The position numbers and the translations under genes were made by a program. A stretch of DNA of 40,320 bases from Clostridia bacterium (lineage in GTDB: Bacteria; Bacillota; Clostridia; Christensenellales; CAG-138). Below, piece after piece: positions 1-40,320 of the stretch (positions are counted from its first letter, which is position 1; each line of letters opens with the position of its first letter). Location of the stretch: the NCBI GenBank assembly GCA_017395105.1, contig JAFPWD010000003.1:1-40320 (forward strand), written 5' to 3'. The notes beneath the pieces were generated by a model, which searched no databases, was not told the DNA's origin, and saw nothing but the letters and a program-made list of their open reading frames with translations.

Positions 1-33
1 GGGTAAAACTACTTGATTTCCGCGTGCTTTCAT
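1..33 (-). CDS. IS1182-like transposase, N-terminal 11 codons (runs off left edge)
   Basis: Reading leftward from an ATG at 33, the only residues available are MKARGNQVVLP. The NQVVLP stretch resembles, from memory, the start of IS1182-family DDE transposases. An AGGGA ribosome site lies about 9 bases upstream and a good promoter lies at 77-105, so this looks like a true gene start. The C-terminus of an IS1182-type transposase at the right edge of the window, on the same strand, makes the reading more likely. Eleven codons are too few for certainty. It could be another gene start. Confidence 0.5.
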   Translation of the reverse strand, partial: MKARGNQVVLP

Positions 34-76
34 TGTACAATATCCCTGCTTTCTGTCTGTTTTTTTCGCTAAACTA

Positions 77-105
77 ATTATACATGAAAGCAGCAAACCG
101 GGCAA
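77..105 (-). promoter_or_regulatory. Promoter TTGCCC-N17-TATAAT
   Basis: Read on the minus strand, TTGCCC (100-105) is followed by a 17-base spacer and TATAAT (77-82). It would start transcription about 40 bases before the ATG at 33, which fits the putative transposase gene. Confidence 0.5.
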
Positions 106-132
106 CCCTTGCGGATCGCCCGGTCTTGTTTT
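97..132 (+). terminator. Hairpin with T-rich tail
   Basis: ACCGGGC (97-103) pairs with GCCCGGT (118-124) and is followed by CTTGTTTT on the plus strand. It could terminate a plus-strand gene ending left of the window, or block transcription running into the IS. A second short hairpin (GGGGCT 136-141 with AGCCCC 151-156) follows. Confidence 0.4.
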
Positions 133-203
133 ATTGGGGCTTAATGCAACAGCCCCTACTTTACTTGAAAGGTTTTTGAGCGATCTATCATTGCATGCGA
201 TGC

Positions 204-1019
204 TCACTTGATCATGTTAAGCAGCATCCTCTCGGTCGCCCTCAGCTCCTCGCACTCCTCCCAGCCCTTGCCGATATGGGTCTTCGGGCGGCGTGCGCCG
301 TGGGAATCGCTGCCGCAGGTAACGAAGAGGCCGTTCTGCCTTGCAAGCGTTGCAAAGAGCCGCTTTTCGCCCTCTGTGGAAGTGCCGTAAAACGCCTCCA
401 CGCCGCGAATGCCAAGCTTTTTCATATCAGAGATCAGCGCTGCGGGGTCAATGCGCATCTTCATCGGGTGCGCGATAACGGCGATGCCGCCCGCGGCTTC
501 GATTATGCCGATGACCTCTTCGGGGCGCGGATGCTGCTGATGAATATATGCGATCTTCCCTCGCCCGAGTATGCGCTCGAAAGCATCACCCGTGCTTCCT
601 GCAAAGCGCAGCTTCACGAGTGCTTCGGCGTAGTTTGCCCGCGTGGTTGCGCCTCGGCTCGATTCAAGAACGGAGGAAACATCCATGCCAAGCTCGGCAA
701 GGCGCGCCGTCAGCTTTTCGTTTCTTTCGTCGCGCAACTCTATTTTTCTTTCCATGAGCGCCTTAAAATCGGGGTTTTCGCAATCGATTCCAAGCGCTAA
801 AATATGAAGCGTGTCCTCATAATCCGCTTCGATCTCGCAGCCCGCGAGAAAGGGAAGACCGAGCTCGAGCGCGCGCTTTTGAGCCTCGGGCAATCCGATA
901 ACGGTGTCGTGATCGGTCAGCGCGAAAAGGTCGAGCCCCGCCGCCTTCGCGTTTTCGACCACCGCTGCGGGCGCGTCCGCTCCGTCCGAGCAGTATGAAT
1001 GGGTGTGGATATCGAACAA
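204..1019 (-). CDS. PHP-domain metal-dependent phosphoesterase (TrpH/YciV-like)
   Basis: This 271-residue protein has the PHP family pattern. HTHS gives His5 and His7, Asp12 follows, TDHDT lies at 35-39, and Glu62 is in GCEIEADYE with a His near 72. IAHPMKM lies in the second half and CGSDSHG near the C-terminus. These are the usual ligands of the trinuclear metal site. Relatives include RNase AM/3',5'-nucleoside bisphosphate phosphatase (YciV), which removes nucleotides from 5' ends of RNA or hydrolyses pAp. The exact substrate cannot be read here. The start is a TTG, with AAGGAGA about 7 bases upstream. It is probably cytoplasmic, since no signal peptide is seen. It is transcribed divergently from the DUF4253-like gene. 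Confidence 0.85.
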   Translation of the reverse strand: MFDIHTHSYCSDGADAPAAVVENAKAAGLDLFALTDHDTVIGLPEAQKRALELGLPFLAGCEIEADYEDTLHILALGIDCENPDFKALMERKIELRDERNEKLTARLAELGMDVSSVLESSRGATTRANYAEALVKLRFAGSTGDAFERILGRGKIAYIHQQHPRPEEVIGIIEAAGGIAVIAHPMKMRIDPAALISDMKKLGIRGVEAFYGTSTEGEKRLFATLARQNGLFVTCGSDSHGARRPKTHIGKGWEECEELRATERMLLNMIK

Positions 1020-1109
1020 CTTGTCTTCTCCTTTCGCCGTGCCTTCGCATCTTTTCTTCCTGCCGCATTATTATACACCCTCGGGGCGAAAAAATAAACG
1101 CCCGAGCGA

Positions 1110-1138
1110 TTGACCGCAGGGCGCGAATGCGCTATAAT
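1110..1138 (+). promoter_or_regulatory. Promoter TTGACC-N17-TATAAT
   Basis: TTGACC (1110-1115), a 17-base spacer and TATAAT (1133-1138) lie 34 bases before the ATG at 1173. A less regular minus-strand -10 (TATAAT, 1070-1075) for the PHP gene overlaps the same intergenic space. Confidence 0.65.
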
Positions 1139-1172
1139 TCGGTTTGGAAAACTATGAAAAACGGTGGAAAAC

Positions 1173-1910
1173 ATGAATCTTTTCGACGATATCTACAATA
1201 AACGCGCAAAAAAGAAAGCGGAGGATGAGTTCACAGCTTGCTTGGATGCGCTCGGCTATCCCTATCGCCTGCTTGAAGGCGGCATGGACGAGCGCGGGAT
1301 AATTGAGAAGTACGCATCGGAGCTTGAAAAGGGCGATCAGGAGGGATATTTCCCCGTGCTTGCGCCATATGAAAGGATACTTTTCGAGCTGATCGAGCAA
1401 AACCGCGCGGAAGGCATCGCTGCTTCGGACTTGCTGAACGGCGCGGAGGTTTTCGCAAAAAGGCTTGAAAAATACTCGCTTTGCGGCGAAAGCTGCGCAA
1501 ACGGCGGTTTTTCCGCACTCGAGAGCTTTTCGCTGCTCTTCACCGAGTTTACCAAAAGCTTTCGTATGTGCGCGCTTATCCTTCTGCCGACGGATAAGCC
1601 GTGGGAGGCGGCGTTCCTGCTGCCATTCGGCGGCAGCGGCAACTGCCCTGCGCCGCGTGAAATGGCGGCGATGCTCAAGCTTTGGAACGAAAAATACGGC
1701 GCTGTTCCCGCGGTTTTTTCGGGTGAAGCGCTGGAAATTTACCTTCCCCATCCGCTCAAGGATACGGAGCTTCGCGAGGCGGCGGGGGAGATAGCCGCGT
1801 TTTTGGGGCATATCCATGACGGCTCAAACGAGGCGCTTTCGCGCTTTATAACGGAAGCTCGGGATAAATGCGTTTGGCGTTTTTCGTGGCAGCTTACGAA
1901 CCGATTTTAA
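1173..1910 (+). CDS. DUF4253-like protein
   Basis: This is a 245-residue cytoplasmic-looking protein with no signal or membrane segment. The part around residues 140-185 (KPWEAAFLLPFGG, then a CP pair, WNEKYGAVPAVF and LEIYLP) matches, from memory, the conserved core of DUF4253 proteins. Their function is unknown, and they often occur in toxin-immunity or housekeeping contexts. The ATG at 1173 was chosen over the GTG at 1164 because GGTGGA sits at proper distance before it, and the GTG would lie inside that site. It has its own promoter (1110-1138) and a terminator after it, so it is probably a single-gene unit. Family assignment is by motif memory only. Confidence 0.6.
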   Translation: MNLFDDIYNKRAKKKAEDEFTACLDALGYPYRLLEGGMDERGIIEKYASELEKGDQEGYFPVLAPYERILFELIEQNRAEGIAASDLLNGAEVFAKRLEKYSLCGESCANGGFSALESFSLLFTEFTKSFRMCALILLPTDKPWEAAFLLPFGGSGNCPAPREMAAMLKLWNEKYGAVPAVFSGEALEIYLPHPLKDTELREAAGEIAAFLGHIHDGSNEALSRFITEARDKCVWRFSWQLTNRF

Positions 1911-1934
1911 CGAAACCTATAAAAATATGCTTTA

Positions 1935-1972
1935 AAGCCGATAGCGGATTTGCGCTTTCGGCTTGTGTTTTA
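1935..1972 (+). terminator. Rho-independent terminator after the DUF4253-like gene
   Basis: AAGCCG and AGCG pair with CGCT and CGGCTT around a short loop, interrupted by a small internal mismatch. GTGTTTTAG follows. It lies about 25 bases past the stop. Confidence 0.55.
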
Positions 1973-2017
1973 GCCGCTTGCTCAACCAATATTTGTTTTT
2001 TATCAAGTTTGCCTCCA

Positions 2018-2046
2018 TTGAATTCAACCCAAAGTTTTGATATTAT
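2018..2046 (+). promoter_or_regulatory. Promoter TTGAAT-N17-TATTAT for the XRE/ABC operon
   Basis: TTGAAT (2018-2023), a 17-base spacer and TATTAT (2041-2046) lie upstream. The roughly 90-base leader before the ATG at 2144 contains a GC-rich foldback (GCTTCG near 2070 with CGAAGC near 2100, enclosing GCGGG/CCCGC). That could be an operator or a leader structure. Confidence 0.5.
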
Positions 2047-2143
2047 ACAACTGTAATTTGAAAACGCTTCGCGCGGCGCGGGTGGTATTCCCGCCAAAAC
2101 GAAGCGCCCACCCTCAAAAATCGAAGCAAGGAGCTTAAAAAAT

Positions 2144-2413
2144 ATGAATATCGGAAGCAATATCGCACGGCTTCGCCGCGAAATGGGGCTTACTCAGGAG
2201 CAGCTTGGAAATCTCGTTTCGGTTTCGGCGCAGGCGGTCAGCAAATGGGAAAACGGCGGAATGCCCGATACGGAGCTTATCTCCGCCATCGCGGACGCGC
2301 TGCACGTTACCATCGACACGCTCTTTGGGCGCGAGGACGTGAAAAGCGCGGATATGCAGGAGCTGTTTCAGGCAAGGAGTGAAGCAAACGATGGAAACAA
2401 AGGCGATAAATAA
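2144..2413 (+). CDS. XRE-family HTH transcriptional regulator
   Basis: This 89-residue protein has an N-terminal Cro/C1-type helix-turn-helix at about residues 5-60. LTQEQLGNLVSVSAQAVSKW gives the turn and recognition helix, followed by the typical GGMPDTELISAIADAL segment. There is no effector domain beyond a short charged tail. AAGGAG precedes the ATG. Its 3' end overlaps the ABC exporter gene by 23 bases, so the two are translationally coupled. It probably controls its own operon, a common arrangement for Clostridial drug or peptide exporters. The inducer is unknown. Confidence 0.9.
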   Translation: MNIGSNIARLRREMGLTQEQLGNLVSVSAQAVSKWENGGMPDTELISAIADALHVTIDTLFGREDVKSADMQELFQARSEANDGNKGDK

Positions 2414-4160
2414 GCCAGCGGATAAGACTGATAAAAAGGTCAAGCCGCCAAAGCCCGTCAAGAGCACCGCATCAAGAGAGCTTTTCGCCTCGTTTTATGA
2501 GCGAAATAGGCTGAAACTTGTATTCGCGGTCGTGCTTCAAGTCATGACCGCCGCCACGGGAGCCGTGATCTCATGGATACTCGGAGCCGTTGTGGATATT
2601 ATTGCCGGCGGCTCGGGCGAAGGGCTGGGGCGCATCGCAATCGCAACGGCGGTGTTTCTGCCTGCAATATTCATTATTGAAGCGCTCGGTCAGCGCACCA
2701 AAGCATGCTTTGTGCATAAGGGCATAAAGCAGTATAAGAATACGGCATTTTCATTGCTCGCCAAAAAGGGCATCGGCGCTTTCGCGAATGAAAACACGGG
2801 GGGCTATCTCTCGGCGTTCACAAACGATGCCGCCTCCATCGAGGACAATTACCTCAACCGCACCGTGCTGCTCGTTTACTACATTTTTTCGTTCGCAATC
2901 TCCCTTGGCATGATGGTCTATTACAGCCCGCTAATGACACTTATCGTTATCGGTTTGAGCATCGTTCCGATCGTAAGCACTATCGCTATGGGCGGCGGGC
3001 TTAAAAAGCGCGAAAAGCGCGTTTCGGATAAGAACGAAGCTTTCACATCCCGCGTGAAGGACCTTCTCGGCGGCTTCTCGGTCATCAAGGCGTTTAAGGC
3101 GGAAAAGCAGGCAAAAGCGCTTTTTGTTTCCGAAAACGGGGAAATCGAGGAAGCGAAATGCAGCCGCAGAAGCTTTGCCGGTATGATAAACGCGCTCTCC
3201 GCTTCTGCGGGCGGCGTTGTGCAGTTCGGCATATTCCTGATAGGCGCGATCTTTGCTCTGCGCGGCGATATCACGGCGGGTACGGTTTTGATTTTCATCA
3301 ATCTTTGCAGCTTTGTTCTCCAGCCGGTTCAAGCGGTGCCGGAATACATAGCAAGCCGCGGCGCGGCAAAGGCGCTTGTGTATAAGCTTGCCGATAAGCT
3401 TGAGGATAACCAATCCGAAGCGGGCGGCGAGGTCATAAACAGCCTTGAGCGAGGCATCGAGGTAAAGGAGCTCGGCTTCGGCTATGAGGAGGATAAGCCG
3501 GTGCTTCAAAACCTTTCCTATCGCTTCGAGGCGGGCAGAAAATACGCGCTCGTGGGTTTTTCGGGCAGCGGCAAGACCACGCTTTTGAACCTTATGATGG
3601 GCGCATACGATAATTACAGCGGCTCTCTCGCGGTGGGCGGAGTCGAGCTGAAAAACGCCGATATGAACAGCCTTTACGAAAGCGTAAGCCTTATAAATCA
3701 AAGCGTTTTCCTCTTTGACGACACGATAAGAAACAATATCACGATGTTCTCCGAGTTTCCGAAGGAGGCGGTCGATTCAGCGATACGCCGTGCGGGGCTT
3801 GAAAGGGTGATAGCCGAGCGCGGGGAAAGTTACCTCTGCGGCGAAAACGGCGTAAACCTATCGGGCGGCGAACGCCAGCGCATCAGTATAGCCCGCGCGC
3901 TCATCAAAAACGCCTCGGTGCTGCTTGTGGACGAAGCCACCAGCGCGCTCGATAACGAGACTGCGAGCCTCGTTTCAAACGAGATACTTTCGCTCGACGG
4001 CATAACGGGCATAGTGGTTACGCACCGCCTTGAAGCAAGCCTGCTTAAAAAGTACGACGCAATACTCATGCTCAAAAACGGCAGCCTCGCTGAGGTCGGC
4101 TCCTTCGATGAGCTGATGAAGAAAAAGGGGCAGTTCTACTCGCTGTTCACCGTGCAGTAA
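2391..4160 (+). CDS. ABC exporter, fused membrane and ATPase domains (MsbA/MDR type)
   Basis: This half-transporter of about 589 residues must dimerise. The N-terminal half (about 35-320) carries six hydrophobic segments of an ABC type-1 exporter fold. The C-terminal ATPase shows Walker A (GFSGSGKTT, about 388-396), a Q-loop (LINQSVFLF), the signature LSGGERQR (about 488), Walker B (VLLVDEA, about 509) and the H-loop His in VVTHR (about 543). All catalytic residues are present. The ATG at 2391 is preferred over the GTG at 2379, because the GTG lies within the AAGGAG site. The gene overlaps the regulator gene upstream. The substrate is unknown; a lipid, drug or peptide is possible. A shared terminator follows. 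Confidence 0.9.
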   Translation: METKAINKPADKTDKKVKPPKPVKSTASRELFASFYERNRLKLVFAVVLQVMTAATGAVISWILGAVVDIIAGGSGEGLGRIAIATAVFLPAIFIIEALGQRTKACFVHKGIKQYKNTAFSLLAKKGIGAFANENTGGYLSAFTNDAASIEDNYLNRTVLLVYYIFSFAISLGMMVYYSPLMTLIVIGLSIVPIVSTIAMGGGLKKREKRVSDKNEAFTSRVKDLLGGFSVIKAFKAEKQAKALFVSENGEIEEAKCSRRSFAGMINALSASAGGVVQFGIFLIGAIFALRGDITAGTVLIFINLCSFVLQPVQAVPEYIASRGAAKALVYKLADKLEDNQSEAGGEVINSLERGIEVKELGFGYEEDKPVLQNLSYRFEAGRKYALVGFSGSGKTTLLNLMMGAYDNYSGSLAVGGVELKNADMNSLYESVSLINQSVFLFDDTIRNNITMFSEFPKEAVDSAIRRAGLERVIAERGESYLCGENGVNLSGGERQRISIARALIKNASVLLVDEATSALDNETASLVSNEILSLDGITGIVVTHRLEASLLKKYDAILMLKNGSLAEVGSFDELMKKKGQFYSLFTVQ

Positions 4161-4179
4161 AATCGCTACCATATAGAAT

Positions 4180-4207
4180 AAAAAGCGCTGTTTTCACGGC
4201 GCTTTTT
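4180..4207. terminator. Bidirectional terminator between convergent genes
   Basis: AAAAAGCGC and GCGCTTTTT flank a 10-base loop. A-runs and T-runs on both sides serve the ABC gene (plus) and the small XRE gene (minus, stop at 4232). Confidence 0.75.
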
Positions 4208-4231
4208 GCGTTTAAAACCTTGCTTTAAATA

Positions 4232-4459
4232 TTATTCGCTGTCGCTCTCGGAATCGGGATCGTATTCGAGTATGTCCCCGGGCTGGCATGAGAGCGCCTC
4301 GCATATCGCTTCAAGCGTTGAGAAGCGAATCGCGCTTATCCTGCCTGTTTTCATCTTGGAGAGGTTGACGTTTGAAACGCCCACCCTGTCCGAAAGCTCC
4401 TTCAGGCTGATCTTGCGATCCGCCATAACGCGGTCAAGCCGTAAAATAATTTTGCCCAT
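4232..4459 (-). CDS. Small XRE-family regulator (YozG-like)
   Basis: This 75-residue protein is almost entirely one HTH domain. LKELSDRVGVSNVNLSKMK is the helix-turn-helix, followed by IRFSTLEAICEALSCQPGDI, which is typical of the short YozG/HTH_26 group. An acidic tail ends the protein. The ATG at 4459 follows a GAGGCGG ribosome site and lies 7 bases past the stop of the DUF2975 gene, so the pair form one operon. Such regulators are commonly paired with DUF2975 membrane proteins. It is the likely binder of the TATCGTTAAT-type repeats in the operon promoter (inference). Confidence 0.85.
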   Translation of the reverse strand: MGKIILRLDRVMADRKISLKELSDRVGVSNVNLSKMKTGRISAIRFSTLEAICEALSCQPGDILEYDPDSESDSE

Positions 4460-4466
4460 AGCCGCC

Positions 4467-5075
4467 TCACAAAGTTTCGTCGGACTGTCGTTGAAGCTCC
4501 TCGCCGTACATGAAAACGAACGAGAGGAACGCAAGCACAAGACCGGGAATGATGAACCACAAGAATTTTGGACGGATACCGTCCGAGATGCTTTCTACGG
4601 CAGTCATATTGAATATGCGTTCAAGGTCACAGCACCCGACCTCGAGGGAGCGCGTGAGCGCCGAAACCACCTCGATTATAAAGCCCGCGATAAAGGTCGT
4701 GCGGCTGAGCTTCATTATTTTCTTTGAAACGCCGCTTTCAAAGGGCCGCCCCTCCTTCATCGGAACGAGGAGCTCGCGAACAATGCCGATGAAGTACCGA
4801 GCCGCGCCGAAAATGATGATGTACGCCGTGAGCTTGATCACAAAGGTGGATTTGACCCGCGCCATATCGACGTATTCCATGCCGTCGCCGCTGAGCCGGA
4901 TCTCAATAACGCCGAGGTTCAGCCTTCCCGCATCAGCGATCATCTTTTCGCCGCGAACGGTAACGAGCACTCCGAAAACAGCGCAAACTATCGCCGCCGC
5001 AACAAGAAGATGCTGAACGATCTTCAAGAACTTGTCAAGACCGTCCGACCAGTATTTGATCCTTCCGATACCCAT
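4467..5075 (-). CDS. DUF2975 family membrane protein
   Basis: This 202-residue protein has four hydrophobic segments at about 21-42, 80-100, 126-146 and 170-192. It also has the family-like segment PFESGVSKKIMKLSR between helices 2 and 3. Such proteins sit in the cytoplasmic membrane next to YozG-type regulators and may modulate them. No enzymatic motif is visible. AAGGAG lies before the ATG. It is the first gene of a two-gene operon with the XRE regulator. Confidence 0.8.
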   Translation of the reverse strand: MGIGRIKYWSDGLDKFLKIVQHLLVAAAIVCAVFGVLVTVRGEKMIADAGRLNLGVIEIRLSGDGMEYVDMARVKSTFVIKLTAYIIIFGAARYFIGIVRELLVPMKEGRPFESGVSKKIMKLSRTTFIAGFIIEVVSALTRSLEVGCCDLERIFNMTAVESISDGIRPKFLWFIIPGLVLAFLSFVFMYGEELQRQSDETL

Positions 5076-5102
5076 GAATAACTCTCCTTTATCATTGAAT
5101 AT

Positions 5103-5180
5103 TTATCGTTTATCATTAACCGATGAACGCATTATAAACCATTGGATTAACGATTGTCAAGAATAAATTAACGATAAACA
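5103..5180 (-). promoter_or_regulatory. Promoter TTGACA-N18-TATAAT with operator-like repeats
   Basis: On the minus strand, TTGACA (5155-5160), an 18-base spacer and TATAAT (5131-5136) form a near-consensus promoter. Copies of a TATCGTTAAT-like motif lie at about 5103-5119 (downstream of the -10, where two near-copies run in the opposite sense), 5144-5153 (inside the spacer) and 5167-5178 (upstream of -35). This spacing suggests autorepression by the small XRE protein of the operon. Confidence 0.6.
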
Positions 5181-5250
5181 TAAATTTATTTGCTATGAGC
5201 GTAAGAATCGTAAACTCAAATATCCGAGAAAAAACCGTGTAAATAAATAA

Positions 5251-5310
5251 GAAATGCCGCGAAGGGCATTTCAACCTAAGCTATTCACCATTCAATATTC
5301 ATCATTCATT
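5251..5310 (-). repeat. Dispersed 3'-end repeat, copy A (after truA)
   Basis: Read on the minus strand, it starts in the truA stop (TGAATGATGAATATTGAATG...) and continues to a GAAATGCC/GGCATTTC hairpin. One base pair of the stem differs from other copies on both arms (compensatory). It is AT-rich after the hairpin and probably serves as terminator. Confidence 0.65.
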
Positions 5311-6109
5311 CGCTTCCGACTGCGTTCCGCTTCAAAACCTCATCCGTATCAAACTCATCGTATTCCACGCGCCAAAGCGTGAGCCCGTGCGCGGGCGCGG
5401 TGTCGCCTGCGTTTTCGCGGCTCGGGCTATTAAGCGCGTTTTCAATGAGTGAAGCATCCTCATAGCCCTGACCGATGCGCAGCATGGTTCCGACCATTAT
5501 GCGCACCATGTTGTAAAGAAAGCCGCTGCCAGCAACGTCGTAATAAAGCATCTCGCCCTCGCGATGCCATTCGGACTTATAGATAGTGCGCACGGTCGTG
5601 GCCGCCTTGCTGCCCACCGCCTTGAACGCGGCGAAATCATGCGTTCCGAGAAAGAGCCGCGCCGCGGCGTTCAGCCTGTCAAGATCGAGCTTATTGTAGA
5701 TATGAAGTGCGCGCCGAGAGAGGAACGCCGAATCGTGAACGGTGTTCAAAACGGCATAGCGGTAATGCTTTTTTCGCACCGAAAAGCGGGAGTGGAACTC
5801 GTTTTCGCCAGCTTCCTCGCCGGGGAGCGCGAGGCTGCCCTTGATGCGGATATCCTTGGGCAGATAGGTATTCAGCGCGAACGCGAATTTATCCGCCGGG
5901 ATTCGGCTTTCGGTGTCGAAATGCGCCACCTGCGCACGCGCGTGAACGCCGCTGTCGGTGCGGCCCGAAGCGTGAAGCGTGCATTTTTCGCCCGTGAGCT
6001 TAAAAAGCGCCTCGCCCAAAACCTGCTGCACGGCGATGCCGTTCGGCTGGACTTGCCAGCCAACGTAGGCGCTTCCGTCGTATTCGATTACTAAAACTAT
6101 TCTATTCAA
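5306..6109 (-). CDS. truA: tRNA pseudouridine(38-40) synthase TruA
   Basis: This 267-residue protein modifies U38-U40 in the anticodon stem of tRNAs. It begins with the family pattern VLVIEYDGSAYVGWQ. The catalytic Asp is Asp52 in SGRTDSGVHA, and the GSGFLYNMVRIMVGT segment near residue 200 is also characteristic. Length is normal for the family. The start is a TTG at 6109 without an obvious ribosome site, 27 bases after the alanyl-tRNA editing gene, so coupling to that gene is likely. The last residues and the TGA stop overlap the dispersed repeat copy A. The C-terminus may therefore have been changed by repeat insertion. Confidence 0.93.
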   Translation of the reverse strand: MNRIVLVIEYDGSAYVGWQVQPNGIAVQQVLGEALFKLTGEKCTLHASGRTDSGVHARAQVAHFDTESRIPADKFAFALNTYLPKDIRIKGSLALPGEEAGENEFHSRFSVRKKHYRYAVLNTVHDSAFLSRRALHIYNKLDLDRLNAAARLFLGTHDFAAFKAVGSKAATTVRTIYKSEWHREGEMLYYDVAGSGFLYNMVRIMVGTMLRIGQGYEDASLIENALNSPSRENAGDTAPAHGLTLWRVEYDEFDTDEVLKRNAVGSE

Positions 6110-6136
6110 AATAAACGGTTATTTGATTTACTTGAT

Positions 6137-7369
6137 TCAGCTTCCCGCCGCGATAAGATACCTTTTAAGCGATTCCGCCGTGCCCTCGTCGAGCCTTCTT
6201 TCGCTCCTGCCCTGCGCGAAAACGAGGCTTCCGCCGCCCTTGCCGCAAAGCGCGGCGTTCACAGCGGCGCAAAGCTCCTTCATGCTCAGCTTGAAGCCCG
6301 CAGAGCACGCCATGCGGTAGTCCGTGCCCTCGTTTGAAGCGGAGAAAACAAGCGCGGCAAAGGCGCTCTTTTCGGTCTCGGCAAGCTTGGAAACCTCCTC
6401 GCAGATGAGCTTGAGATCGTTTGCCCCAAGGCTCTCAAAAATGCCGAAAACGAGCCTCGCGCCGCCCTTCGTTTCGGCGGCTTTCATAAGCTCCTCGGCG
6501 GTTTTTGCGGCGAGCAGGGCGCTTTTTTGGCGAAGCTCGGATTTGAGTGCGATAAGCTCGTCCATCTGCTTGTAAACGGCGCTTGCAAGGTTCTCCCTCG
6601 AGGTCGAATACTTCCGCGCAAGCTCGCTCATCGCGGCGTGCTCCTCTATGGAAAGCTTTGCCGCGCGGTTGCCGCAGGCGAAGAAAAGCCGAGTGCCGCC
6701 CTTATAATGCTGCGCATCGGTTATTCGGATGGAGCCGACCATGCCCGTGGTATGCAGATGAGTGCCGCAGCAGGTGCAGGAATCCACCTTGCCGTGGTCG
6801 ATATAAACTATGCGCACCTCGCCAACGGCCTTTTCGGCGCGCTTGCGAAGGGTTCTGCTTGATGCGTCATCGCCATCGGTTATTTCGGTATGTACGCTTA
6901 AATTCGCACGAACAGCCTTGTTGGCTTCAATTTCAAGTGCCTCAAGCTGCTCCCTTTCGAGCGGAATATCGAGGTCGATGGTGCAGTAATCCTCCGCCAT
7001 GTGAAACCCCACGTTCTTCGCGGAAAAAAGCTTGCTTGCAAGCCCCGAAAGGATGTGCTCGCCCGTGTGCTGCTCGGCGTGATCGAGCCTTTTTTCAAGA
7101 TCGAGCCGCACGGATACGCGCTCGCCCACTTCAAACGGCGCATCAAGATAATGCACGGTCTCGCCGCTCTCGGTTTGGCAATCGAGTATCTTCGCGCTTT
7201 TTTTATCTGTAAATATCGTTCCGCCGTCAGCAAGCTGACCGCCGCCCTCGGGGAAGATGGGGGAGCGTGTCAAAACGACGGCAAATCTGCCGCCCTTCTC
7301 CGTGCAGGAAACCACCTCGGCGGAGCATTCGGTAACCGTTGGGTATTCGTAATAAAGAATCTCTGTCAT
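6137..7369 (-). CDS. Alanyl-tRNA editing protein (AlaX-L type, with DHHA1 domain)
   Basis: This 410-residue protein is homologous to the editing and C-terminal part of alanyl-tRNA synthetase. It hydrolyses Ser or Gly mischarged on tRNA-Ala in trans. The N-terminal beta-barrel carries PEGGGQLADGG (40-50). Zinc ligands are His101 and His105 in HTGEH, with a Cys/His pair in CTCCGTHLH near residue 190. The C-terminal third matches the DHHA1 domain, ending with a Gly-rich GKGGGSLVFAQG segment, and a helical region lies between. There is no aminoacylation domain, so this is a stand-alone factor. GGAGG precedes the ATG. It is the first gene of a likely operon with truA, both acting on tRNA. Confidence 0.9.
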   Translation of the reverse strand: MTEILYYEYPTVTECSAEVVSCTEKGGRFAVVLTRSPIFPEGGGQLADGGTIFTDKKSAKILDCQTESGETVHYLDAPFEVGERVSVRLDLEKRLDHAEQHTGEHILSGLASKLFSAKNVGFHMAEDYCTIDLDIPLEREQLEALEIEANKAVRANLSVHTEITDGDDASSRTLRKRAEKAVGEVRIVYIDHGKVDSCTCCGTHLHTTGMVGSIRITDAQHYKGGTRLFFACGNRAAKLSIEEHAAMSELARKYSTSRENLASAVYKQMDELIALKSELRQKSALLAAKTAEELMKAAETKGGARLVFGIFESLGANDLKLICEEVSKLAETEKSAFAALVFSASNEGTDYRMACSAGFKLSMKELCAAVNAALCGKGGGSLVFAQGRSERRLDEGTAESLKRYLIAAGS

Positions 7370-7405
7370 ATTCGCCTCCGGACGGGTTTTCTTTTTACTG
7401 CTGAT

Positions 7406-7434
7406 ATTTTACAATAGCACGTGGCTTTAGTCAA
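7406..7434 (-). promoter_or_regulatory. Promoter TTGACT-N17-TAAAAT
   Basis: Minus-strand TTGACT (7429-7434), a 17-base spacer and TAAAAT (7406-7411) lie 37 bases before the alanyl-tRNA editing gene. Confidence 0.65.
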
Positions 7435-7449
7435 CAGAAATGAACGCTC

Positions 7450-7477
7450 AAAAAAGGGAGAGCTATCGACTCTCCCG
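7450..7477 (-). terminator. Terminator after the 7559-8260 gene
   Basis: GGGAGAG and CTCTCCC form a stem with a 7-base loop (7456-7476). On the minus strand it is followed by TTTTTT. Confidence 0.7.
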
Positions 7478-7558
7478 CAAAACTACCGGTAACGGTTTGC
7501 TTTTAAACAACCTGAACTTAACGAGATATTCCGTTCGGCAGAATTTCCCTTCCACGAT

Positions 7559-8260
7559 TCATTGTGCTATAAAATAATAACCTTCTTCAAAAACAATCGG
7601 GTAGGGAAACAGCGCCTCAAGCTCCTCGCGATACGCCTCCGCCGCTTCAAGATCCTCGGGAAGTACGTTGATCAGTATGCAGTTTAAGCTCGTTTTTACA
7701 CCGATTCCGGCCACTTTAAACCCTTTTTCGAGCAAATGATCGAATATTTCCCCGCTCTTGCTTTCAAGCTCATTGTAGGAATAGGGCATATCCTCCTCAT
7801 AGAAGACCTTGTGCGAATATCCGCTAAATGCCTTTTCCACCAGCGCCCGTGCTTCATCGTCCGCGCAGCGCGCAAACGCAAAGTGCAGCATATTGTCATT
7901 GCCGATCCAGCATCCTCCGTACCAATCGGGACGATCCATTCCAATCGGGAGCTCATTTTCAACTGCCCTGTCAAATGCTTGAGAGGCTTTAATGGCATCG
8001 GTTTGAGCATTCATTATTGCATCAACTTCAGCATCGCTCAAGTTCGTCAAATCGAGCCGATCGTGCTCATCCGAAGGGTGATACCAAACTATTTCTGTTT
8101 TCTCGGGCTGCTGCACCTGCGGAGCTTCGGTCTGCGGAGCTTCGGTCTGCGGGGCTTCCGCCTGCGCGGTTCTTTCCCTGTTGACAATTGCCTTTGCGCC
8201 GAAAAAGCCTCCGACAACGAGCGCGGCGCATACGATAAGGGTAATAATGGGTTTCTTCAT
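7559..8260 (-). CDS. Membrane-anchored or secreted protein of unknown function
   Basis: This 233-residue protein has a basic start and one hydrophobic segment (about 5-26, ITLIVCAALVVGGFFGAKAI) without a lipobox Cys. It is probably an uncleaved anchor or signal peptide. A short linker with three APQTE-type repeats (about 35-52) follows. The rest is an acidic, probably globular domain rich in Glu and Tyr. I do not recognise the domain. It shares an operon-like arrangement with the Cys-rich ORFs upstream (20-base gap). AAGGAAC precedes the ATG and a terminator follows. Confidence 0.75.
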   Translation of the reverse strand: MKKPIITLIVCAALVVGGFFGAKAIVNRERTAQAEAPQTEAPQTEAPQVQQPEKTEIVWYHPSDEHDRLDLTNLSDAEVDAIMNAQTDAIKASQAFDRAVENELPIGMDRPDWYGGCWIGNDNMLHFAFARCADDEARALVEKAFSGYSHKVFYEEDMPYSYNELESKSGEIFDHLLEKGFKVAGIGVKTSLNCILINVLPEDLEAAEAYREELEALFPYPIVFEEGYYFIAQ

Positions 8261-8280
8261 GGCATTATTGTTCCTTTCCT

Positions 8281-8508
8281 TTAATCATGATCGTGCCCGC
8301 AAAACGGCGCGGCATCCGGCTGTTGTTCCGCTGGAAGGGGCATAAAGCCGCCGGTTCCGCTAAAGCTTCCTGTTCTTCCGCAGCGCAGGCATTTTGTTCC
8401 CGCAGGATTCAAATGATTCATATGTGATTCATATACGGTTGCCTTGCACAGAGTACAATACGAGCTATGCACGCTTGAGTTATGATTGCAGCGGCTGCAC
8501 AGCGGCAT
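8281..8508 (-). CDS. Cys/His-rich zinc-ribbon-like protein (C-terminal part of a frameshifted secreted protein?)
   Basis: This 75-residue ORF has four CxxC-type pairs or singles (CSRC, CTLC, CLRC, late FCGHDHD), suggesting one or two zinc-ribbon-like sites. It has no ribosome site: a TAA sits directly before its ATG. The upstream ORF 8480-8620 encodes a good signal peptide in another frame, ends within this ORF, and does have a ribosome site. Joining the two by a +1 shift within 8480-8508 gives a sensible protein of about 113 residues: signal peptide, short mature start ending VQP, then the Cys-rich domain. I therefore read it as the 3' part of one gene broken by a single-base change or sequencing error. 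Confidence 0.55.
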   Translation of the reverse strand: MPLCSRCNHNSSVHSSYCTLCKATVYESHMNHLNPAGTKCLRCGRTGSFSGTGGFMPLPAEQQPDAAPFCGHDHD

Positions 8509-8620
8509 TTACCGTAATCTCGCTATAAACGGCAGCAAACGATTTTACCGATGGCAGAACCAATATGCCAAGGATCAGGGCTGCCGAAGCAAGTGTGGAC
8601 AGAGCTCTTTTTAGTTTCAT
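8480..8620 (-). pseudogene. Signal-peptide part of the Cys-rich secreted protein (frameshifted)
   Basis: This 46-residue ORF starts MKLKRALSTLASAALILG and continues to a probable cleavage after SFAA, then a short mature stretch ending VQPLQS. GAGG precedes the ATG and a clear promoter lies at 8649-8677. It ends in a stop inside the Cys-rich ORF, which is in the +1 frame relative to it. Alone it would be only a leader, so it is more plausible as the 5' part of that gene. Confidence 0.55.
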
Positions 8621-8648
8621 AATTACCTCTAATTTAGAAGATGCTCTC

Positions 8649-8677
8649 AGTTTATCAGATTTTTACAGGAATATCAA
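8649..8677 (-). promoter_or_regulatory. Promoter TTGATA-N17-TAAACT
   Basis: Minus-strand TTGATA (8672-8677), a 17-base spacer and TAAACT (8649-8654) lie 28 bases before the ATG at 8620. It drives the Cys-rich ORFs and probably the 7559-8260 gene. Confidence 0.6.
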
Positions 8678-8799
8678 CTGTTTTTGCGCCATGGAATTAA
8701 TAATTCGATAACGACAGATAAACCGCGAAGGATTGCGGGTCAGAACAGCAGGCGCGAAGGTGCGGCATGCTCTGCGCGGGTTTGAAAATGGTTTGGGGG

Positions 8800-8828
8800 T
8801 TGACTGTTTAATGCGCTGCTGTTACAAT
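8800..8828 (+). promoter_or_regulatory. Promoter TTGACT-N17-TACAAT
   Basis: TTGACT (8800-8805), a 17-base spacer and TACAAT (8823-8828) lie 19 bases before the first chromate-transporter gene, giving a very short leader. Confidence 0.65.
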
Positions 8829-8847
8829 TGGCTTAAAGGGGGCGCGT

Positions 8848-9444
8848 ATGAAAAAGAGACACTTGCTCTTCGAGCTTTTTTGGACTTATTTCAAAATTGG
8901 ACTTTTCACCTTCGGCGGCGGCTACGCGATGATAGCCGTCATCGAAAATATCTGCGTGGAAAAGAAAAAATGGATAACGCACGACGATATGGCGGAGCTT
9001 ACGGTGCTTGCCGAAAGCACGCCCGGCCCGATAGCCGTGAACTGCGGAACCTACGTGGGCTACAAGCTGCGCGGCTTTTGGGGCGCATTCTTCGGCACGC
9101 TCGGCGTGGTGCTGCCATCGTTTATAATCATCTTTGCTCTTGCATCGGTTTTGGACAGGCTTATTGAAATAAAGGCGGTCGCAAGCGCATTTGCGGGCAT
9201 CCGCATCGCCGTTGGGCTTCTTATAATAAGCGCGGCAATAAATATGATAGGCAAGATGAAGAAAACCGCGTTTTCGGTTGCCGTGCTGATCGCTGCTTGT
9301 ATCCTTATGCTTGCGATAAATATTTTCTCGCTCAAAATTTCGGTGATCGTGCTTATGCTTGCGGCTGCTGCTGTGGGGCTTTTGCGCTTCGCTTTCACAA
9401 ATAAAAAAGCCGAACCTTCTGGCGGAAAGGAAGGCGGAAAATGA
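8848..9444 (+). CDS. Chromate-transporter family protein, subunit 1
   Basis: This 198-residue half-length ChrA (short-chain CHR) protein is a membrane protein of about five to six hydrophobic segments. The family motifs are present: FTFGGGYAMI (about 20-29), ESTPGPIAVN (about 54-63) and GTLGVVLPSF (about 83-92). Short-chain ChrA proteins occur as adjacent pairs that work together, and here the second subunit follows with a 4-base ATGA overlap. The true substrate in anaerobes is unclear; chromate or sulfate export is the family label. AAAGGGGG precedes the ATG. No chrB-like regulator is seen. Confidence 0.88.
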   Translation: MKKRHLLFELFWTYFKIGLFTFGGGYAMIAVIENICVEKKKWITHDDMAELTVLAESTPGPIAVNCGTYVGYKLRGFWGAFFGTLGVVLPSFIIIFALASVLDRLIEIKAVASAFAGIRIAVGLLIISAAINMIGKMKKTAFSVAVLIAACILMLAINIFSLKISVIVLMLAAAAVGLLRFAFTNKKAEPSGGKEGGK

Positions 9445-10034
9445 TATTTTTCGAGCTGTTTCTTGCTTTTTTTAAGGTCGGCTTCTTCGCTTTTGGGGGA
9501 GCGTACGCCGCGATTCCGATTATATGCGACGTGGTAATGCCCTACGGTTGGCTGACGGACGAGGCGCTATCAAGAATGATTGCCGTAAGCGAAAGCACGC
9601 CGGGTTCGATAATGGTAAATCTCGCCACCTACGTTGGCGCAAGCCAAGGTGGGCTTCTCGGCGCGGCGCTTGCCACCTTTGCCGTGGTGCTGCCCGCGTT
9701 TATAATAATCGTTCTGCTTATCTCGGTTCTCAAAAGATTCGCCGAAAACAGGCTTTTTAAGGCCGTGCTGTCGGCGCTCAAGCCCTGCGTTATCGGTGTT
9801 ATCCTCGCCGTTGGCGCGGTCATGGCGTATGAAAACCTGCTCGCGGAGGCAAACGGCAATTGTCTAACGGGCATCGGCGTTTTTGGCGCGGTTTTCGAGC
9901 CAGCCTCAATCGGCATCACCGCCGTGCTTGCAGCGGTTATGCTGATCTATAAAAAGGCCGCGAAGAAGCGCATATCTCCGATACTGTTGATAATCATTGC
10001 TGCGGGGCTTGGAATGCTCGTTTACGGCGTGTAG
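9441..10034 (+). CDS. Chromate-transporter family protein, subunit 2
   Basis: This 197-residue partner of the preceding protein shows the parallel motifs FAFGGAYAAIP (about 14-24), ESTPGSIMVNLATYVG (about 51-66) and FAVVLPAF (about 80-87), plus several hydrophobic segments. The overlapping start and stop (ATGA) indicate coupled translation and probably 1:1 stoichiometry. Both halves have intact motifs, so a functional heterodimer is likely. It is convergent with the spoIVFB-like gene. Confidence 0.88.
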   Translation: MIFFELFLAFFKVGFFAFGGAYAAIPIICDVVMPYGWLTDEALSRMIAVSESTPGSIMVNLATYVGASQGGLLGAALATFAVVLPAFIIIVLLISVLKRFAENRLFKAVLSALKPCVIGVILAVGAVMAYENLLAEANGNCLTGIGVFGAVFEPASIGITAVLAAVMLIYKKAAKKRISPILLIIIAAGLGMLVYGV

Positions 10035-10070
10035 CGCGGTAAGTATGCCTTCAGCATGATTGAATATTAC

Positions 10071-10120
10071 GAAATTCACTCGGAATTTCAACCACAACTA
10101 TTCATCATTCATTATTAACC
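10071..10120 (-). repeat. Dispersed 3'-end repeat, copy B (after the spoIVFB-like gene)
   Basis: On the minus strand it overlaps the end of the M50 gene (last residues NNE and the TGA lie in it) and continues ...GAATAGTTGTGGTTGAAATTCC with a short GAAATTC/GAATTTC hairpin. The tail is less T-rich than in other copies. Confidence 0.6.
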
Positions 10121-11010
10121 AAATCCTCCAGCCTCTCCCCGCTTCCGCCCCGCGCGGCGGCCTTCATAAGTGTGCCCTCGTCTATTACGGCAATGCTGCG
10201 CATTTCGTCGTCCACCGCGAAAACCATGCCGTAGCCGCCGCCCGAAACCGCCATAAGCGCCTCTCGAACGGTGCTTTTTTTATGCATCGCAACAGGATAA
10301 ACGCGCAGACCGCGCCCCGAGCGCAGGCTCGATTCGGCGGCAAGGCGGGCTCGTGCCTCGTTTACCGCAACAGCCTTTCTTTCACAAGCCGCGCTCAAAA
10401 CGATGAAAGCTCCCGTTATAAGAATCGAGGCCGCGCGAAAAAGCGCCATGCCCTCGGGCTTTTCGGCGAGTAAAAACGCTCCGACAGCGGCTATAAAAAT
10501 GCCGATAAGCATGCCTCCGATGCTGAGCGCGAGCGCCGCTCTGCGCCGATTTTTGCCGTTTGCCGCAGAGGAAACCGCCGCAAGCGCGAGCCTGCCGCCG
10601 TCCAGAGGGAGCACGGGCAGAAGGTTCACAAGGCCGAGCGCAAGATTGAAAAAAGCAAGCTCCGAAAGCGCCGAATTTTCAGCGCCGCCCGAGAAAAACG
10701 CCGCTCCCGCCGCCGCAAGGGAAAGCATGAGGCTCACGAGCGGCCCCGCCGCCGCGATCGCCGCCGCATCAGAGGGCGAATCGGGGCTTCTTCTGAGCCT
10801 TGCAATGCAGCCGAAGGGCTGAAGCTCTATCGAAGCGACCGAGAAGCCGAGCCTGTGCGCCATAAAGGAGTGCGAAAGCTCGTGCACGAGCAACGAGCCT
10901 CCCGCGATGAGCAGGGTGTCGAGCCTGTCGAAAACCACAGCAAGAGGAAAGAGAAGCAGCACGAAAACGGAGCAGCGAATTTCGAGCCTTCCGAAAACGG
11001 CAAGAGTCAT
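10105..11010 (-). CDS. spoIVFB: M50 site-2-type membrane metalloprotease, SpoIVFB-like
   Basis: This 301-residue intramembrane zinc protease has HELSH (His43, Glu44, His47) in its second hydrophobic segment and NLLPVLPLDGGRL, which carries the third ligand Asp. Several further hydrophobic stretches follow. The last 90 residues resemble a single CBS-like domain, as in SpoIVFB, which cleaves pro-sigma-K in the mother cell during sporulation. The gene lies directly after a SpoIVFA-like gene with a 4-base ATGA overlap, the arrangement known from sporulating Bacillota. No sigma-K gene is in the window. Assignment as SpoIVFB rests on this pairing and the CBS-like tail. Its stop codon lies inside repeat copy B. 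Confidence 0.8.
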   Translation of the reverse strand: MTLAVFGRLEIRCSVFVLLLFPLAVVFDRLDTLLIAGGSLLVHELSHSFMAHRLGFSVASIELQPFGCIARLRRSPDSPSDAAAIAAAGPLVSLMLSLAAAGAAFFSGGAENSALSELAFFNLALGLVNLLPVLPLDGGRLALAAVSSAANGKNRRRAALALSIGGMLIGIFIAAVGAFLLAEKPEGMALFRAASILITGAFIVLSAACERKAVAVNEARARLAAESSLRSGRGLRVYPVAMHKKSTVREALMAVSGGGYGMVFAVDDEMRSIAVIDEGTLMKAAARGGSGERLEDLVNNE

Positions 11011-11792
11011 CCCACCCTCGCCGCCGTGCCGAGAAATTCGAGCGGGTCAACGGGCGCGCCGTCCCTCGTTACCCTAAGGTAGAGTATCTCGCCCGCGAGC
11101 CTGCCGAGCGCCGTTCGCTGCAAAACGGGCTGGCCGCGCTCAACGAGTATCTCCCCAAGCCCCATATAGGTTATGTCCACGCCGTTTTTGCATGCAACCG
11201 TTACGCTTCCGCCGTGCTCGGCGGCGGGGTCGATGGAGCGCACAGTGCCCGAGAGCATGGAAAGCACCTCCGTGCCGGGCGTGGAAAACAGCCTTGCGGT
11301 GAAGCTGTCGTCCGTCAGCGCCTGCTCCGCCGAAAGCGGGGCGACGGGATGATCCGATGCTGCGAAAACGCTCAAAAGCCCCGGAAGCTGAACGAGCTTA
11401 AGCTTGCCGAGCCTCTCGTCCTCGCCTTCCTCGCCGCCGCTTGAGTCCATCGCGGATCTGAACACCGCGAGCGCTTCGCCCGTCATACCTGAATTCGAGG
11501 TTTTCAGCGCAAAAAGCAGCGAAAACGCGCATACGCAGGCAAGAAGCACCGCGAATTTGCCCGCCTGCGCCGCCGCAGAGGGTTCGCGATGCCTTGAAAA
11601 GCGCACCGTGCGAACGCCCGTGCTTCGCGCTTCCCGTTTTTCATCCTCTCGATGCATACGGCGCACTTCGGCGAATATGCCGCCCGCGCTTTTTTCGCCG
11701 CGCCCATCGCCCGCAGAGGCTCGGTGTTCGCCGCCTCTTTCCGAGATATAGCTTGAAAAGCTGCATTTTTGATTGTTGCTTCCGTTCTTCAT
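11007..11792 (-). CDS. spoIVFA: SpoIVFA-like protein with degenerate M23/LytM domain
   Basis: This protein of about 261 residues has a charged N-terminal region (about 1-70) and one membrane segment (about 80-100, KFAVLLACVCAFSLLFAL). The C-terminal part (about 170-255) resembles a LytM fold. The zinc ligands of active M23 peptidases are missing: LYLRV stands where the HxH motif would be, and there is no Asp in the EHGGSVTV strand. SpoIVFA is likewise a non-catalytic anchor or regulator of SpoIVFB. The ATG at 11792 is chosen because AAGGGAGAG precedes it. The gene overlaps spoIVFB by 4 bases. The alternative is any other inactive LytM anchor protein. Confidence 0.65.
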   Translation of the reverse strand: MKNGSNNQKCSFSSYISERGGEHRASAGDGRGEKSAGGIFAEVRRMHREDEKREARSTGVRTVRFSRHREPSAAAQAGKFAVLLACVCAFSLLFALKTSNSGMTGEALAVFRSAMDSSGGEEGEDERLGKLKLVQLPGLLSVFAASDHPVAPLSAEQALTDDSFTARLFSTPGTEVLSMLSGTVRSIDPAAEHGGSVTVACKNGVDITYMGLGEILVERGQPVLQRTALGRLAGEILYLRVTRDGAPVDPLEFLGTAARVG

Positions 11793-11843
11793 TTTTTGCA
11801 CTCTCCCTTGGGGTTTTCCTTTGATACTATTCTTCGGGGGCGC

Positions 11844-11878
11844 AAAAAATGCCGCGCATCGGCTGAGCAATGCACGGC
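11844..11878 (-). terminator. Terminator after the TM2 gene
   Basis: On the minus strand, GCCGTGCAT and ATGCGCGGC pair around a 10-base loop and TTTTTT follows. It separates the TM2 gene from the spoIVFA/B pair. Confidence 0.7.
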
Positions 11879-11908
11879 AAAAGGCTTTGGTTTTAGGTTG
11901 GGCACGGA

Positions 11909-12091
11909 TCAGATGAACTTGTCGGGCTCGATGACGTACTTATCGGTAAGAATCTTTATGAAATCGATCAGCGCAAGGATTGATCCGACACCGATGCACG
12001 AGGTAATGATTTTGATAATACCCTTTTTGGTCTCGCCCATAATAAAGTTGTGAACACCGATAGTGCCGAGGAAGAAGCAGACGACGGCCAT
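11909..12091 (-). CDS. TM2-domain protein
   Basis: This 60-residue protein consists of one TM2 domain. FFLGTIGVHNFIMGETKKG is the conserved first helix and loop, and a second hydrophobic helix ends near DFIKIL. TM2 proteins sit in the membrane as two-helix hairpins of unknown function. The in-frame codons before the ATG (GGHDKTT) look protein-like and are preceded by a stop. No ribosome site stands at the ATG, while GGAGGG lies about 24 bases further up. The start may therefore have been altered, or it may rely on coupling to the upstream hydrolase gene. Confidence 0.75.
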   Translation of the reverse strand: MAVVCFFLGTIGVHNFIMGETKKGIIKIITSCIGVGSILALIDFIKILTDKYVIEPDKFI

Positions 12092-12127
12092 AGTGGTCTT
12101 ATCATGACCGCCAAGATCGCCCTCCGC

Positions 12128-14140
12128 TTACGAAAACTCCCTGCCGTCGTAATCGCCGTAGCCCGCAGGGATGAACGCGCGAACCAGCTCAACGGTGCGG
12201 TCGGGCTTTTCCTCGTGCAGAAGATGCCCCGCATTGCGCATTACCGTGAACTCGCCGCGAGGAAGCGCGTTTGCGTATGCTTCGCCCTGCTCGAGGCTGT
12301 GCCATCTGTCTTTATCGCTTGAAATGACCATAACGGGCGTTTTGATCTCGCCGAGCGATGCCATGAGCTCCTTTTCGCCGAAGGAGGAAACCGTCAGCCT
12401 TATGGCGCGCCTGCTCTCGCCGTCGCTCGCGGGCTTGTAGTATTCATTGACCTCATGAGGGCCGATAACCGTGTGGTCGAAAAGGCATTCGCCGAGGAGC
12501 TTTTCAACGGTCTTAACGCGGAAAAGCCTGCTTGCGATGCCGCCGAAGAGTGCGCTCTCCATCATTCGAACGGGCAGGGGCATGCCGCCCGTTATGCCGC
12601 CGGGGGAGAGGGCAACTATGCTTATAACGCGCTCGGGGCAGCGCTTTGCAACCTCAAGCACATAACCTGCGCCCATCGAAAAACCCATCAGATGCGCGCG
12701 CTCGATGCCGAGCGCATCCATGAAGCTTATGAGGCTCTCGGCATGGCTCGCGGTGGAGTAATCGAAGTAATCGGGGCGGTCGGAACAGCCGTGCCCCATA
12801 AGGTCAACGGCGATAACGTGGTAGTTCATCGCCAGCTTATAGAAAACGCTTCGGAAGGTGAAGAGCGACTGCCCCGCCGTGTGTATGAGCAGCAGCGTTT
12901 CGCCCTTGCCGCTCTCGAGATAGTGCATGCTTGCGCTCTCGTGCTCGGTTTTGAGCGTGCGCACCGAGTTCTTGAGGCGCTCGGCTTCCTTCACGGCGGC
13001 TTCATGCGCCTTCTTTGCTTCGGCAAGCTTCGAGGCGGCTTCCGAATTGGACTTTTCAAGCGCCCTCACCTGCTCGTTTACGGCGCTTCTATCCGACCTT
13101 GCAAGCTCGAAGCTCTCGTTCGCCGCTTCAAAGAGGGGGGATAGATGCTCGAGCTCGCCGGCAAGCTTTTCATGCTCCGAAAGCTTATTCTTGGCAGCAT
13201 CCTCGGCGGCCTTATGCGCTTTTTCGGCGGAAGCAAGCTCCGTTTTGGCCTTTTCAAGCGCCGCCCTTGCATCAGCAAGCGCCTTTTCGGCTTCGGGCAG
13301 AGTGGGGGAGGGCTTTTGCTTTTCATCGGAAGCGGGGGTTTCATCGGCACTCTCCGCCTCGGGCTTGATCTCGGTTTTTTCTTCGGAGCTTTCTTCCGAT
13401 TTTTCCTCGTTTATCTCGGCTTTTTCGGCTTGGGGGGCCTCGGGAACCGACTCGGGCTTAGCTTCCTCTTTCGCTTCGGGCTTAGCTTCCGATTTTTTCT
13501 CGTTTGCCTCGGCTTCTTCGGCTTGGGGAGCCTCGGGAACCGACTCGGGCTTAGCATCCTCTTTCGTATCGAGCTTTTCTTCGGCCTTTTCGCTCTCGGA
13601 CTTGCCGTTCTCGCTCTTTTCCTCGGCGGGCGCTTCGCTCTTTTCACCGGCGGGGGCTTGAGCTTCCTCCGCTGCCTTTTTAAGCGCGGAAAGAACGCTC
13701 TGCGCCTCGGCTTCCGCCTTTTCGGATGCTGAAAAAGCTTCCTTGGCGGCGGAGAGCGCGGCAGCAAGCTTTGCTTCCTTTGCGTTCAGCTCGTCGAGCG
13801 CCTTCTTTGCCTTATCGAGCGAATCCTTCTTTTTGCCGTGCTCCGATTTGAGCTTATCATTCTCCTTCTTTTGCGCCTCAAATTCCTTATTCTGCGCTTC
13901 AAGCGCCTTCCTCGCATCCTCAAGCGCCTTCTTGGCTTCATCGGCATCGGCTTTTGCGAATCTCTCGTCCTCCTCAAGCGCAAGTGCGGCCTGCGCCGCC
14001 TTTTGCGCCGCCGCTCTCTCGCGGTTCATTGCGCGTATCTCGGCGCTGTCCGCAGGCAGCTCACCGGGCAGCAGTATGGTAACGAATTTGCCGATGCTCT
14101 CGGAATTCACAAATTTTTTCACTTCCAGGGAAAGGCTCAT
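12128..14140 (-). CDS. Coiled-coil protein fused to an alpha/beta hydrolase
   Basis: This 670-residue protein has no signal peptide. Residues 1-35 are a small N-terminal segment. About 36-165 are Ala/Lys/Glu-rich coiled coil. About 166-290 are acidic, low-complexity linker with a duplicated 31-residue unit (KPESVPEAPQAEEAEA type). About 290-400 are again coiled coil. About 403-665 are a full alpha/beta hydrolase: LLLIHTAGQ as oxyanion strand, nucleophile Ser488 in GFSMGAG, acid Asp near 610 (SSDKDRW) and His near 638 (NAGHLLHEE). The triad is intact, so an esterase or hydrolase activity is likely. The long coiled coil suggests oligomerisation or scaffolding. AAGGAGAAAAG precedes the ATG. Confidence 0.85.
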   Translation of the reverse strand: MSLSLEVKKFVNSESIGKFVTILLPGELPADSAEIRAMNRERAAAQKAAQAALALEEDERFAKADADEAKKALEDARKALEAQNKEFEAQKKENDKLKSEHGKKKDSLDKAKKALDELNAKEAKLAAALSAAKEAFSASEKAEAEAQSVLSALKKAAEEAQAPAGEKSEAPAEEKSENGKSESEKAEEKLDTKEDAKPESVPEAPQAEEAEANEKKSEAKPEAKEEAKPESVPEAPQAEKAEINEEKSEESSEEKTEIKPEAESADETPASDEKQKPSPTLPEAEKALADARAALEKAKTELASAEKAHKAAEDAAKNKLSEHEKLAGELEHLSPLFEAANESFELARSDRSAVNEQVRALEKSNSEAASKLAEAKKAHEAAVKEAERLKNSVRTLKTEHESASMHYLESGKGETLLLIHTAGQSLFTFRSVFYKLAMNYHVIAVDLMGHGCSDRPDYFDYSTASHAESLISFMDALGIERAHLMGFSMGAGYVLEVAKRCPERVISIVALSPGGITGGMPLPVRMMESALFGGIASRLFRVKTVEKLLGECLFDHTVIGPHEVNEYYKPASDGESRRAIRLTVSSFGEKELMASLGEIKTPVMVISSDKDRWHSLEQGEAYANALPRGEFTVMRNAGHLLHEEKPDRTVELVRAFIPAGYGDYDGREFS
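13397..13566 (-). repeat. 93-bp tandem duplication inside the linker of the hydrolase fusion
   Basis: The 47 bases at 13427-13473 recur at 13520-13566 with only two differences, and flanking bases (13397-13419 and 13490-13512) also match at the same 93-base offset. This encodes two 31-residue units of the acidic linker, indicating recent in-frame duplication. Confidence 0.8.
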
Positions 14141-14290
14141 CTTTTCTCCTTATATCCACGCCGCACTCGCGGCGCCGCAAGCTTTATAATATCGGCTTTG
14201 CCGCTGTTCCGATCGCAGCGAATATAGGCGAACGGAAAACAGCGCATACACTCTCAGCTTATCATTTTACACGAAAAATACGCGCCATGC

Positions 14291-14330
14291 AACCAAAAAA
14301 GACGGCTTTTTTAACAAAACCGCCATAATT
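14291..14330 (-). terminator. Possible terminator after the CCA-type gene
   Basis: On the minus strand, GGCGGTTTT and AAAAGCCGTC form a bulged stem followed by TTTTTT. The remaining intergenic bases 14141-14290 show nothing else clear. Confidence 0.4.
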
Positions 14331-14377
14331 GTAAAATATAATCGTTTTAAGAGCAGCCGTTCGCTCCGAGGCTTGCG

Positions 14378-15790
14378 CTATTCGCCTGCGGATAAGGGAA
14401 GCATACCCCGCGCGGTGCGCATCAGCCTTTCTGGAGTGTTGTCCTTCGGGCGCACGGCGCAGTGTGCGAGCAGGCGTTTTTTGATCTGCGCAACGGCGGG
14501 GCCGGGCTCGATGCCGAGCCATTCCATGATGTCCGAGCCGGTGCAGTTCAGCTCGCTCTGCGAAAACGGAACGCCCTGCTCCTCCATCGCGTTAAGCACC
14601 CTTTCCCAGCGCGCCGCCGATGCAACCTCGCCCTTAATGATGCCCGAGCCGATGAAGTCCGCCCGCCTTATATCGCACATATTGCGGCTGTTTTTCCTTC
14701 CCCAGCGCACGAAGCTGCGCCTGAGGGTGCTTTCCTTTGCCGTGTTGTTCAGATCGAACATGTGGTGCCGAACGAGGAAGCAAACGTCGCCGATGGTTTT
14801 ATTATCGTATTTCAGCCGCCGAAGGATGGCTCTTGCTATCGACTCGCCCTCCGTGTCGTGCCCGTGCATAAGCCCCGTTTCGAGCTTTACCTTGGGCTTG
14901 CCAACGTCGTGCAGCAGCCCCGCAAGGCGCAGGGTCAGCTCGGGCGAAGCTTCGGCGCAGGAATGCAGGCAGTGATCGAGCACGTCGTAGCGATGATAAT
15001 TCGGCTTCTGCTCTATGCCTTCGCCGAGCGCAAGCTCGGGCAGTATAACGCCGATCGCGCCAACGCTTTTTAAAAGCTCAAGCTCGTGAATGACCTTTTC
15101 TGCCGATCTTTCGCCGTATTTAATATCCGCAAGCAGGATCTTGTTCAGCTCGTCCCTTATGCGCTCCGAGGAGATATCCGCAAGGTTTTTAATGAGCGAC
15201 TTGGCCGTGTCCATCGAGCGCTTCTCGATGCCGAAGCCGAGCTCTGCGGAGAAGCGCACAAGGCGCATTATCCTCAGCCCATCGTCGCCAAGAACGGTTC
15301 TCGGATCCTTCGAGGTGGTTCGGATAAGCCCCGCTTCAAGGTCGGAAAGGCCGCCGGTTGGATCGAGCACCTCGCCGGAAAGAACGCCGTAATAAAGCGC
15401 ATTTACCGAAAAATCGCGGCGGAAAGCATCCTCCTCGGGGGAGCTTGAAAAGCGGATCGCGCTCGGTCTGTGCGCACCGCCCTCGGAATAGGTATCGCTT
15501 CGGAAGGTGGTGTGCTCAAAGCGGTGTTCGCCGATATGCACCTCCACCATGCCGAAATCGATGCCCTTGGGAACGACCGTGAAGCCCTGCGCCTTACATA
15601 ACTCGATAATGCGGGTCGGCTCCATGGCGGAGCAGATATCGATATCGAAAACGGGGAGCGAAAGCAGCGAATTGCGAACCAGCCCACCCACGGCATAGAG
15701 CGAAAAGCCCTCCGAATCCATCAGCTTCGCAAGGGTAAAAAGCTCGCTTGGAATATTCTCTTTTATGCTTTCAAAACGAAATTGATTCAT
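14378..15790 (-). CDS. cca: CCA tRNA nucleotidyltransferase / poly(A) polymerase family, with HD domain
   Basis: This 470-residue class II nucleotidyltransferase adds or repairs the 3' CCA of tRNA. The head shows YAVGGLVRN (33-40) and the metal pair Asp49/Asp51 in VFDIDIC. RRDFSVNALYYG and DPTGGLSDLEAGLIRT follow, then the tRNA-binding body with RFSAELGFGIE. A C-terminal HD domain contains LAGLLHDVGKP. One oddity is that the usual GGxVRD motif reads RN here. The ATG at 15790 has no good ribosome site. A 9-codon reading frame (15787-15816) with AAGGAAAC before it ends in a TGA overlapping this ATG, and may couple translation. Confidence 0.9.
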   Translation of the reverse strand: MNQFRFESIKENIPSELFTLAKLMDSEGFSLYAVGGLVRNSLLSLPVFDIDICSAMEPTRIIELCKAQGFTVVPKGIDFGMVEVHIGEHRFEHTTFRSDTYSEGGAHRPSAIRFSSSPEEDAFRRDFSVNALYYGVLSGEVLDPTGGLSDLEAGLIRTTSKDPRTVLGDDGLRIMRLVRFSAELGFGIEKRSMDTAKSLIKNLADISSERIRDELNKILLADIKYGERSAEKVIHELELLKSVGAIGVILPELALGEGIEQKPNYHRYDVLDHCLHSCAEASPELTLRLAGLLHDVGKPKVKLETGLMHGHDTEGESIARAILRRLKYDNKTIGDVCFLVRHHMFDLNNTAKESTLRRSFVRWGRKNSRNMCDIRRADFIGSGIIKGEVASAARWERVLNAMEEQGVPFSQSELNCTGSDIMEWLGIEPGPAVAQIKKRLLAHCAVRPKDNTPERLMRTARGMLPLSAGE

Positions 15791-15825
15791 GGCTGATGCC
15801 GCTTGCTCGCCCGCATGTGTTTCCT

Positions 15826-16851
15826 TTATAAGTCCTGCTGAAGCACTTCCTTGAGGCCGCCGAGCTGCATGGTCTGCATTATGCGATAGCGATCCATTTG
15901 AAGATGCTTTTTCATCTGCATCGCTTCCTCGATGGGGAGCTCCACTATATAGCCGTCCTTGGTGGCGATAACGCAGTTGCTACGCCCCTCGTAAAGCGCC
16001 TTTACCGCCGTATAGCCCATGCGCGTTGCCATCTCCCTGTCCCTTGCGGTGGGCGTGCCGCCGCGCTGGATATGCCCAAGCACCGTAACGCGCGGCTCGA
16101 TGCCGATAGCCTCGTAGATGCGCCTGCCGATATCCACCGCGCTGCCCGCGCCTTCGGCAACAACGAGCATAAGATGCGTGTTGCCCGCGAGCCTTGCGGC
16201 TTGGATGAGCTCAACTATATCCTTTTGAAAATCGTATTTATGCTCGGGTATGAGCGCCGCAGTCGCACCCGTGGCAAGGCCAACGTAGAGCGCAAGATAG
16301 CCCGCGTTTCGACCCATTACCTCCACAACCGAGCAGCGCTCGTGCGCCTGCATGGTGTCGCGAAGCCTGTCGATGCAGTCCACGGCGGTGTTGCAGGCCG
16401 TATCGAAGCCGATGGTGTAGTTGGAGCAGTCCACGTCGTTGTCGATGGTTGCGGGTATGCCCACGACCGCAATGCCCTCCCTTGAGAGCTCGAGCGCGCC
16501 GCGGAAGGTGCCGTCGCCGCCTATAGCAACTATCGCCTCTATGCCGAGCATACGGCAGGTGGCCGCCGCCTTCGCCCTCCCCTCGGGGCGCATGAATTCT
16601 TCACTTCGGGCGGTATAGAGCATGGTGCCGCCGCGGGTGAGAATATGCTTAACGCTCTCGGTGCTGAGCATGGTGAAATCGGCGTTTATAAGCCCCTGCC
16701 AGCCGCGCCTTATGCCCACGCACTCGATATCGAGCGAGGCCGCCGTACGAACGACGGCGCGAACGGCAGCGTTCATGCCGGGTGCATCGCCGCCGCTGGT
16801 GAGCACGCCTATGCGCTTTATTCTTTTGATTCCGTTGTTGATGGTTTCCAT
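15826..16851 (-). CDS. pfkA: ATP-dependent 6-phosphofructokinase
   Basis: This 341-residue glycolytic enzyme phosphorylates fructose 6-phosphate. Motifs are GVLTSGGDAPGMNAAVR near the start, GGDGTFRGA for ATP and Mg binding, PATIDND with the catalytic Asp (usual form PKTIDND), MGRNAGYLAL, and HIQRGGTPTARDREMATRMG near residue 290. The GGDGT form favours ATP over pyrophosphate as donor. The ATG at 16851 was chosen over the upstream 16884 because GGAG lies 9 bases before it. It is followed after 35 bases by the CCA gene. The leader (16873-16929) can form a large ACGGCGGC/GCCGCCGT stem. Confidence 0.93.
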   Translation of the reverse strand: METINNGIKRIKRIGVLTSGGDAPGMNAAVRAVVRTAASLDIECVGIRRGWQGLINADFTMLSTESVKHILTRGGTMLYTARSEEFMRPEGRAKAAATCRMLGIEAIVAIGGDGTFRGALELSREGIAVVGIPATIDNDVDCSNYTIGFDTACNTAVDCIDRLRDTMQAHERCSVVEVMGRNAGYLALYVGLATGATAALIPEHKYDFQKDIVELIQAARLAGNTHLMLVVAEGAGSAVDIGRRIYEAIGIEPRVTVLGHIQRGGTPTARDREMATRMGYTAVKALYEGRSNCVIATKDGYIVELPIEEAMQMKKHLQMDRYRIMQTMQLGGLKEVLQQDL

Positions 16852-16872
16852 TTTTCGATCCTCCATAGCATC

Positions 16873-16929
16873 AAACGGCGGCAAAGCATCCTCGCGGTAT
16901 CCCTTACGCGAAGCGCTCCGCCGCCGTTT
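16873..16929. promoter_or_regulatory. Large inverted repeat in the pfkA leader
   Basis: AAACGGCGGC (16873-16882) is the reverse complement of GCCGCCGTTT (16920-16929), enclosing about 37 bases with an inner GCG/CGC-rich fold. It lies between the regulator gene stop and the pfkA ribosome site. On the minus strand no T-run follows. It may be a leader structure or a terminator for plus-strand readthrough. Confidence 0.4.
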
Positions 16930-16949
16930 TTATTTCGGTTAAAAGCAGT

Positions 16950-18080
16950 TTAGGGCTTAGTGATTATGGCCTTATAGCTTGCAAAGGCATTGTCTATGGT
17001 TTCCATGTTTACCATGTAGTAGGTGCGCCCTTCGCGCCTCTCTCTGAGCAGCAGCCCGCTTTCATACAGCGCGGAGAGATGCCTTGAAACATTGCCCGCG
17101 TTCATCTCAAGATGCTGCGCTATGCTCAAACAATAATCGGACTCCTTGTAAAGCTTGGTGAGTATTGCCATGCGCACGGGATCGGCGAGCGAGCGCATTA
17201 TCTCTGCAATGCGCTCCACGCGCTTCTCGGCAAAGGCGTGGGTGTATTCGGGGTGGACGGCCGCACCGATATAGAGCGCGGTCAGCTCGTCGGCACCATT
17301 GGGAACGTAGTCGAAGCCCCAGCCGAGCTCGTTGAAAATGAAAAGACTTACGCCGACATCAGTGGGCAGATTATGCTGGGTGTTTGCATCCATGCGCGCA
17401 AGCTCGAAAATCTGGGAGCTTGGGATATGGGCGAGATTGTATTCCCATCTGTTCGCAAGGCGCACGTAAACGGGAATGAGCTTCGGTCTGGCCTGCCTTA
17501 ACCTAAGCGAATACGGGCGAAGTATCGCGGCAAGCTTGTCGATATAATACTCGTGGTTATCCAGCGCGCGGAAGGAGTCCATCTTCGCCTTATGAGGATA
17601 ATCCATGTTGTAGATCTGCTCGAAAAGCGAGGGCATGGGTCGCCCCTGAGCGCTTGCGATCGAAATGCCGTAGCCCGTGAAGTCGAAAACCTCAATGCCG
17701 TCGCGCTTGACCGCCGTCCAGCGGCGCTTGGTTTCCTCGATCGCCTTCTCAAAATCCGTGTTGCGCATGCCCATCATCGAGAGCAGCAACACCCTTGCGA
17801 TGCAGTTGACCTCGGTGGGGTCGCCGGTGTCGAAGGGCTCAAAGAAGAATTTAACGTCATCGGATTTGATGTCGAGATCGGCGCAGGCGGAGTTTGTAAA
17901 CTGTTCCGCAAGCTTTGCATCGTTTTTAAGCTCGCGTATTTGGGTTTGGGAGAGAAGATCTCCGTATTTGCCGATAAGAGTGTCGGCTATCCGAATGTAG
18001 GAGTCCTTTCTATAGTAATTACTGACCATCCCGAAGGTTTCGTAAAGAACAACGGGCTCTCGAATCATTCTTGTTATCAT
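16950..18080 (-). CDS. Transcriptional regulator with C-terminal ArsR-like winged helix (paralogue 1)
   Basis: This 376-residue protein has an N-terminal domain of about 270 residues that I cannot name. It is soluble, with FFEPFDTGDPTEVNC and SLFEQIYNMDYPHKAKMD as its best conserved parts. The C-terminal winged HTH is at about 295-365: DPVRMAILTKL, then NAGNVSRHLSALYESGLL as recognition helix and REGRTYYMV as wing. It aligns end to end with the following paralogue (roughly half identical by eye). The second ATG (18080) fits the AGAGGA ribosome site better than the ATG at 18086. ArsR-type domains usually repress and respond to metals or metabolites, but the large N-terminus is not the usual ArsR build. 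Confidence 0.8.
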   Translation of the reverse strand: MITRMIREPVVLYETFGMVSNYYRKDSYIRIADTLIGKYGDLLSQTQIRELKNDAKLAEQFTNSACADLDIKSDDVKFFFEPFDTGDPTEVNCIARVLLLSMMGMRNTDFEKAIEETKRRWTAVKRDGIEVFDFTGYGISIASAQGRPMPSLFEQIYNMDYPHKAKMDSFRALDNHEYYIDKLAAILRPYSLRLRQARPKLIPVYVRLANRWEYNLAHIPSSQIFELARMDANTQHNLPTDVGVSLFIFNELGWGFDYVPNGADELTALYIGAAVHPEYTHAFAEKRVERIAEIMRSLADPVRMAILTKLYKESDYCLSIAQHLEMNAGNVSRHLSALYESGLLLRERREGRTYYMVNMETIDNAFASYKAIITKP

Positions 18081-18158
18081 GCACATTTCCTCTCTTTCCG
18101 TGCATATAATGCCGAGATACAGCGAGAATACCTCAGCGCAAGCTGCTTATTCAATTAT

Positions 18159-18187
18159 ATTATATCACAGCAACAGCTGTATTGCAA
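18159..18187 (-). promoter_or_regulatory. Promoter TTGCAA-N17-TATAAT with inverted repeat
   Basis: Minus-strand TTGCAA (18182-18187), a 17-base spacer and TATAAT (18159-18164) lie about 80 bases before paralogue 1. The spacer contains the palindromic ACAGCTGT element, a possible operator. Confidence 0.65.
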
Positions 18188-18249
18188 CTCTTTGAAATGA
18201 GTTTCTAATAAATAAAGCTGCCGGCAGGCTTGCATGGCAGCACATATTT

Positions 18250-18285
18250 CAAGCAAAAGGGCTTCGCAGCAAAACGCGAAGCCCG
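18250..18285 (-). terminator. Terminator after ArsR-like paralogue 2
   Basis: GGGCTTCGC (18259-18267) pairs with GCGAAGCCC (18276-18284). On the minus strand TTTTGCTTG follows. Confidence 0.7.
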
Positions 18286-18296
18286 ATCATTGGGTT

Positions 18297-19427
18297 TTAC
18301 GGTTTGTTGATATTGGAAAGATAGGAGTCGAAGGTGCGCTTTATAGCATCGTAATTTATGCCGAAATAGATCCTGCCGTCGCGCTTCTCCCTGAAAACGA
18401 GCCCGTTTTCATAAAGCTGAGTCAGATGCCTTGAAACGTTGCCGGGGTTCAAGTCCATGGTTTGGGAGATATTCAGGCAGTAATCGGGATTCTTTTGAAG
18501 CCTTGCGAGTATCGCCATCCTAACGGGATCGGCGAGCGCCTTCAGCCTGTCGGCAATACTCTCGGCCTGCTGCTCCTTGAAGGCGATCGTGTATTCGGGA
18601 TAGAGCGCAATGCCTATGTAGAGCGTGGTAAGCTCGTGCGGAGAGGCGGGAATATCGTCGAAGCACTTGCCGATCTCGTTGAAAAGAAAAAGGCTGACGG
18701 CCGCTTCGGTGAGCATGTGAATCTGCGTTTTTTCATCGATGCGCAGAAGCGTGAACACCTGCTCGGCGGGCATATTCCGAAGATACTGCTCCCAATTATC
18801 GGCCATGAAGGCGTAGATGGGATTGAGCTTGTCAAGATTTTCCTGCATGCGAAGCGCATACGGGCGCATGATATCTGCAAGCTTGTCGATATAGTATTCG
18901 TGTTTTTCAAGGACACGGAAGGTGTCCATCTTTGCCTTCTGGGGATAGTCAAGCGCATAGATCTGCTCGAAGAGCGAAGGCAGCGACCGCCCGTTCGCGC
19001 TCTCAAAGTTCATGCCGTGCATGTGGAATTCAAGCACCTCAAGACCGGAGCTTTTAACCTCGCTCCAGCGTCTTTTGGTTTCCTCTATTGCTTCATCGAA
19101 ACCATTTTTTTTAAGCCCGATTATCGAGAGCAGAAGCACTCTGGCAACGCAGTTAAGCTCAGCGGGATCGCCTGTTTCAAAGGGCTCGAAGAAGAATTTG
19201 CAATCTTCGGATTCGCGATCCAGATCGAAGCAGATAGCGTTCATGAACTGATCAGCGATAGCCGCGTTGCTCCTCAGCTCGTTTACCTGGCTATCGGAAA
19301 GTGCGACGCCGTATTTGGTAATCAGCGTATCGGCCGTAGCGGTATATGAATCATTTCGGAAATACTTGCATAGCATGCCCAATGTCTCGAAAAGTATTAC
19401 CGGCTCGCGCAGCATTCTTACTACCAT
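18297..19427 (-). CDS. Transcriptional regulator with C-terminal ArsR-like winged helix (paralogue 2)
   Basis: This 376-residue protein is a tandem paralogue of the 16950-18080 product. The N-terminal domain has the same blocks (REPVILFETLGM, FFEPFETGDPAELNC, EAIEETKRRW, SLFEQIYALDYPQKAKMD, HEYYIDKLADIMRPYAL). The C-terminal winged HTH shows DPVRMAILARL, NPGNVSRHLTQLYENGLV and RDGRIYFG. GGAAGGG lies 8 bases before the ATG. It has its own promoter and terminator, so the two paralogues are separate units with matching promoters. No adjacent target gene (metal pump, enzyme) is evident, so the regulated pathway is unknown. Confidence 0.8.
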   Translation of the reverse strand: MVVRMLREPVILFETLGMLCKYFRNDSYTATADTLITKYGVALSDSQVNELRSNAAIADQFMNAICFDLDRESEDCKFFFEPFETGDPAELNCVARVLLLSIIGLKKNGFDEAIEETKRRWSEVKSSGLEVLEFHMHGMNFESANGRSLPSLFEQIYALDYPQKAKMDTFRVLEKHEYYIDKLADIMRPYALRMQENLDKLNPIYAFMADNWEQYLRNMPAEQVFTLLRIDEKTQIHMLTEAAVSLFLFNEIGKCFDDIPASPHELTTLYIGIALYPEYTIAFKEQQAESIADRLKALADPVRMAILARLQKNPDYCLNISQTMDLNPGNVSRHLTQLYENGLVFREKRDGRIYFGINYDAIKRTFDSYLSNINKP

Positions 19428-19474
19428 AACGAAATCCCTTCCATTTTAATGTTAGCCTAGTATTCTACGAGTAT

Positions 19475-19503
19475 ATTGTATCATGTCGGGGAATTTATTG
19501 CAA
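19475..19503 (-). promoter_or_regulatory. Promoter TTGCAA-N17-TACAAT
   Basis: Minus-strand TTGCAA (19498-19503), a 17-base spacer and TACAAT (19475-19480) lie about 47 bases before paralogue 2. The -35 is identical to that of paralogue 1. Confidence 0.65.
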
Positions 19504-19620
19504 CACTCCAATTCGCATTTTTGCGATATTTTGAATCTTTTTTGCATTTTTAATCAATTCTGCCCAAGCTGAGGCCGCCTTGGGAACGATGAGAAGCGGT
19601 GGGAAAGGAAGACAAACGGC

Positions 19621-19649
19621 TTGATTATTCCGCAAGTCTTTGATATAAT
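19621..19649 (+). promoter_or_regulatory. Promoter TTGATT-N17-TATAAT
   Basis: TTGATT (19621-19626), a 17-base spacer and an extended TGATATAAT (-10 at 19644-19649) stand far upstream of the lipoprotein gene at 19893. Confidence 0.55.
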
Positions 19650-19892
19650 TTTCAGCTGAAGAAGCATTGGGCGGCCGATATCGGAGAATGCTGAATAACG
19701 AATGAATGCGCTTTGATTTTCCGCGGGATCTCCGAGGAAAATTCGCTTCATATCGCGCTCGGCGTTCTTTTGCGGAGCGGCTGTTTCCCAAATAGGAATA
19801 AGAAACGCGAACCCGAGCTTCGATCGAAAAAGGCGCATTCGCCCGTAAAGCGTTCGGCGGATCCGCAGGCCTTGTAAAGAAAGGGAAGAATT

Positions 19893-20468
19893 ATGAAAAA
19901 ATTTATTAAGCTTTTGGCTCTCTCTCTCTCGGTGATATTCGCGCTTGCGGCGCTTGCCTGCGCGGGCGGGGGCGAAAGCAATACCACACAGCCGCCGAAC
20001 ACGCCGCATCGCGAGGCGTGGATGCCGCCCATCAAATGGCAGAGCCTCGGCGATACCGAGGTGCTTAAGATATCGGCGATGGGCAGCGAAAAAAACTACA
20101 CCGGCGCCGAGCTTTGGGCGCTCGATCGCGGCCAGATCGTGGGCTGGGACGATGCTGATGAAACCGCGCGCGGCGGCAAACCCATGTACTTCATCGGCGT
20201 TTATATGAAGAGCCTTATTTACGCCGCAAGCGGCACGATAGAATATGAGAACTTCAAAACCTTCAAGCTTATCGACGTGGACGGCAAGGAGACCGACCTT
20301 CTTAAAGAGCTCGAGGGCGTGAACCTGCTTGAAAGCGTGCTCGCGCTTCAGCGCGGCGGCATCGAGCCCGATGCGGAGGCCGGCTGTATGCTCGTTCTCA
20401 AGAGCGCGGACGGCGACGATCAGCACAATAAGATATTCAAGGGAATAAAGCAGATTGTGATAGGGTAA
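19893..20468 (+). CDS. Putative lipoprotein of unknown function
   Basis: This 191-residue protein has an N-terminal signal sequence (KKFIKLLALSLSVIFALAAL) ending in a lipobox LACAG with Cys near 23, so it is anchored outside the cytoplasmic membrane. A short Gly/Ser/Asn/Pro spacer follows, then a domain of about 140 residues with mixed strands (VLKISAMGSEKNYTGAELW, YENFKTFKLIDVDGKETDL). It may be a small-ligand or beta-sandwich module, but I cannot place it in a family. AAGGGAAG precedes the ATG. It is convergent with the lipoprotein gene at 20732, with two copies of the dispersed repeat between them. Confidence 0.75.
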   Translation: MKKFIKLLALSLSVIFALAALACAGGGESNTTQPPNTPHREAWMPPIKWQSLGDTEVLKISAMGSEKNYTGAELWALDRGQIVGWDDADETARGGKPMYFIGVYMKSLIYAASGTIEYENFKTFKLIDVDGKETDLLKELEGVNLLESVLALQRGGIEPDAEAGCMLVLKSADGDDQHNKIFKGIKQIVIG

Positions 20469-20479
20469 GGACTCGGTCA

Positions 20480-20520
20480 GTAAATAGTGAATAATGAATA
20501 GTTGAGGTGCAAATAGCGCT
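20480..20520 (+). repeat. Dispersed 3'-end repeat, copy C
   Basis: GTAAATAGTGAATAATGAATAG followed by TTGAGGTG lies 11 bases after the lipoprotein stop, in the sense orientation. The hairpin part is degenerate compared with other copies. Confidence 0.6.
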
Positions 20521-20604
20521 TCGGCGGTATTTGTTTTGGTTTATTTTTTATAATAGAATGATGTTGTTAACCGATCGCGGAGCGCGGCACAAGCCGAAAG
20601 ATCA

Positions 20605-20668
20605 AGAAATTTCGCAGGAATTTCCATCTCAATTATTCACTCTTCGGCAATCACTATTCATTTATAAA
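20605..20668 (-). repeat. Dispersed 3'-end repeat, copy D
   Basis: Inverted relative to copy C and in the sense orientation of the minus-strand lipoprotein gene. It contains GAATAGTGATT, a 16-base insert, GTGAATAATTGAGATGG and the GAAATTCC/GAAATTTC hairpin. It lies beyond that gene's terminator. Confidence 0.6.
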
Positions 20669-20700
20669 AAACGAAACGGGGCGACGGATCGCCCCGTTTG
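20668..20700 (-). terminator. Terminator after the 20732 lipoprotein gene
   Basis: A perfect AAACGGGGCGA/TCGCCCCGTTT-type stem (20674-20699) is followed on the minus strand by CGTTTTTTAT. Confidence 0.8.
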
Positions 20701-20731
20701 CCGCTTTCGCCTACGGCACAAGCATAGTCAG

Positions 20732-21262
20732 TCAATCCGCTGCCGCAGGCAGAAGCATGTTTCCGCCGGGGAAAACGAACAGCACCCGCGAAAGCTCGCC
20801 ATCGCCTTGGAGCACCACGCGGTACGCCTGTCTGCCCTCAAAAAGCGCGTGCGTTACGGACTGAATGGTGTGCTCCGGAAACTCCCTGCCGATATGCGCC
20901 GCGATCTCGGGTATCTCCGAGGGATCGATAACGCGCCCTTCCATAAAGCCGTCGATAAGCTCATCTGTGCCCGGGGTGGTGCTCGGGTAAAAGGACGAGT
21001 CGGGGCTCATATCGGGGGAGAGTGAAGGCTCCGCGCTCATATCGGGCGAGGGTGAAACCGAGGGAGCTGCGCTCGGTGAAGCGCTTGGGGACGTGCTCGG
21101 CGAGGCCGAGGGCTGAAGCATGCCGCTTCTTGTTGCATCCACGGTGGGGCTTGCGCTTGGCGAGGGCGTGGTTTTGCCCGTGTCCTTCGTGGAGCAGGCA
21201 AGGCCACCCAAAACAGCAAGCGCGAAAAATCCCGCCGCGATCAAACTTATGATCCTTTTCAT
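20732..21262 (-). CDS. Putative lipoprotein with Ser/Pro-rich linker
   Basis: This 176-residue protein has a signal sequence with lipobox GGLACS (Cys near 23), then a linker of about 80 residues made of PSASPS-type repeats, as in wall-spanning lipoproteins. A small C-terminal domain of about 70 residues begins DELIDGFMEGRVIDPSEIPEI. Its sequence (HTIQSVTHALFEGRQAYRVVLQGDGELSRVLFVFPGG) suggests a small alpha/beta module of the PepSY-like size class, but that is only a guess. The ATG at 21262 follows GGAGGCAAT. The longer reading from 21289 has no ribosome site. Confidence 0.75.
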   Translation of the reverse strand: MKRIISLIAAGFFALAVLGGLACSTKDTGKTTPSPSASPTVDATRSGMLQPSASPSTSPSASPSAAPSVSPSPDMSAEPSLSPDMSPDSSFYPSTTPGTDELIDGFMEGRVIDPSEIPEIAAHIGREFPEHTIQSVTHALFEGRQAYRVVLQGDGELSRVLFVFPGGNMLLPAAAD

Positions 21263-21406
21263 ATTGCCTCCGAAAACAAGCCGTTTCATGGATCGATAAA
21301 ACGGCAGAATAAGCGGCTTTGAACCGCCAAACTTATTATGGCGCGAAACGTGCGGAAAGATACGGAGATGAAATATGGCTTTTTAATTAAATCTGTATGG
21401 AAATGC

Positions 21407-21435
21407 TTGACAGGCATGAAAAAACAAGCTAACCT
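21407..21435 (+). promoter_or_regulatory. Promoter TTGACA-N17-TAACCT
   Basis: TTGACA (21407-21412), a 17-base spacer and TAACCT (21430-21435) lie about 63 bases before the lipoprotein ATG at 21499. Confidence 0.55.
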
Positions 21436-21498
21436 AAAAGCATGCTGCGAATGATAGCGGAAGGTTTTTTTGATCGTACTTCACAGAAAGGTAAAATT

Positions 21499-22425
21499 AT
21501 GAAAAAATCAAAACACATTTTTATGCTTCTGCTCGCCGCGCTGCTCTTATTGGCGGCGGCATGCAATAGCAGGCAGGGCGATACGGGGCTTGTGAAGCAG
21601 ACGGGCGAGCCGACAAGCGCGGAGCCGATAACCGATGCGCCGACAACTATGCCCGACCTTACCCGCGCTCCAACGCAGGAGCCGATGCAGGAGCCAACTC
21701 CGGAGACGACGGACGAGCTCGAAAAGGGGATGCCGAGCAGGGAGTGGCTTATTGATGATGCTTGGGAAATAGCAAAGAGGATCGGCGATATTCACGGAAT
21801 TGAGCTTAAAAAGGAGCTTGTTGAAGTGCGGAATACGTCCTCGTGCTCGGTATCATTCTATTCGGAGCGCAGAGATGACGGATCCGGGTGCGGCATCTAT
21901 TTGAGCTATGATAGAAATGCCGAAGGAGAATTCTGCGTATCGCTGAGTCAATCGACAAATCACTATCCCGAGGAGCCGGGTTGGTATAATGAAACCTATG
22001 ATTTCAAGCGTTGGCGCGAGGAGTTCAATAACAGAGAGATCGTTGTTACTGTCGATGACCTTGTAAACGCGGGCTGCACGGAAACCGAAGGCGAAGAATA
22101 CATGGAGGCGGTGGGTAGATGCTATGCCAAGAAGCTTGCGTTGCTGTTTTCCGAAAACGCGCCCGAGGGCTTCCCTGCACGCTGCCGCGATGCAAGGCTT
22201 GTGAAATGCAGCTATGATGCGGCATCGGGGGAACATTCGGTTTTACTCGCGGTTGTGCCGGAGGATATCTGCGTTTTCAATGCATACTATGACGACTTTT
22301 GCAGATTCTATGATGGATTGGACGATCCCGAGCTTTGGGGGTGGCTTGATTATGCCGGAACCGTAAAGCTTGAGCTTGTGAACGGAAGTTGGGTAGGCAG
22401 GGCGTGCCTTGATATGGGCGGCTGA
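21499..22425 (+). CDS. Putative lipoprotein of unknown function
   Basis: This 308-residue protein has a signal peptide (KKSKHIFMLLLAALLLLAA) with lipobox AAAC at about 19-22. A Thr/Pro/Glu-rich spacer (about 30-75, with TQEPMQEPTPE) follows, then an acidic domain of about 230 residues. That domain contains several Cys (including SSCSVSF and CCY-free single Cys) and many Tyr and Trp. I recognise no family. The ATG at 21499 was chosen because AAAGG lies before it and the signal peptide begins there; the upstream extension from 21442 is not signal-like. It is monocistronic, with its own promoter and terminator. Confidence 0.75.
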   Translation: MKKSKHIFMLLLAALLLLAAACNSRQGDTGLVKQTGEPTSAEPITDAPTTMPDLTRAPTQEPMQEPTPETTDELEKGMPSREWLIDDAWEIAKRIGDIHGIELKKELVEVRNTSSCSVSFYSERRDDGSGCGIYLSYDRNAEGEFCVSLSQSTNHYPEEPGWYNETYDFKRWREEFNNREIVVTVDDLVNAGCTETEGEEYMEAVGRCYAKKLALLFSENAPEGFPARCRDARLVKCSYDAASGEHSVLLAVVPEDICVFNAYYDDFCRFYDGLDDPELWGWLDYAGTVKLELVNGSWVGRACLDMGG

Positions 22426-22453
22426 TGCGGCATAAAACCGAATATGCATTTGA

Positions 22454-22478
22454 GCGGCGGCGAACCCGCCGCTTTTTT
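22454..22478 (+). terminator. Terminator after the 21499 lipoprotein gene
   Basis: GCGGCGG and CCGCCGC form a stem with a 5-base loop, followed by TTTTTT. Confidence 0.8.
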
Positions 22479-22499
22479 GCGCAGTTTTGTTTTCACGCC

Positions 22500-22528
22500 T
22501 TGTATTTCCCGTTTTCAGATGCTATAAT
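22500..22528 (+). promoter_or_regulatory. Promoter TTGTAT-N17-TATAAT
   Basis: TTGTAT (22500-22505), a 17-base spacer and TATAAT (22523-22528) lie about 88 bases before the dipeptidase ATG. Confidence 0.6.
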
Positions 22529-22615
22529 ACATATATGATAAAATTGGGCGAAATGCGGGGTGTTTTATGATATAAAAACGCAAAGCCGCCTTCCGCCGTC
22601 AAAGGAGCAGATAAA

Positions 22616-23986
22616 ATGAATAAAAAAGTTGATGCTATCATCGAAAGCAGCAAGGATGCGCTTATCAATTCGATCCAAGAGAGCATTCGCTTCCCCAGCG
22701 TTGAGGGAGAGCCCAAGCCGGGCGCACCCTTCGGCGAGGCGGTGAACGATGCTCTTCTTCATGCCTTGAACCTCGGCAAAGAGATGGGCTTTTCCGTTAC
22801 CAATCTCGATGGCTATGCCGGCTGCATCGACTACGGCGAGGGCGAGGAGATGCTCGGCGTGGTCTGCCATCTGGACGTAGTTCCCGAGGGCGAGGGCTGG
22901 CTGTATCCGCCGTATGCCGCCGAAATTCACGACGGCAAGATCTACGGCAGGGGTGCTATGGACGATAAGGGCCCAGCGATCTGCGCAATGTATGCGCTCA
23001 AGGCTATAAAGGAAGCGGGTCTTCCCATGCGCCGCAGAGTTCGCATAATCCTCGGAACGAACGAGGAGACAGGCTGGGGCTGCATGAACCACTATAAAAA
23101 GGTTGCCGAGATCCCGACTCTTACCTTCTCACCCGATGCGGATTATCCGCTTGTGAATTCCGAAAAGGGCATCTATCACCCCACCTTCAAATGCACCGTT
23201 AAAACGAATATCCGCGTGAATGGCGGCACCCGCGCAAACGTGGTTTGCGGCAAGGCGGAGATGTTTGCACCCGTTCCCGCAAAGGAAGTTGAAAAGCAGC
23301 TTCATATTGCGACCGAGCGCGGAATGAGCGTTGAAATTAAGGAAGTTAGCGGCGGCACGAAGCTGCTGATAGTCGGTCAGGATGCGCACGGCTCAATGCC
23401 CGAGCACGGCAAAAACGCGATGCAGGCGGCGTTCGCGATCCTCGCTTCGCTTCCGCTCGAGGGCGAGGATAAGCGCGTTGCCGAAATTCTTCATAACGCA
23501 TTCAAATTCGATATGCACGGCGAGAGCATCGGCATCGACCGCACCGATTCAAGCGGCAGGCTGACACTGAATCCCGGCGTTATCGAATGGAATGAAGATG
23601 GCTTTGAGCTTGCGATAGACGTTCGCCACCCCACCTCCATGGCGTTTGCCGAGGTGCGCGGCGGCATCGAGAAGGCGCTTTTCGAGCTTAAGCCCGAGCT
23701 TATCCACGAAAAACAGCAGGACGGACACTTCATCCCCGAGGACAGCGAGCTGGTAAGTAAGCTTCTCAAGGTGTACGAGGCGCGCACCGGCAAGTATGAA
23801 GCGCCCCTTGCCATCGGCGGCGGCACCTACGCCCGCGCATTCCCGAACGCGGTCGCCTTCGGCTGCGAAAAGCCCGGCATCTCGGGCCCGATCCACATGC
23901 CGAACGAGTATCTTGGCATCGATGAAGCGATGTTCGACACGCACATGATCGCGGATGCGATAATCGCGCTTGCGTGCGAGGAATAA
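22616..23986 (+). CDS. pepV: Dipeptidase, M20 family (PepV-like)
   Basis: This 456-residue cytoplasmic dinuclear-zinc dipeptidase is normal in length for PepV. Metal-site motifs are HLD (His85, Asp87), GRGAMDDKGP (111-120), NEETGWG (149-155) with the catalytic Glu, DADYPL near 172, and PIHMPNEY near the C-terminus with the last His ligand. The long insert between the catalytic halves is the PepV lid region. It cleaves a range of dipeptides after peptide uptake. AAAGGAG precedes the ATG. pepF follows after 38 bases, so the two form a peptide-degradation operon. Confidence 0.9.
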   Translation: MNKKVDAIIESSKDALINSIQESIRFPSVEGEPKPGAPFGEAVNDALLHALNLGKEMGFSVTNLDGYAGCIDYGEGEEMLGVVCHLDVVPEGEGWLYPPYAAEIHDGKIYGRGAMDDKGPAICAMYALKAIKEAGLPMRRRVRIILGTNEETGWGCMNHYKKVAEIPTLTFSPDADYPLVNSEKGIYHPTFKCTVKTNIRVNGGTRANVVCGKAEMFAPVPAKEVEKQLHIATERGMSVEIKEVSGGTKLLIVGQDAHGSMPEHGKNAMQAAFAILASLPLEGEDKRVAEILHNAFKFDMHGESIGIDRTDSSGRLTLNPGVIEWNEDGFELAIDVRHPTSMAFAEVRGGIEKALFELKPELIHEKQQDGHFIPEDSELVSKLLKVYEARTGKYEAPLAIGGGTYARAFPNAVAFGCEKPGISGPIHMPNEYLGIDEAMFDTHMIADAIIALACEE

Positions 23987-24024
23987 GATAATAATGGGAA
24001 ATTCCCAAGAATAAGGAGAAGAAA

Positions 24025-25797
24025 ATGAACAACTACGAATGGTCCCTGGACGTGCTCTACAAGGGCTTTGACGACCCGAAGTTTGAAGCCGACATGAAGG
24101 CGGTAGATGAAAAGATCGCCGAGCTGAATGACTTTGCCGCGAACCTCGGCAGCATGAGCAATAAGGACACCCTGCTCGGCTATGTTCGCATATCCGAGGA
24201 GCTGAATCAGCTTGCATCAGATCTCTACAGCTTTGCGGGGCTTCGCTCGAGCACCAATGCGAGGGATAACGAAGCGAATTCCGCTATCGGCAGGCTCATG
24301 GGCAAGCTCAGCGCCACCGCCAAGGCGGAGACCGCCGCGAAGAAGTATATTGCGGGAATGGACGAGCTTGATGCGCTTATCGAGAGCGATCCCATCCTCA
24401 AGGATTATGAGTTTATGCTCAAAAAGATCCGCGAGCAGAACAAGCACCTGCTTTCCGAGGAATGCGAGCAGATCATGGCGCTGTACAGCATCACCGGCGC
24501 AAAGGCATGGGGCGATCTGCAGGGCTTTTTGACCTCCTCCGTGACCGCCGATTATCGCGGCGAAGCGATCAATCTTTCCTCCGTTCGCAATCTTGCATAC
24601 GATCCCGATCCCGCCGTGCGCAAGGATGCCTACGATGCGGAGCTCGCCTGCTATGAAAAGATCAAGGATGCGGTTGCGTTCTCGCTGAACAGCATCAAGC
24701 TTGAGGTCATAAACAACACGCGCCTGCGCGGCTTCGAGTCCCCCCTTGCGCAGACCCTCTTCCAGGCGGACATGAAGCGCGAAACGCTGGATGCGCTTCT
24801 GGGCGCGATGAACGATCATTTCGATATCTTCCGCCGCTATCTCAAGATAAAGGCCAAGGCGCTCGGTCATAAGAACGGCATGCCGTGGTACGATATGTTC
24901 GCTCCGATGGGCGGCATGGATAAGAAATACACCGTTGAGGAGGCTCGCGACTACCTGCTCAATATCTTCAAAACCTTCGATAAGGATCTGTATGACATGG
25001 TCGAGCGCGCTTTCGCAGAAAGCTGGATCGATTTCTACCCCCGCGACGGCAAGCGCGGCGGCGCGTTCTGCTCGGGTCTTGAGGGGCATAAGCAGAGCCG
25101 CATCATGACGAATTTCGACGGCGCGTTCTCCGATATCGTCACCCTTGCGCATGAGCTCGGCCACGCCTACCACAATCTCAATATCGAGGATCATCGTCCG
25201 CTGAACAACGGCTACTCCATGCCCGTTGCGGAAACGGCTTCCACCTTCAATGAAAACGTTATCATGAATGCGGCAATAGCAAACGCTTCGACCGACGAGG
25301 AGAAGCTTGCGCTGATCGAGAGCCAGCTTATGGACGTTACCCAGATCATCTGCGATATCTATTCAAGGTATCTGTTTGAGACCGGCGTTTTTGAAAACCG
25401 CGAAAACGAATTCATGGATGCTGCGCGTATGTGCGAGATGATGCTTGATGCGCAGAAGAAGGCCTACGGTGACGGCCTCGACCATGAGGTGCTGCACCCC
25501 TATATGTGGCTTTGCAAGGGGCATTATTACAGCGGAGGCCGCTCCTTCTACAACTACCCCTACGCCTTCGGCGGCCTGTTTGCAAGGGGTCTGTACGCGA
25601 TGTATGAGGAGCAGGGCGAGAGCTTCGTTCCCCTCTATAAAAAGCTTCTGCACACCACGCCCGTTGCCACCGTTGAGGACACTGCGAAGGTTGCGGGCAT
25701 CGACCTCACCAAGAAGGAATTCTGGGCAAAGAGCCTTGAATCCTATAAGAAGAACGTGGATGAGTTCGAAAGGCTCGTGAACAAGCTCTATAAATAA
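24025..25797 (+). CDS. pepF: Oligoendopeptidase F, M3 family
   Basis: This 590-residue cytoplasmic zinc endopeptidase breaks down oligopeptides of about 7-17 residues. The N-terminal helical domain leads to the catalytic part with TLAHELGHAYHN: zinc ligands His376 and His380, catalytic Glu377, and the third ligand Glu403 in AETASTFNEN. The C-terminal signature region YYSGGRSFYNYPYAFGGLFA lies near 505-530. All catalytic residues are present. AAGGAG lies before the ATG. It is in a likely operon with pepV, whose product would finish the peptides to amino acids. A strong terminator and repeat copy E follow. Confidence 0.93.
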   Translation: MNNYEWSLDVLYKGFDDPKFEADMKAVDEKIAELNDFAANLGSMSNKDTLLGYVRISEELNQLASDLYSFAGLRSSTNARDNEANSAIGRLMGKLSATAKAETAAKKYIAGMDELDALIESDPILKDYEFMLKKIREQNKHLLSEECEQIMALYSITGAKAWGDLQGFLTSSVTADYRGEAINLSSVRNLAYDPDPAVRKDAYDAELACYEKIKDAVAFSLNSIKLEVINNTRLRGFESPLAQTLFQADMKRETLDALLGAMNDHFDIFRRYLKIKAKALGHKNGMPWYDMFAPMGGMDKKYTVEEARDYLLNIFKTFDKDLYDMVERAFAESWIDFYPRDGKRGGAFCSGLEGHKQSRIMTNFDGAFSDIVTLAHELGHAYHNLNIEDHRPLNNGYSMPVAETASTFNENVIMNAAIANASTDEEKLALIESQLMDVTQIICDIYSRYLFETGVFENRENEFMDAARMCEMMLDAQKKAYGDGLDHEVLHPYMWLCKGHYYSGGRSFYNYPYAFGGLFARGLYAMYEEQGESFVPLYKKLLHTTPVATVEDTAKVAGIDLTKKEFWAKSLESYKKNVDEFERLVNKLYK

Positions 25798-25811
25798 GAC
25801 TTATCGGCGAT

Positions 25812-25854
25812 CCTGCGCCCCGAGGGGTTTTCCTTCGGGGCGCAGGGCGTTTTT
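25812..25854 (+). terminator. Terminator after pepF
   Basis: CCTGCGCCCCGA and TCGGGGCGCAGG form a long stem, followed by GCGTTTTT. Confidence 0.85.
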
Positions 25855-25855
25855 A

Positions 25856-25920
25856 GTGAAGAGTGAATGGTGAATAGTGAATAGTTGAGGTGGAAATTCC
25901 TGCGGAATTTCTTTTTTTTA
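25856..25920 (+). repeat. Dispersed 3'-end repeat, copy E
   Basis: It begins AGTGAAGAGTGAATGGTGAA, then TAGTGAATAG, TTGAGGTG and the hairpin GAAATTCC-TGC-GGAATTTC, and ends in eight Ts. It stands directly behind the pepF terminator and is the cleanest copy. Confidence 0.75.
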
Positions 25921-25955
25921 AGGCCGATACGGCATAGAAAACTCAAAACAAATCG

Positions 25956-25971
25956 TATATTTCGAAATATA
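25956..25971. promoter_or_regulatory. 16-bp perfect palindrome upstream of the first dockerin gene
   Basis: TATATTTCGAAATATA is a perfect palindrome ending 24 bases before the -35 of the adjacent promoter, the position of an activator or repressor site. Confidence 0.4.
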
Positions 25972-25994
25972 ATTTATTGAGCGCTCATGCGGGG

Positions 25995-26023
25995 TTGAAA
26001 CGATGACATTCTTCCTATATAAT
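25995..26023 (+). promoter_or_regulatory. Promoter TTGAAA-N17-TATAAT
   Basis: TTGAAA (25995-26000), a 17-base spacer and TATAAT (26018-26023) lie about 60 bases before the first dockerin gene. Confidence 0.65.
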
Positions 26024-26083
26024 TAGCATTAGTGTGCGCTAACGCGGCATTTTCAAATCATTTTAATTTCGGAGGAACAAAAC

Positions 26084-28030
26084 ATGACCAAAAAGCTTCT
26101 CGGCATCCTCGTTGCTGCGGCGATGCTTTTGAGCATCGTTCCCGCGGTGCTTGCTCAAAGCGCTCCCGAAAGGGACGGGGCGGCTTCCGCGATCTGGGAC
26201 TTTGAGACCGATCCCTCCGCCGACGGCTGGACGTTCGTCGATGAGGACGGCGACGGCTACAACTGGACTTGGGCGGAGGACACCGCTGCGGGCGCTCCCA
26301 TAGCGGCAAGCGGAACGCATGCTCTCAGATCCTTCTCCTATTACAGCCAGGCAGGCGCACTCACGCCCGATAACTGGGCGATAACCCCCGAGGTTCAGCT
26401 TTCCGAGGACGGCGAAGCGGCGCTTAATTACAAGGTTGCAAGCTACAGCGGCGCTGTTGCGGAAAACTACCGCATCTACGTTTTTGCCGATGGCGCAGAG
26501 GAGCCCGCTGCGGTCACAGAGGAGCTTGCCTCGCCCGATTCAAACAGGGTGTTTGAAGAACGCACGGTCGATCTTTCGAGTTTTGCCGGTCAGTCCGTAA
26601 AGGTGGCGTTCCGTCACTACAACACCACCAACCATTTCAGAATCTTCATTGACGACGTTGAGATCATCGGCGGCGAGGCGCAGGAGCCCATCGAGACCGA
26701 GCCCCCCGCTCAGATCCCCATGATCGCGGGCTGGTATTTCGAGAGCGATCCCGAGCTTGACGGCTGGCAGTTCATCGATGCCAACGGCGACGGCTACAAC
26801 TGGTTCTGGAACGGCGAATCCTCCTATTACGCCTACGAGGGCTACGGCTCCATCCTCTCCGCTTCCTATCAGGGCGGCTCCGCGCTCACGCCCGACAACT
26901 GGGCGATCTCTCCCGCGGTGGAGCTTCCCAATGCAAACCTCTCCGCCACCTTCTACGCCAAGGCGAGCTCCTCCGGCTATGCGAACGAGCATTTCGCCGT
27001 TTACGTAGGCATGGCGGACGATATCTCCGAGATGAGCGAGGCGCTGCCCGAAACCGTGACCACCGGCAGCTACGTTCAGTACACCGTCGATCTTTCCGAC
27101 TATGCGAACGAGACCGTTTATATAGCTATCCGTCATTTCAACTGCTACGATCAGATGCGCCTTGTGGTGGACCAGTTCGAGGTTTGGGGCAGCGAGGGCG
27201 AGGAGCCCGTCGAGCCCACCGTGCCGCCCACCGAAGCTCCCGCTGAGCCCACCGAAGCTCCCGTTGAGCCCACCGAAGCTCCCGTAGACCCCACCGAAGC
27301 GCCCGCAGCCGATGAACCCATATTCGGCAGCTATTTCGAGGCGGAGAACGATCCTGTCGAGGAAGGCTGGCAGTTTGTGGATTCCGACGGCGACGGCAGG
27401 AACTGGCAGTGGAAGCCGAACACCTTCGGCGTTGCCTACGAGGGTAGCGGCATCATCGCTTCGTACTCCTACGTCTACCCCCCGGGAAACGTTAATCCCG
27501 ACAACTGGGCGATATCTCCCGCAATAGAGCTTCCCGCGGAGAATCTCTCCGTTACCTTCTATGCCAAGGGCTATCTTGCAGACTATTGCAGCGAGCATTT
27601 CGCGGTATACGCCGGCACGAGCAGCGATCTTTCCGATCTGACCGAGGTGCTTGCAGAAACCGTGACCACCGGCAGCTACGTTCAATACACCGCCGATCTT
27701 TCCGATTTTGCGAACGAGACCGTTTATATCGCCATTCGTCACTTCAACACCAACCCCGGTGAGGAAGCGATCTGCGTGGATCAGTTCGAGGTTTGGGGCA
27801 GCGAGGGCGAAACCCCCGTTGGACCCGAGATCATCGGCGACGTGAACGGTGACGGCGAAGTTACCGCCGCCGACGCGCTTCTCGCGCTCAGATACGTTAT
27901 GGCGCTTGAGGAGCTTGGCGAAGAGCAGCTCGCACAGGCGGACGTGGACGGTGACGGCGAAGTTACGATGATGGACTGCCTGCTTATCCAGCGTTATGCT
28001 ATGGGGATCATCGCAAGCTTCCCCGCGTAA
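26084..28030 (+). CDS. Secreted protein: three choice-of-anchor-J-like domains plus dockerin
   Basis: This 648-residue protein has a signal peptide at 1-24 (cleavage near LAQSA). Beta-sandwich domains of the choice-of-anchor J/cleaved adhesin type lie at about 29-205, 212-374 and 410-578. Each starts with FETDP..DGW-like then D.(N/D)GDGYNW, has LTPDNWAISP-like in the middle, and ends IAIRHFN...VDQFEVWG. A PTEAP repeat linker lies at about 375-409. A type I-like dockerin at about 582-648 has loops DVNGDGEVTAAD and DVDGDGEVTMMD. No catalytic domain is seen. It probably binds glycan or another surface ligand and docks through a cohesin outside the window. GGAGG precedes the ATG; it has its own promoter and terminator. 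Confidence 0.85.
   Translation: MTKKLLGILVAAAMLLSIVPAVLAQSAPERDGAASAIWDFETDPSADGWTFVDEDGDGYNWTWAEDTAAGAPIAASGTHALRSFSYYSQAGALTPDNWAITPEVQLSEDGEAALNYKVASYSGAVAENYRIYVFADGAEEPAAVTEELASPDSNRVFEERTVDLSSFAGQSVKVAFRHYNTTNHFRIFIDDVEIIGGEAQEPIETEPPAQIPMIAGWYFESDPELDGWQFIDANGDGYNWFWNGESSYYAYEGYGSILSASYQGGSALTPDNWAISPAVELPNANLSATFYAKASSSGYANEHFAVYVGMADDISEMSEALPETVTTGSYVQYTVDLSDYANETVYIAIRHFNCYDQMRLVVDQFEVWGSEGEEPVEPTVPPTEAPAEPTEAPVEPTEAPVDPTEAPAADEPIFGSYFEAENDPVEEGWQFVDSDGDGRNWQWKPNTFGVAYEGSGIIASYSYVYPPGNVNPDNWAISPAIELPAENLSVTFYAKGYLADYCSEHFAVYAGTSSDLSDLTEVLAETVTTGSYVQYTADLSDFANETVYIAIRHFNTNPGEEAICVDQFEVWGSEGETPVGPEIIGDVNGDGEVTAADALLALRYVMALEELGEEQLAQADVDGDGEVTMMDCLLIQRYAMGIIASFPA
27227..27306 (+). 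repeat. 21-bp tandem repeat (PTEAP linker)
   Basis: About 3.8 copies of a CCCACCGAAGCTCCCG-based 21-base unit encode the PTEAPxE linker between domains 2 and 3. The period is in frame, so copy number can vary without a frameshift. Confidence 0.85.
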
Positions 28031-28060
28031 AACCCGTGATCGATAATCAATATTTGCCGA

Positions 28061-28088
28061 CCGCCGACCTGCGAAAGCAGGTCGGCGG
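28061..28088 (+). terminator. Terminator hairpin after the first dockerin gene
   Basis: CCGCCGACCTGC-GAAA-GCAGGTCGGCGG is a 12-bp stem with a GAAA tetraloop. The identical 28 bases recur after the second dockerin gene at 31166. No T-run follows directly, but copy F of the repeat, with its T-run, starts 10 bases later. Confidence 0.65.
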
Positions 28089-28098
28089 GGATGTATTG

Positions 28099-28148
28099 GT
28101 GAATAGTGAATAGTTTAGGTGGAAATTCCCTTGGAATTTCTTTTTTTA
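28099..28148 (+). repeat. Dispersed 3'-end repeat, copy F
   Basis: GTGAATAGTGAATAG, TTTAGGTG, then the GAAATTCC-CTT-GGAATTTC hairpin and seven Ts. It probably provides the real termination point of the first dockerin gene. Confidence 0.75.
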
Positions 28149-28201
28149 TTTATGCTTTGTTTATGCCGCATACCGCTCGGGTCGGGGAAGAACAAACTTT
28201 T

Positions 28202-28252
28202 GGTAAATTCTCAAAGTAAATTGCACTGTTGCATTTACTTTGAGAATTTACC
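28202..28252. repeat. Perfect 20-bp inverted repeat with 11-base loop
   Basis: GGTAAATTCTCAAAGTAAAT (28202-28221) has its exact reverse complement at 28233-28252, separated by TGCACTGTTGC. It lies 47 bases before the -35 of the next promoter and lacks a T-run on the plus strand. It may be a regulatory site, a minimal mobile-element remnant or a blocking structure. Confidence 0.8.
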
Positions 28253-28298
28253 TTGAACGGAAAACTTTGACAATATTATGACTTTTTGAGAGGTGAGC

Positions 28299-28327
28299 TT
28301 GAACAATCCGGGGAGTTATGATATAAT
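28299..28327 (+). promoter_or_regulatory. Promoter TTGAAC-N17-TATAAT
   Basis: TTGAAC (28299-28304), a 17-base spacer and TATAAT (28322-28327) within the shared ATGATATAATATAA block lie about 55 bases before the second dockerin gene. Confidence 0.65.
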
Positions 28328-28381
28328 ATAACCGATGCACCAAAGCGTGTGTTAAATCAGTAATATATTGGAGGAAAAATC

Positions 28382-31141
28382 ATGACCAAGAAGCTTCTCA
28401 GTCTCCTTGTTGCGGCGCTGATGGTGATCTCGCTGATCCCTGCCGCAGCATTTGCGAGCAATAGCTACAGAGCTCCCGCTCCGGTCAAGGATGAGCAGGT
28501 TGCGCTCTGGAATTTCGACGAGACTGATCCTCTTGAGGACGGTTGGCAGTTTATCGACGCTGACGGCGACGGGCTGACCTGGGTGCGCAACAGCTACGTA
28601 TCCGGCAACAGCGGCTCCTATTCCATCGCTTCCGCCTCCTACGACGGCGGTGCGCGCACTCCGGATAACTGGGCGGTCACTCCCGTTATCGAGATCCCCG
28701 ATGAAGAAACGATAAACCTCAGGTATTTCGTGAGATCCTATTCCGGAATCTATCTCGAAACCTACAGGATCTACGTTGGCACGAGCGACAACATTGAGGA
28801 AATGACACCGGTCACCGACGATCTTCTGAGCGATAGTGACACCGAATGGCACGAGAAGACAGTTGATCTTTCCGATTATGCGGGTCAGAGCATATATGTT
28901 GCTTTCCGTCACTACAACTGCACCGATCAGTGGAGATTCTTCATTGACGACGTTGAGGTGTTCACCGGCGAGGCCGGCACTCCCGAGCCCACTCCGACGC
29001 CTCCGGCAACCGAGCCTCCGGTAAGCCCCGAGCCCTCCGGAAACATTATCGCCGGCTACTATTTCGAGACCGACGAGGATGTGAACGCCTGGACCTTCAT
29101 CGGCAGCACGGACACCAACTGGGTATCCTCGGCAAACAACCCCGGCGGCTATGACTACACCACCTACGCACACGAGGGCAGCATGTTCATCCTTTCCTAT
29201 TCCTTCGTGGACTACGTTGGAGCTTATCAGGCCGACAACTGGGCGATCTCTCCCGCAGTCACCCTGCCCGAGGGCAACCCCAGCGTCAGCTTCTATGCAA
29301 GCAACGCGAACGCCGACTATCCCGAGCCCTTCTCGGTATATATCGGCAGCACCGCCGACACGGCCGACATGACGCTGCTTCAGGGCGACATCACCTGTCC
29401 CAGCGGCTATGCCGATCCCTGGACACACTACGAGATCGACCTTTCCGATTACGCCGGTCAGACCATCTACCTTGCGTTCTACGATAATGCGTATGACTGC
29501 TACGAGATCTGGATCGACCAGGTTGAGTTCCTCGGCGAGAGCGGCGCTGAGCCCACTGCCGAGCCCGATCCCACTGCCGAGCCCGAGCCCACTCCCGAGC
29601 CCCCCGCGAACCTTATCAAGGGCTGCTACTTCGAGGAGCAGGCCGAGGTGGACGAGTGGACCCTCCTTGATGAGGACGGCGACGGCAACAACTGGTACTG
29701 GCTTGCATACGGCATCAACCAGAACACTGCAAACATGGCGTACGAGGGCGTGGGCAATCTCACCTCCGCTTCCTATTTGGGCGGTGCGCTGACCCCCGAC
29801 AACTGGGCGATCTCCCCCGAGGTAGCAATACCCGCTGCGGGCGGATCCGTGTCCATGTATCTCGGGCCGCAGGATGTCAGCTGGGCGGCAGAGCACGTTG
29901 CCATCTACGTCGGCACCGGCTCCGATGTGTCACAGTACCAGCTCCTGGACGAGTTTACCCTTGATTCCGCCGATTATACGGAAACTCTCAATTATAAGCT
30001 GTTTGAATACAGCCTTGACGACTATGCCGGCCAGACCGTAAGCGTTGCGATCCGTCACTTCAACTGCACCGATATGTTCCGTGTCAACCTCGATCAGGTG
30101 GAGTTCTTCGCCAATGAGGACGAACCCGTTGAGCCGCAGGTGATCGACCAAATCGACATCATCAACTTCACCGAGCCCGTTTGGGGCGAGGCTCCCGCAT
30201 ACGATGTTTCCGTGGCCCTTGGCGCGCCCTACTCCATCTCCTATACCGACTGGAACTGGGAGATGGGTCTTGACGGCGACATGATGGGGGACGGCGAGAT
30301 CTTCGATAATCCCGATTACGGCTACTTCATGTTCTTTGTTATCACTCCCGACGATGGCTACACCTTTGCGGAAAACACCGTTATCATGGTGAACGGCAAT
30401 CCCTCCCTCGTTGGCCCCAACTCCATCGAGGCGAACGAGATCGTGTTTGCAACCATAGACTTCTTCGTTGAAGAACCCGCTCCCGCGCCCACCCTTGACG
30501 AGGCGCTGAACGTAGAGGGCGGCGAGCTCCACTTCGAGAGTGAAGGCGCATATCCCTGGATCGTTGTTAATGATGAGGAGAGCGGCAGGCTCTACGCCAT
30601 GAGCGGCAACGTGGGCGTACACTCCAGCGATTCCATCCTCACCACCACCATCACCGCGAACGCGGGCGACGTTGTTTCCTTCGAATTCCAGGCTTGGGGC
30701 GAAGGCACCAGCACCTTCTGGGATTACTGCGAATTCGCGATCGACGGCGAGCGTGCAGGCTACTGGGGCGCTTACCAGAATGATTGGGAGCTCTTCGCCT
30801 CCGAGCCCCTCACCGCAGGCGAGCATACCCTCACCTGGACCTACCATAAGGACAGCAGCGTAAACCCCAACGGCGACTACTTCATGGTTGATAACGTTGA
30901 GATCACCGAGGGCGAGCTTCCCCCGAGCGGCATCCTCGGCGACGTGGATATGGACGGCCAAGTTACCACCGCCGATGCTCTGATGGCACTCAGGTACGTG
31001 ATGGGTCTGATCGAGCTCAATGAGGATCAGCTTGCGCAGGCCGATGTCACCGGTGACGGCGAAGTTACCGTGGCCGATCCCCTGCTTATTCTCCGCCATG
31101 CGATGGGACTGATCGAAACCTTCCCCGCAGAGGAAGAATAA
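28382..31141 (+). CDS. Secreted protein: three choice-of-anchor-J-like domains, Ig-like and beta-sandwich modules, dockerin
   Basis: This 919-residue protein has a signal peptide at 1-25 (cleavage near AFASN). Choice-of-anchor-J-like domains lie at about 39-200, 222-393 and 411-580, split by Pro/Thr/Glu linkers. An Ig-like module at about 590-699 (TEPVWGEAPAYDVSV... ITPDDGYTFAENTVIMVNG) resembles repeats common in Clostridial surface proteins. Another beta module at about 703-844 (LDEALN, GAYPWIV, YAMSGN, ending YFMVDNVEI) recurs twice in the next protein. The dockerin at about 850-919 has loops DVDMDGQVTTAD and DVTGDGEVTVAD. No enzyme motif is present. Domain 2 closely matches a domain of the next protein. 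GGAGG precedes the ATG. Confidence 0.85.
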   Translation: MTKKLLSLLVAALMVISLIPAAAFASNSYRAPAPVKDEQVALWNFDETDPLEDGWQFIDADGDGLTWVRNSYVSGNSGSYSIASASYDGGARTPDNWAVTPVIEIPDEETINLRYFVRSYSGIYLETYRIYVGTSDNIEEMTPVTDDLLSDSDTEWHEKTVDLSDYAGQSIYVAFRHYNCTDQWRFFIDDVEVFTGEAGTPEPTPTPPATEPPVSPEPSGNIIAGYYFETDEDVNAWTFIGSTDTNWVSSANNPGGYDYTTYAHEGSMFILSYSFVDYVGAYQADNWAISPAVTLPEGNPSVSFYASNANADYPEPFSVYIGSTADTADMTLLQGDITCPSGYADPWTHYEIDLSDYAGQTIYLAFYDNAYDCYEIWIDQVEFLGESGAEPTAEPDPTAEPEPTPEPPANLIKGCYFEEQAEVDEWTLLDEDGDGNNWYWLAYGINQNTANMAYEGVGNLTSASYLGGALTPDNWAISPEVAIPAAGGSVSMYLGPQDVSWAAEHVAIYVGTGSDVSQYQLLDEFTLDSADYTETLNYKLFEYSLDDYAGQTVSVAIRHFNCTDMFRVNLDQVEFFANEDEPVEPQVIDQIDIINFTEPVWGEAPAYDVSVALGAPYSISYTDWNWEMGLDGDMMGDGEIFDNPDYGYFMFFVITPDDGYTFAENTVIMVNGNPSLVGPNSIEANEIVFATIDFFVEEPAPAPTLDEALNVEGGELHFESEGAYPWIVVNDEESGRLYAMSGNVGVHSSDSILTTTITANAGDVVSFEFQAWGEGTSTFWDYCEFAIDGERAGYWGAYQNDWELFASEPLTAGEHTLTWTYHKDSSVNPNGDYFMVDNVEITEGELPPSGILGDVDMDGQVTTADALMALRYVMGLIELNEDQLAQADVTGDGEVTVADPLLILRHAMGLIETFPAEEE

Positions 31142-31165
31142 TGAATTAACTACGGTTTGATTTTC

Positions 31166-31201
31166 CCGCCGACCTGCGAAAGCAGGTCGGCGGCTTTTTT
31201 T
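31166..31201 (+). terminator. Terminator after the second dockerin gene
   Basis: The same 28-base hairpin as at 28061 (GAAA tetraloop, 12-bp stem) is here followed by CTTTTTTTT, so it is a good intrinsic terminator. Confidence 0.85.
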
Positions 31202-31202
31202 T

Positions 31203-31250
31203 GACGAATTGCGAATAGCGAATAGCTAATTGTGAACAATGAAGGATGAA
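31203..31250 (+). repeat. Degenerate dispersed 3'-end repeat, copy G
   Basis: AATTGCGAATAGCGAATAGC and following AATTGTGAACAATGAAGG resemble the GTGAATAG part of the family but lack a clear hairpin. It stands in sense orientation behind the terminator. Confidence 0.4.
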
Positions 31251-31328
31251 CGGCTGCTCAAAAAATGCCGTTATTTCTCGGTTTATCCAAAAAATGAAAT
31301 AATATATTGCGAAAACGGCAAATTTCGC

Positions 31329-31357
31329 TTGCAAGCATATATAAGTGATGATATAAT
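31329..31357 (+). promoter_or_regulatory. Promoter TTGCAA-N17-TATAAT
   Basis: TTGCAA (31329-31334), a 17-base spacer and TATAAT (31352-31357) lie in the ATGATATAATATAA block about 58 bases before the third dockerin gene. Confidence 0.65.
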
Positions 31358-31414
31358 ATAAACGGTACATATCGTTGATATATGCACATTAATTGTTTAC
31401 AGGAGGAAATCACT

Positions 31415-34400
31415 ATGAAAAAGCTTTTGAGTCTTATCGTTGTGGCGGTATTGGTTCTTTCCATACTGCCGATGGGCGCGATGGCGGAAGCGGCGCAGAA
31501 GGCGTTTTCCGAAGGCCGCACCCAAACGATAGAAAAGCCCACCGGGGGCATCAAGGCTCCCGAGGAGAACAAGACCCCTGAAAAGCCGAGCTATCGGGAG
31601 GAATCCACCCTCTATTCATTCGGCTTTGAGACCGATCCCGCTGAGGAAGGATGGACCTTCTTCGATCTGGACGGCAACGGAACGAACTGGGCGCAGAGCA
31701 CGACTAAAAAGCACAGCGGCGATTATTCGCTTATGTCCAGCTCCTATAAGCCCACTTCCCACAATGTGGACAACTGGGCGCTGACCCCCGCGATCGAGCT
31801 GCCCGCAACCGGTATGGCGGCGCTGAAGTTCTGGATCGCCCAGCAAAGCTCCTCATACCCCGAAACCTGGGCGCTCTATATCGGCGAAGTGGCCGATCCC
31901 GATCAGATGGCTGTGCTTCAGGCGGACACCACCGAGGGCGGCTCAACCTTTATACAGAAGGAATACGATATTTCCGAGTATCTCGGCAAAACGGTCTATA
32001 TCGCATTTGTAAACCATAACTGCAACGACAAGTATTATATCTATATCGACGACGTTGAGATAGTTGCCGATCCCGAGGGCGTTCCCGTCACCCCGACTCC
32101 CGCGCCCACCGAGGTTCCCGCGGGCTATCTCGATGATGCGCTGAACGCGGAGGACACCGAGCTTGAGCTTACTTTCGTAAGCGGCGGCACCTATCCTTGG
32201 ATCGTTATGACCGACGAGGCGGACAGGGTATACGCCATGAGCGGCAATAAGGGCGTTCACAACTCCACGTCTACGGTGACCGCGACCTTTACACTCGACA
32301 GCCCCCATCAGCTCTCCTTCGACTATATGGCATGGGGCGAAGGCGCGAGCTATGATAAGTGCATCTTCTCGCTCGACGGCACCGTGATCTTCACCAAGGG
32401 CGCGGAGAACCAGCCCTGGCAGAACTACGTGGTCGAAACGCCCCTTGAGGCAGGCGAGCACACGATCGGGTTCGCCTTCACCAAGGATGGCTCCGACAAC
32501 GGCACGGGCGACTACTTCAAGGTGGATAACGTAAAGCTTGCCGATGCTTCAAGCATCACCCCCACTCCCGCTCCCACCGAGGTTCCCGCAAATTATCTCG
32601 ACGACGCGATGAACGCCGCGGATACCGAGCTCACGATCCACTTCGAGAGCACCGGCACCTATCCCTGGATCGTGCTGACCGAGGGCGATCGCGTTTACGC
32701 ACAGAGCGGCAATAAGGGCGTTCACAGCACGAGCTCCACCGTGACCGCGACCTTCACCCTTGAGGGCTACTATCTGCTCTCCTTCGACTATATGGCATGG
32801 GGCGAAGGCTCGAGCACCTTATGGGATAAGTGCATCTTCAAGCTCGACGGCGCCGTGATCTTCACCAAGGGTGCGGAGGACCAGCCCTGGCAGAACTACG
32901 CGGTCGAAGAGCCACTCGAGCCCGGCGAGCACACGATCGAGTTCACCTTCACCAAGGACGGCTCCGCCAACGGCACGGGCGACTATTTCAATATCGACAA
33001 CGTCAAGCTCGAGCAGACCGCGGCGCCCGCTCCGACTCCCGAGCCCACTGCGGCTCCCGAATATTTCGTGGGCTACTACTTCGAGACCGATGCGGACGTT
33101 GAGGAATGGTGCCTGATCGATGCCGATGGCGATGGCTTCAACTGGACGAGAAGGGACTCCGAAGAGTACGCATACGAAGGCGTTGGCTGCCTGACCTCGG
33201 CATCCTATGACAACAACTCAGGCGCTGTGCTTTATCCCGATAACTGGGCTATCTCTCCCTCTCAGAAGGTAGTTGATGCGGAAGCCTACTTCAGCTTCTA
33301 TATAGCCGCGCAGGATCCCAGCTATCCCGCCGAGCATATCGGAATTTACATCGGCAGCGGAAATGAAGTTGAAAACTACGAGCTCATTGATGAGTTCACC
33401 CTCACCTCCGGCATTTACGAGCAGCATTCCTACAGCCTTGAGGAGTACGTTGGCGAGGAAGTCAGCCTTGCGATCCGTCACTTCAATTGCTACGATATGT
33501 TCATGGTCAACGTGGATATGTTCGTATTCGTCGGCACCGAGGAGGGCGAGCCCGTTCCCGAGCCCGATCCCACTCCCACTCCGGTACCTACCGAAACTCC
33601 CGAGCCCACCCCGGTTCCCGAAGACCTGATCGTGGGCTACTACTTCGAGAGCGAAGAAGAGCTCGAGGGCTGGAACTTCATCGGCACCGAAGATACAAAC
33701 TGGGTACATTCCTCCGTCAACCCCGGCAATTACGACTATGCTCAGTATGCGCATGAGGGCAGCGGCTTCATCCTCTCCTACTCCTTCGTGGACTACGTTG
33801 GTTCCTACCAGGCGGACAACTGGGCGATCACGCCTCCCTTTAAGGTTCCCGAAAACTCCGCAAGGGTGAGCTTCTATGCGAACAACGCAAATGCAACCTA
33901 CCCTGAGGCATTCGATCTTTATATCGGCACCTCCGATGATGTAGGCTCGATGACGCTGATTGAGGCAGATATTTCACCGAGCACCGGCAGCAACGATGCC
34001 TGGACTCTGTATGAGTTCGATCTCTCCGAATATGCCGGCGAAACGATCTACATTGCGTTCCACGATCATTGCTACGATATGTACGAGCTCTGGATCGATC
34101 AGGTTCAGTTCTGGGGCGAATACGGGGCTGAGATCATCGAGGAGGTCAACATTGAAGGCTTCATCGAGCCCGCGTGGGGCGAAGCACCCTTCTATGGCGT
34201 GACCGTTCCCGAGGGAGCGAACTACACCATCGAGCTGGTCGAATGGTACGACAACAACGCATTAGGCGCGATGGCTCCCACGGCCGTGTTCGACAATGAG
34301 GACACCACGTACAGCATCTACGTTCAGATCGTGCCGAACGAAGGCTATGAGTTCTCCGAATCGCTCGTAATGCTCATCAACGGCGAAACAACCTTCGTTG

Positions 34401-35029
34401 ATGCCGAATACTCCTCCGCAGAATTCGAAGGCGCCTATATCTGGTCGATCGAATTCACCGTTGAGCGCGAGCTTATCGATGCAATCGAGATAACCGAGCT
34501 CGATATCCCCGAGTGGGGCGCAAACCCCGATTTCGACGTGGTCGTTCCCGAGGGCGCACTCTACGGTATCAAGATGCTATTCTGGTGCACTTTCGATGAA
34601 GAGACAGATGACACCGTTGAACTCGGCGCAGGCTATGAGTTTAACGATCCCAACGAGGAATACTATGTGTTTATCGTGGTCGAGCCCGCGGAGGGATATA
34701 AGTTCGATGAAGAGAACGTTACCGCGCTTCTGAATGGCGGCGAGATGGAGATTTTGGAATATGCTGTTCAGGACGGTATGCTCATGATACTCGCAGGTCC
34801 GTTCACTGTTGAAGCGCCCATAGTTTGGGGCGATGCGAACGGCGACGGCGAGACCACCATCGAGGATGCGCTGCTGATCATGCGCTATCTGATCGGCATT
34901 GATGAGATCGCCGAAGAGAATCTTGAATGGTGCGACGTCAACGGCGATGGCAGCATCGACCTTACGGATGCGCTTCTCATCATGAGAAAGGTTATTGGTA
35001 CGATCGAGGCATTCCCCGTGGAAGAATGA
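31415..35029 (+). CDS. Large secreted protein: choice-of-anchor-J-like, beta-sandwich and Ig-like modules, dockerin
   Basis: This is the largest gene of the array (1204 residues). The signal peptide is at 1-24. A choice-of-anchor-J-like domain lies at about 61-222. Two tandem copies of a beta-sandwich module (about 237-380 and 394-532: YLDDA.NA, YPWIV, GNKGVHS/N, MAWGEG, AGEHTI, GTGDYF.VDNVKL) are each led by a TPAPTEVPA linker. Further choice-of-anchor-J-like domains lie at about 549-709 and 737-906. Two Ig-like repeats follow (about 908-1020, 1021-1133), then a dockerin (about 1137-1204, loops DANGDGETTIED and DVNGDGSIDLTD). The ATG at 31415 follows AGGAGG; the upstream extension lacks a signal peptide. 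Probably cell-surface, ligand-binding, non-catalytic. Confidence 0.85.
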   Translation: MKKLLSLIVVAVLVLSILPMGAMAEAAQKAFSEGRTQTIEKPTGGIKAPEENKTPEKPSYREESTLYSFGFETDPAEEGWTFFDLDGNGTNWAQSTTKKHSGDYSLMSSSYKPTSHNVDNWALTPAIELPATGMAALKFWIAQQSSSYPETWALYIGEVADPDQMAVLQADTTEGGSTFIQKEYDISEYLGKTVYIAFVNHNCNDKYYIYIDDVEIVADPEGVPVTPTPAPTEVPAGYLDDALNAEDTELELTFVSGGTYPWIVMTDEADRVYAMSGNKGVHNSTSTVTATFTLDSPHQLSFDYMAWGEGASYDKCIFSLDGTVIFTKGAENQPWQNYVVETPLEAGEHTIGFAFTKDGSDNGTGDYFKVDNVKLADASSITPTPAPTEVPANYLDDAMNAADTELTIHFESTGTYPWIVLTEGDRVYAQSGNKGVHSTSSTVTATFTLEGYYLLSFDYMAWGEGSSTLWDKCIFKLDGAVIFTKGAEDQPWQNYAVEEPLEPGEHTIEFTFTKDGSANGTGDYFNIDNVKLEQTAAPAPTPEPTAAPEYFVGYYFETDADVEEWCLIDADGDGFNWTRRDSEEYAYEGVGCLTSASYDNNSGAVLYPDNWAISPSQKVVDAEAYFSFYIAAQDPSYPAEHIGIYIGSGNEVENYELIDEFTLTSGIYEQHSYSLEEYVGEEVSLAIRHFNCYDMFMVNVDMFVFVGTEEGEPVPEPDPTPTPVPTETPEPTPVPEDLIVGYYFESEEELEGWNFIGTEDTNWVHSSVNPGNYDYAQYAHEGSGFILSYSFVDYVGSYQADNWAITPPFKVPENSARVSFYANNANATYPEAFDLYIGTSDDVGSMTLIEADISPSTGSNDAWTLYEFDLSEYAGETIYIAFHDHCYDMYELWIDQVQFWGEYGAEIIEEVNIEGFIEPAWGEAPFYGVTVPEGANYTIELVEWYDNNALGAMAPTAVFDNEDTTYSIYVQIVPNEGYEFSESLVMLINGETTFVDAEYSSAEFEGAYIWSIEFTVERELIDAIEITELDIPEWGANPDFDVVVPEGALYGIKMLFWCTFDEETDDTVELGAGYEFNDPNEEYYVFIVVEPAEGYKFDEENVTALLNGGEMEILEYAVQDGMLMILAGPFTVEAPIVWGDANGDGETTIEDALLIMRYLIGIDEIAEENLEWCDVNGDGSIDLTDALLIMRKVIGTIEAFPVEE
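32090..33010 (+). repeat. Tandem duplication of a beta-sandwich module (period about 471 bp)
   Basis: The linker plus module starting at 32131 recurs at 32602, with long near-identical stretches (for example around the CTATATGGCATGGGGCGAAG block at about 32325 and 32794). It is a direct in-frame domain duplication. Confidence 0.85.
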
Positions 35030-35080
35030 TACTCGACTTGCCTTGAAAAGGGCATGCGTGGATCATAAACCGATCTTCGA

Positions 35081-35111
35081 GCGCCGCCTGCAATTGCGGG
35101 CGGCGCATTTT
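35081..35111 (+). terminator. Probable terminator after the third dockerin gene
   Basis: GCGCCGCC and GGCGGCGC form a strong stem with TGCAATTGCG loop, followed by only a weak ATTTTA tail. Confidence 0.6.
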
Positions 35112-35347
35112 AAGAGGTGACCGGTCTCTTACCGATTTATAAAAAAGCATCGGGCGCGGCGTTTTGGGAGGAAGATACCTCGCTCGGGCATCGGCGGCGG
35201 AATTAAAGAACCTGCATTCGCGCCGCTTGCGGTGCGAACGGCGATGGAGGTGATAAAAAAGCCCGATCAATAACGGCAAATGGAAGAATCATTTGCCGCA
35301 AATATTGAAAAAACAGAAACAGCATACCCGATACACTGCATACGGTA

Positions 35348-35376
35348 TTGCAAAACGACACATAAGTTGGTATAAT
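35348..35376 (+). promoter_or_regulatory. Promoter TTGCAA-N17-TATAAT
   Basis: TTGCAA (35348-35353), a 17-base spacer and TATAAT (35371-35376) lie 43 bases before the fourth dockerin gene. Confidence 0.65.
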
Positions 35377-35419
35377 AATCTTGGCGCGAAAGCGTACAAG
35401 CAAGTAGGAGGAGAAACAC

Positions 35420-36778
35420 ATGAAGAAAACGATCTGCATTATTGCAGCGGCGGCAATGCTTCTTGCATCGCTTCCGGCTATTGCAAGCACGGGAAAGCTC
35501 CCCGTGGATACGACCTCTTTATGGGAAGATAACGAGGTTGTTCTTTGGGATTTCGAAGGCGAAAACGCTCTTGAAGGTTGGCAGTTTGTTGATGCCGATG
35601 GCGATGGCATCAACTGGGATGTGTCGCCCAACTATGCTTTGAGCGGCAGCAAATCGCTCAGCTCATATTCCTATCTTGACAACGTTTATTACACTCCGGA
35701 CAACTGGGCGATAACCCCCGCAGTGACCGTGCCCGAGGAGACCTGTGCTGCGCTCACCTTCTCCGGCAGGAACCATATGCCAACCGGCGTGGACGTTTTC
35801 CGCGTATATGCCGGCACAACTCCCGATATCTCCGAGATGAGCCCCATTGCGCCGAGCATGGCATTCTCCGGTCAGGAATTCGAGCAGAAGTTCATCGATA
35901 TCTCCGCTTTTGCGGGTCAAACCATTTATTTCGCATTTCGTCATTTCAATTCGTATGATATAGGCTTTATATTCTATATCGACGACGTTTCGATCATAAC
36001 GAATTTCGAGCCCTTGGCACCCCAGCCCGAAAATCTTCTTTACGGCTGCTACTTCAACGAATATGAGGATCTTGACGGCTGGCAGCAGGTCGATGCAAAC
36101 GGCGACGGCTTCGGCTGGTCGATCACGGTGAATCCCAGATACACTTTCGAGGGCGTTGGCGTTGTTGGCTCCGAATCCCTCGTCACCGGCCCCGGCGGCG
36201 GCCCCGTTGAGCCCGACAACTGGCTTATTTCGCCCGCTGTTTCGCTCCCATCGGACGAGCTTTTGCTCAGCTTCTATGCGGCGGGAATCGACACCATGTT
36301 TGATGCGTACTATCTTGAGCATTTCAGCGTATACGTTGGCACGAGTCCCGAGCTCGACGATATGGTGGAGATTATCGCCGAAACCGAGGTTTCCGATAAT
36401 TTCGAGTGCTACACCGCCGATCTTTCCGATTACGCCAATCAAACGGTCTATTTTGCGATCCGTCACCACAACTGCTATTACCAGAATTGGCTGCGCGTGG
36501 ACAGCTTCGAGGTTTGGGGCAGCGGCGAATTCCAGCCCGATCCCACTCCGCCGTCACGCATCTATGGCGACGTTAACCTGAACGGCGTGGTTGAGATCGA
36601 GGATTCGCTGAAGGTCATGCGCTGGCTCATCAGCATCGAGGAGCTGAACGAGGAGCAGCTCGACATGGCCGAGGTGCAGGGCAACGGCAGCATTGCCTTA
36701 GAGGACTCGCTGCTTATCATGCGCTATTCCATCGGAACCATCTCCACATTCCCCAGAGAAAACGCGATCGAGAGATGA
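35420..36778 (+). CDS. Secreted protein: two choice-of-anchor-J-like domains plus degenerate dockerin
   Basis: This 452-residue protein has a signal peptide at 1-22 (cleavage near AIAST). Two choice-of-anchor-J-like domains lie at about 41-198 and 206-371. Each carries the DADGDGINW- or DANGDGFGW-type loop, DNWAITP/DNWLISP in the middle and RHFN/RHHN near the end. The dockerin at about 381-447 departs from consensus. Loop 1 reads DVNLNGVVEIED, and loop 2 begins with Glu (EVQGNGSIALED) where the first calcium ligand Asp normally stands. A short tail NAIER follows. GGAGGAG precedes the ATG. It has its own promoter and terminator. Confidence 0.83.
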   Translation: MKKTICIIAAAAMLLASLPAIASTGKLPVDTTSLWEDNEVVLWDFEGENALEGWQFVDADGDGINWDVSPNYALSGSKSLSSYSYLDNVYYTPDNWAITPAVTVPEETCAALTFSGRNHMPTGVDVFRVYAGTTPDISEMSPIAPSMAFSGQEFEQKFIDISAFAGQTIYFAFRHFNSYDIGFIFYIDDVSIITNFEPLAPQPENLLYGCYFNEYEDLDGWQQVDANGDGFGWSITVNPRYTFEGVGVVGSESLVTGPGGGPVEPDNWLISPAVSLPSDELLLSFYAAGIDTMFDAYYLEHFSVYVGTSPELDDMVEIIAETEVSDNFECYTADLSDYANQTVYFAIRHHNCYYQNWLRVDSFEVWGSGEFQPDPTPPSRIYGDVNLNGVVEIEDSLKVMRWLISIEELNEEQLDMAEVQGNGSIALEDSLLIMRYSIGTISTFPRENAIER

Positions 36779-36810
36779 TCATGGCAAGGCAAAAGCCGCA
36801 TTGAGATGCA

Positions 36811-36836
36811 AGCCGCATCGAAATGCGGCTTTTTTG
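36811..36836 (+). terminator. Terminator after the fourth dockerin gene
   Basis: AGCCGCAT and ATGCGGCT pair, followed by TTTTTTG. A second copy of the left arm (AGCCGCAT, 36793-36800) lies just upstream and could compete. Confidence 0.8.
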
Positions 36837-36866
36837 TATTGTATCCGCAAAATGAAGGCAACACAC

Positions 36867-36895
36867 TTGTTTATATATTAATATTGTGTTATAAT
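36867..36895 (+). promoter_or_regulatory. Promoter TTGTTT-N17-TATAAT
   Basis: TTGTTT (36867-36872), a 17-base spacer and TATAAT (36890-36895) lie 54 bases before the fifth dockerin gene. Confidence 0.6.
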
Positions 36896-36949
36896 GTATA
36901 TAACGCAGGCGCATCGCGTTTGCGAAAAACCGTTTTAGGAGGAAACAAT

Positions 36950-38122
36950 ATGAAAAAGCTTATCGGCATCGTGACCGCGATCCTGATGCTCCTCTCCGTG
37001 CTGCCCGCAGGCGCACTTGCGGAGGGCGCCGCTCCCGCTGAGGAAAGCTCGGTTAGGGATGTGACCACCCTTGCAAGCTGGGATTTTGAGACCGACCCGA
37101 TCGGGGAAGGCTGGCAGTTTATCGACGGTGACGGAGACGGCCATAACTGGGAGCGGATAGACAATAATTACTACAGCAACAGCGGCGATTGCAGCATCGC
37201 ATCCGCTTCCTATGCGGACGGCGCGCTCAGCCCCGATAACTGGGCGGTTCTGCCGCAGATCGAGATACCCACGGAAGGTTACACCGCTCTTGTTTTTTAC
37301 GGAGCCATTCAGAGCGAGCTCTATACCGATATTTATCGCGTATACGTCGGCACGGGCGATGATCTTGAGTCCATGGAGCCAATTTCGGATGATATGGTTC
37401 TTCCCGGCACGGAGTATGCCGAGCAGGTGTTCGACCTTTCCGCCTATGCGGGTCAAACCGTTCGCATTGCGATCCGCCACTACAACTGCTCCAACGAGTG
37501 GAGAATCTATTTTGACGATTTCTCCGTTGTTTGCAGCGTTGACGACGATCCCTATGCGATCCATGAGGTTTCCGTGGACGGCTGGGGAACCCCGGTCGCG
37601 GGCGTTGCGGGCATCGACCACATGTTTTTGACCACCCCCGACGGTGCGCCGTACTACATTATCTACGGCGGCTGGCGCGATGAGACCGATCAGCAGCAGA
37701 TGTGGAGCGAGGAGCATGTGTTCATTCCCGGCCATATCTACACCGAGGGCTGCCAGATCTGGGCGGAAGAAGGCTACTACTTCGCCGAGGACTGCGTGTT
37801 CTACGGCGATGGCGGCACCGAGATCCTCGATATGCAGTGGTGCCGTGTGGATGAGAACGACAACTGGATCTGCTATATGAACAGCATCGAGATGGTCTGC
37901 GAAGCTGTGACCGATATTCCGGGCGACATTGACTTTGACAGCGATGTTGACACCGCTGATGCGATCATGGTTCTGCGCTATATCATGGGTATCATCGAGC
38001 TGAGCGATGCGCAGCTCGCCAATGCCGAGGTTGACGGCGACGGCAGCGTGAGCATTATCGATTCGCTGCTCGTTCTCAGAATGGCGCTGGGGCTTATCGA
38101 AGAATTCCCCGCGGTGAACTGA
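36950..38122 (+). CDS. Secreted protein: one choice-of-anchor-J-like domain, Ig-like module, dockerin
   Basis: This 390-residue protein has a signal peptide at 1-24 (cleavage near ALAEG). The choice-of-anchor-J-like domain is at about 42-199 (FETDPIGEGWQF, DGDGDGHNW, SPDNWAVLP, IAIRHYN). The Ig-like module at about 204-319 (VSVDGWGTPVAG, GCQIWAEEGYYFAEDCVFYG) is a divergent relative of the modules in the second and third proteins. The dockerin is at about 324-390: loop 1 DIDFDSDVDTAD has Ser for the usual Gly, and loop 2 EVDGDGSVSIID starts with Glu. The ATG at 36950 follows AGGAGG at proper distance; the longer frame from 36806 has no signal peptide. Confidence 0.83.
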   Translation: MKKLIGIVTAILMLLSVLPAGALAEGAAPAEESSVRDVTTLASWDFETDPIGEGWQFIDGDGDGHNWERIDNNYYSNSGDCSIASASYADGALSPDNWAVLPQIEIPTEGYTALVFYGAIQSELYTDIYRVYVGTGDDLESMEPISDDMVLPGTEYAEQVFDLSAYAGQTVRIAIRHYNCSNEWRIYFDDFSVVCSVDDDPYAIHEVSVDGWGTPVAGVAGIDHMFLTTPDGAPYYIIYGGWRDETDQQQMWSEEHVFIPGHIYTEGCQIWAEEGYYFAEDCVFYGDGGTEILDMQWCRVDENDNWICYMNSIEMVCEAVTDIPGDIDFDSDVDTADAIMVLRYIMGIIELSDAQLANAEVDGDGSVSIIDSLLVLRMALGLIEEFPAVN

Positions 38123-38161
38123 AGACAGATAGGCCGTAACAGGCTGTAAAAAAGCAAATGA

Positions 38162-38211
38162 AGAGGAACTGCCGCAGGCAAGCAAATTGCAGGCGGCAGC
38201 CCTCTTTTTTC
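38162..38211 (+). terminator. Terminator after the fifth dockerin gene
   Basis: AGAGG..CTGCCGC and GCGGCAG..CCTCT form a long stem ending in TTTTTT. The loop holds CAAGCAAATTGC, which also occurs in the loop of the terminator at 39974. Confidence 0.8.
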
Positions 38212-38239
38212 TTCCGAATATGGAATTGTTGCGGTCTTC

Positions 38240-38268
38240 TTGACCGTATCACACAGAGATGATATAAT
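38240..38268 (+). promoter_or_regulatory. Promoter TTGACC-N17-TATAAT
   Basis: TTGACC (38240-38245), a 17-base spacer and TATAAT (38263-38268) lie in the shared ATGATATAATATAA block 67 bases before the LRR gene. Confidence 0.65.
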
Positions 38269-38335
38269 ATAACATGTGTCGCCGCAAGGTATTTGTGCGC
38301 GAAGAATTACCAATACTCAACAGGAGGAAACGAAT

Positions 38336-39850
38336 ATGAAGAAAACCAAGACCGCGCTTGCGCTGTTGCTCGCGCTGCTGCTTGCGCTCGCAGCCGTTCC
38401 GGTTTCCGCGCTTCCCGCTTTTTCTGCGGATAGGGGCGCGATAGAGCCTTTTTGGATAGTGCCGGAGGGGTACAATGCGCACGACTACGATAAATGCGTA
38501 GTGTTTTTGGAGCAGACCGATGCAAGCGGCGTTAAAAACGGCAATAAGCTTAGCTCGAGCTACGATCCTAACAACCCCGAGAGCTGGGGCATCGACAGCT
38601 GGGGGGAGAGAACCTTCCAATGGGTCGGCGTGGACGGCGAGCTGCGACTGATGATCGCGCATCTTGCGTATAAGAATCTTGCGGGAGAGCTCGATCTTGC
38701 GGACTGCCCGATGCTCAGCCGCGTGGTTTTCTGGGATAATCGCATCACCGCGGTGGACGTTTCGGGCTGCGACAGGCTGACCGATCTTTATTGCAGCGGA
38801 AATCAGATCTCCGAGCTGGACGTTTCGGGCAATACCGAGCTTGAGATACTATCCTGCGGCAGCAACAGGCTGACGAGCGTGGACGTTTCGAACAACCCCG
38901 CGATATGGTATCTTTACTGCTACGACAACGATCTGACCGAGCTGGATGTTTCAAATAACCCCGCGCTGCTGCATCTGAGCTTCAGCGACAATTCAATCAC
39001 CGAGATCGATCTTGCAAACAACCCGAGGCTCGTGAGCCTTTACTGCACGGGAAACGGGCTTACGAGCCTTGATCTTAGGTACAATCCCAATCTTGAAACC
39101 ATCAACTGCGAGGAGAACGCGCTCACCGCGCTCGATCTTACCAACCATACCTCGCTCGCGATACTGACCTGCTGGGAAAACGAGCTTGCAGAGCTTACTC
39201 TCACGGGCTGCACCGCGCTCAATCAGCTCCATTGCGATACAAACAGGCTGACCGAGCTGGACGTAAGCACCTGCATCTCGCTTGAGAATATCGACTGCTC
39301 CGCAAACAGCCTCTCGGCGCTCGACTTAACGAACAACCCGAATCTTTTGGCGCTCGGCTGCATGGGCAACCCGATAAGGTCGCTCGATCTTTCAAACTGC
39401 CCCGGCCTTCCGCTCAACCATATAAGGGCGCAGGGCAGCGGCTATATCGGCTATTTCTCCAACCACAACTATTCCTCGGGCACGAACAGCCTCTACTTCT
39501 TCGCAACGCCCGAGCAGGGCGAGCAGTTCGAGGGCTTCTACGATCAAAACGATGCCTTTATCTCGAACGGAACATGGTACAGCCTGTATAACGCCTATTA
39601 CCATTACTATAACGAGGCGCCGAGCACGCTTACTTCCGTTACGGTGCGCTTCACGGGCAGCACTATCACCCCGGGCGATGCGGACGGCAACGGAACAGTA
39701 ACCGTTGCGGATGCTGTATTGGCGATGCGCTATGCAATGGGGCTGATAACTGCCATTCCCTGCTTTGAAAACGCCGATATCGACGGCAACGGCAGCATTA
39801 CCATCGCCGATGCGGTTGCGATACTGCGCCTTGCGATGGGGCTGGCGTGA
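38336..39850 (+). CDS. Secreted leucine-rich-repeat protein with dockerin
   Basis: This 504-residue protein has a signal peptide at 1-25 (cleavage near VSALP), then an N-terminal segment (about 26-100). About twelve LRR units of 21 residues lie at about 102-359, with pattern LxxLxCxxNxLTxLDVSNNPx and a recurring Cys in the LxC strand. A capping module at about 362-440 (GSGYIGYFSNHN, GEQFEGFYDQNDAF) is seen in other LRR-dockerin proteins. The dockerin is at about 444-504 with loops DADGNGTVTVAD and DIDGNGSITIAD. It lacks choice-of-anchor-J modules but shares signal, promoter type and dockerin with its neighbours. Probably a protein- or glycan-binding surface component. AGGAGG precedes the ATG at 38336. 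Confidence 0.87.
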   Translation: MKKTKTALALLLALLLALAAVPVSALPAFSADRGAIEPFWIVPEGYNAHDYDKCVVFLEQTDASGVKNGNKLSSSYDPNNPESWGIDSWGERTFQWVGVDGELRLMIAHLAYKNLAGELDLADCPMLSRVVFWDNRITAVDVSGCDRLTDLYCSGNQISELDVSGNTELEILSCGSNRLTSVDVSNNPAIWYLYCYDNDLTELDVSNNPALLHLSFSDNSITEIDLANNPRLVSLYCTGNGLTSLDLRYNPNLETINCEENALTALDLTNHTSLAILTCWENELAELTLTGCTALNQLHCDTNRLTELDVSTCISLENIDCSANSLSALDLTNNPNLLALGCMGNPIRSLDLSNCPGLPLNHIRAQGSGYIGYFSNHNYSSGTNSLYFFATPEQGEQFEGFYDQNDAFISNGTWYSLYNAYYHYYNEAPSTLTSVTVRFTGSTITPGDADGNGTVTVADAVLAMRYAMGLITAIPCFENADIDGNGSITIADAVAILRLAMGLA

Positions 39851-39973
39851 TAAAACAGGACGGCAGCTTCTGCTACTGAAGCATGAAACTTCTTTTGCCA
39901 AGCGTGGAGGGGCGCAGAGCGATCCGCCTGAGCCGAGCTTAAGGAACATTATCCGAACAAACCTATAAAATAA

Positions 39974-40022
39974 GGGGCTGTTGCACAAGCAAGCAAATTG
40001 CGTGCAGCAGCCTCTTTCTTTT
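39974..40022 (+). terminator. Terminator after the LRR-dockerin gene
   Basis: GGGGCTGTTGCAC (39974-39986) pairs with GTGCAGCAGCCTC (40002-40014), and TTTCTTTT follows. It lies 124 bases past the stop. The first 12 bases also match the inverted TGCAACAGCCCC at 145-156, so it was also considered as an IS end. Confidence 0.65.
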
Positions 40023-40140
40023 CGCGGTATTTGAATTTGATTTGGAAAATTATCTTTCGGTGTGCGGAAATCAGCGGTATTTATAGGGTTGAATTGATTT
40101 TAGGGTACACTAAAAAGGGGTTGAGTTTGGGAAACGGTTT

Positions 40141-40320
40141 TTACGCGGCTTTCAGCTCAAAGAGTGATTTCCCGAGCCGTCCGCTTGCGACCCTTGCGCA
40201 CAGCTTTTGTATGTTAAAAGCCATGGCGAGGATAAAGAGCCGCGTTTCGTTGTTCTTTTTACCCCGTGTAAGGAAGCGCCGGAAGCCATAATCCTGTTTT
40301 AAGACCCCGAAAGCTCCCTC
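40141..40320 (-). CDS. IS1182-family transposase, C-terminal 59 residues (enters from right edge)
   Basis: The C-terminal end of a DDE transposase is read from the right edge to a TAA at 40141. EGAFGVLKQDYGFRRFLTRG, then KKNNETRLFILAMAFN and IQKL, is the typical end of the IS1182 family, where the Glu in EGAF is the last residue of the DDE triad. The terminus of the element must lie between about 40020 and 40140, but I could not fix it; a GGGGTTGAG near 40117 is one candidate. The first 33 bases of the window encode what looks like the start of the same kind of transposase on the same strand. Confidence 0.85.
   Translation of the reverse strand, partial: EGAFGVLKQDYGFRRFLTRGKKNNETRLFILAMAFNIQKLCARVASGRLGKSLFELKAA

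Follow-up and report, generated by a model that had tools for sequence, protein, structure and literature searches.

Six adjacent dockerin-tagged genes of a Clostridia bacterium point to a probable cohesin-dockerin assembly for protein capture

Results

We analyzed a 40,320-nucleotide stretch of DNA (the window) from one contig of a MAG that is 68% complete and is kin to ruminant-gut Clostridia. Profile searches and the N-termini identified six adjacent + strand open reading frames encoding secreted proteins with a C-terminal type I dockerin, as a first-pass annotation of the window had proposed. The signal-peptide-like N-termini were judged by eye, while dockerins were called by matches to Pfam Dockerin_1 (PF00404; Pfam cut-off, 22.9 bits). 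These matches exceeded the cut-off in five of the six proteins and fell just under it in P0004 (19.9-22.1 bits in two profile searches). The features of the locus are as follows.

26084..28030, +: P0001, 648 aa; signal peptide, three Cleaved_Adhesin modules (26201-26665, 26738-27181, 27341-27754), dockerin (27836-27997)
28382..31141, +: P0002, 919 aa; signal peptide, three Cleaved_Adhesin modules (28520-28960, 29063-29524, 29630-30103), PVWGE Ig-like region, beta-rich module (30503-30919), dockerin (30935-31090)
31382..35029, likely start 31415, +: P0003, 1215 aa; three Cleaved_Adhesin modules (31622-32062, 33083-33517, 33650-34108), two beta-rich modules (32099-32566, 32573-33037; CBM6/CBM60 similarity below cut-offs), Ig-like region, dockerin (34829-34993)
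35420..36778, +: P0004, 452 aa; signal peptide, two Cleaved_Adhesin modules (35552-35995, in two pieces; 36074-36511), dockerin just below the Pfam cut-off (36563-36727)
36806..38122, likely start 36950, +: P0005, 438 aa as listed; one Cleaved_Adhesin module (37082-37528), Ig-like region, dockerin (37919-38080)
38276..39850, likely start 38336, +: P0006, 524 aa as listed; LRR array, dockerin (39671-39820)
25995..26023, +: promoter-like site of P0001
28299-28327, 31329-31357, 35348-35376, 38240-38268: promoter-like sites of P0002, P0003, P0004 and P0006, respectively
36867..36895, +: TTGTTT-17-TATAAT upstream of the likely P0005 start, missed by the promoter scan
36810..36831, +: terminator-like hairpin between P0004 and P0005
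28121-28141, 31166-31193: further terminator-like hairpins

Five of the six proteins matched PF07675 Cleaved_Adhesin (E 1.3e-22 to 2.4e-65) and likewise NF038128 choice_anch_J, each above its curated cut-off, and the sixth, P0006, matched LRR_4 (E 1.5e-19); the choice-of-anchor-J-like and LRR modules described earlier were thus recovered. The proteins had also been described as lacking a recognisable catalytic domain, and a Pfam search at E<=1 found none in the six apart from matches that we took for chance, for example CE2_N in P0001 (E 0.25). All six window dockerins contain two F-hand repeats, and the second loop begins with E, not D, in P0004 and P0005. The P0006 dockerin ends without the FP tail that adhesin dockerins commonly have. 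The profile of the P0003 extra module had a single partial match in the PDB, 6xi1 (E 8.6e-5, profile positions 87-126), in which no stretch was significant on its own, and the next matches were weak (E 0.18 or more). With this one match and CBM6/CBM60 similarity below the cut-offs, we did not adopt the P0003 extra modules as carbohydrate-binding modules. A PDB search with the Ig-like portion of P0005 gave nothing at E<=5.

The region contained 17 promoter-like sites as compared to 9.2 +/- 3.3 in shuffles, while terminator-like sites were at chance level (15 in total versus 14.6 by chance). An ATG stands at each likely internal start (31415, 36950 and 38336, for genes 3, 5 and 6, respectively). 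Since each gene is preceded by its own promoter-like site, a one-operon arrangement was dropped; judged from the sequence, the six look like single-gene transcription units more than one operon. When 49 dockerin genes were placed at random among 1,700 genes (an assumed gene number), ~1e-6 runs of six were expected. All six genes were under purifying selection relative to their relatives (dN/dS 0.12-0.39). The expected number of runs, the dN/dS values and the promoter-like sites together indicate that the cluster did not arise by chance. The gene set behind pepF varies among relatives.

No cohesin or sortase was matched on this contig by profile searches, in line with what had been noted for the window, but both occur elsewhere in the same genome. 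The genome-wide search that the first-pass annotation had called for yielded 14 cohesin matches in three secreted proteins: a 10-cohesin scaffoldin, a 3-cohesin scaffoldin with Cleaved_Adhesin modules and a single-cohesin protein. By eye, the C-terminus of both large scaffoldins is an xPxTG-type sorting signal with a hydrophobic stretch and a basic tail, and no sorting signal was seen on the cohesin protein of contig C10 or on the six clients. The MAG has one sortase gene. The combination of P-x-TG, a run of hydrophobic residues and FR(K/R)K was present in both large scaffoldins and in 10 of the 11 cohesin proteins of relatives examined, those 10 coming from six genomes of three genera. None of the three cohesin proteins had a CBM family match at E<=0.01, and scaffoldin A has, by pattern, one beta-rich module like the extra modules of P0003. 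The nearest PDB relatives of the scaffoldin A cohesins were 6kg8/6kgc, while the P0003 dockerin and a scaffoldin B cohesin had their best PDB relatives among the chains of one pair of entries, 4uyq/4uyp. The cohesins of this genome are 26-65% identical to one another; assigning dockerins to particular cohesins was dropped, as no pairing was readable. Cohesin matches were found in all five genus genomes of the cohesin search. Within the family, cohesin presence showed no association with Cleaved_Adhesin presence (10/12 versus 9/11) and was rejected as its correlate.

Cleaved adhesin modules are best known from a periodontal bacterium. All 19 PF07675 matches of the MAG lie in seven proteins, six with a dockerin and one with cohesins. 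Of the 53 Cleaved_Adhesin proteins in this MAG and nine sampled congeners, 43 carried a dockerin and seven carried cohesins (50 in all), and the remaining three were truncated at the contig end (3'). The scaffoldin B modules matched 3m1h, 4itc and 3km5 (E down to 1.8e-16), P0003 matched the same chains, and a DUF2436 client matched PrtH (9isp, E 8.9e-31). Cleaved_Adhesin and DUF2436 occur in this genome and its relatives in varied combinations, as in the gingipain-type adhesin region (PMC5266723); DUF2436 is absent from the six window proteins. The genes for DUF2436 and Cleaved_Adhesin clients adjoin the mixed scaffoldin (3 cohesins plus Cleaved_Adhesin). Single chains in relatives combine S8, PA, dockerin and Cleaved_Adhesin (L134, L136), or S8, PA, DUF2436 and two Cleaved_Adhesin modules (L153). 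Adhesin modules are exchanged between scaffoldins and clients, with 17 label changes counted where shuffling gave 20.3 on average (range 16-22). True gingipains were rejected, since none of the 11 genus genomes yielded a C25 peptidase; across the family, matches came from 3 of 103 genomes, one of them over the cut-off.

The dockerins themselves sorted differently. The dockerin tree required 18 changes between adhesin-borne and other dockerins as compared to 47.6 in shuffles (range 42-53), and the FP tail occurred in 36 of 50 adhesin-borne dockerins versus 3 of 120 others. On the strength of their sequences, adhesin-borne dockerins are a largely separate subtype, so adhesins and proteases may occupy different cohesins or scaffolds.

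Profile searches of the MAG identified 49 dockerin matches. The dockerin-tagged proteins include five subtilases with the D/H/S motifs present (a sixth subtilase has no dockerin, by eye), a lugdulysin-like metalloprotease, a CHAP protein, seven redoxins, LRR proteins and, on contig C9, a protein with the gingipain-associated DUF2436. With these proteases on dockerins, the earlier suggestion that the layer is adhesive rather than degradative probably does not hold. No glycoside hydrolase (GH) was found among the 49 dockerin matches of this 68%-complete MAG. GH9 was absent from all 11 genus genomes, six of which are >=90% complete and <=5% contaminated, and GH5 was found in two of the 11. Among the families listed for 75 dockerin proteins of relatives (best 25 of 59 and 25 of 36), there was no GH. 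One dockerin protein carried a Cthe_2159 carbohydrate-binding domain, and no telling Pfam domain was found on some dockerin proteins of contigs C1, C5, C7, C26 and C44, among others.

Discussion

The reading that we favor, and consider somewhat more probable than its competitors taken together, is that of a wall-anchored assembly, joined by cohesin-dockerin contacts, whose gingipain-type adhesins would hold protein or glycoprotein for proteases docked alongside. The scaffolded adhesin layer that the first-pass annotation had suggested finds its counterpart in the scaffoldins of this genome and the sortase-type C-termini of the two large ones. The six genes would encode adhesive client subunits of a cell-surface complex, whose export signals, dockerins, scaffoldins, sortase, common Cleaved_Adhesin modules and dockerin-tagged proteases can be read from the sequence. 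Client dockerins would bind the scaffoldin cohesins of the same genome, and sortase would anchor the scaffoldins in the wall. Protein or glycoprotein ligands, such as dietary protein, glycoproteins of saliva or mucus, or other cells, may then be bound by the Cleaved_Adhesin modules, after which co-docked proteases would cut the held substrate and peptides could enter the cell. Such a device would work much as gingipain adhesins do, but joined by cellulosome-type plugs and not as non-covalently associated domains of a cleaved polyprotein. It would resemble a cellulosome rebuilt for proteins, since dockerins occur on proteases and on no recognisable sugar-cutting enzyme. The glycan capture proposed earlier retains some probability, but the gingipain adhesin relatives point instead to proteins or glycoproteins.

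Against this reading we counted the altered second loop of the P0004 and P0005 dockerins, 6kg8/6kgc as the nearest relatives of the scaffoldin A cohesins, the Cthe_2159 protein, the P0003 modules with sub-threshold CBM6/CBM60 similarity and the module of this kind on scaffoldin A, GH5 in the two congeners, the shortened family lists for dockerin proteins of relatives, the separate adhesin dockerin subtype, the cohesin tally within the family, and a completeness of 68%, which leaves room for dockerin-tagged GHs in the missing part. More tentatively, and with a little less than even confidence, we extend the reading to the whole genus, as a rumen Clostridia counterpart of the cellulosome that targets proteins. 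Adhesin modules would be common to scaffoldins, dockerin-tagged adhesins and dockerin-tagged subtilases, and the adhesins' own dockerin subtype would put capture and cutting subunits at set places on one wall-anchored scaffold.

The same dockerin subtype could instead signify a pure attachment or surface layer, in which the adhesins dock on their own cohesins and stick the cell to feed, host surface or neighbours, while the proteases belong to a separate complex. The distance of adhesin-borne dockerins on the tree and their FP tail, the six proteins without a recognised catalytic domain, and the variable gene set behind pepF, as expected of exposed adhesins, all fit this account. On the other hand, paralogy alone could yield the tree signal, and both the single chains of relatives that unite S8 with Cleaved_Adhesin and a dockerin or DUF2436 and the location of DUF2436 clients beside the mixed scaffoldin argue against separating adhesins from proteases. 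We regard it as unlikely, though it deserves more weight than the remaining accounts.

A glycan-degrading complex (cellulosome, amylosome or mucinolysome), with its GHs in the unsequenced third of the genome and the six proteins as substrate-binding helpers, seems improbable to us. The incomplete MAG, the Cthe_2159 protein and GH5 in congeners leave space for it; glycan binding is conceivable for the extra beta-rich modules that P0002, P0003 and scaffoldin A carry, the CBM similarity of P0003 being weak; and LRR, peptidase and unknown clients also occur in known cellulosomes, according to the available part of one account (PMC2930009). These points are opposed by the absence of GHs from the 49 dockerin matches and from the families listed for relatives, by the cohesin proteins without CBM families and by the lack of GH9 in the genus. 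A cellulosome in the strict sense was rejected because of the same dockerin, scaffoldin CBM and GH9 results. Dockerin-like domains without cohesins are known from many genomes, and the sub-threshold P0004 match and D-to-E loop starts would suit orphan, calcium-binding EF-hand tails without cohesin partners, but we dropped this very improbable account since cohesins are present in the same genome and in all five genus genomes searched, and both F-hand repeats occur in all six dockerins.

Cohesin-dockerin systems have mostly been described with glycan-degrading clients. If our reading is true, the purpose of this architecture widens to a system that has many clients and several proteases together with gingipain-type adhesins and lacks a recognisable GH, and rumen protein capture and breakdown gain a concrete candidate machine. 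The parts are already known, while their combination was not found in the literature searched: dockerin and choice-of-anchor were not named together there, and dockerin and cleaved adhesin occurred together only in a protease survey, whose accessible portion lists them on different subtilases.

The Ruminococcus flavefaciens cellulosome, as far as the available text describes it, likewise belongs to rumen Clostridia with many dockerins, LRR, peptidase and unknown clients and neighbouring dockerin genes, and its authors suggest a possible part for group 4 dockerins in organizing the cell surface (PMC2930009). Roughly half of its dockerins are linked to carbohydrate-active enzymes, as compared to 0/49 here, and Cleaved_Adhesin modules were not found in that portion of the account (PMC2930009). 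The Ruminococcus bromii amylosome, in the part of its description available, also applies cohesin and dockerin to a non-cellulose substrate but has starch enzymes and starch-binding proteins. The nearest precedents found are the Limousia mucinolysome and the Candidatus Stygibacter (Cloacimonadota) complex, both with glycoside hydrolases. The former is a gut Clostridia cohesin-dockerin complex with dockerin-tagged peptidases and a sortase-motif scaffoldin, but the accessible text defines it by dockerin-tagged mucin-degrading GHs, which were not found among our 49 dockerin matches, and the word adhesin is absent from its main text (PMC12997984). The putative Stygibacter complex similarly has dockerins on S8 and gingipain-like C25 peptidases and a cohesin scaffoldin; unlike here, the part of the source available also reports GH18, GH57 and a CBM2/CBM3 scaffoldin, in another phylum (PMC8542988). 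The gingipain/HagA complexes of Porphyromonas gingivalis, in the available part of their description, share with this system Cleaved_Adhesin and DUF2436 in various combinations, on chains that may or may not include a protease domain, alongside proteases at the surface (PMC5266723). They differ in their proteases, which are subtilases here with no C25 in the 11 genus genomes, and in their assembly from a cleaved polyprotein that bears a type IX sorting domain, where our sequences suggest cohesin-dockerin contacts and probable wall anchoring. If so, cleaved adhesin modules work in an unrelated Gram-positive lineage via a different attachment device, and their role becomes testable outside a pathogen.

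Organization of the six-gene array

The window makes up the whole of contig C16 of a metagenome-assembled genome (MAG) of 1.90 Mb in 58 contigs that is 68% complete. We located the following features in it:

22616-25797 (+): M20 peptidase and oligoendopeptidase F (pepF), directly upstream of the array
26084-39850 (+): six genes, P0001 to P0006
36867-36895: promoter-like site before the likely start of P0005, the fifth gene

An export signal at the N-terminus (judged by eye) and a type I dockerin at the C-terminus were present in all six array proteins, as the first-pass annotation had proposed for six adjacent dockerin-tagged secreted proteins. The module layout that it described was also borne out. 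Pfam placed one to three Cleaved_Adhesin (PF07675) modules in each of five proteins, and P0006 was an LRR protein. Extra modules were found in three proteins: an Ig-like stretch in P0002, P0003 and P0005 (by eye and by pattern) and another beta-rich module, once in P0002 and twice in P0003. The choice-of-anchor J profile NF038128 marked four stretches in P0003. We agree with the annotation that none of the six carries a recognisable catalytic domain by Pfam, the weak matches at E<=1 being read as chance.

Judged from their sequences, the six are real, kept genes. P0001, P0004, P0005 and P0006 were 88-98% identical to their orthologues in the close relative G312, with dN/dS of 0.12-0.28. For P0002 and P0003 the best full-length relatives among the regions fetched came from genomes other than G312; over aligned codons, P0002 was 85% identical to its relative (dN/dS 0.31) and P0003 78% (dN/dS 0.39). 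M20 peptidase and pepF also precede dockerin-adhesin genes in G313, and pepF does so in the stretches examined of G255 and G312; the dockerin genes downstream of this border differ between these three genomes and our own, so one border of the array is kept while its gene content varies. Five array genes had a promoter-like site upstream, in addition to the one before the likely start of P0005. Since each of the six genes is preceded by such a site, the genes look singly transcribed.

The stretch at 25860-25925, after pepF, resembles that at 28090-28150, after P0001 (gtgaatagtgaatagtt...ggtggaaattcc...ggaatttctttttt). Both end in a terminator-like hairpin and are possibly a small repeated element. 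Elsewhere in the window, two adjacent genes at 16950-18086 (-) and 18297-19427 (-) encode proteins, 378 and 376 aa long, that each have an ArsR-type helix-turn-helix close to the C-terminus. The gene at 21442-22425 (+) encodes a lipoprotein-like protein, 327 aa as listed, in which a P/T-rich stretch comes after the signal and cysteine (by eye); it had no Pfam match at E<=0.001.

Cohesin scaffoldins and sortase

A genome-wide search for cohesins and scaffoldins, which the first-pass annotation had called for, returned 14 cohesin matches in three proteins.

Cohesin proteins of the genome
C43, 1860 aa: scaffoldin A, 10 cohesins
C9, 1176 aa: scaffoldin B, 3 cohesins, the first separated from the second by Cleaved_Adhesin modules
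C10, 343 aa: one cohesin

Scaffoldins A and B end in P-x-TG, a hydrophobic stretch and FR(K/R)K, and the genome had one sortase match. A similar C-terminus was found in 10 of 11 relatives' cohesin proteins examined, the ten coming from six genomes in three genera; the eleventh (L167), which is masked in part close to the end, had no visible P-x-TG-type C-terminus. The C10 protein ended in a hydrophobic stretch and basic tail without a P-x-TG-type motif. The best PDB relatives of the P0003 dockerin and of one scaffoldin B cohesin were the same two entries (4uyq/4uyp), and scaffoldin A cohesins best matched other cohesin entries, 6kg8 and 6kgc. In congeners, cohesin and dockerin occurred in one protein, some with two dockerins (L168, L169, L182, L184, L221 and L225), pointing to multi-tier scaffolds; none of our genome's three cohesin proteins was seen with a dockerin as well.

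Association of Cleaved_Adhesin with dockerins and cohesins

The 19 Cleaved_Adhesin matches of the genome all fell within seven proteins, namely six dockerin-bearing clients and scaffoldin B. In sampled regions of this genome and nine congeners, 43 of 53 Cleaved_Adhesin proteins had a dockerin and 7 had cohesins, while the other 3 were cut at a contig end. These relatives' regions were a sample from among the matches listed, and dockerins, cohesins and adhesins were called in them with profiles made from our genome's own domains. On this evidence, the Cleaved_Adhesin proteins belong to the cohesin-dockerin system. In sampled regions from the family's other genera, 13 of 20 Cleaved_Adhesin proteins had a dockerin or cohesins. 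The seven unlinked cases were three contig-end cuts, two broken-frame pieces (G039) and two whole proteins (G039 L163:7740-9380 and G099 L165); beyond the genus, then, the link has exceptions. Apparently broken Cleaved_Adhesin reading frames were seen at L163 (G039:C30) and L193 (G255:C17).

PF07675 was present in 11/11 genomes of the genus and 35/103 of the family; a sample of 297 genomes of the order gave 12, all of our own family. Of these 12, 10 had cohesins; among the 11 family genomes of that sample that lacked Cleaved_Adhesin, the count was 9. Cohesin presence by itself therefore does not track the adhesins. The named relatives came mainly from ruminants: RUG13931, RGIG6112 (sheep omasum), RGIG6699 (sheep rumen) and Tb.RUG.61, of class Clostridia where the record states it, and Christensenella sp. 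UBA1214, of order Christensenellales. Single-cell genomes from cockroach gut also include Christensenellales dockerins, with a cohesin in one (PMC10266427, in excerpt).

We placed 138 Cleaved_Adhesin modules on a tree and could label 121 of them as scaffoldin-borne or dockerin-borne. The label changed 17 times, near the average of 20.3 after shuffling (range 16-22); modules therefore appear to be exchanged between scaffoldins and clients. On a second tree, of 180 dockerins labelled as adhesin-borne or other, there were 18 changes versus 47.6 when shuffled (range 42-53). Among C-terminal dockerins, an FP- or LP-containing tail was found in 36/50 adhesin dockerins versus 3/120 others, and was absent from that of the LRR protein P0006. 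The tree and the tails suggest that adhesins have their own docking address, although shared descent of paralogues could have produced both. Within our genome the groups differ little (mean dockerin identity 0.49 among adhesins and 0.42 to subtilase dockerins), and no pairing of dockerin groups with particular cohesins could be derived.

Dockerin-tagged proteins of the genome

The genome had 49 dockerin matches. All entries, the array six included, were covered by the Pfam scan; one was a 48-aa fragment and three ended at contig edges. Peptidase_S8 was found on five, each with the Asp, His and Ser motifs, and 5/6 subtilases of the genome were dockerin-tagged; the sixth ended in different repeats, and inspection by eye found no dockerin in it. 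Another dockerin protein, with HEYQH, matched the metalloprotease lugdulysin (7bb8, E 2.7e-20), and one had a CHAP domain. LRRs occurred on eight (two weak matches), AhpC/TSA or redoxin on seven (CxxC found by pattern in six), Cleaved_Adhesin on six, Big_2 on several, and DUF2436, Cthe_2159, DUF285 and carboxypeptidase-regulatory-like domains on one each; the rest had no telling Pfam domain.

The seven AhpC/TSA-redoxin proteins lie at L048 (G000:C36), L044, L053, L028 and L036, three in tandem on C36. Congeners' dockerin proteins carried C-type lectin (at least 3/37), CAP (at least 2/37), transglutaminase-like (at least 1/37) and CotH (at least 3/75) domains. Two very similar dockerin proteins, at L041 (G000:C5) and L037 (G000:C7), both run into the end of their contig at an identical position, which makes a break of the assembly at a repeat probable.

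Proposed working of the system

The sequences show clients with export signals and dockerins, scaffoldins that carry cohesins and end in sorting signals, a sortase and dockerin-tagged proteases, with adhesin modules on both the scaffoldin and the client side. We favor, with some confidence, a capture-and-cut model. Client dockerins would bind the cohesins of the genome's own scaffoldins, which would be anchored to the cell wall; the adhesin modules would capture a ligand and the docked proteases would cut. A pure adhesion layer would suit the array itself, with its lack of recognised catalytic domains; we regard it as unlikely. A hidden glycan-degrading complex is more doubtful still. GH5 was present in 2/11 genus genomes (one of them, G309, at 6% contamination), and Pfam found a glycoside hydrolase (GH) on 0/49 dockerin proteins of this 68% complete MAG and none on 75 dockerin proteins of relatives among the families listed (25 of 59 and 25 of 36). 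That the dockerins are look-alike tails without partners is very improbable beside the cohesins of the same genome.

Comparison with known systems

The novelty of the capture-and-cut combination is claimed with respect to open-licence papers, in which no text paired 'dockerin' with 'choice-of-anchor' and, in the excerpts available, the only co-mention of 'dockerin' and 'cleaved adhesin' put the domains on different subtilases. The adhesin families are those of gingipains. Cleaved_Adhesin modules of scaffoldin B (E down to 1.8e-16) and of P0003 matched gingipain adhesin domains of known structure (3m1h, 4itc and 3km5), and the client gene adjoining scaffoldin B encodes DUF2436 and matched Protease PrtH (9isp, 8.9e-31). 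The adhesin regions of RgpA, Kgp and HagA are built from both families and likewise vary through domain rearrangement (PMC5266723, in excerpt). In relatives, L134 and L136 had S8, PA, dockerin and Cleaved_Adhesin within one chain, and L153 had S8, PA, DUF2436 and two Cleaved_Adhesin in one chain, its dockerin being matched only by the profile derived from our genome. Unlike in true gingipains, the C25 peptidase was found in 0/11 genus genomes.

In R. flavefaciens, too, LRR proteins, peptidases and many proteins of unknown kind are docked, but about half of the dockerins there accompany carbohydrate-active enzymes (PMC2930009, in excerpt), unlike the docked set described here. The Limousia mucinolysome is defined by docked mucin-degrading GHs (PMC12997984, in excerpt), of which our search of this genome found no docked counterpart. 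Candidatus Stygibacter docks S8 and C25-like peptidases, but it also has GHs and a CBM-bearing scaffoldin (PMC8542988, in excerpt).
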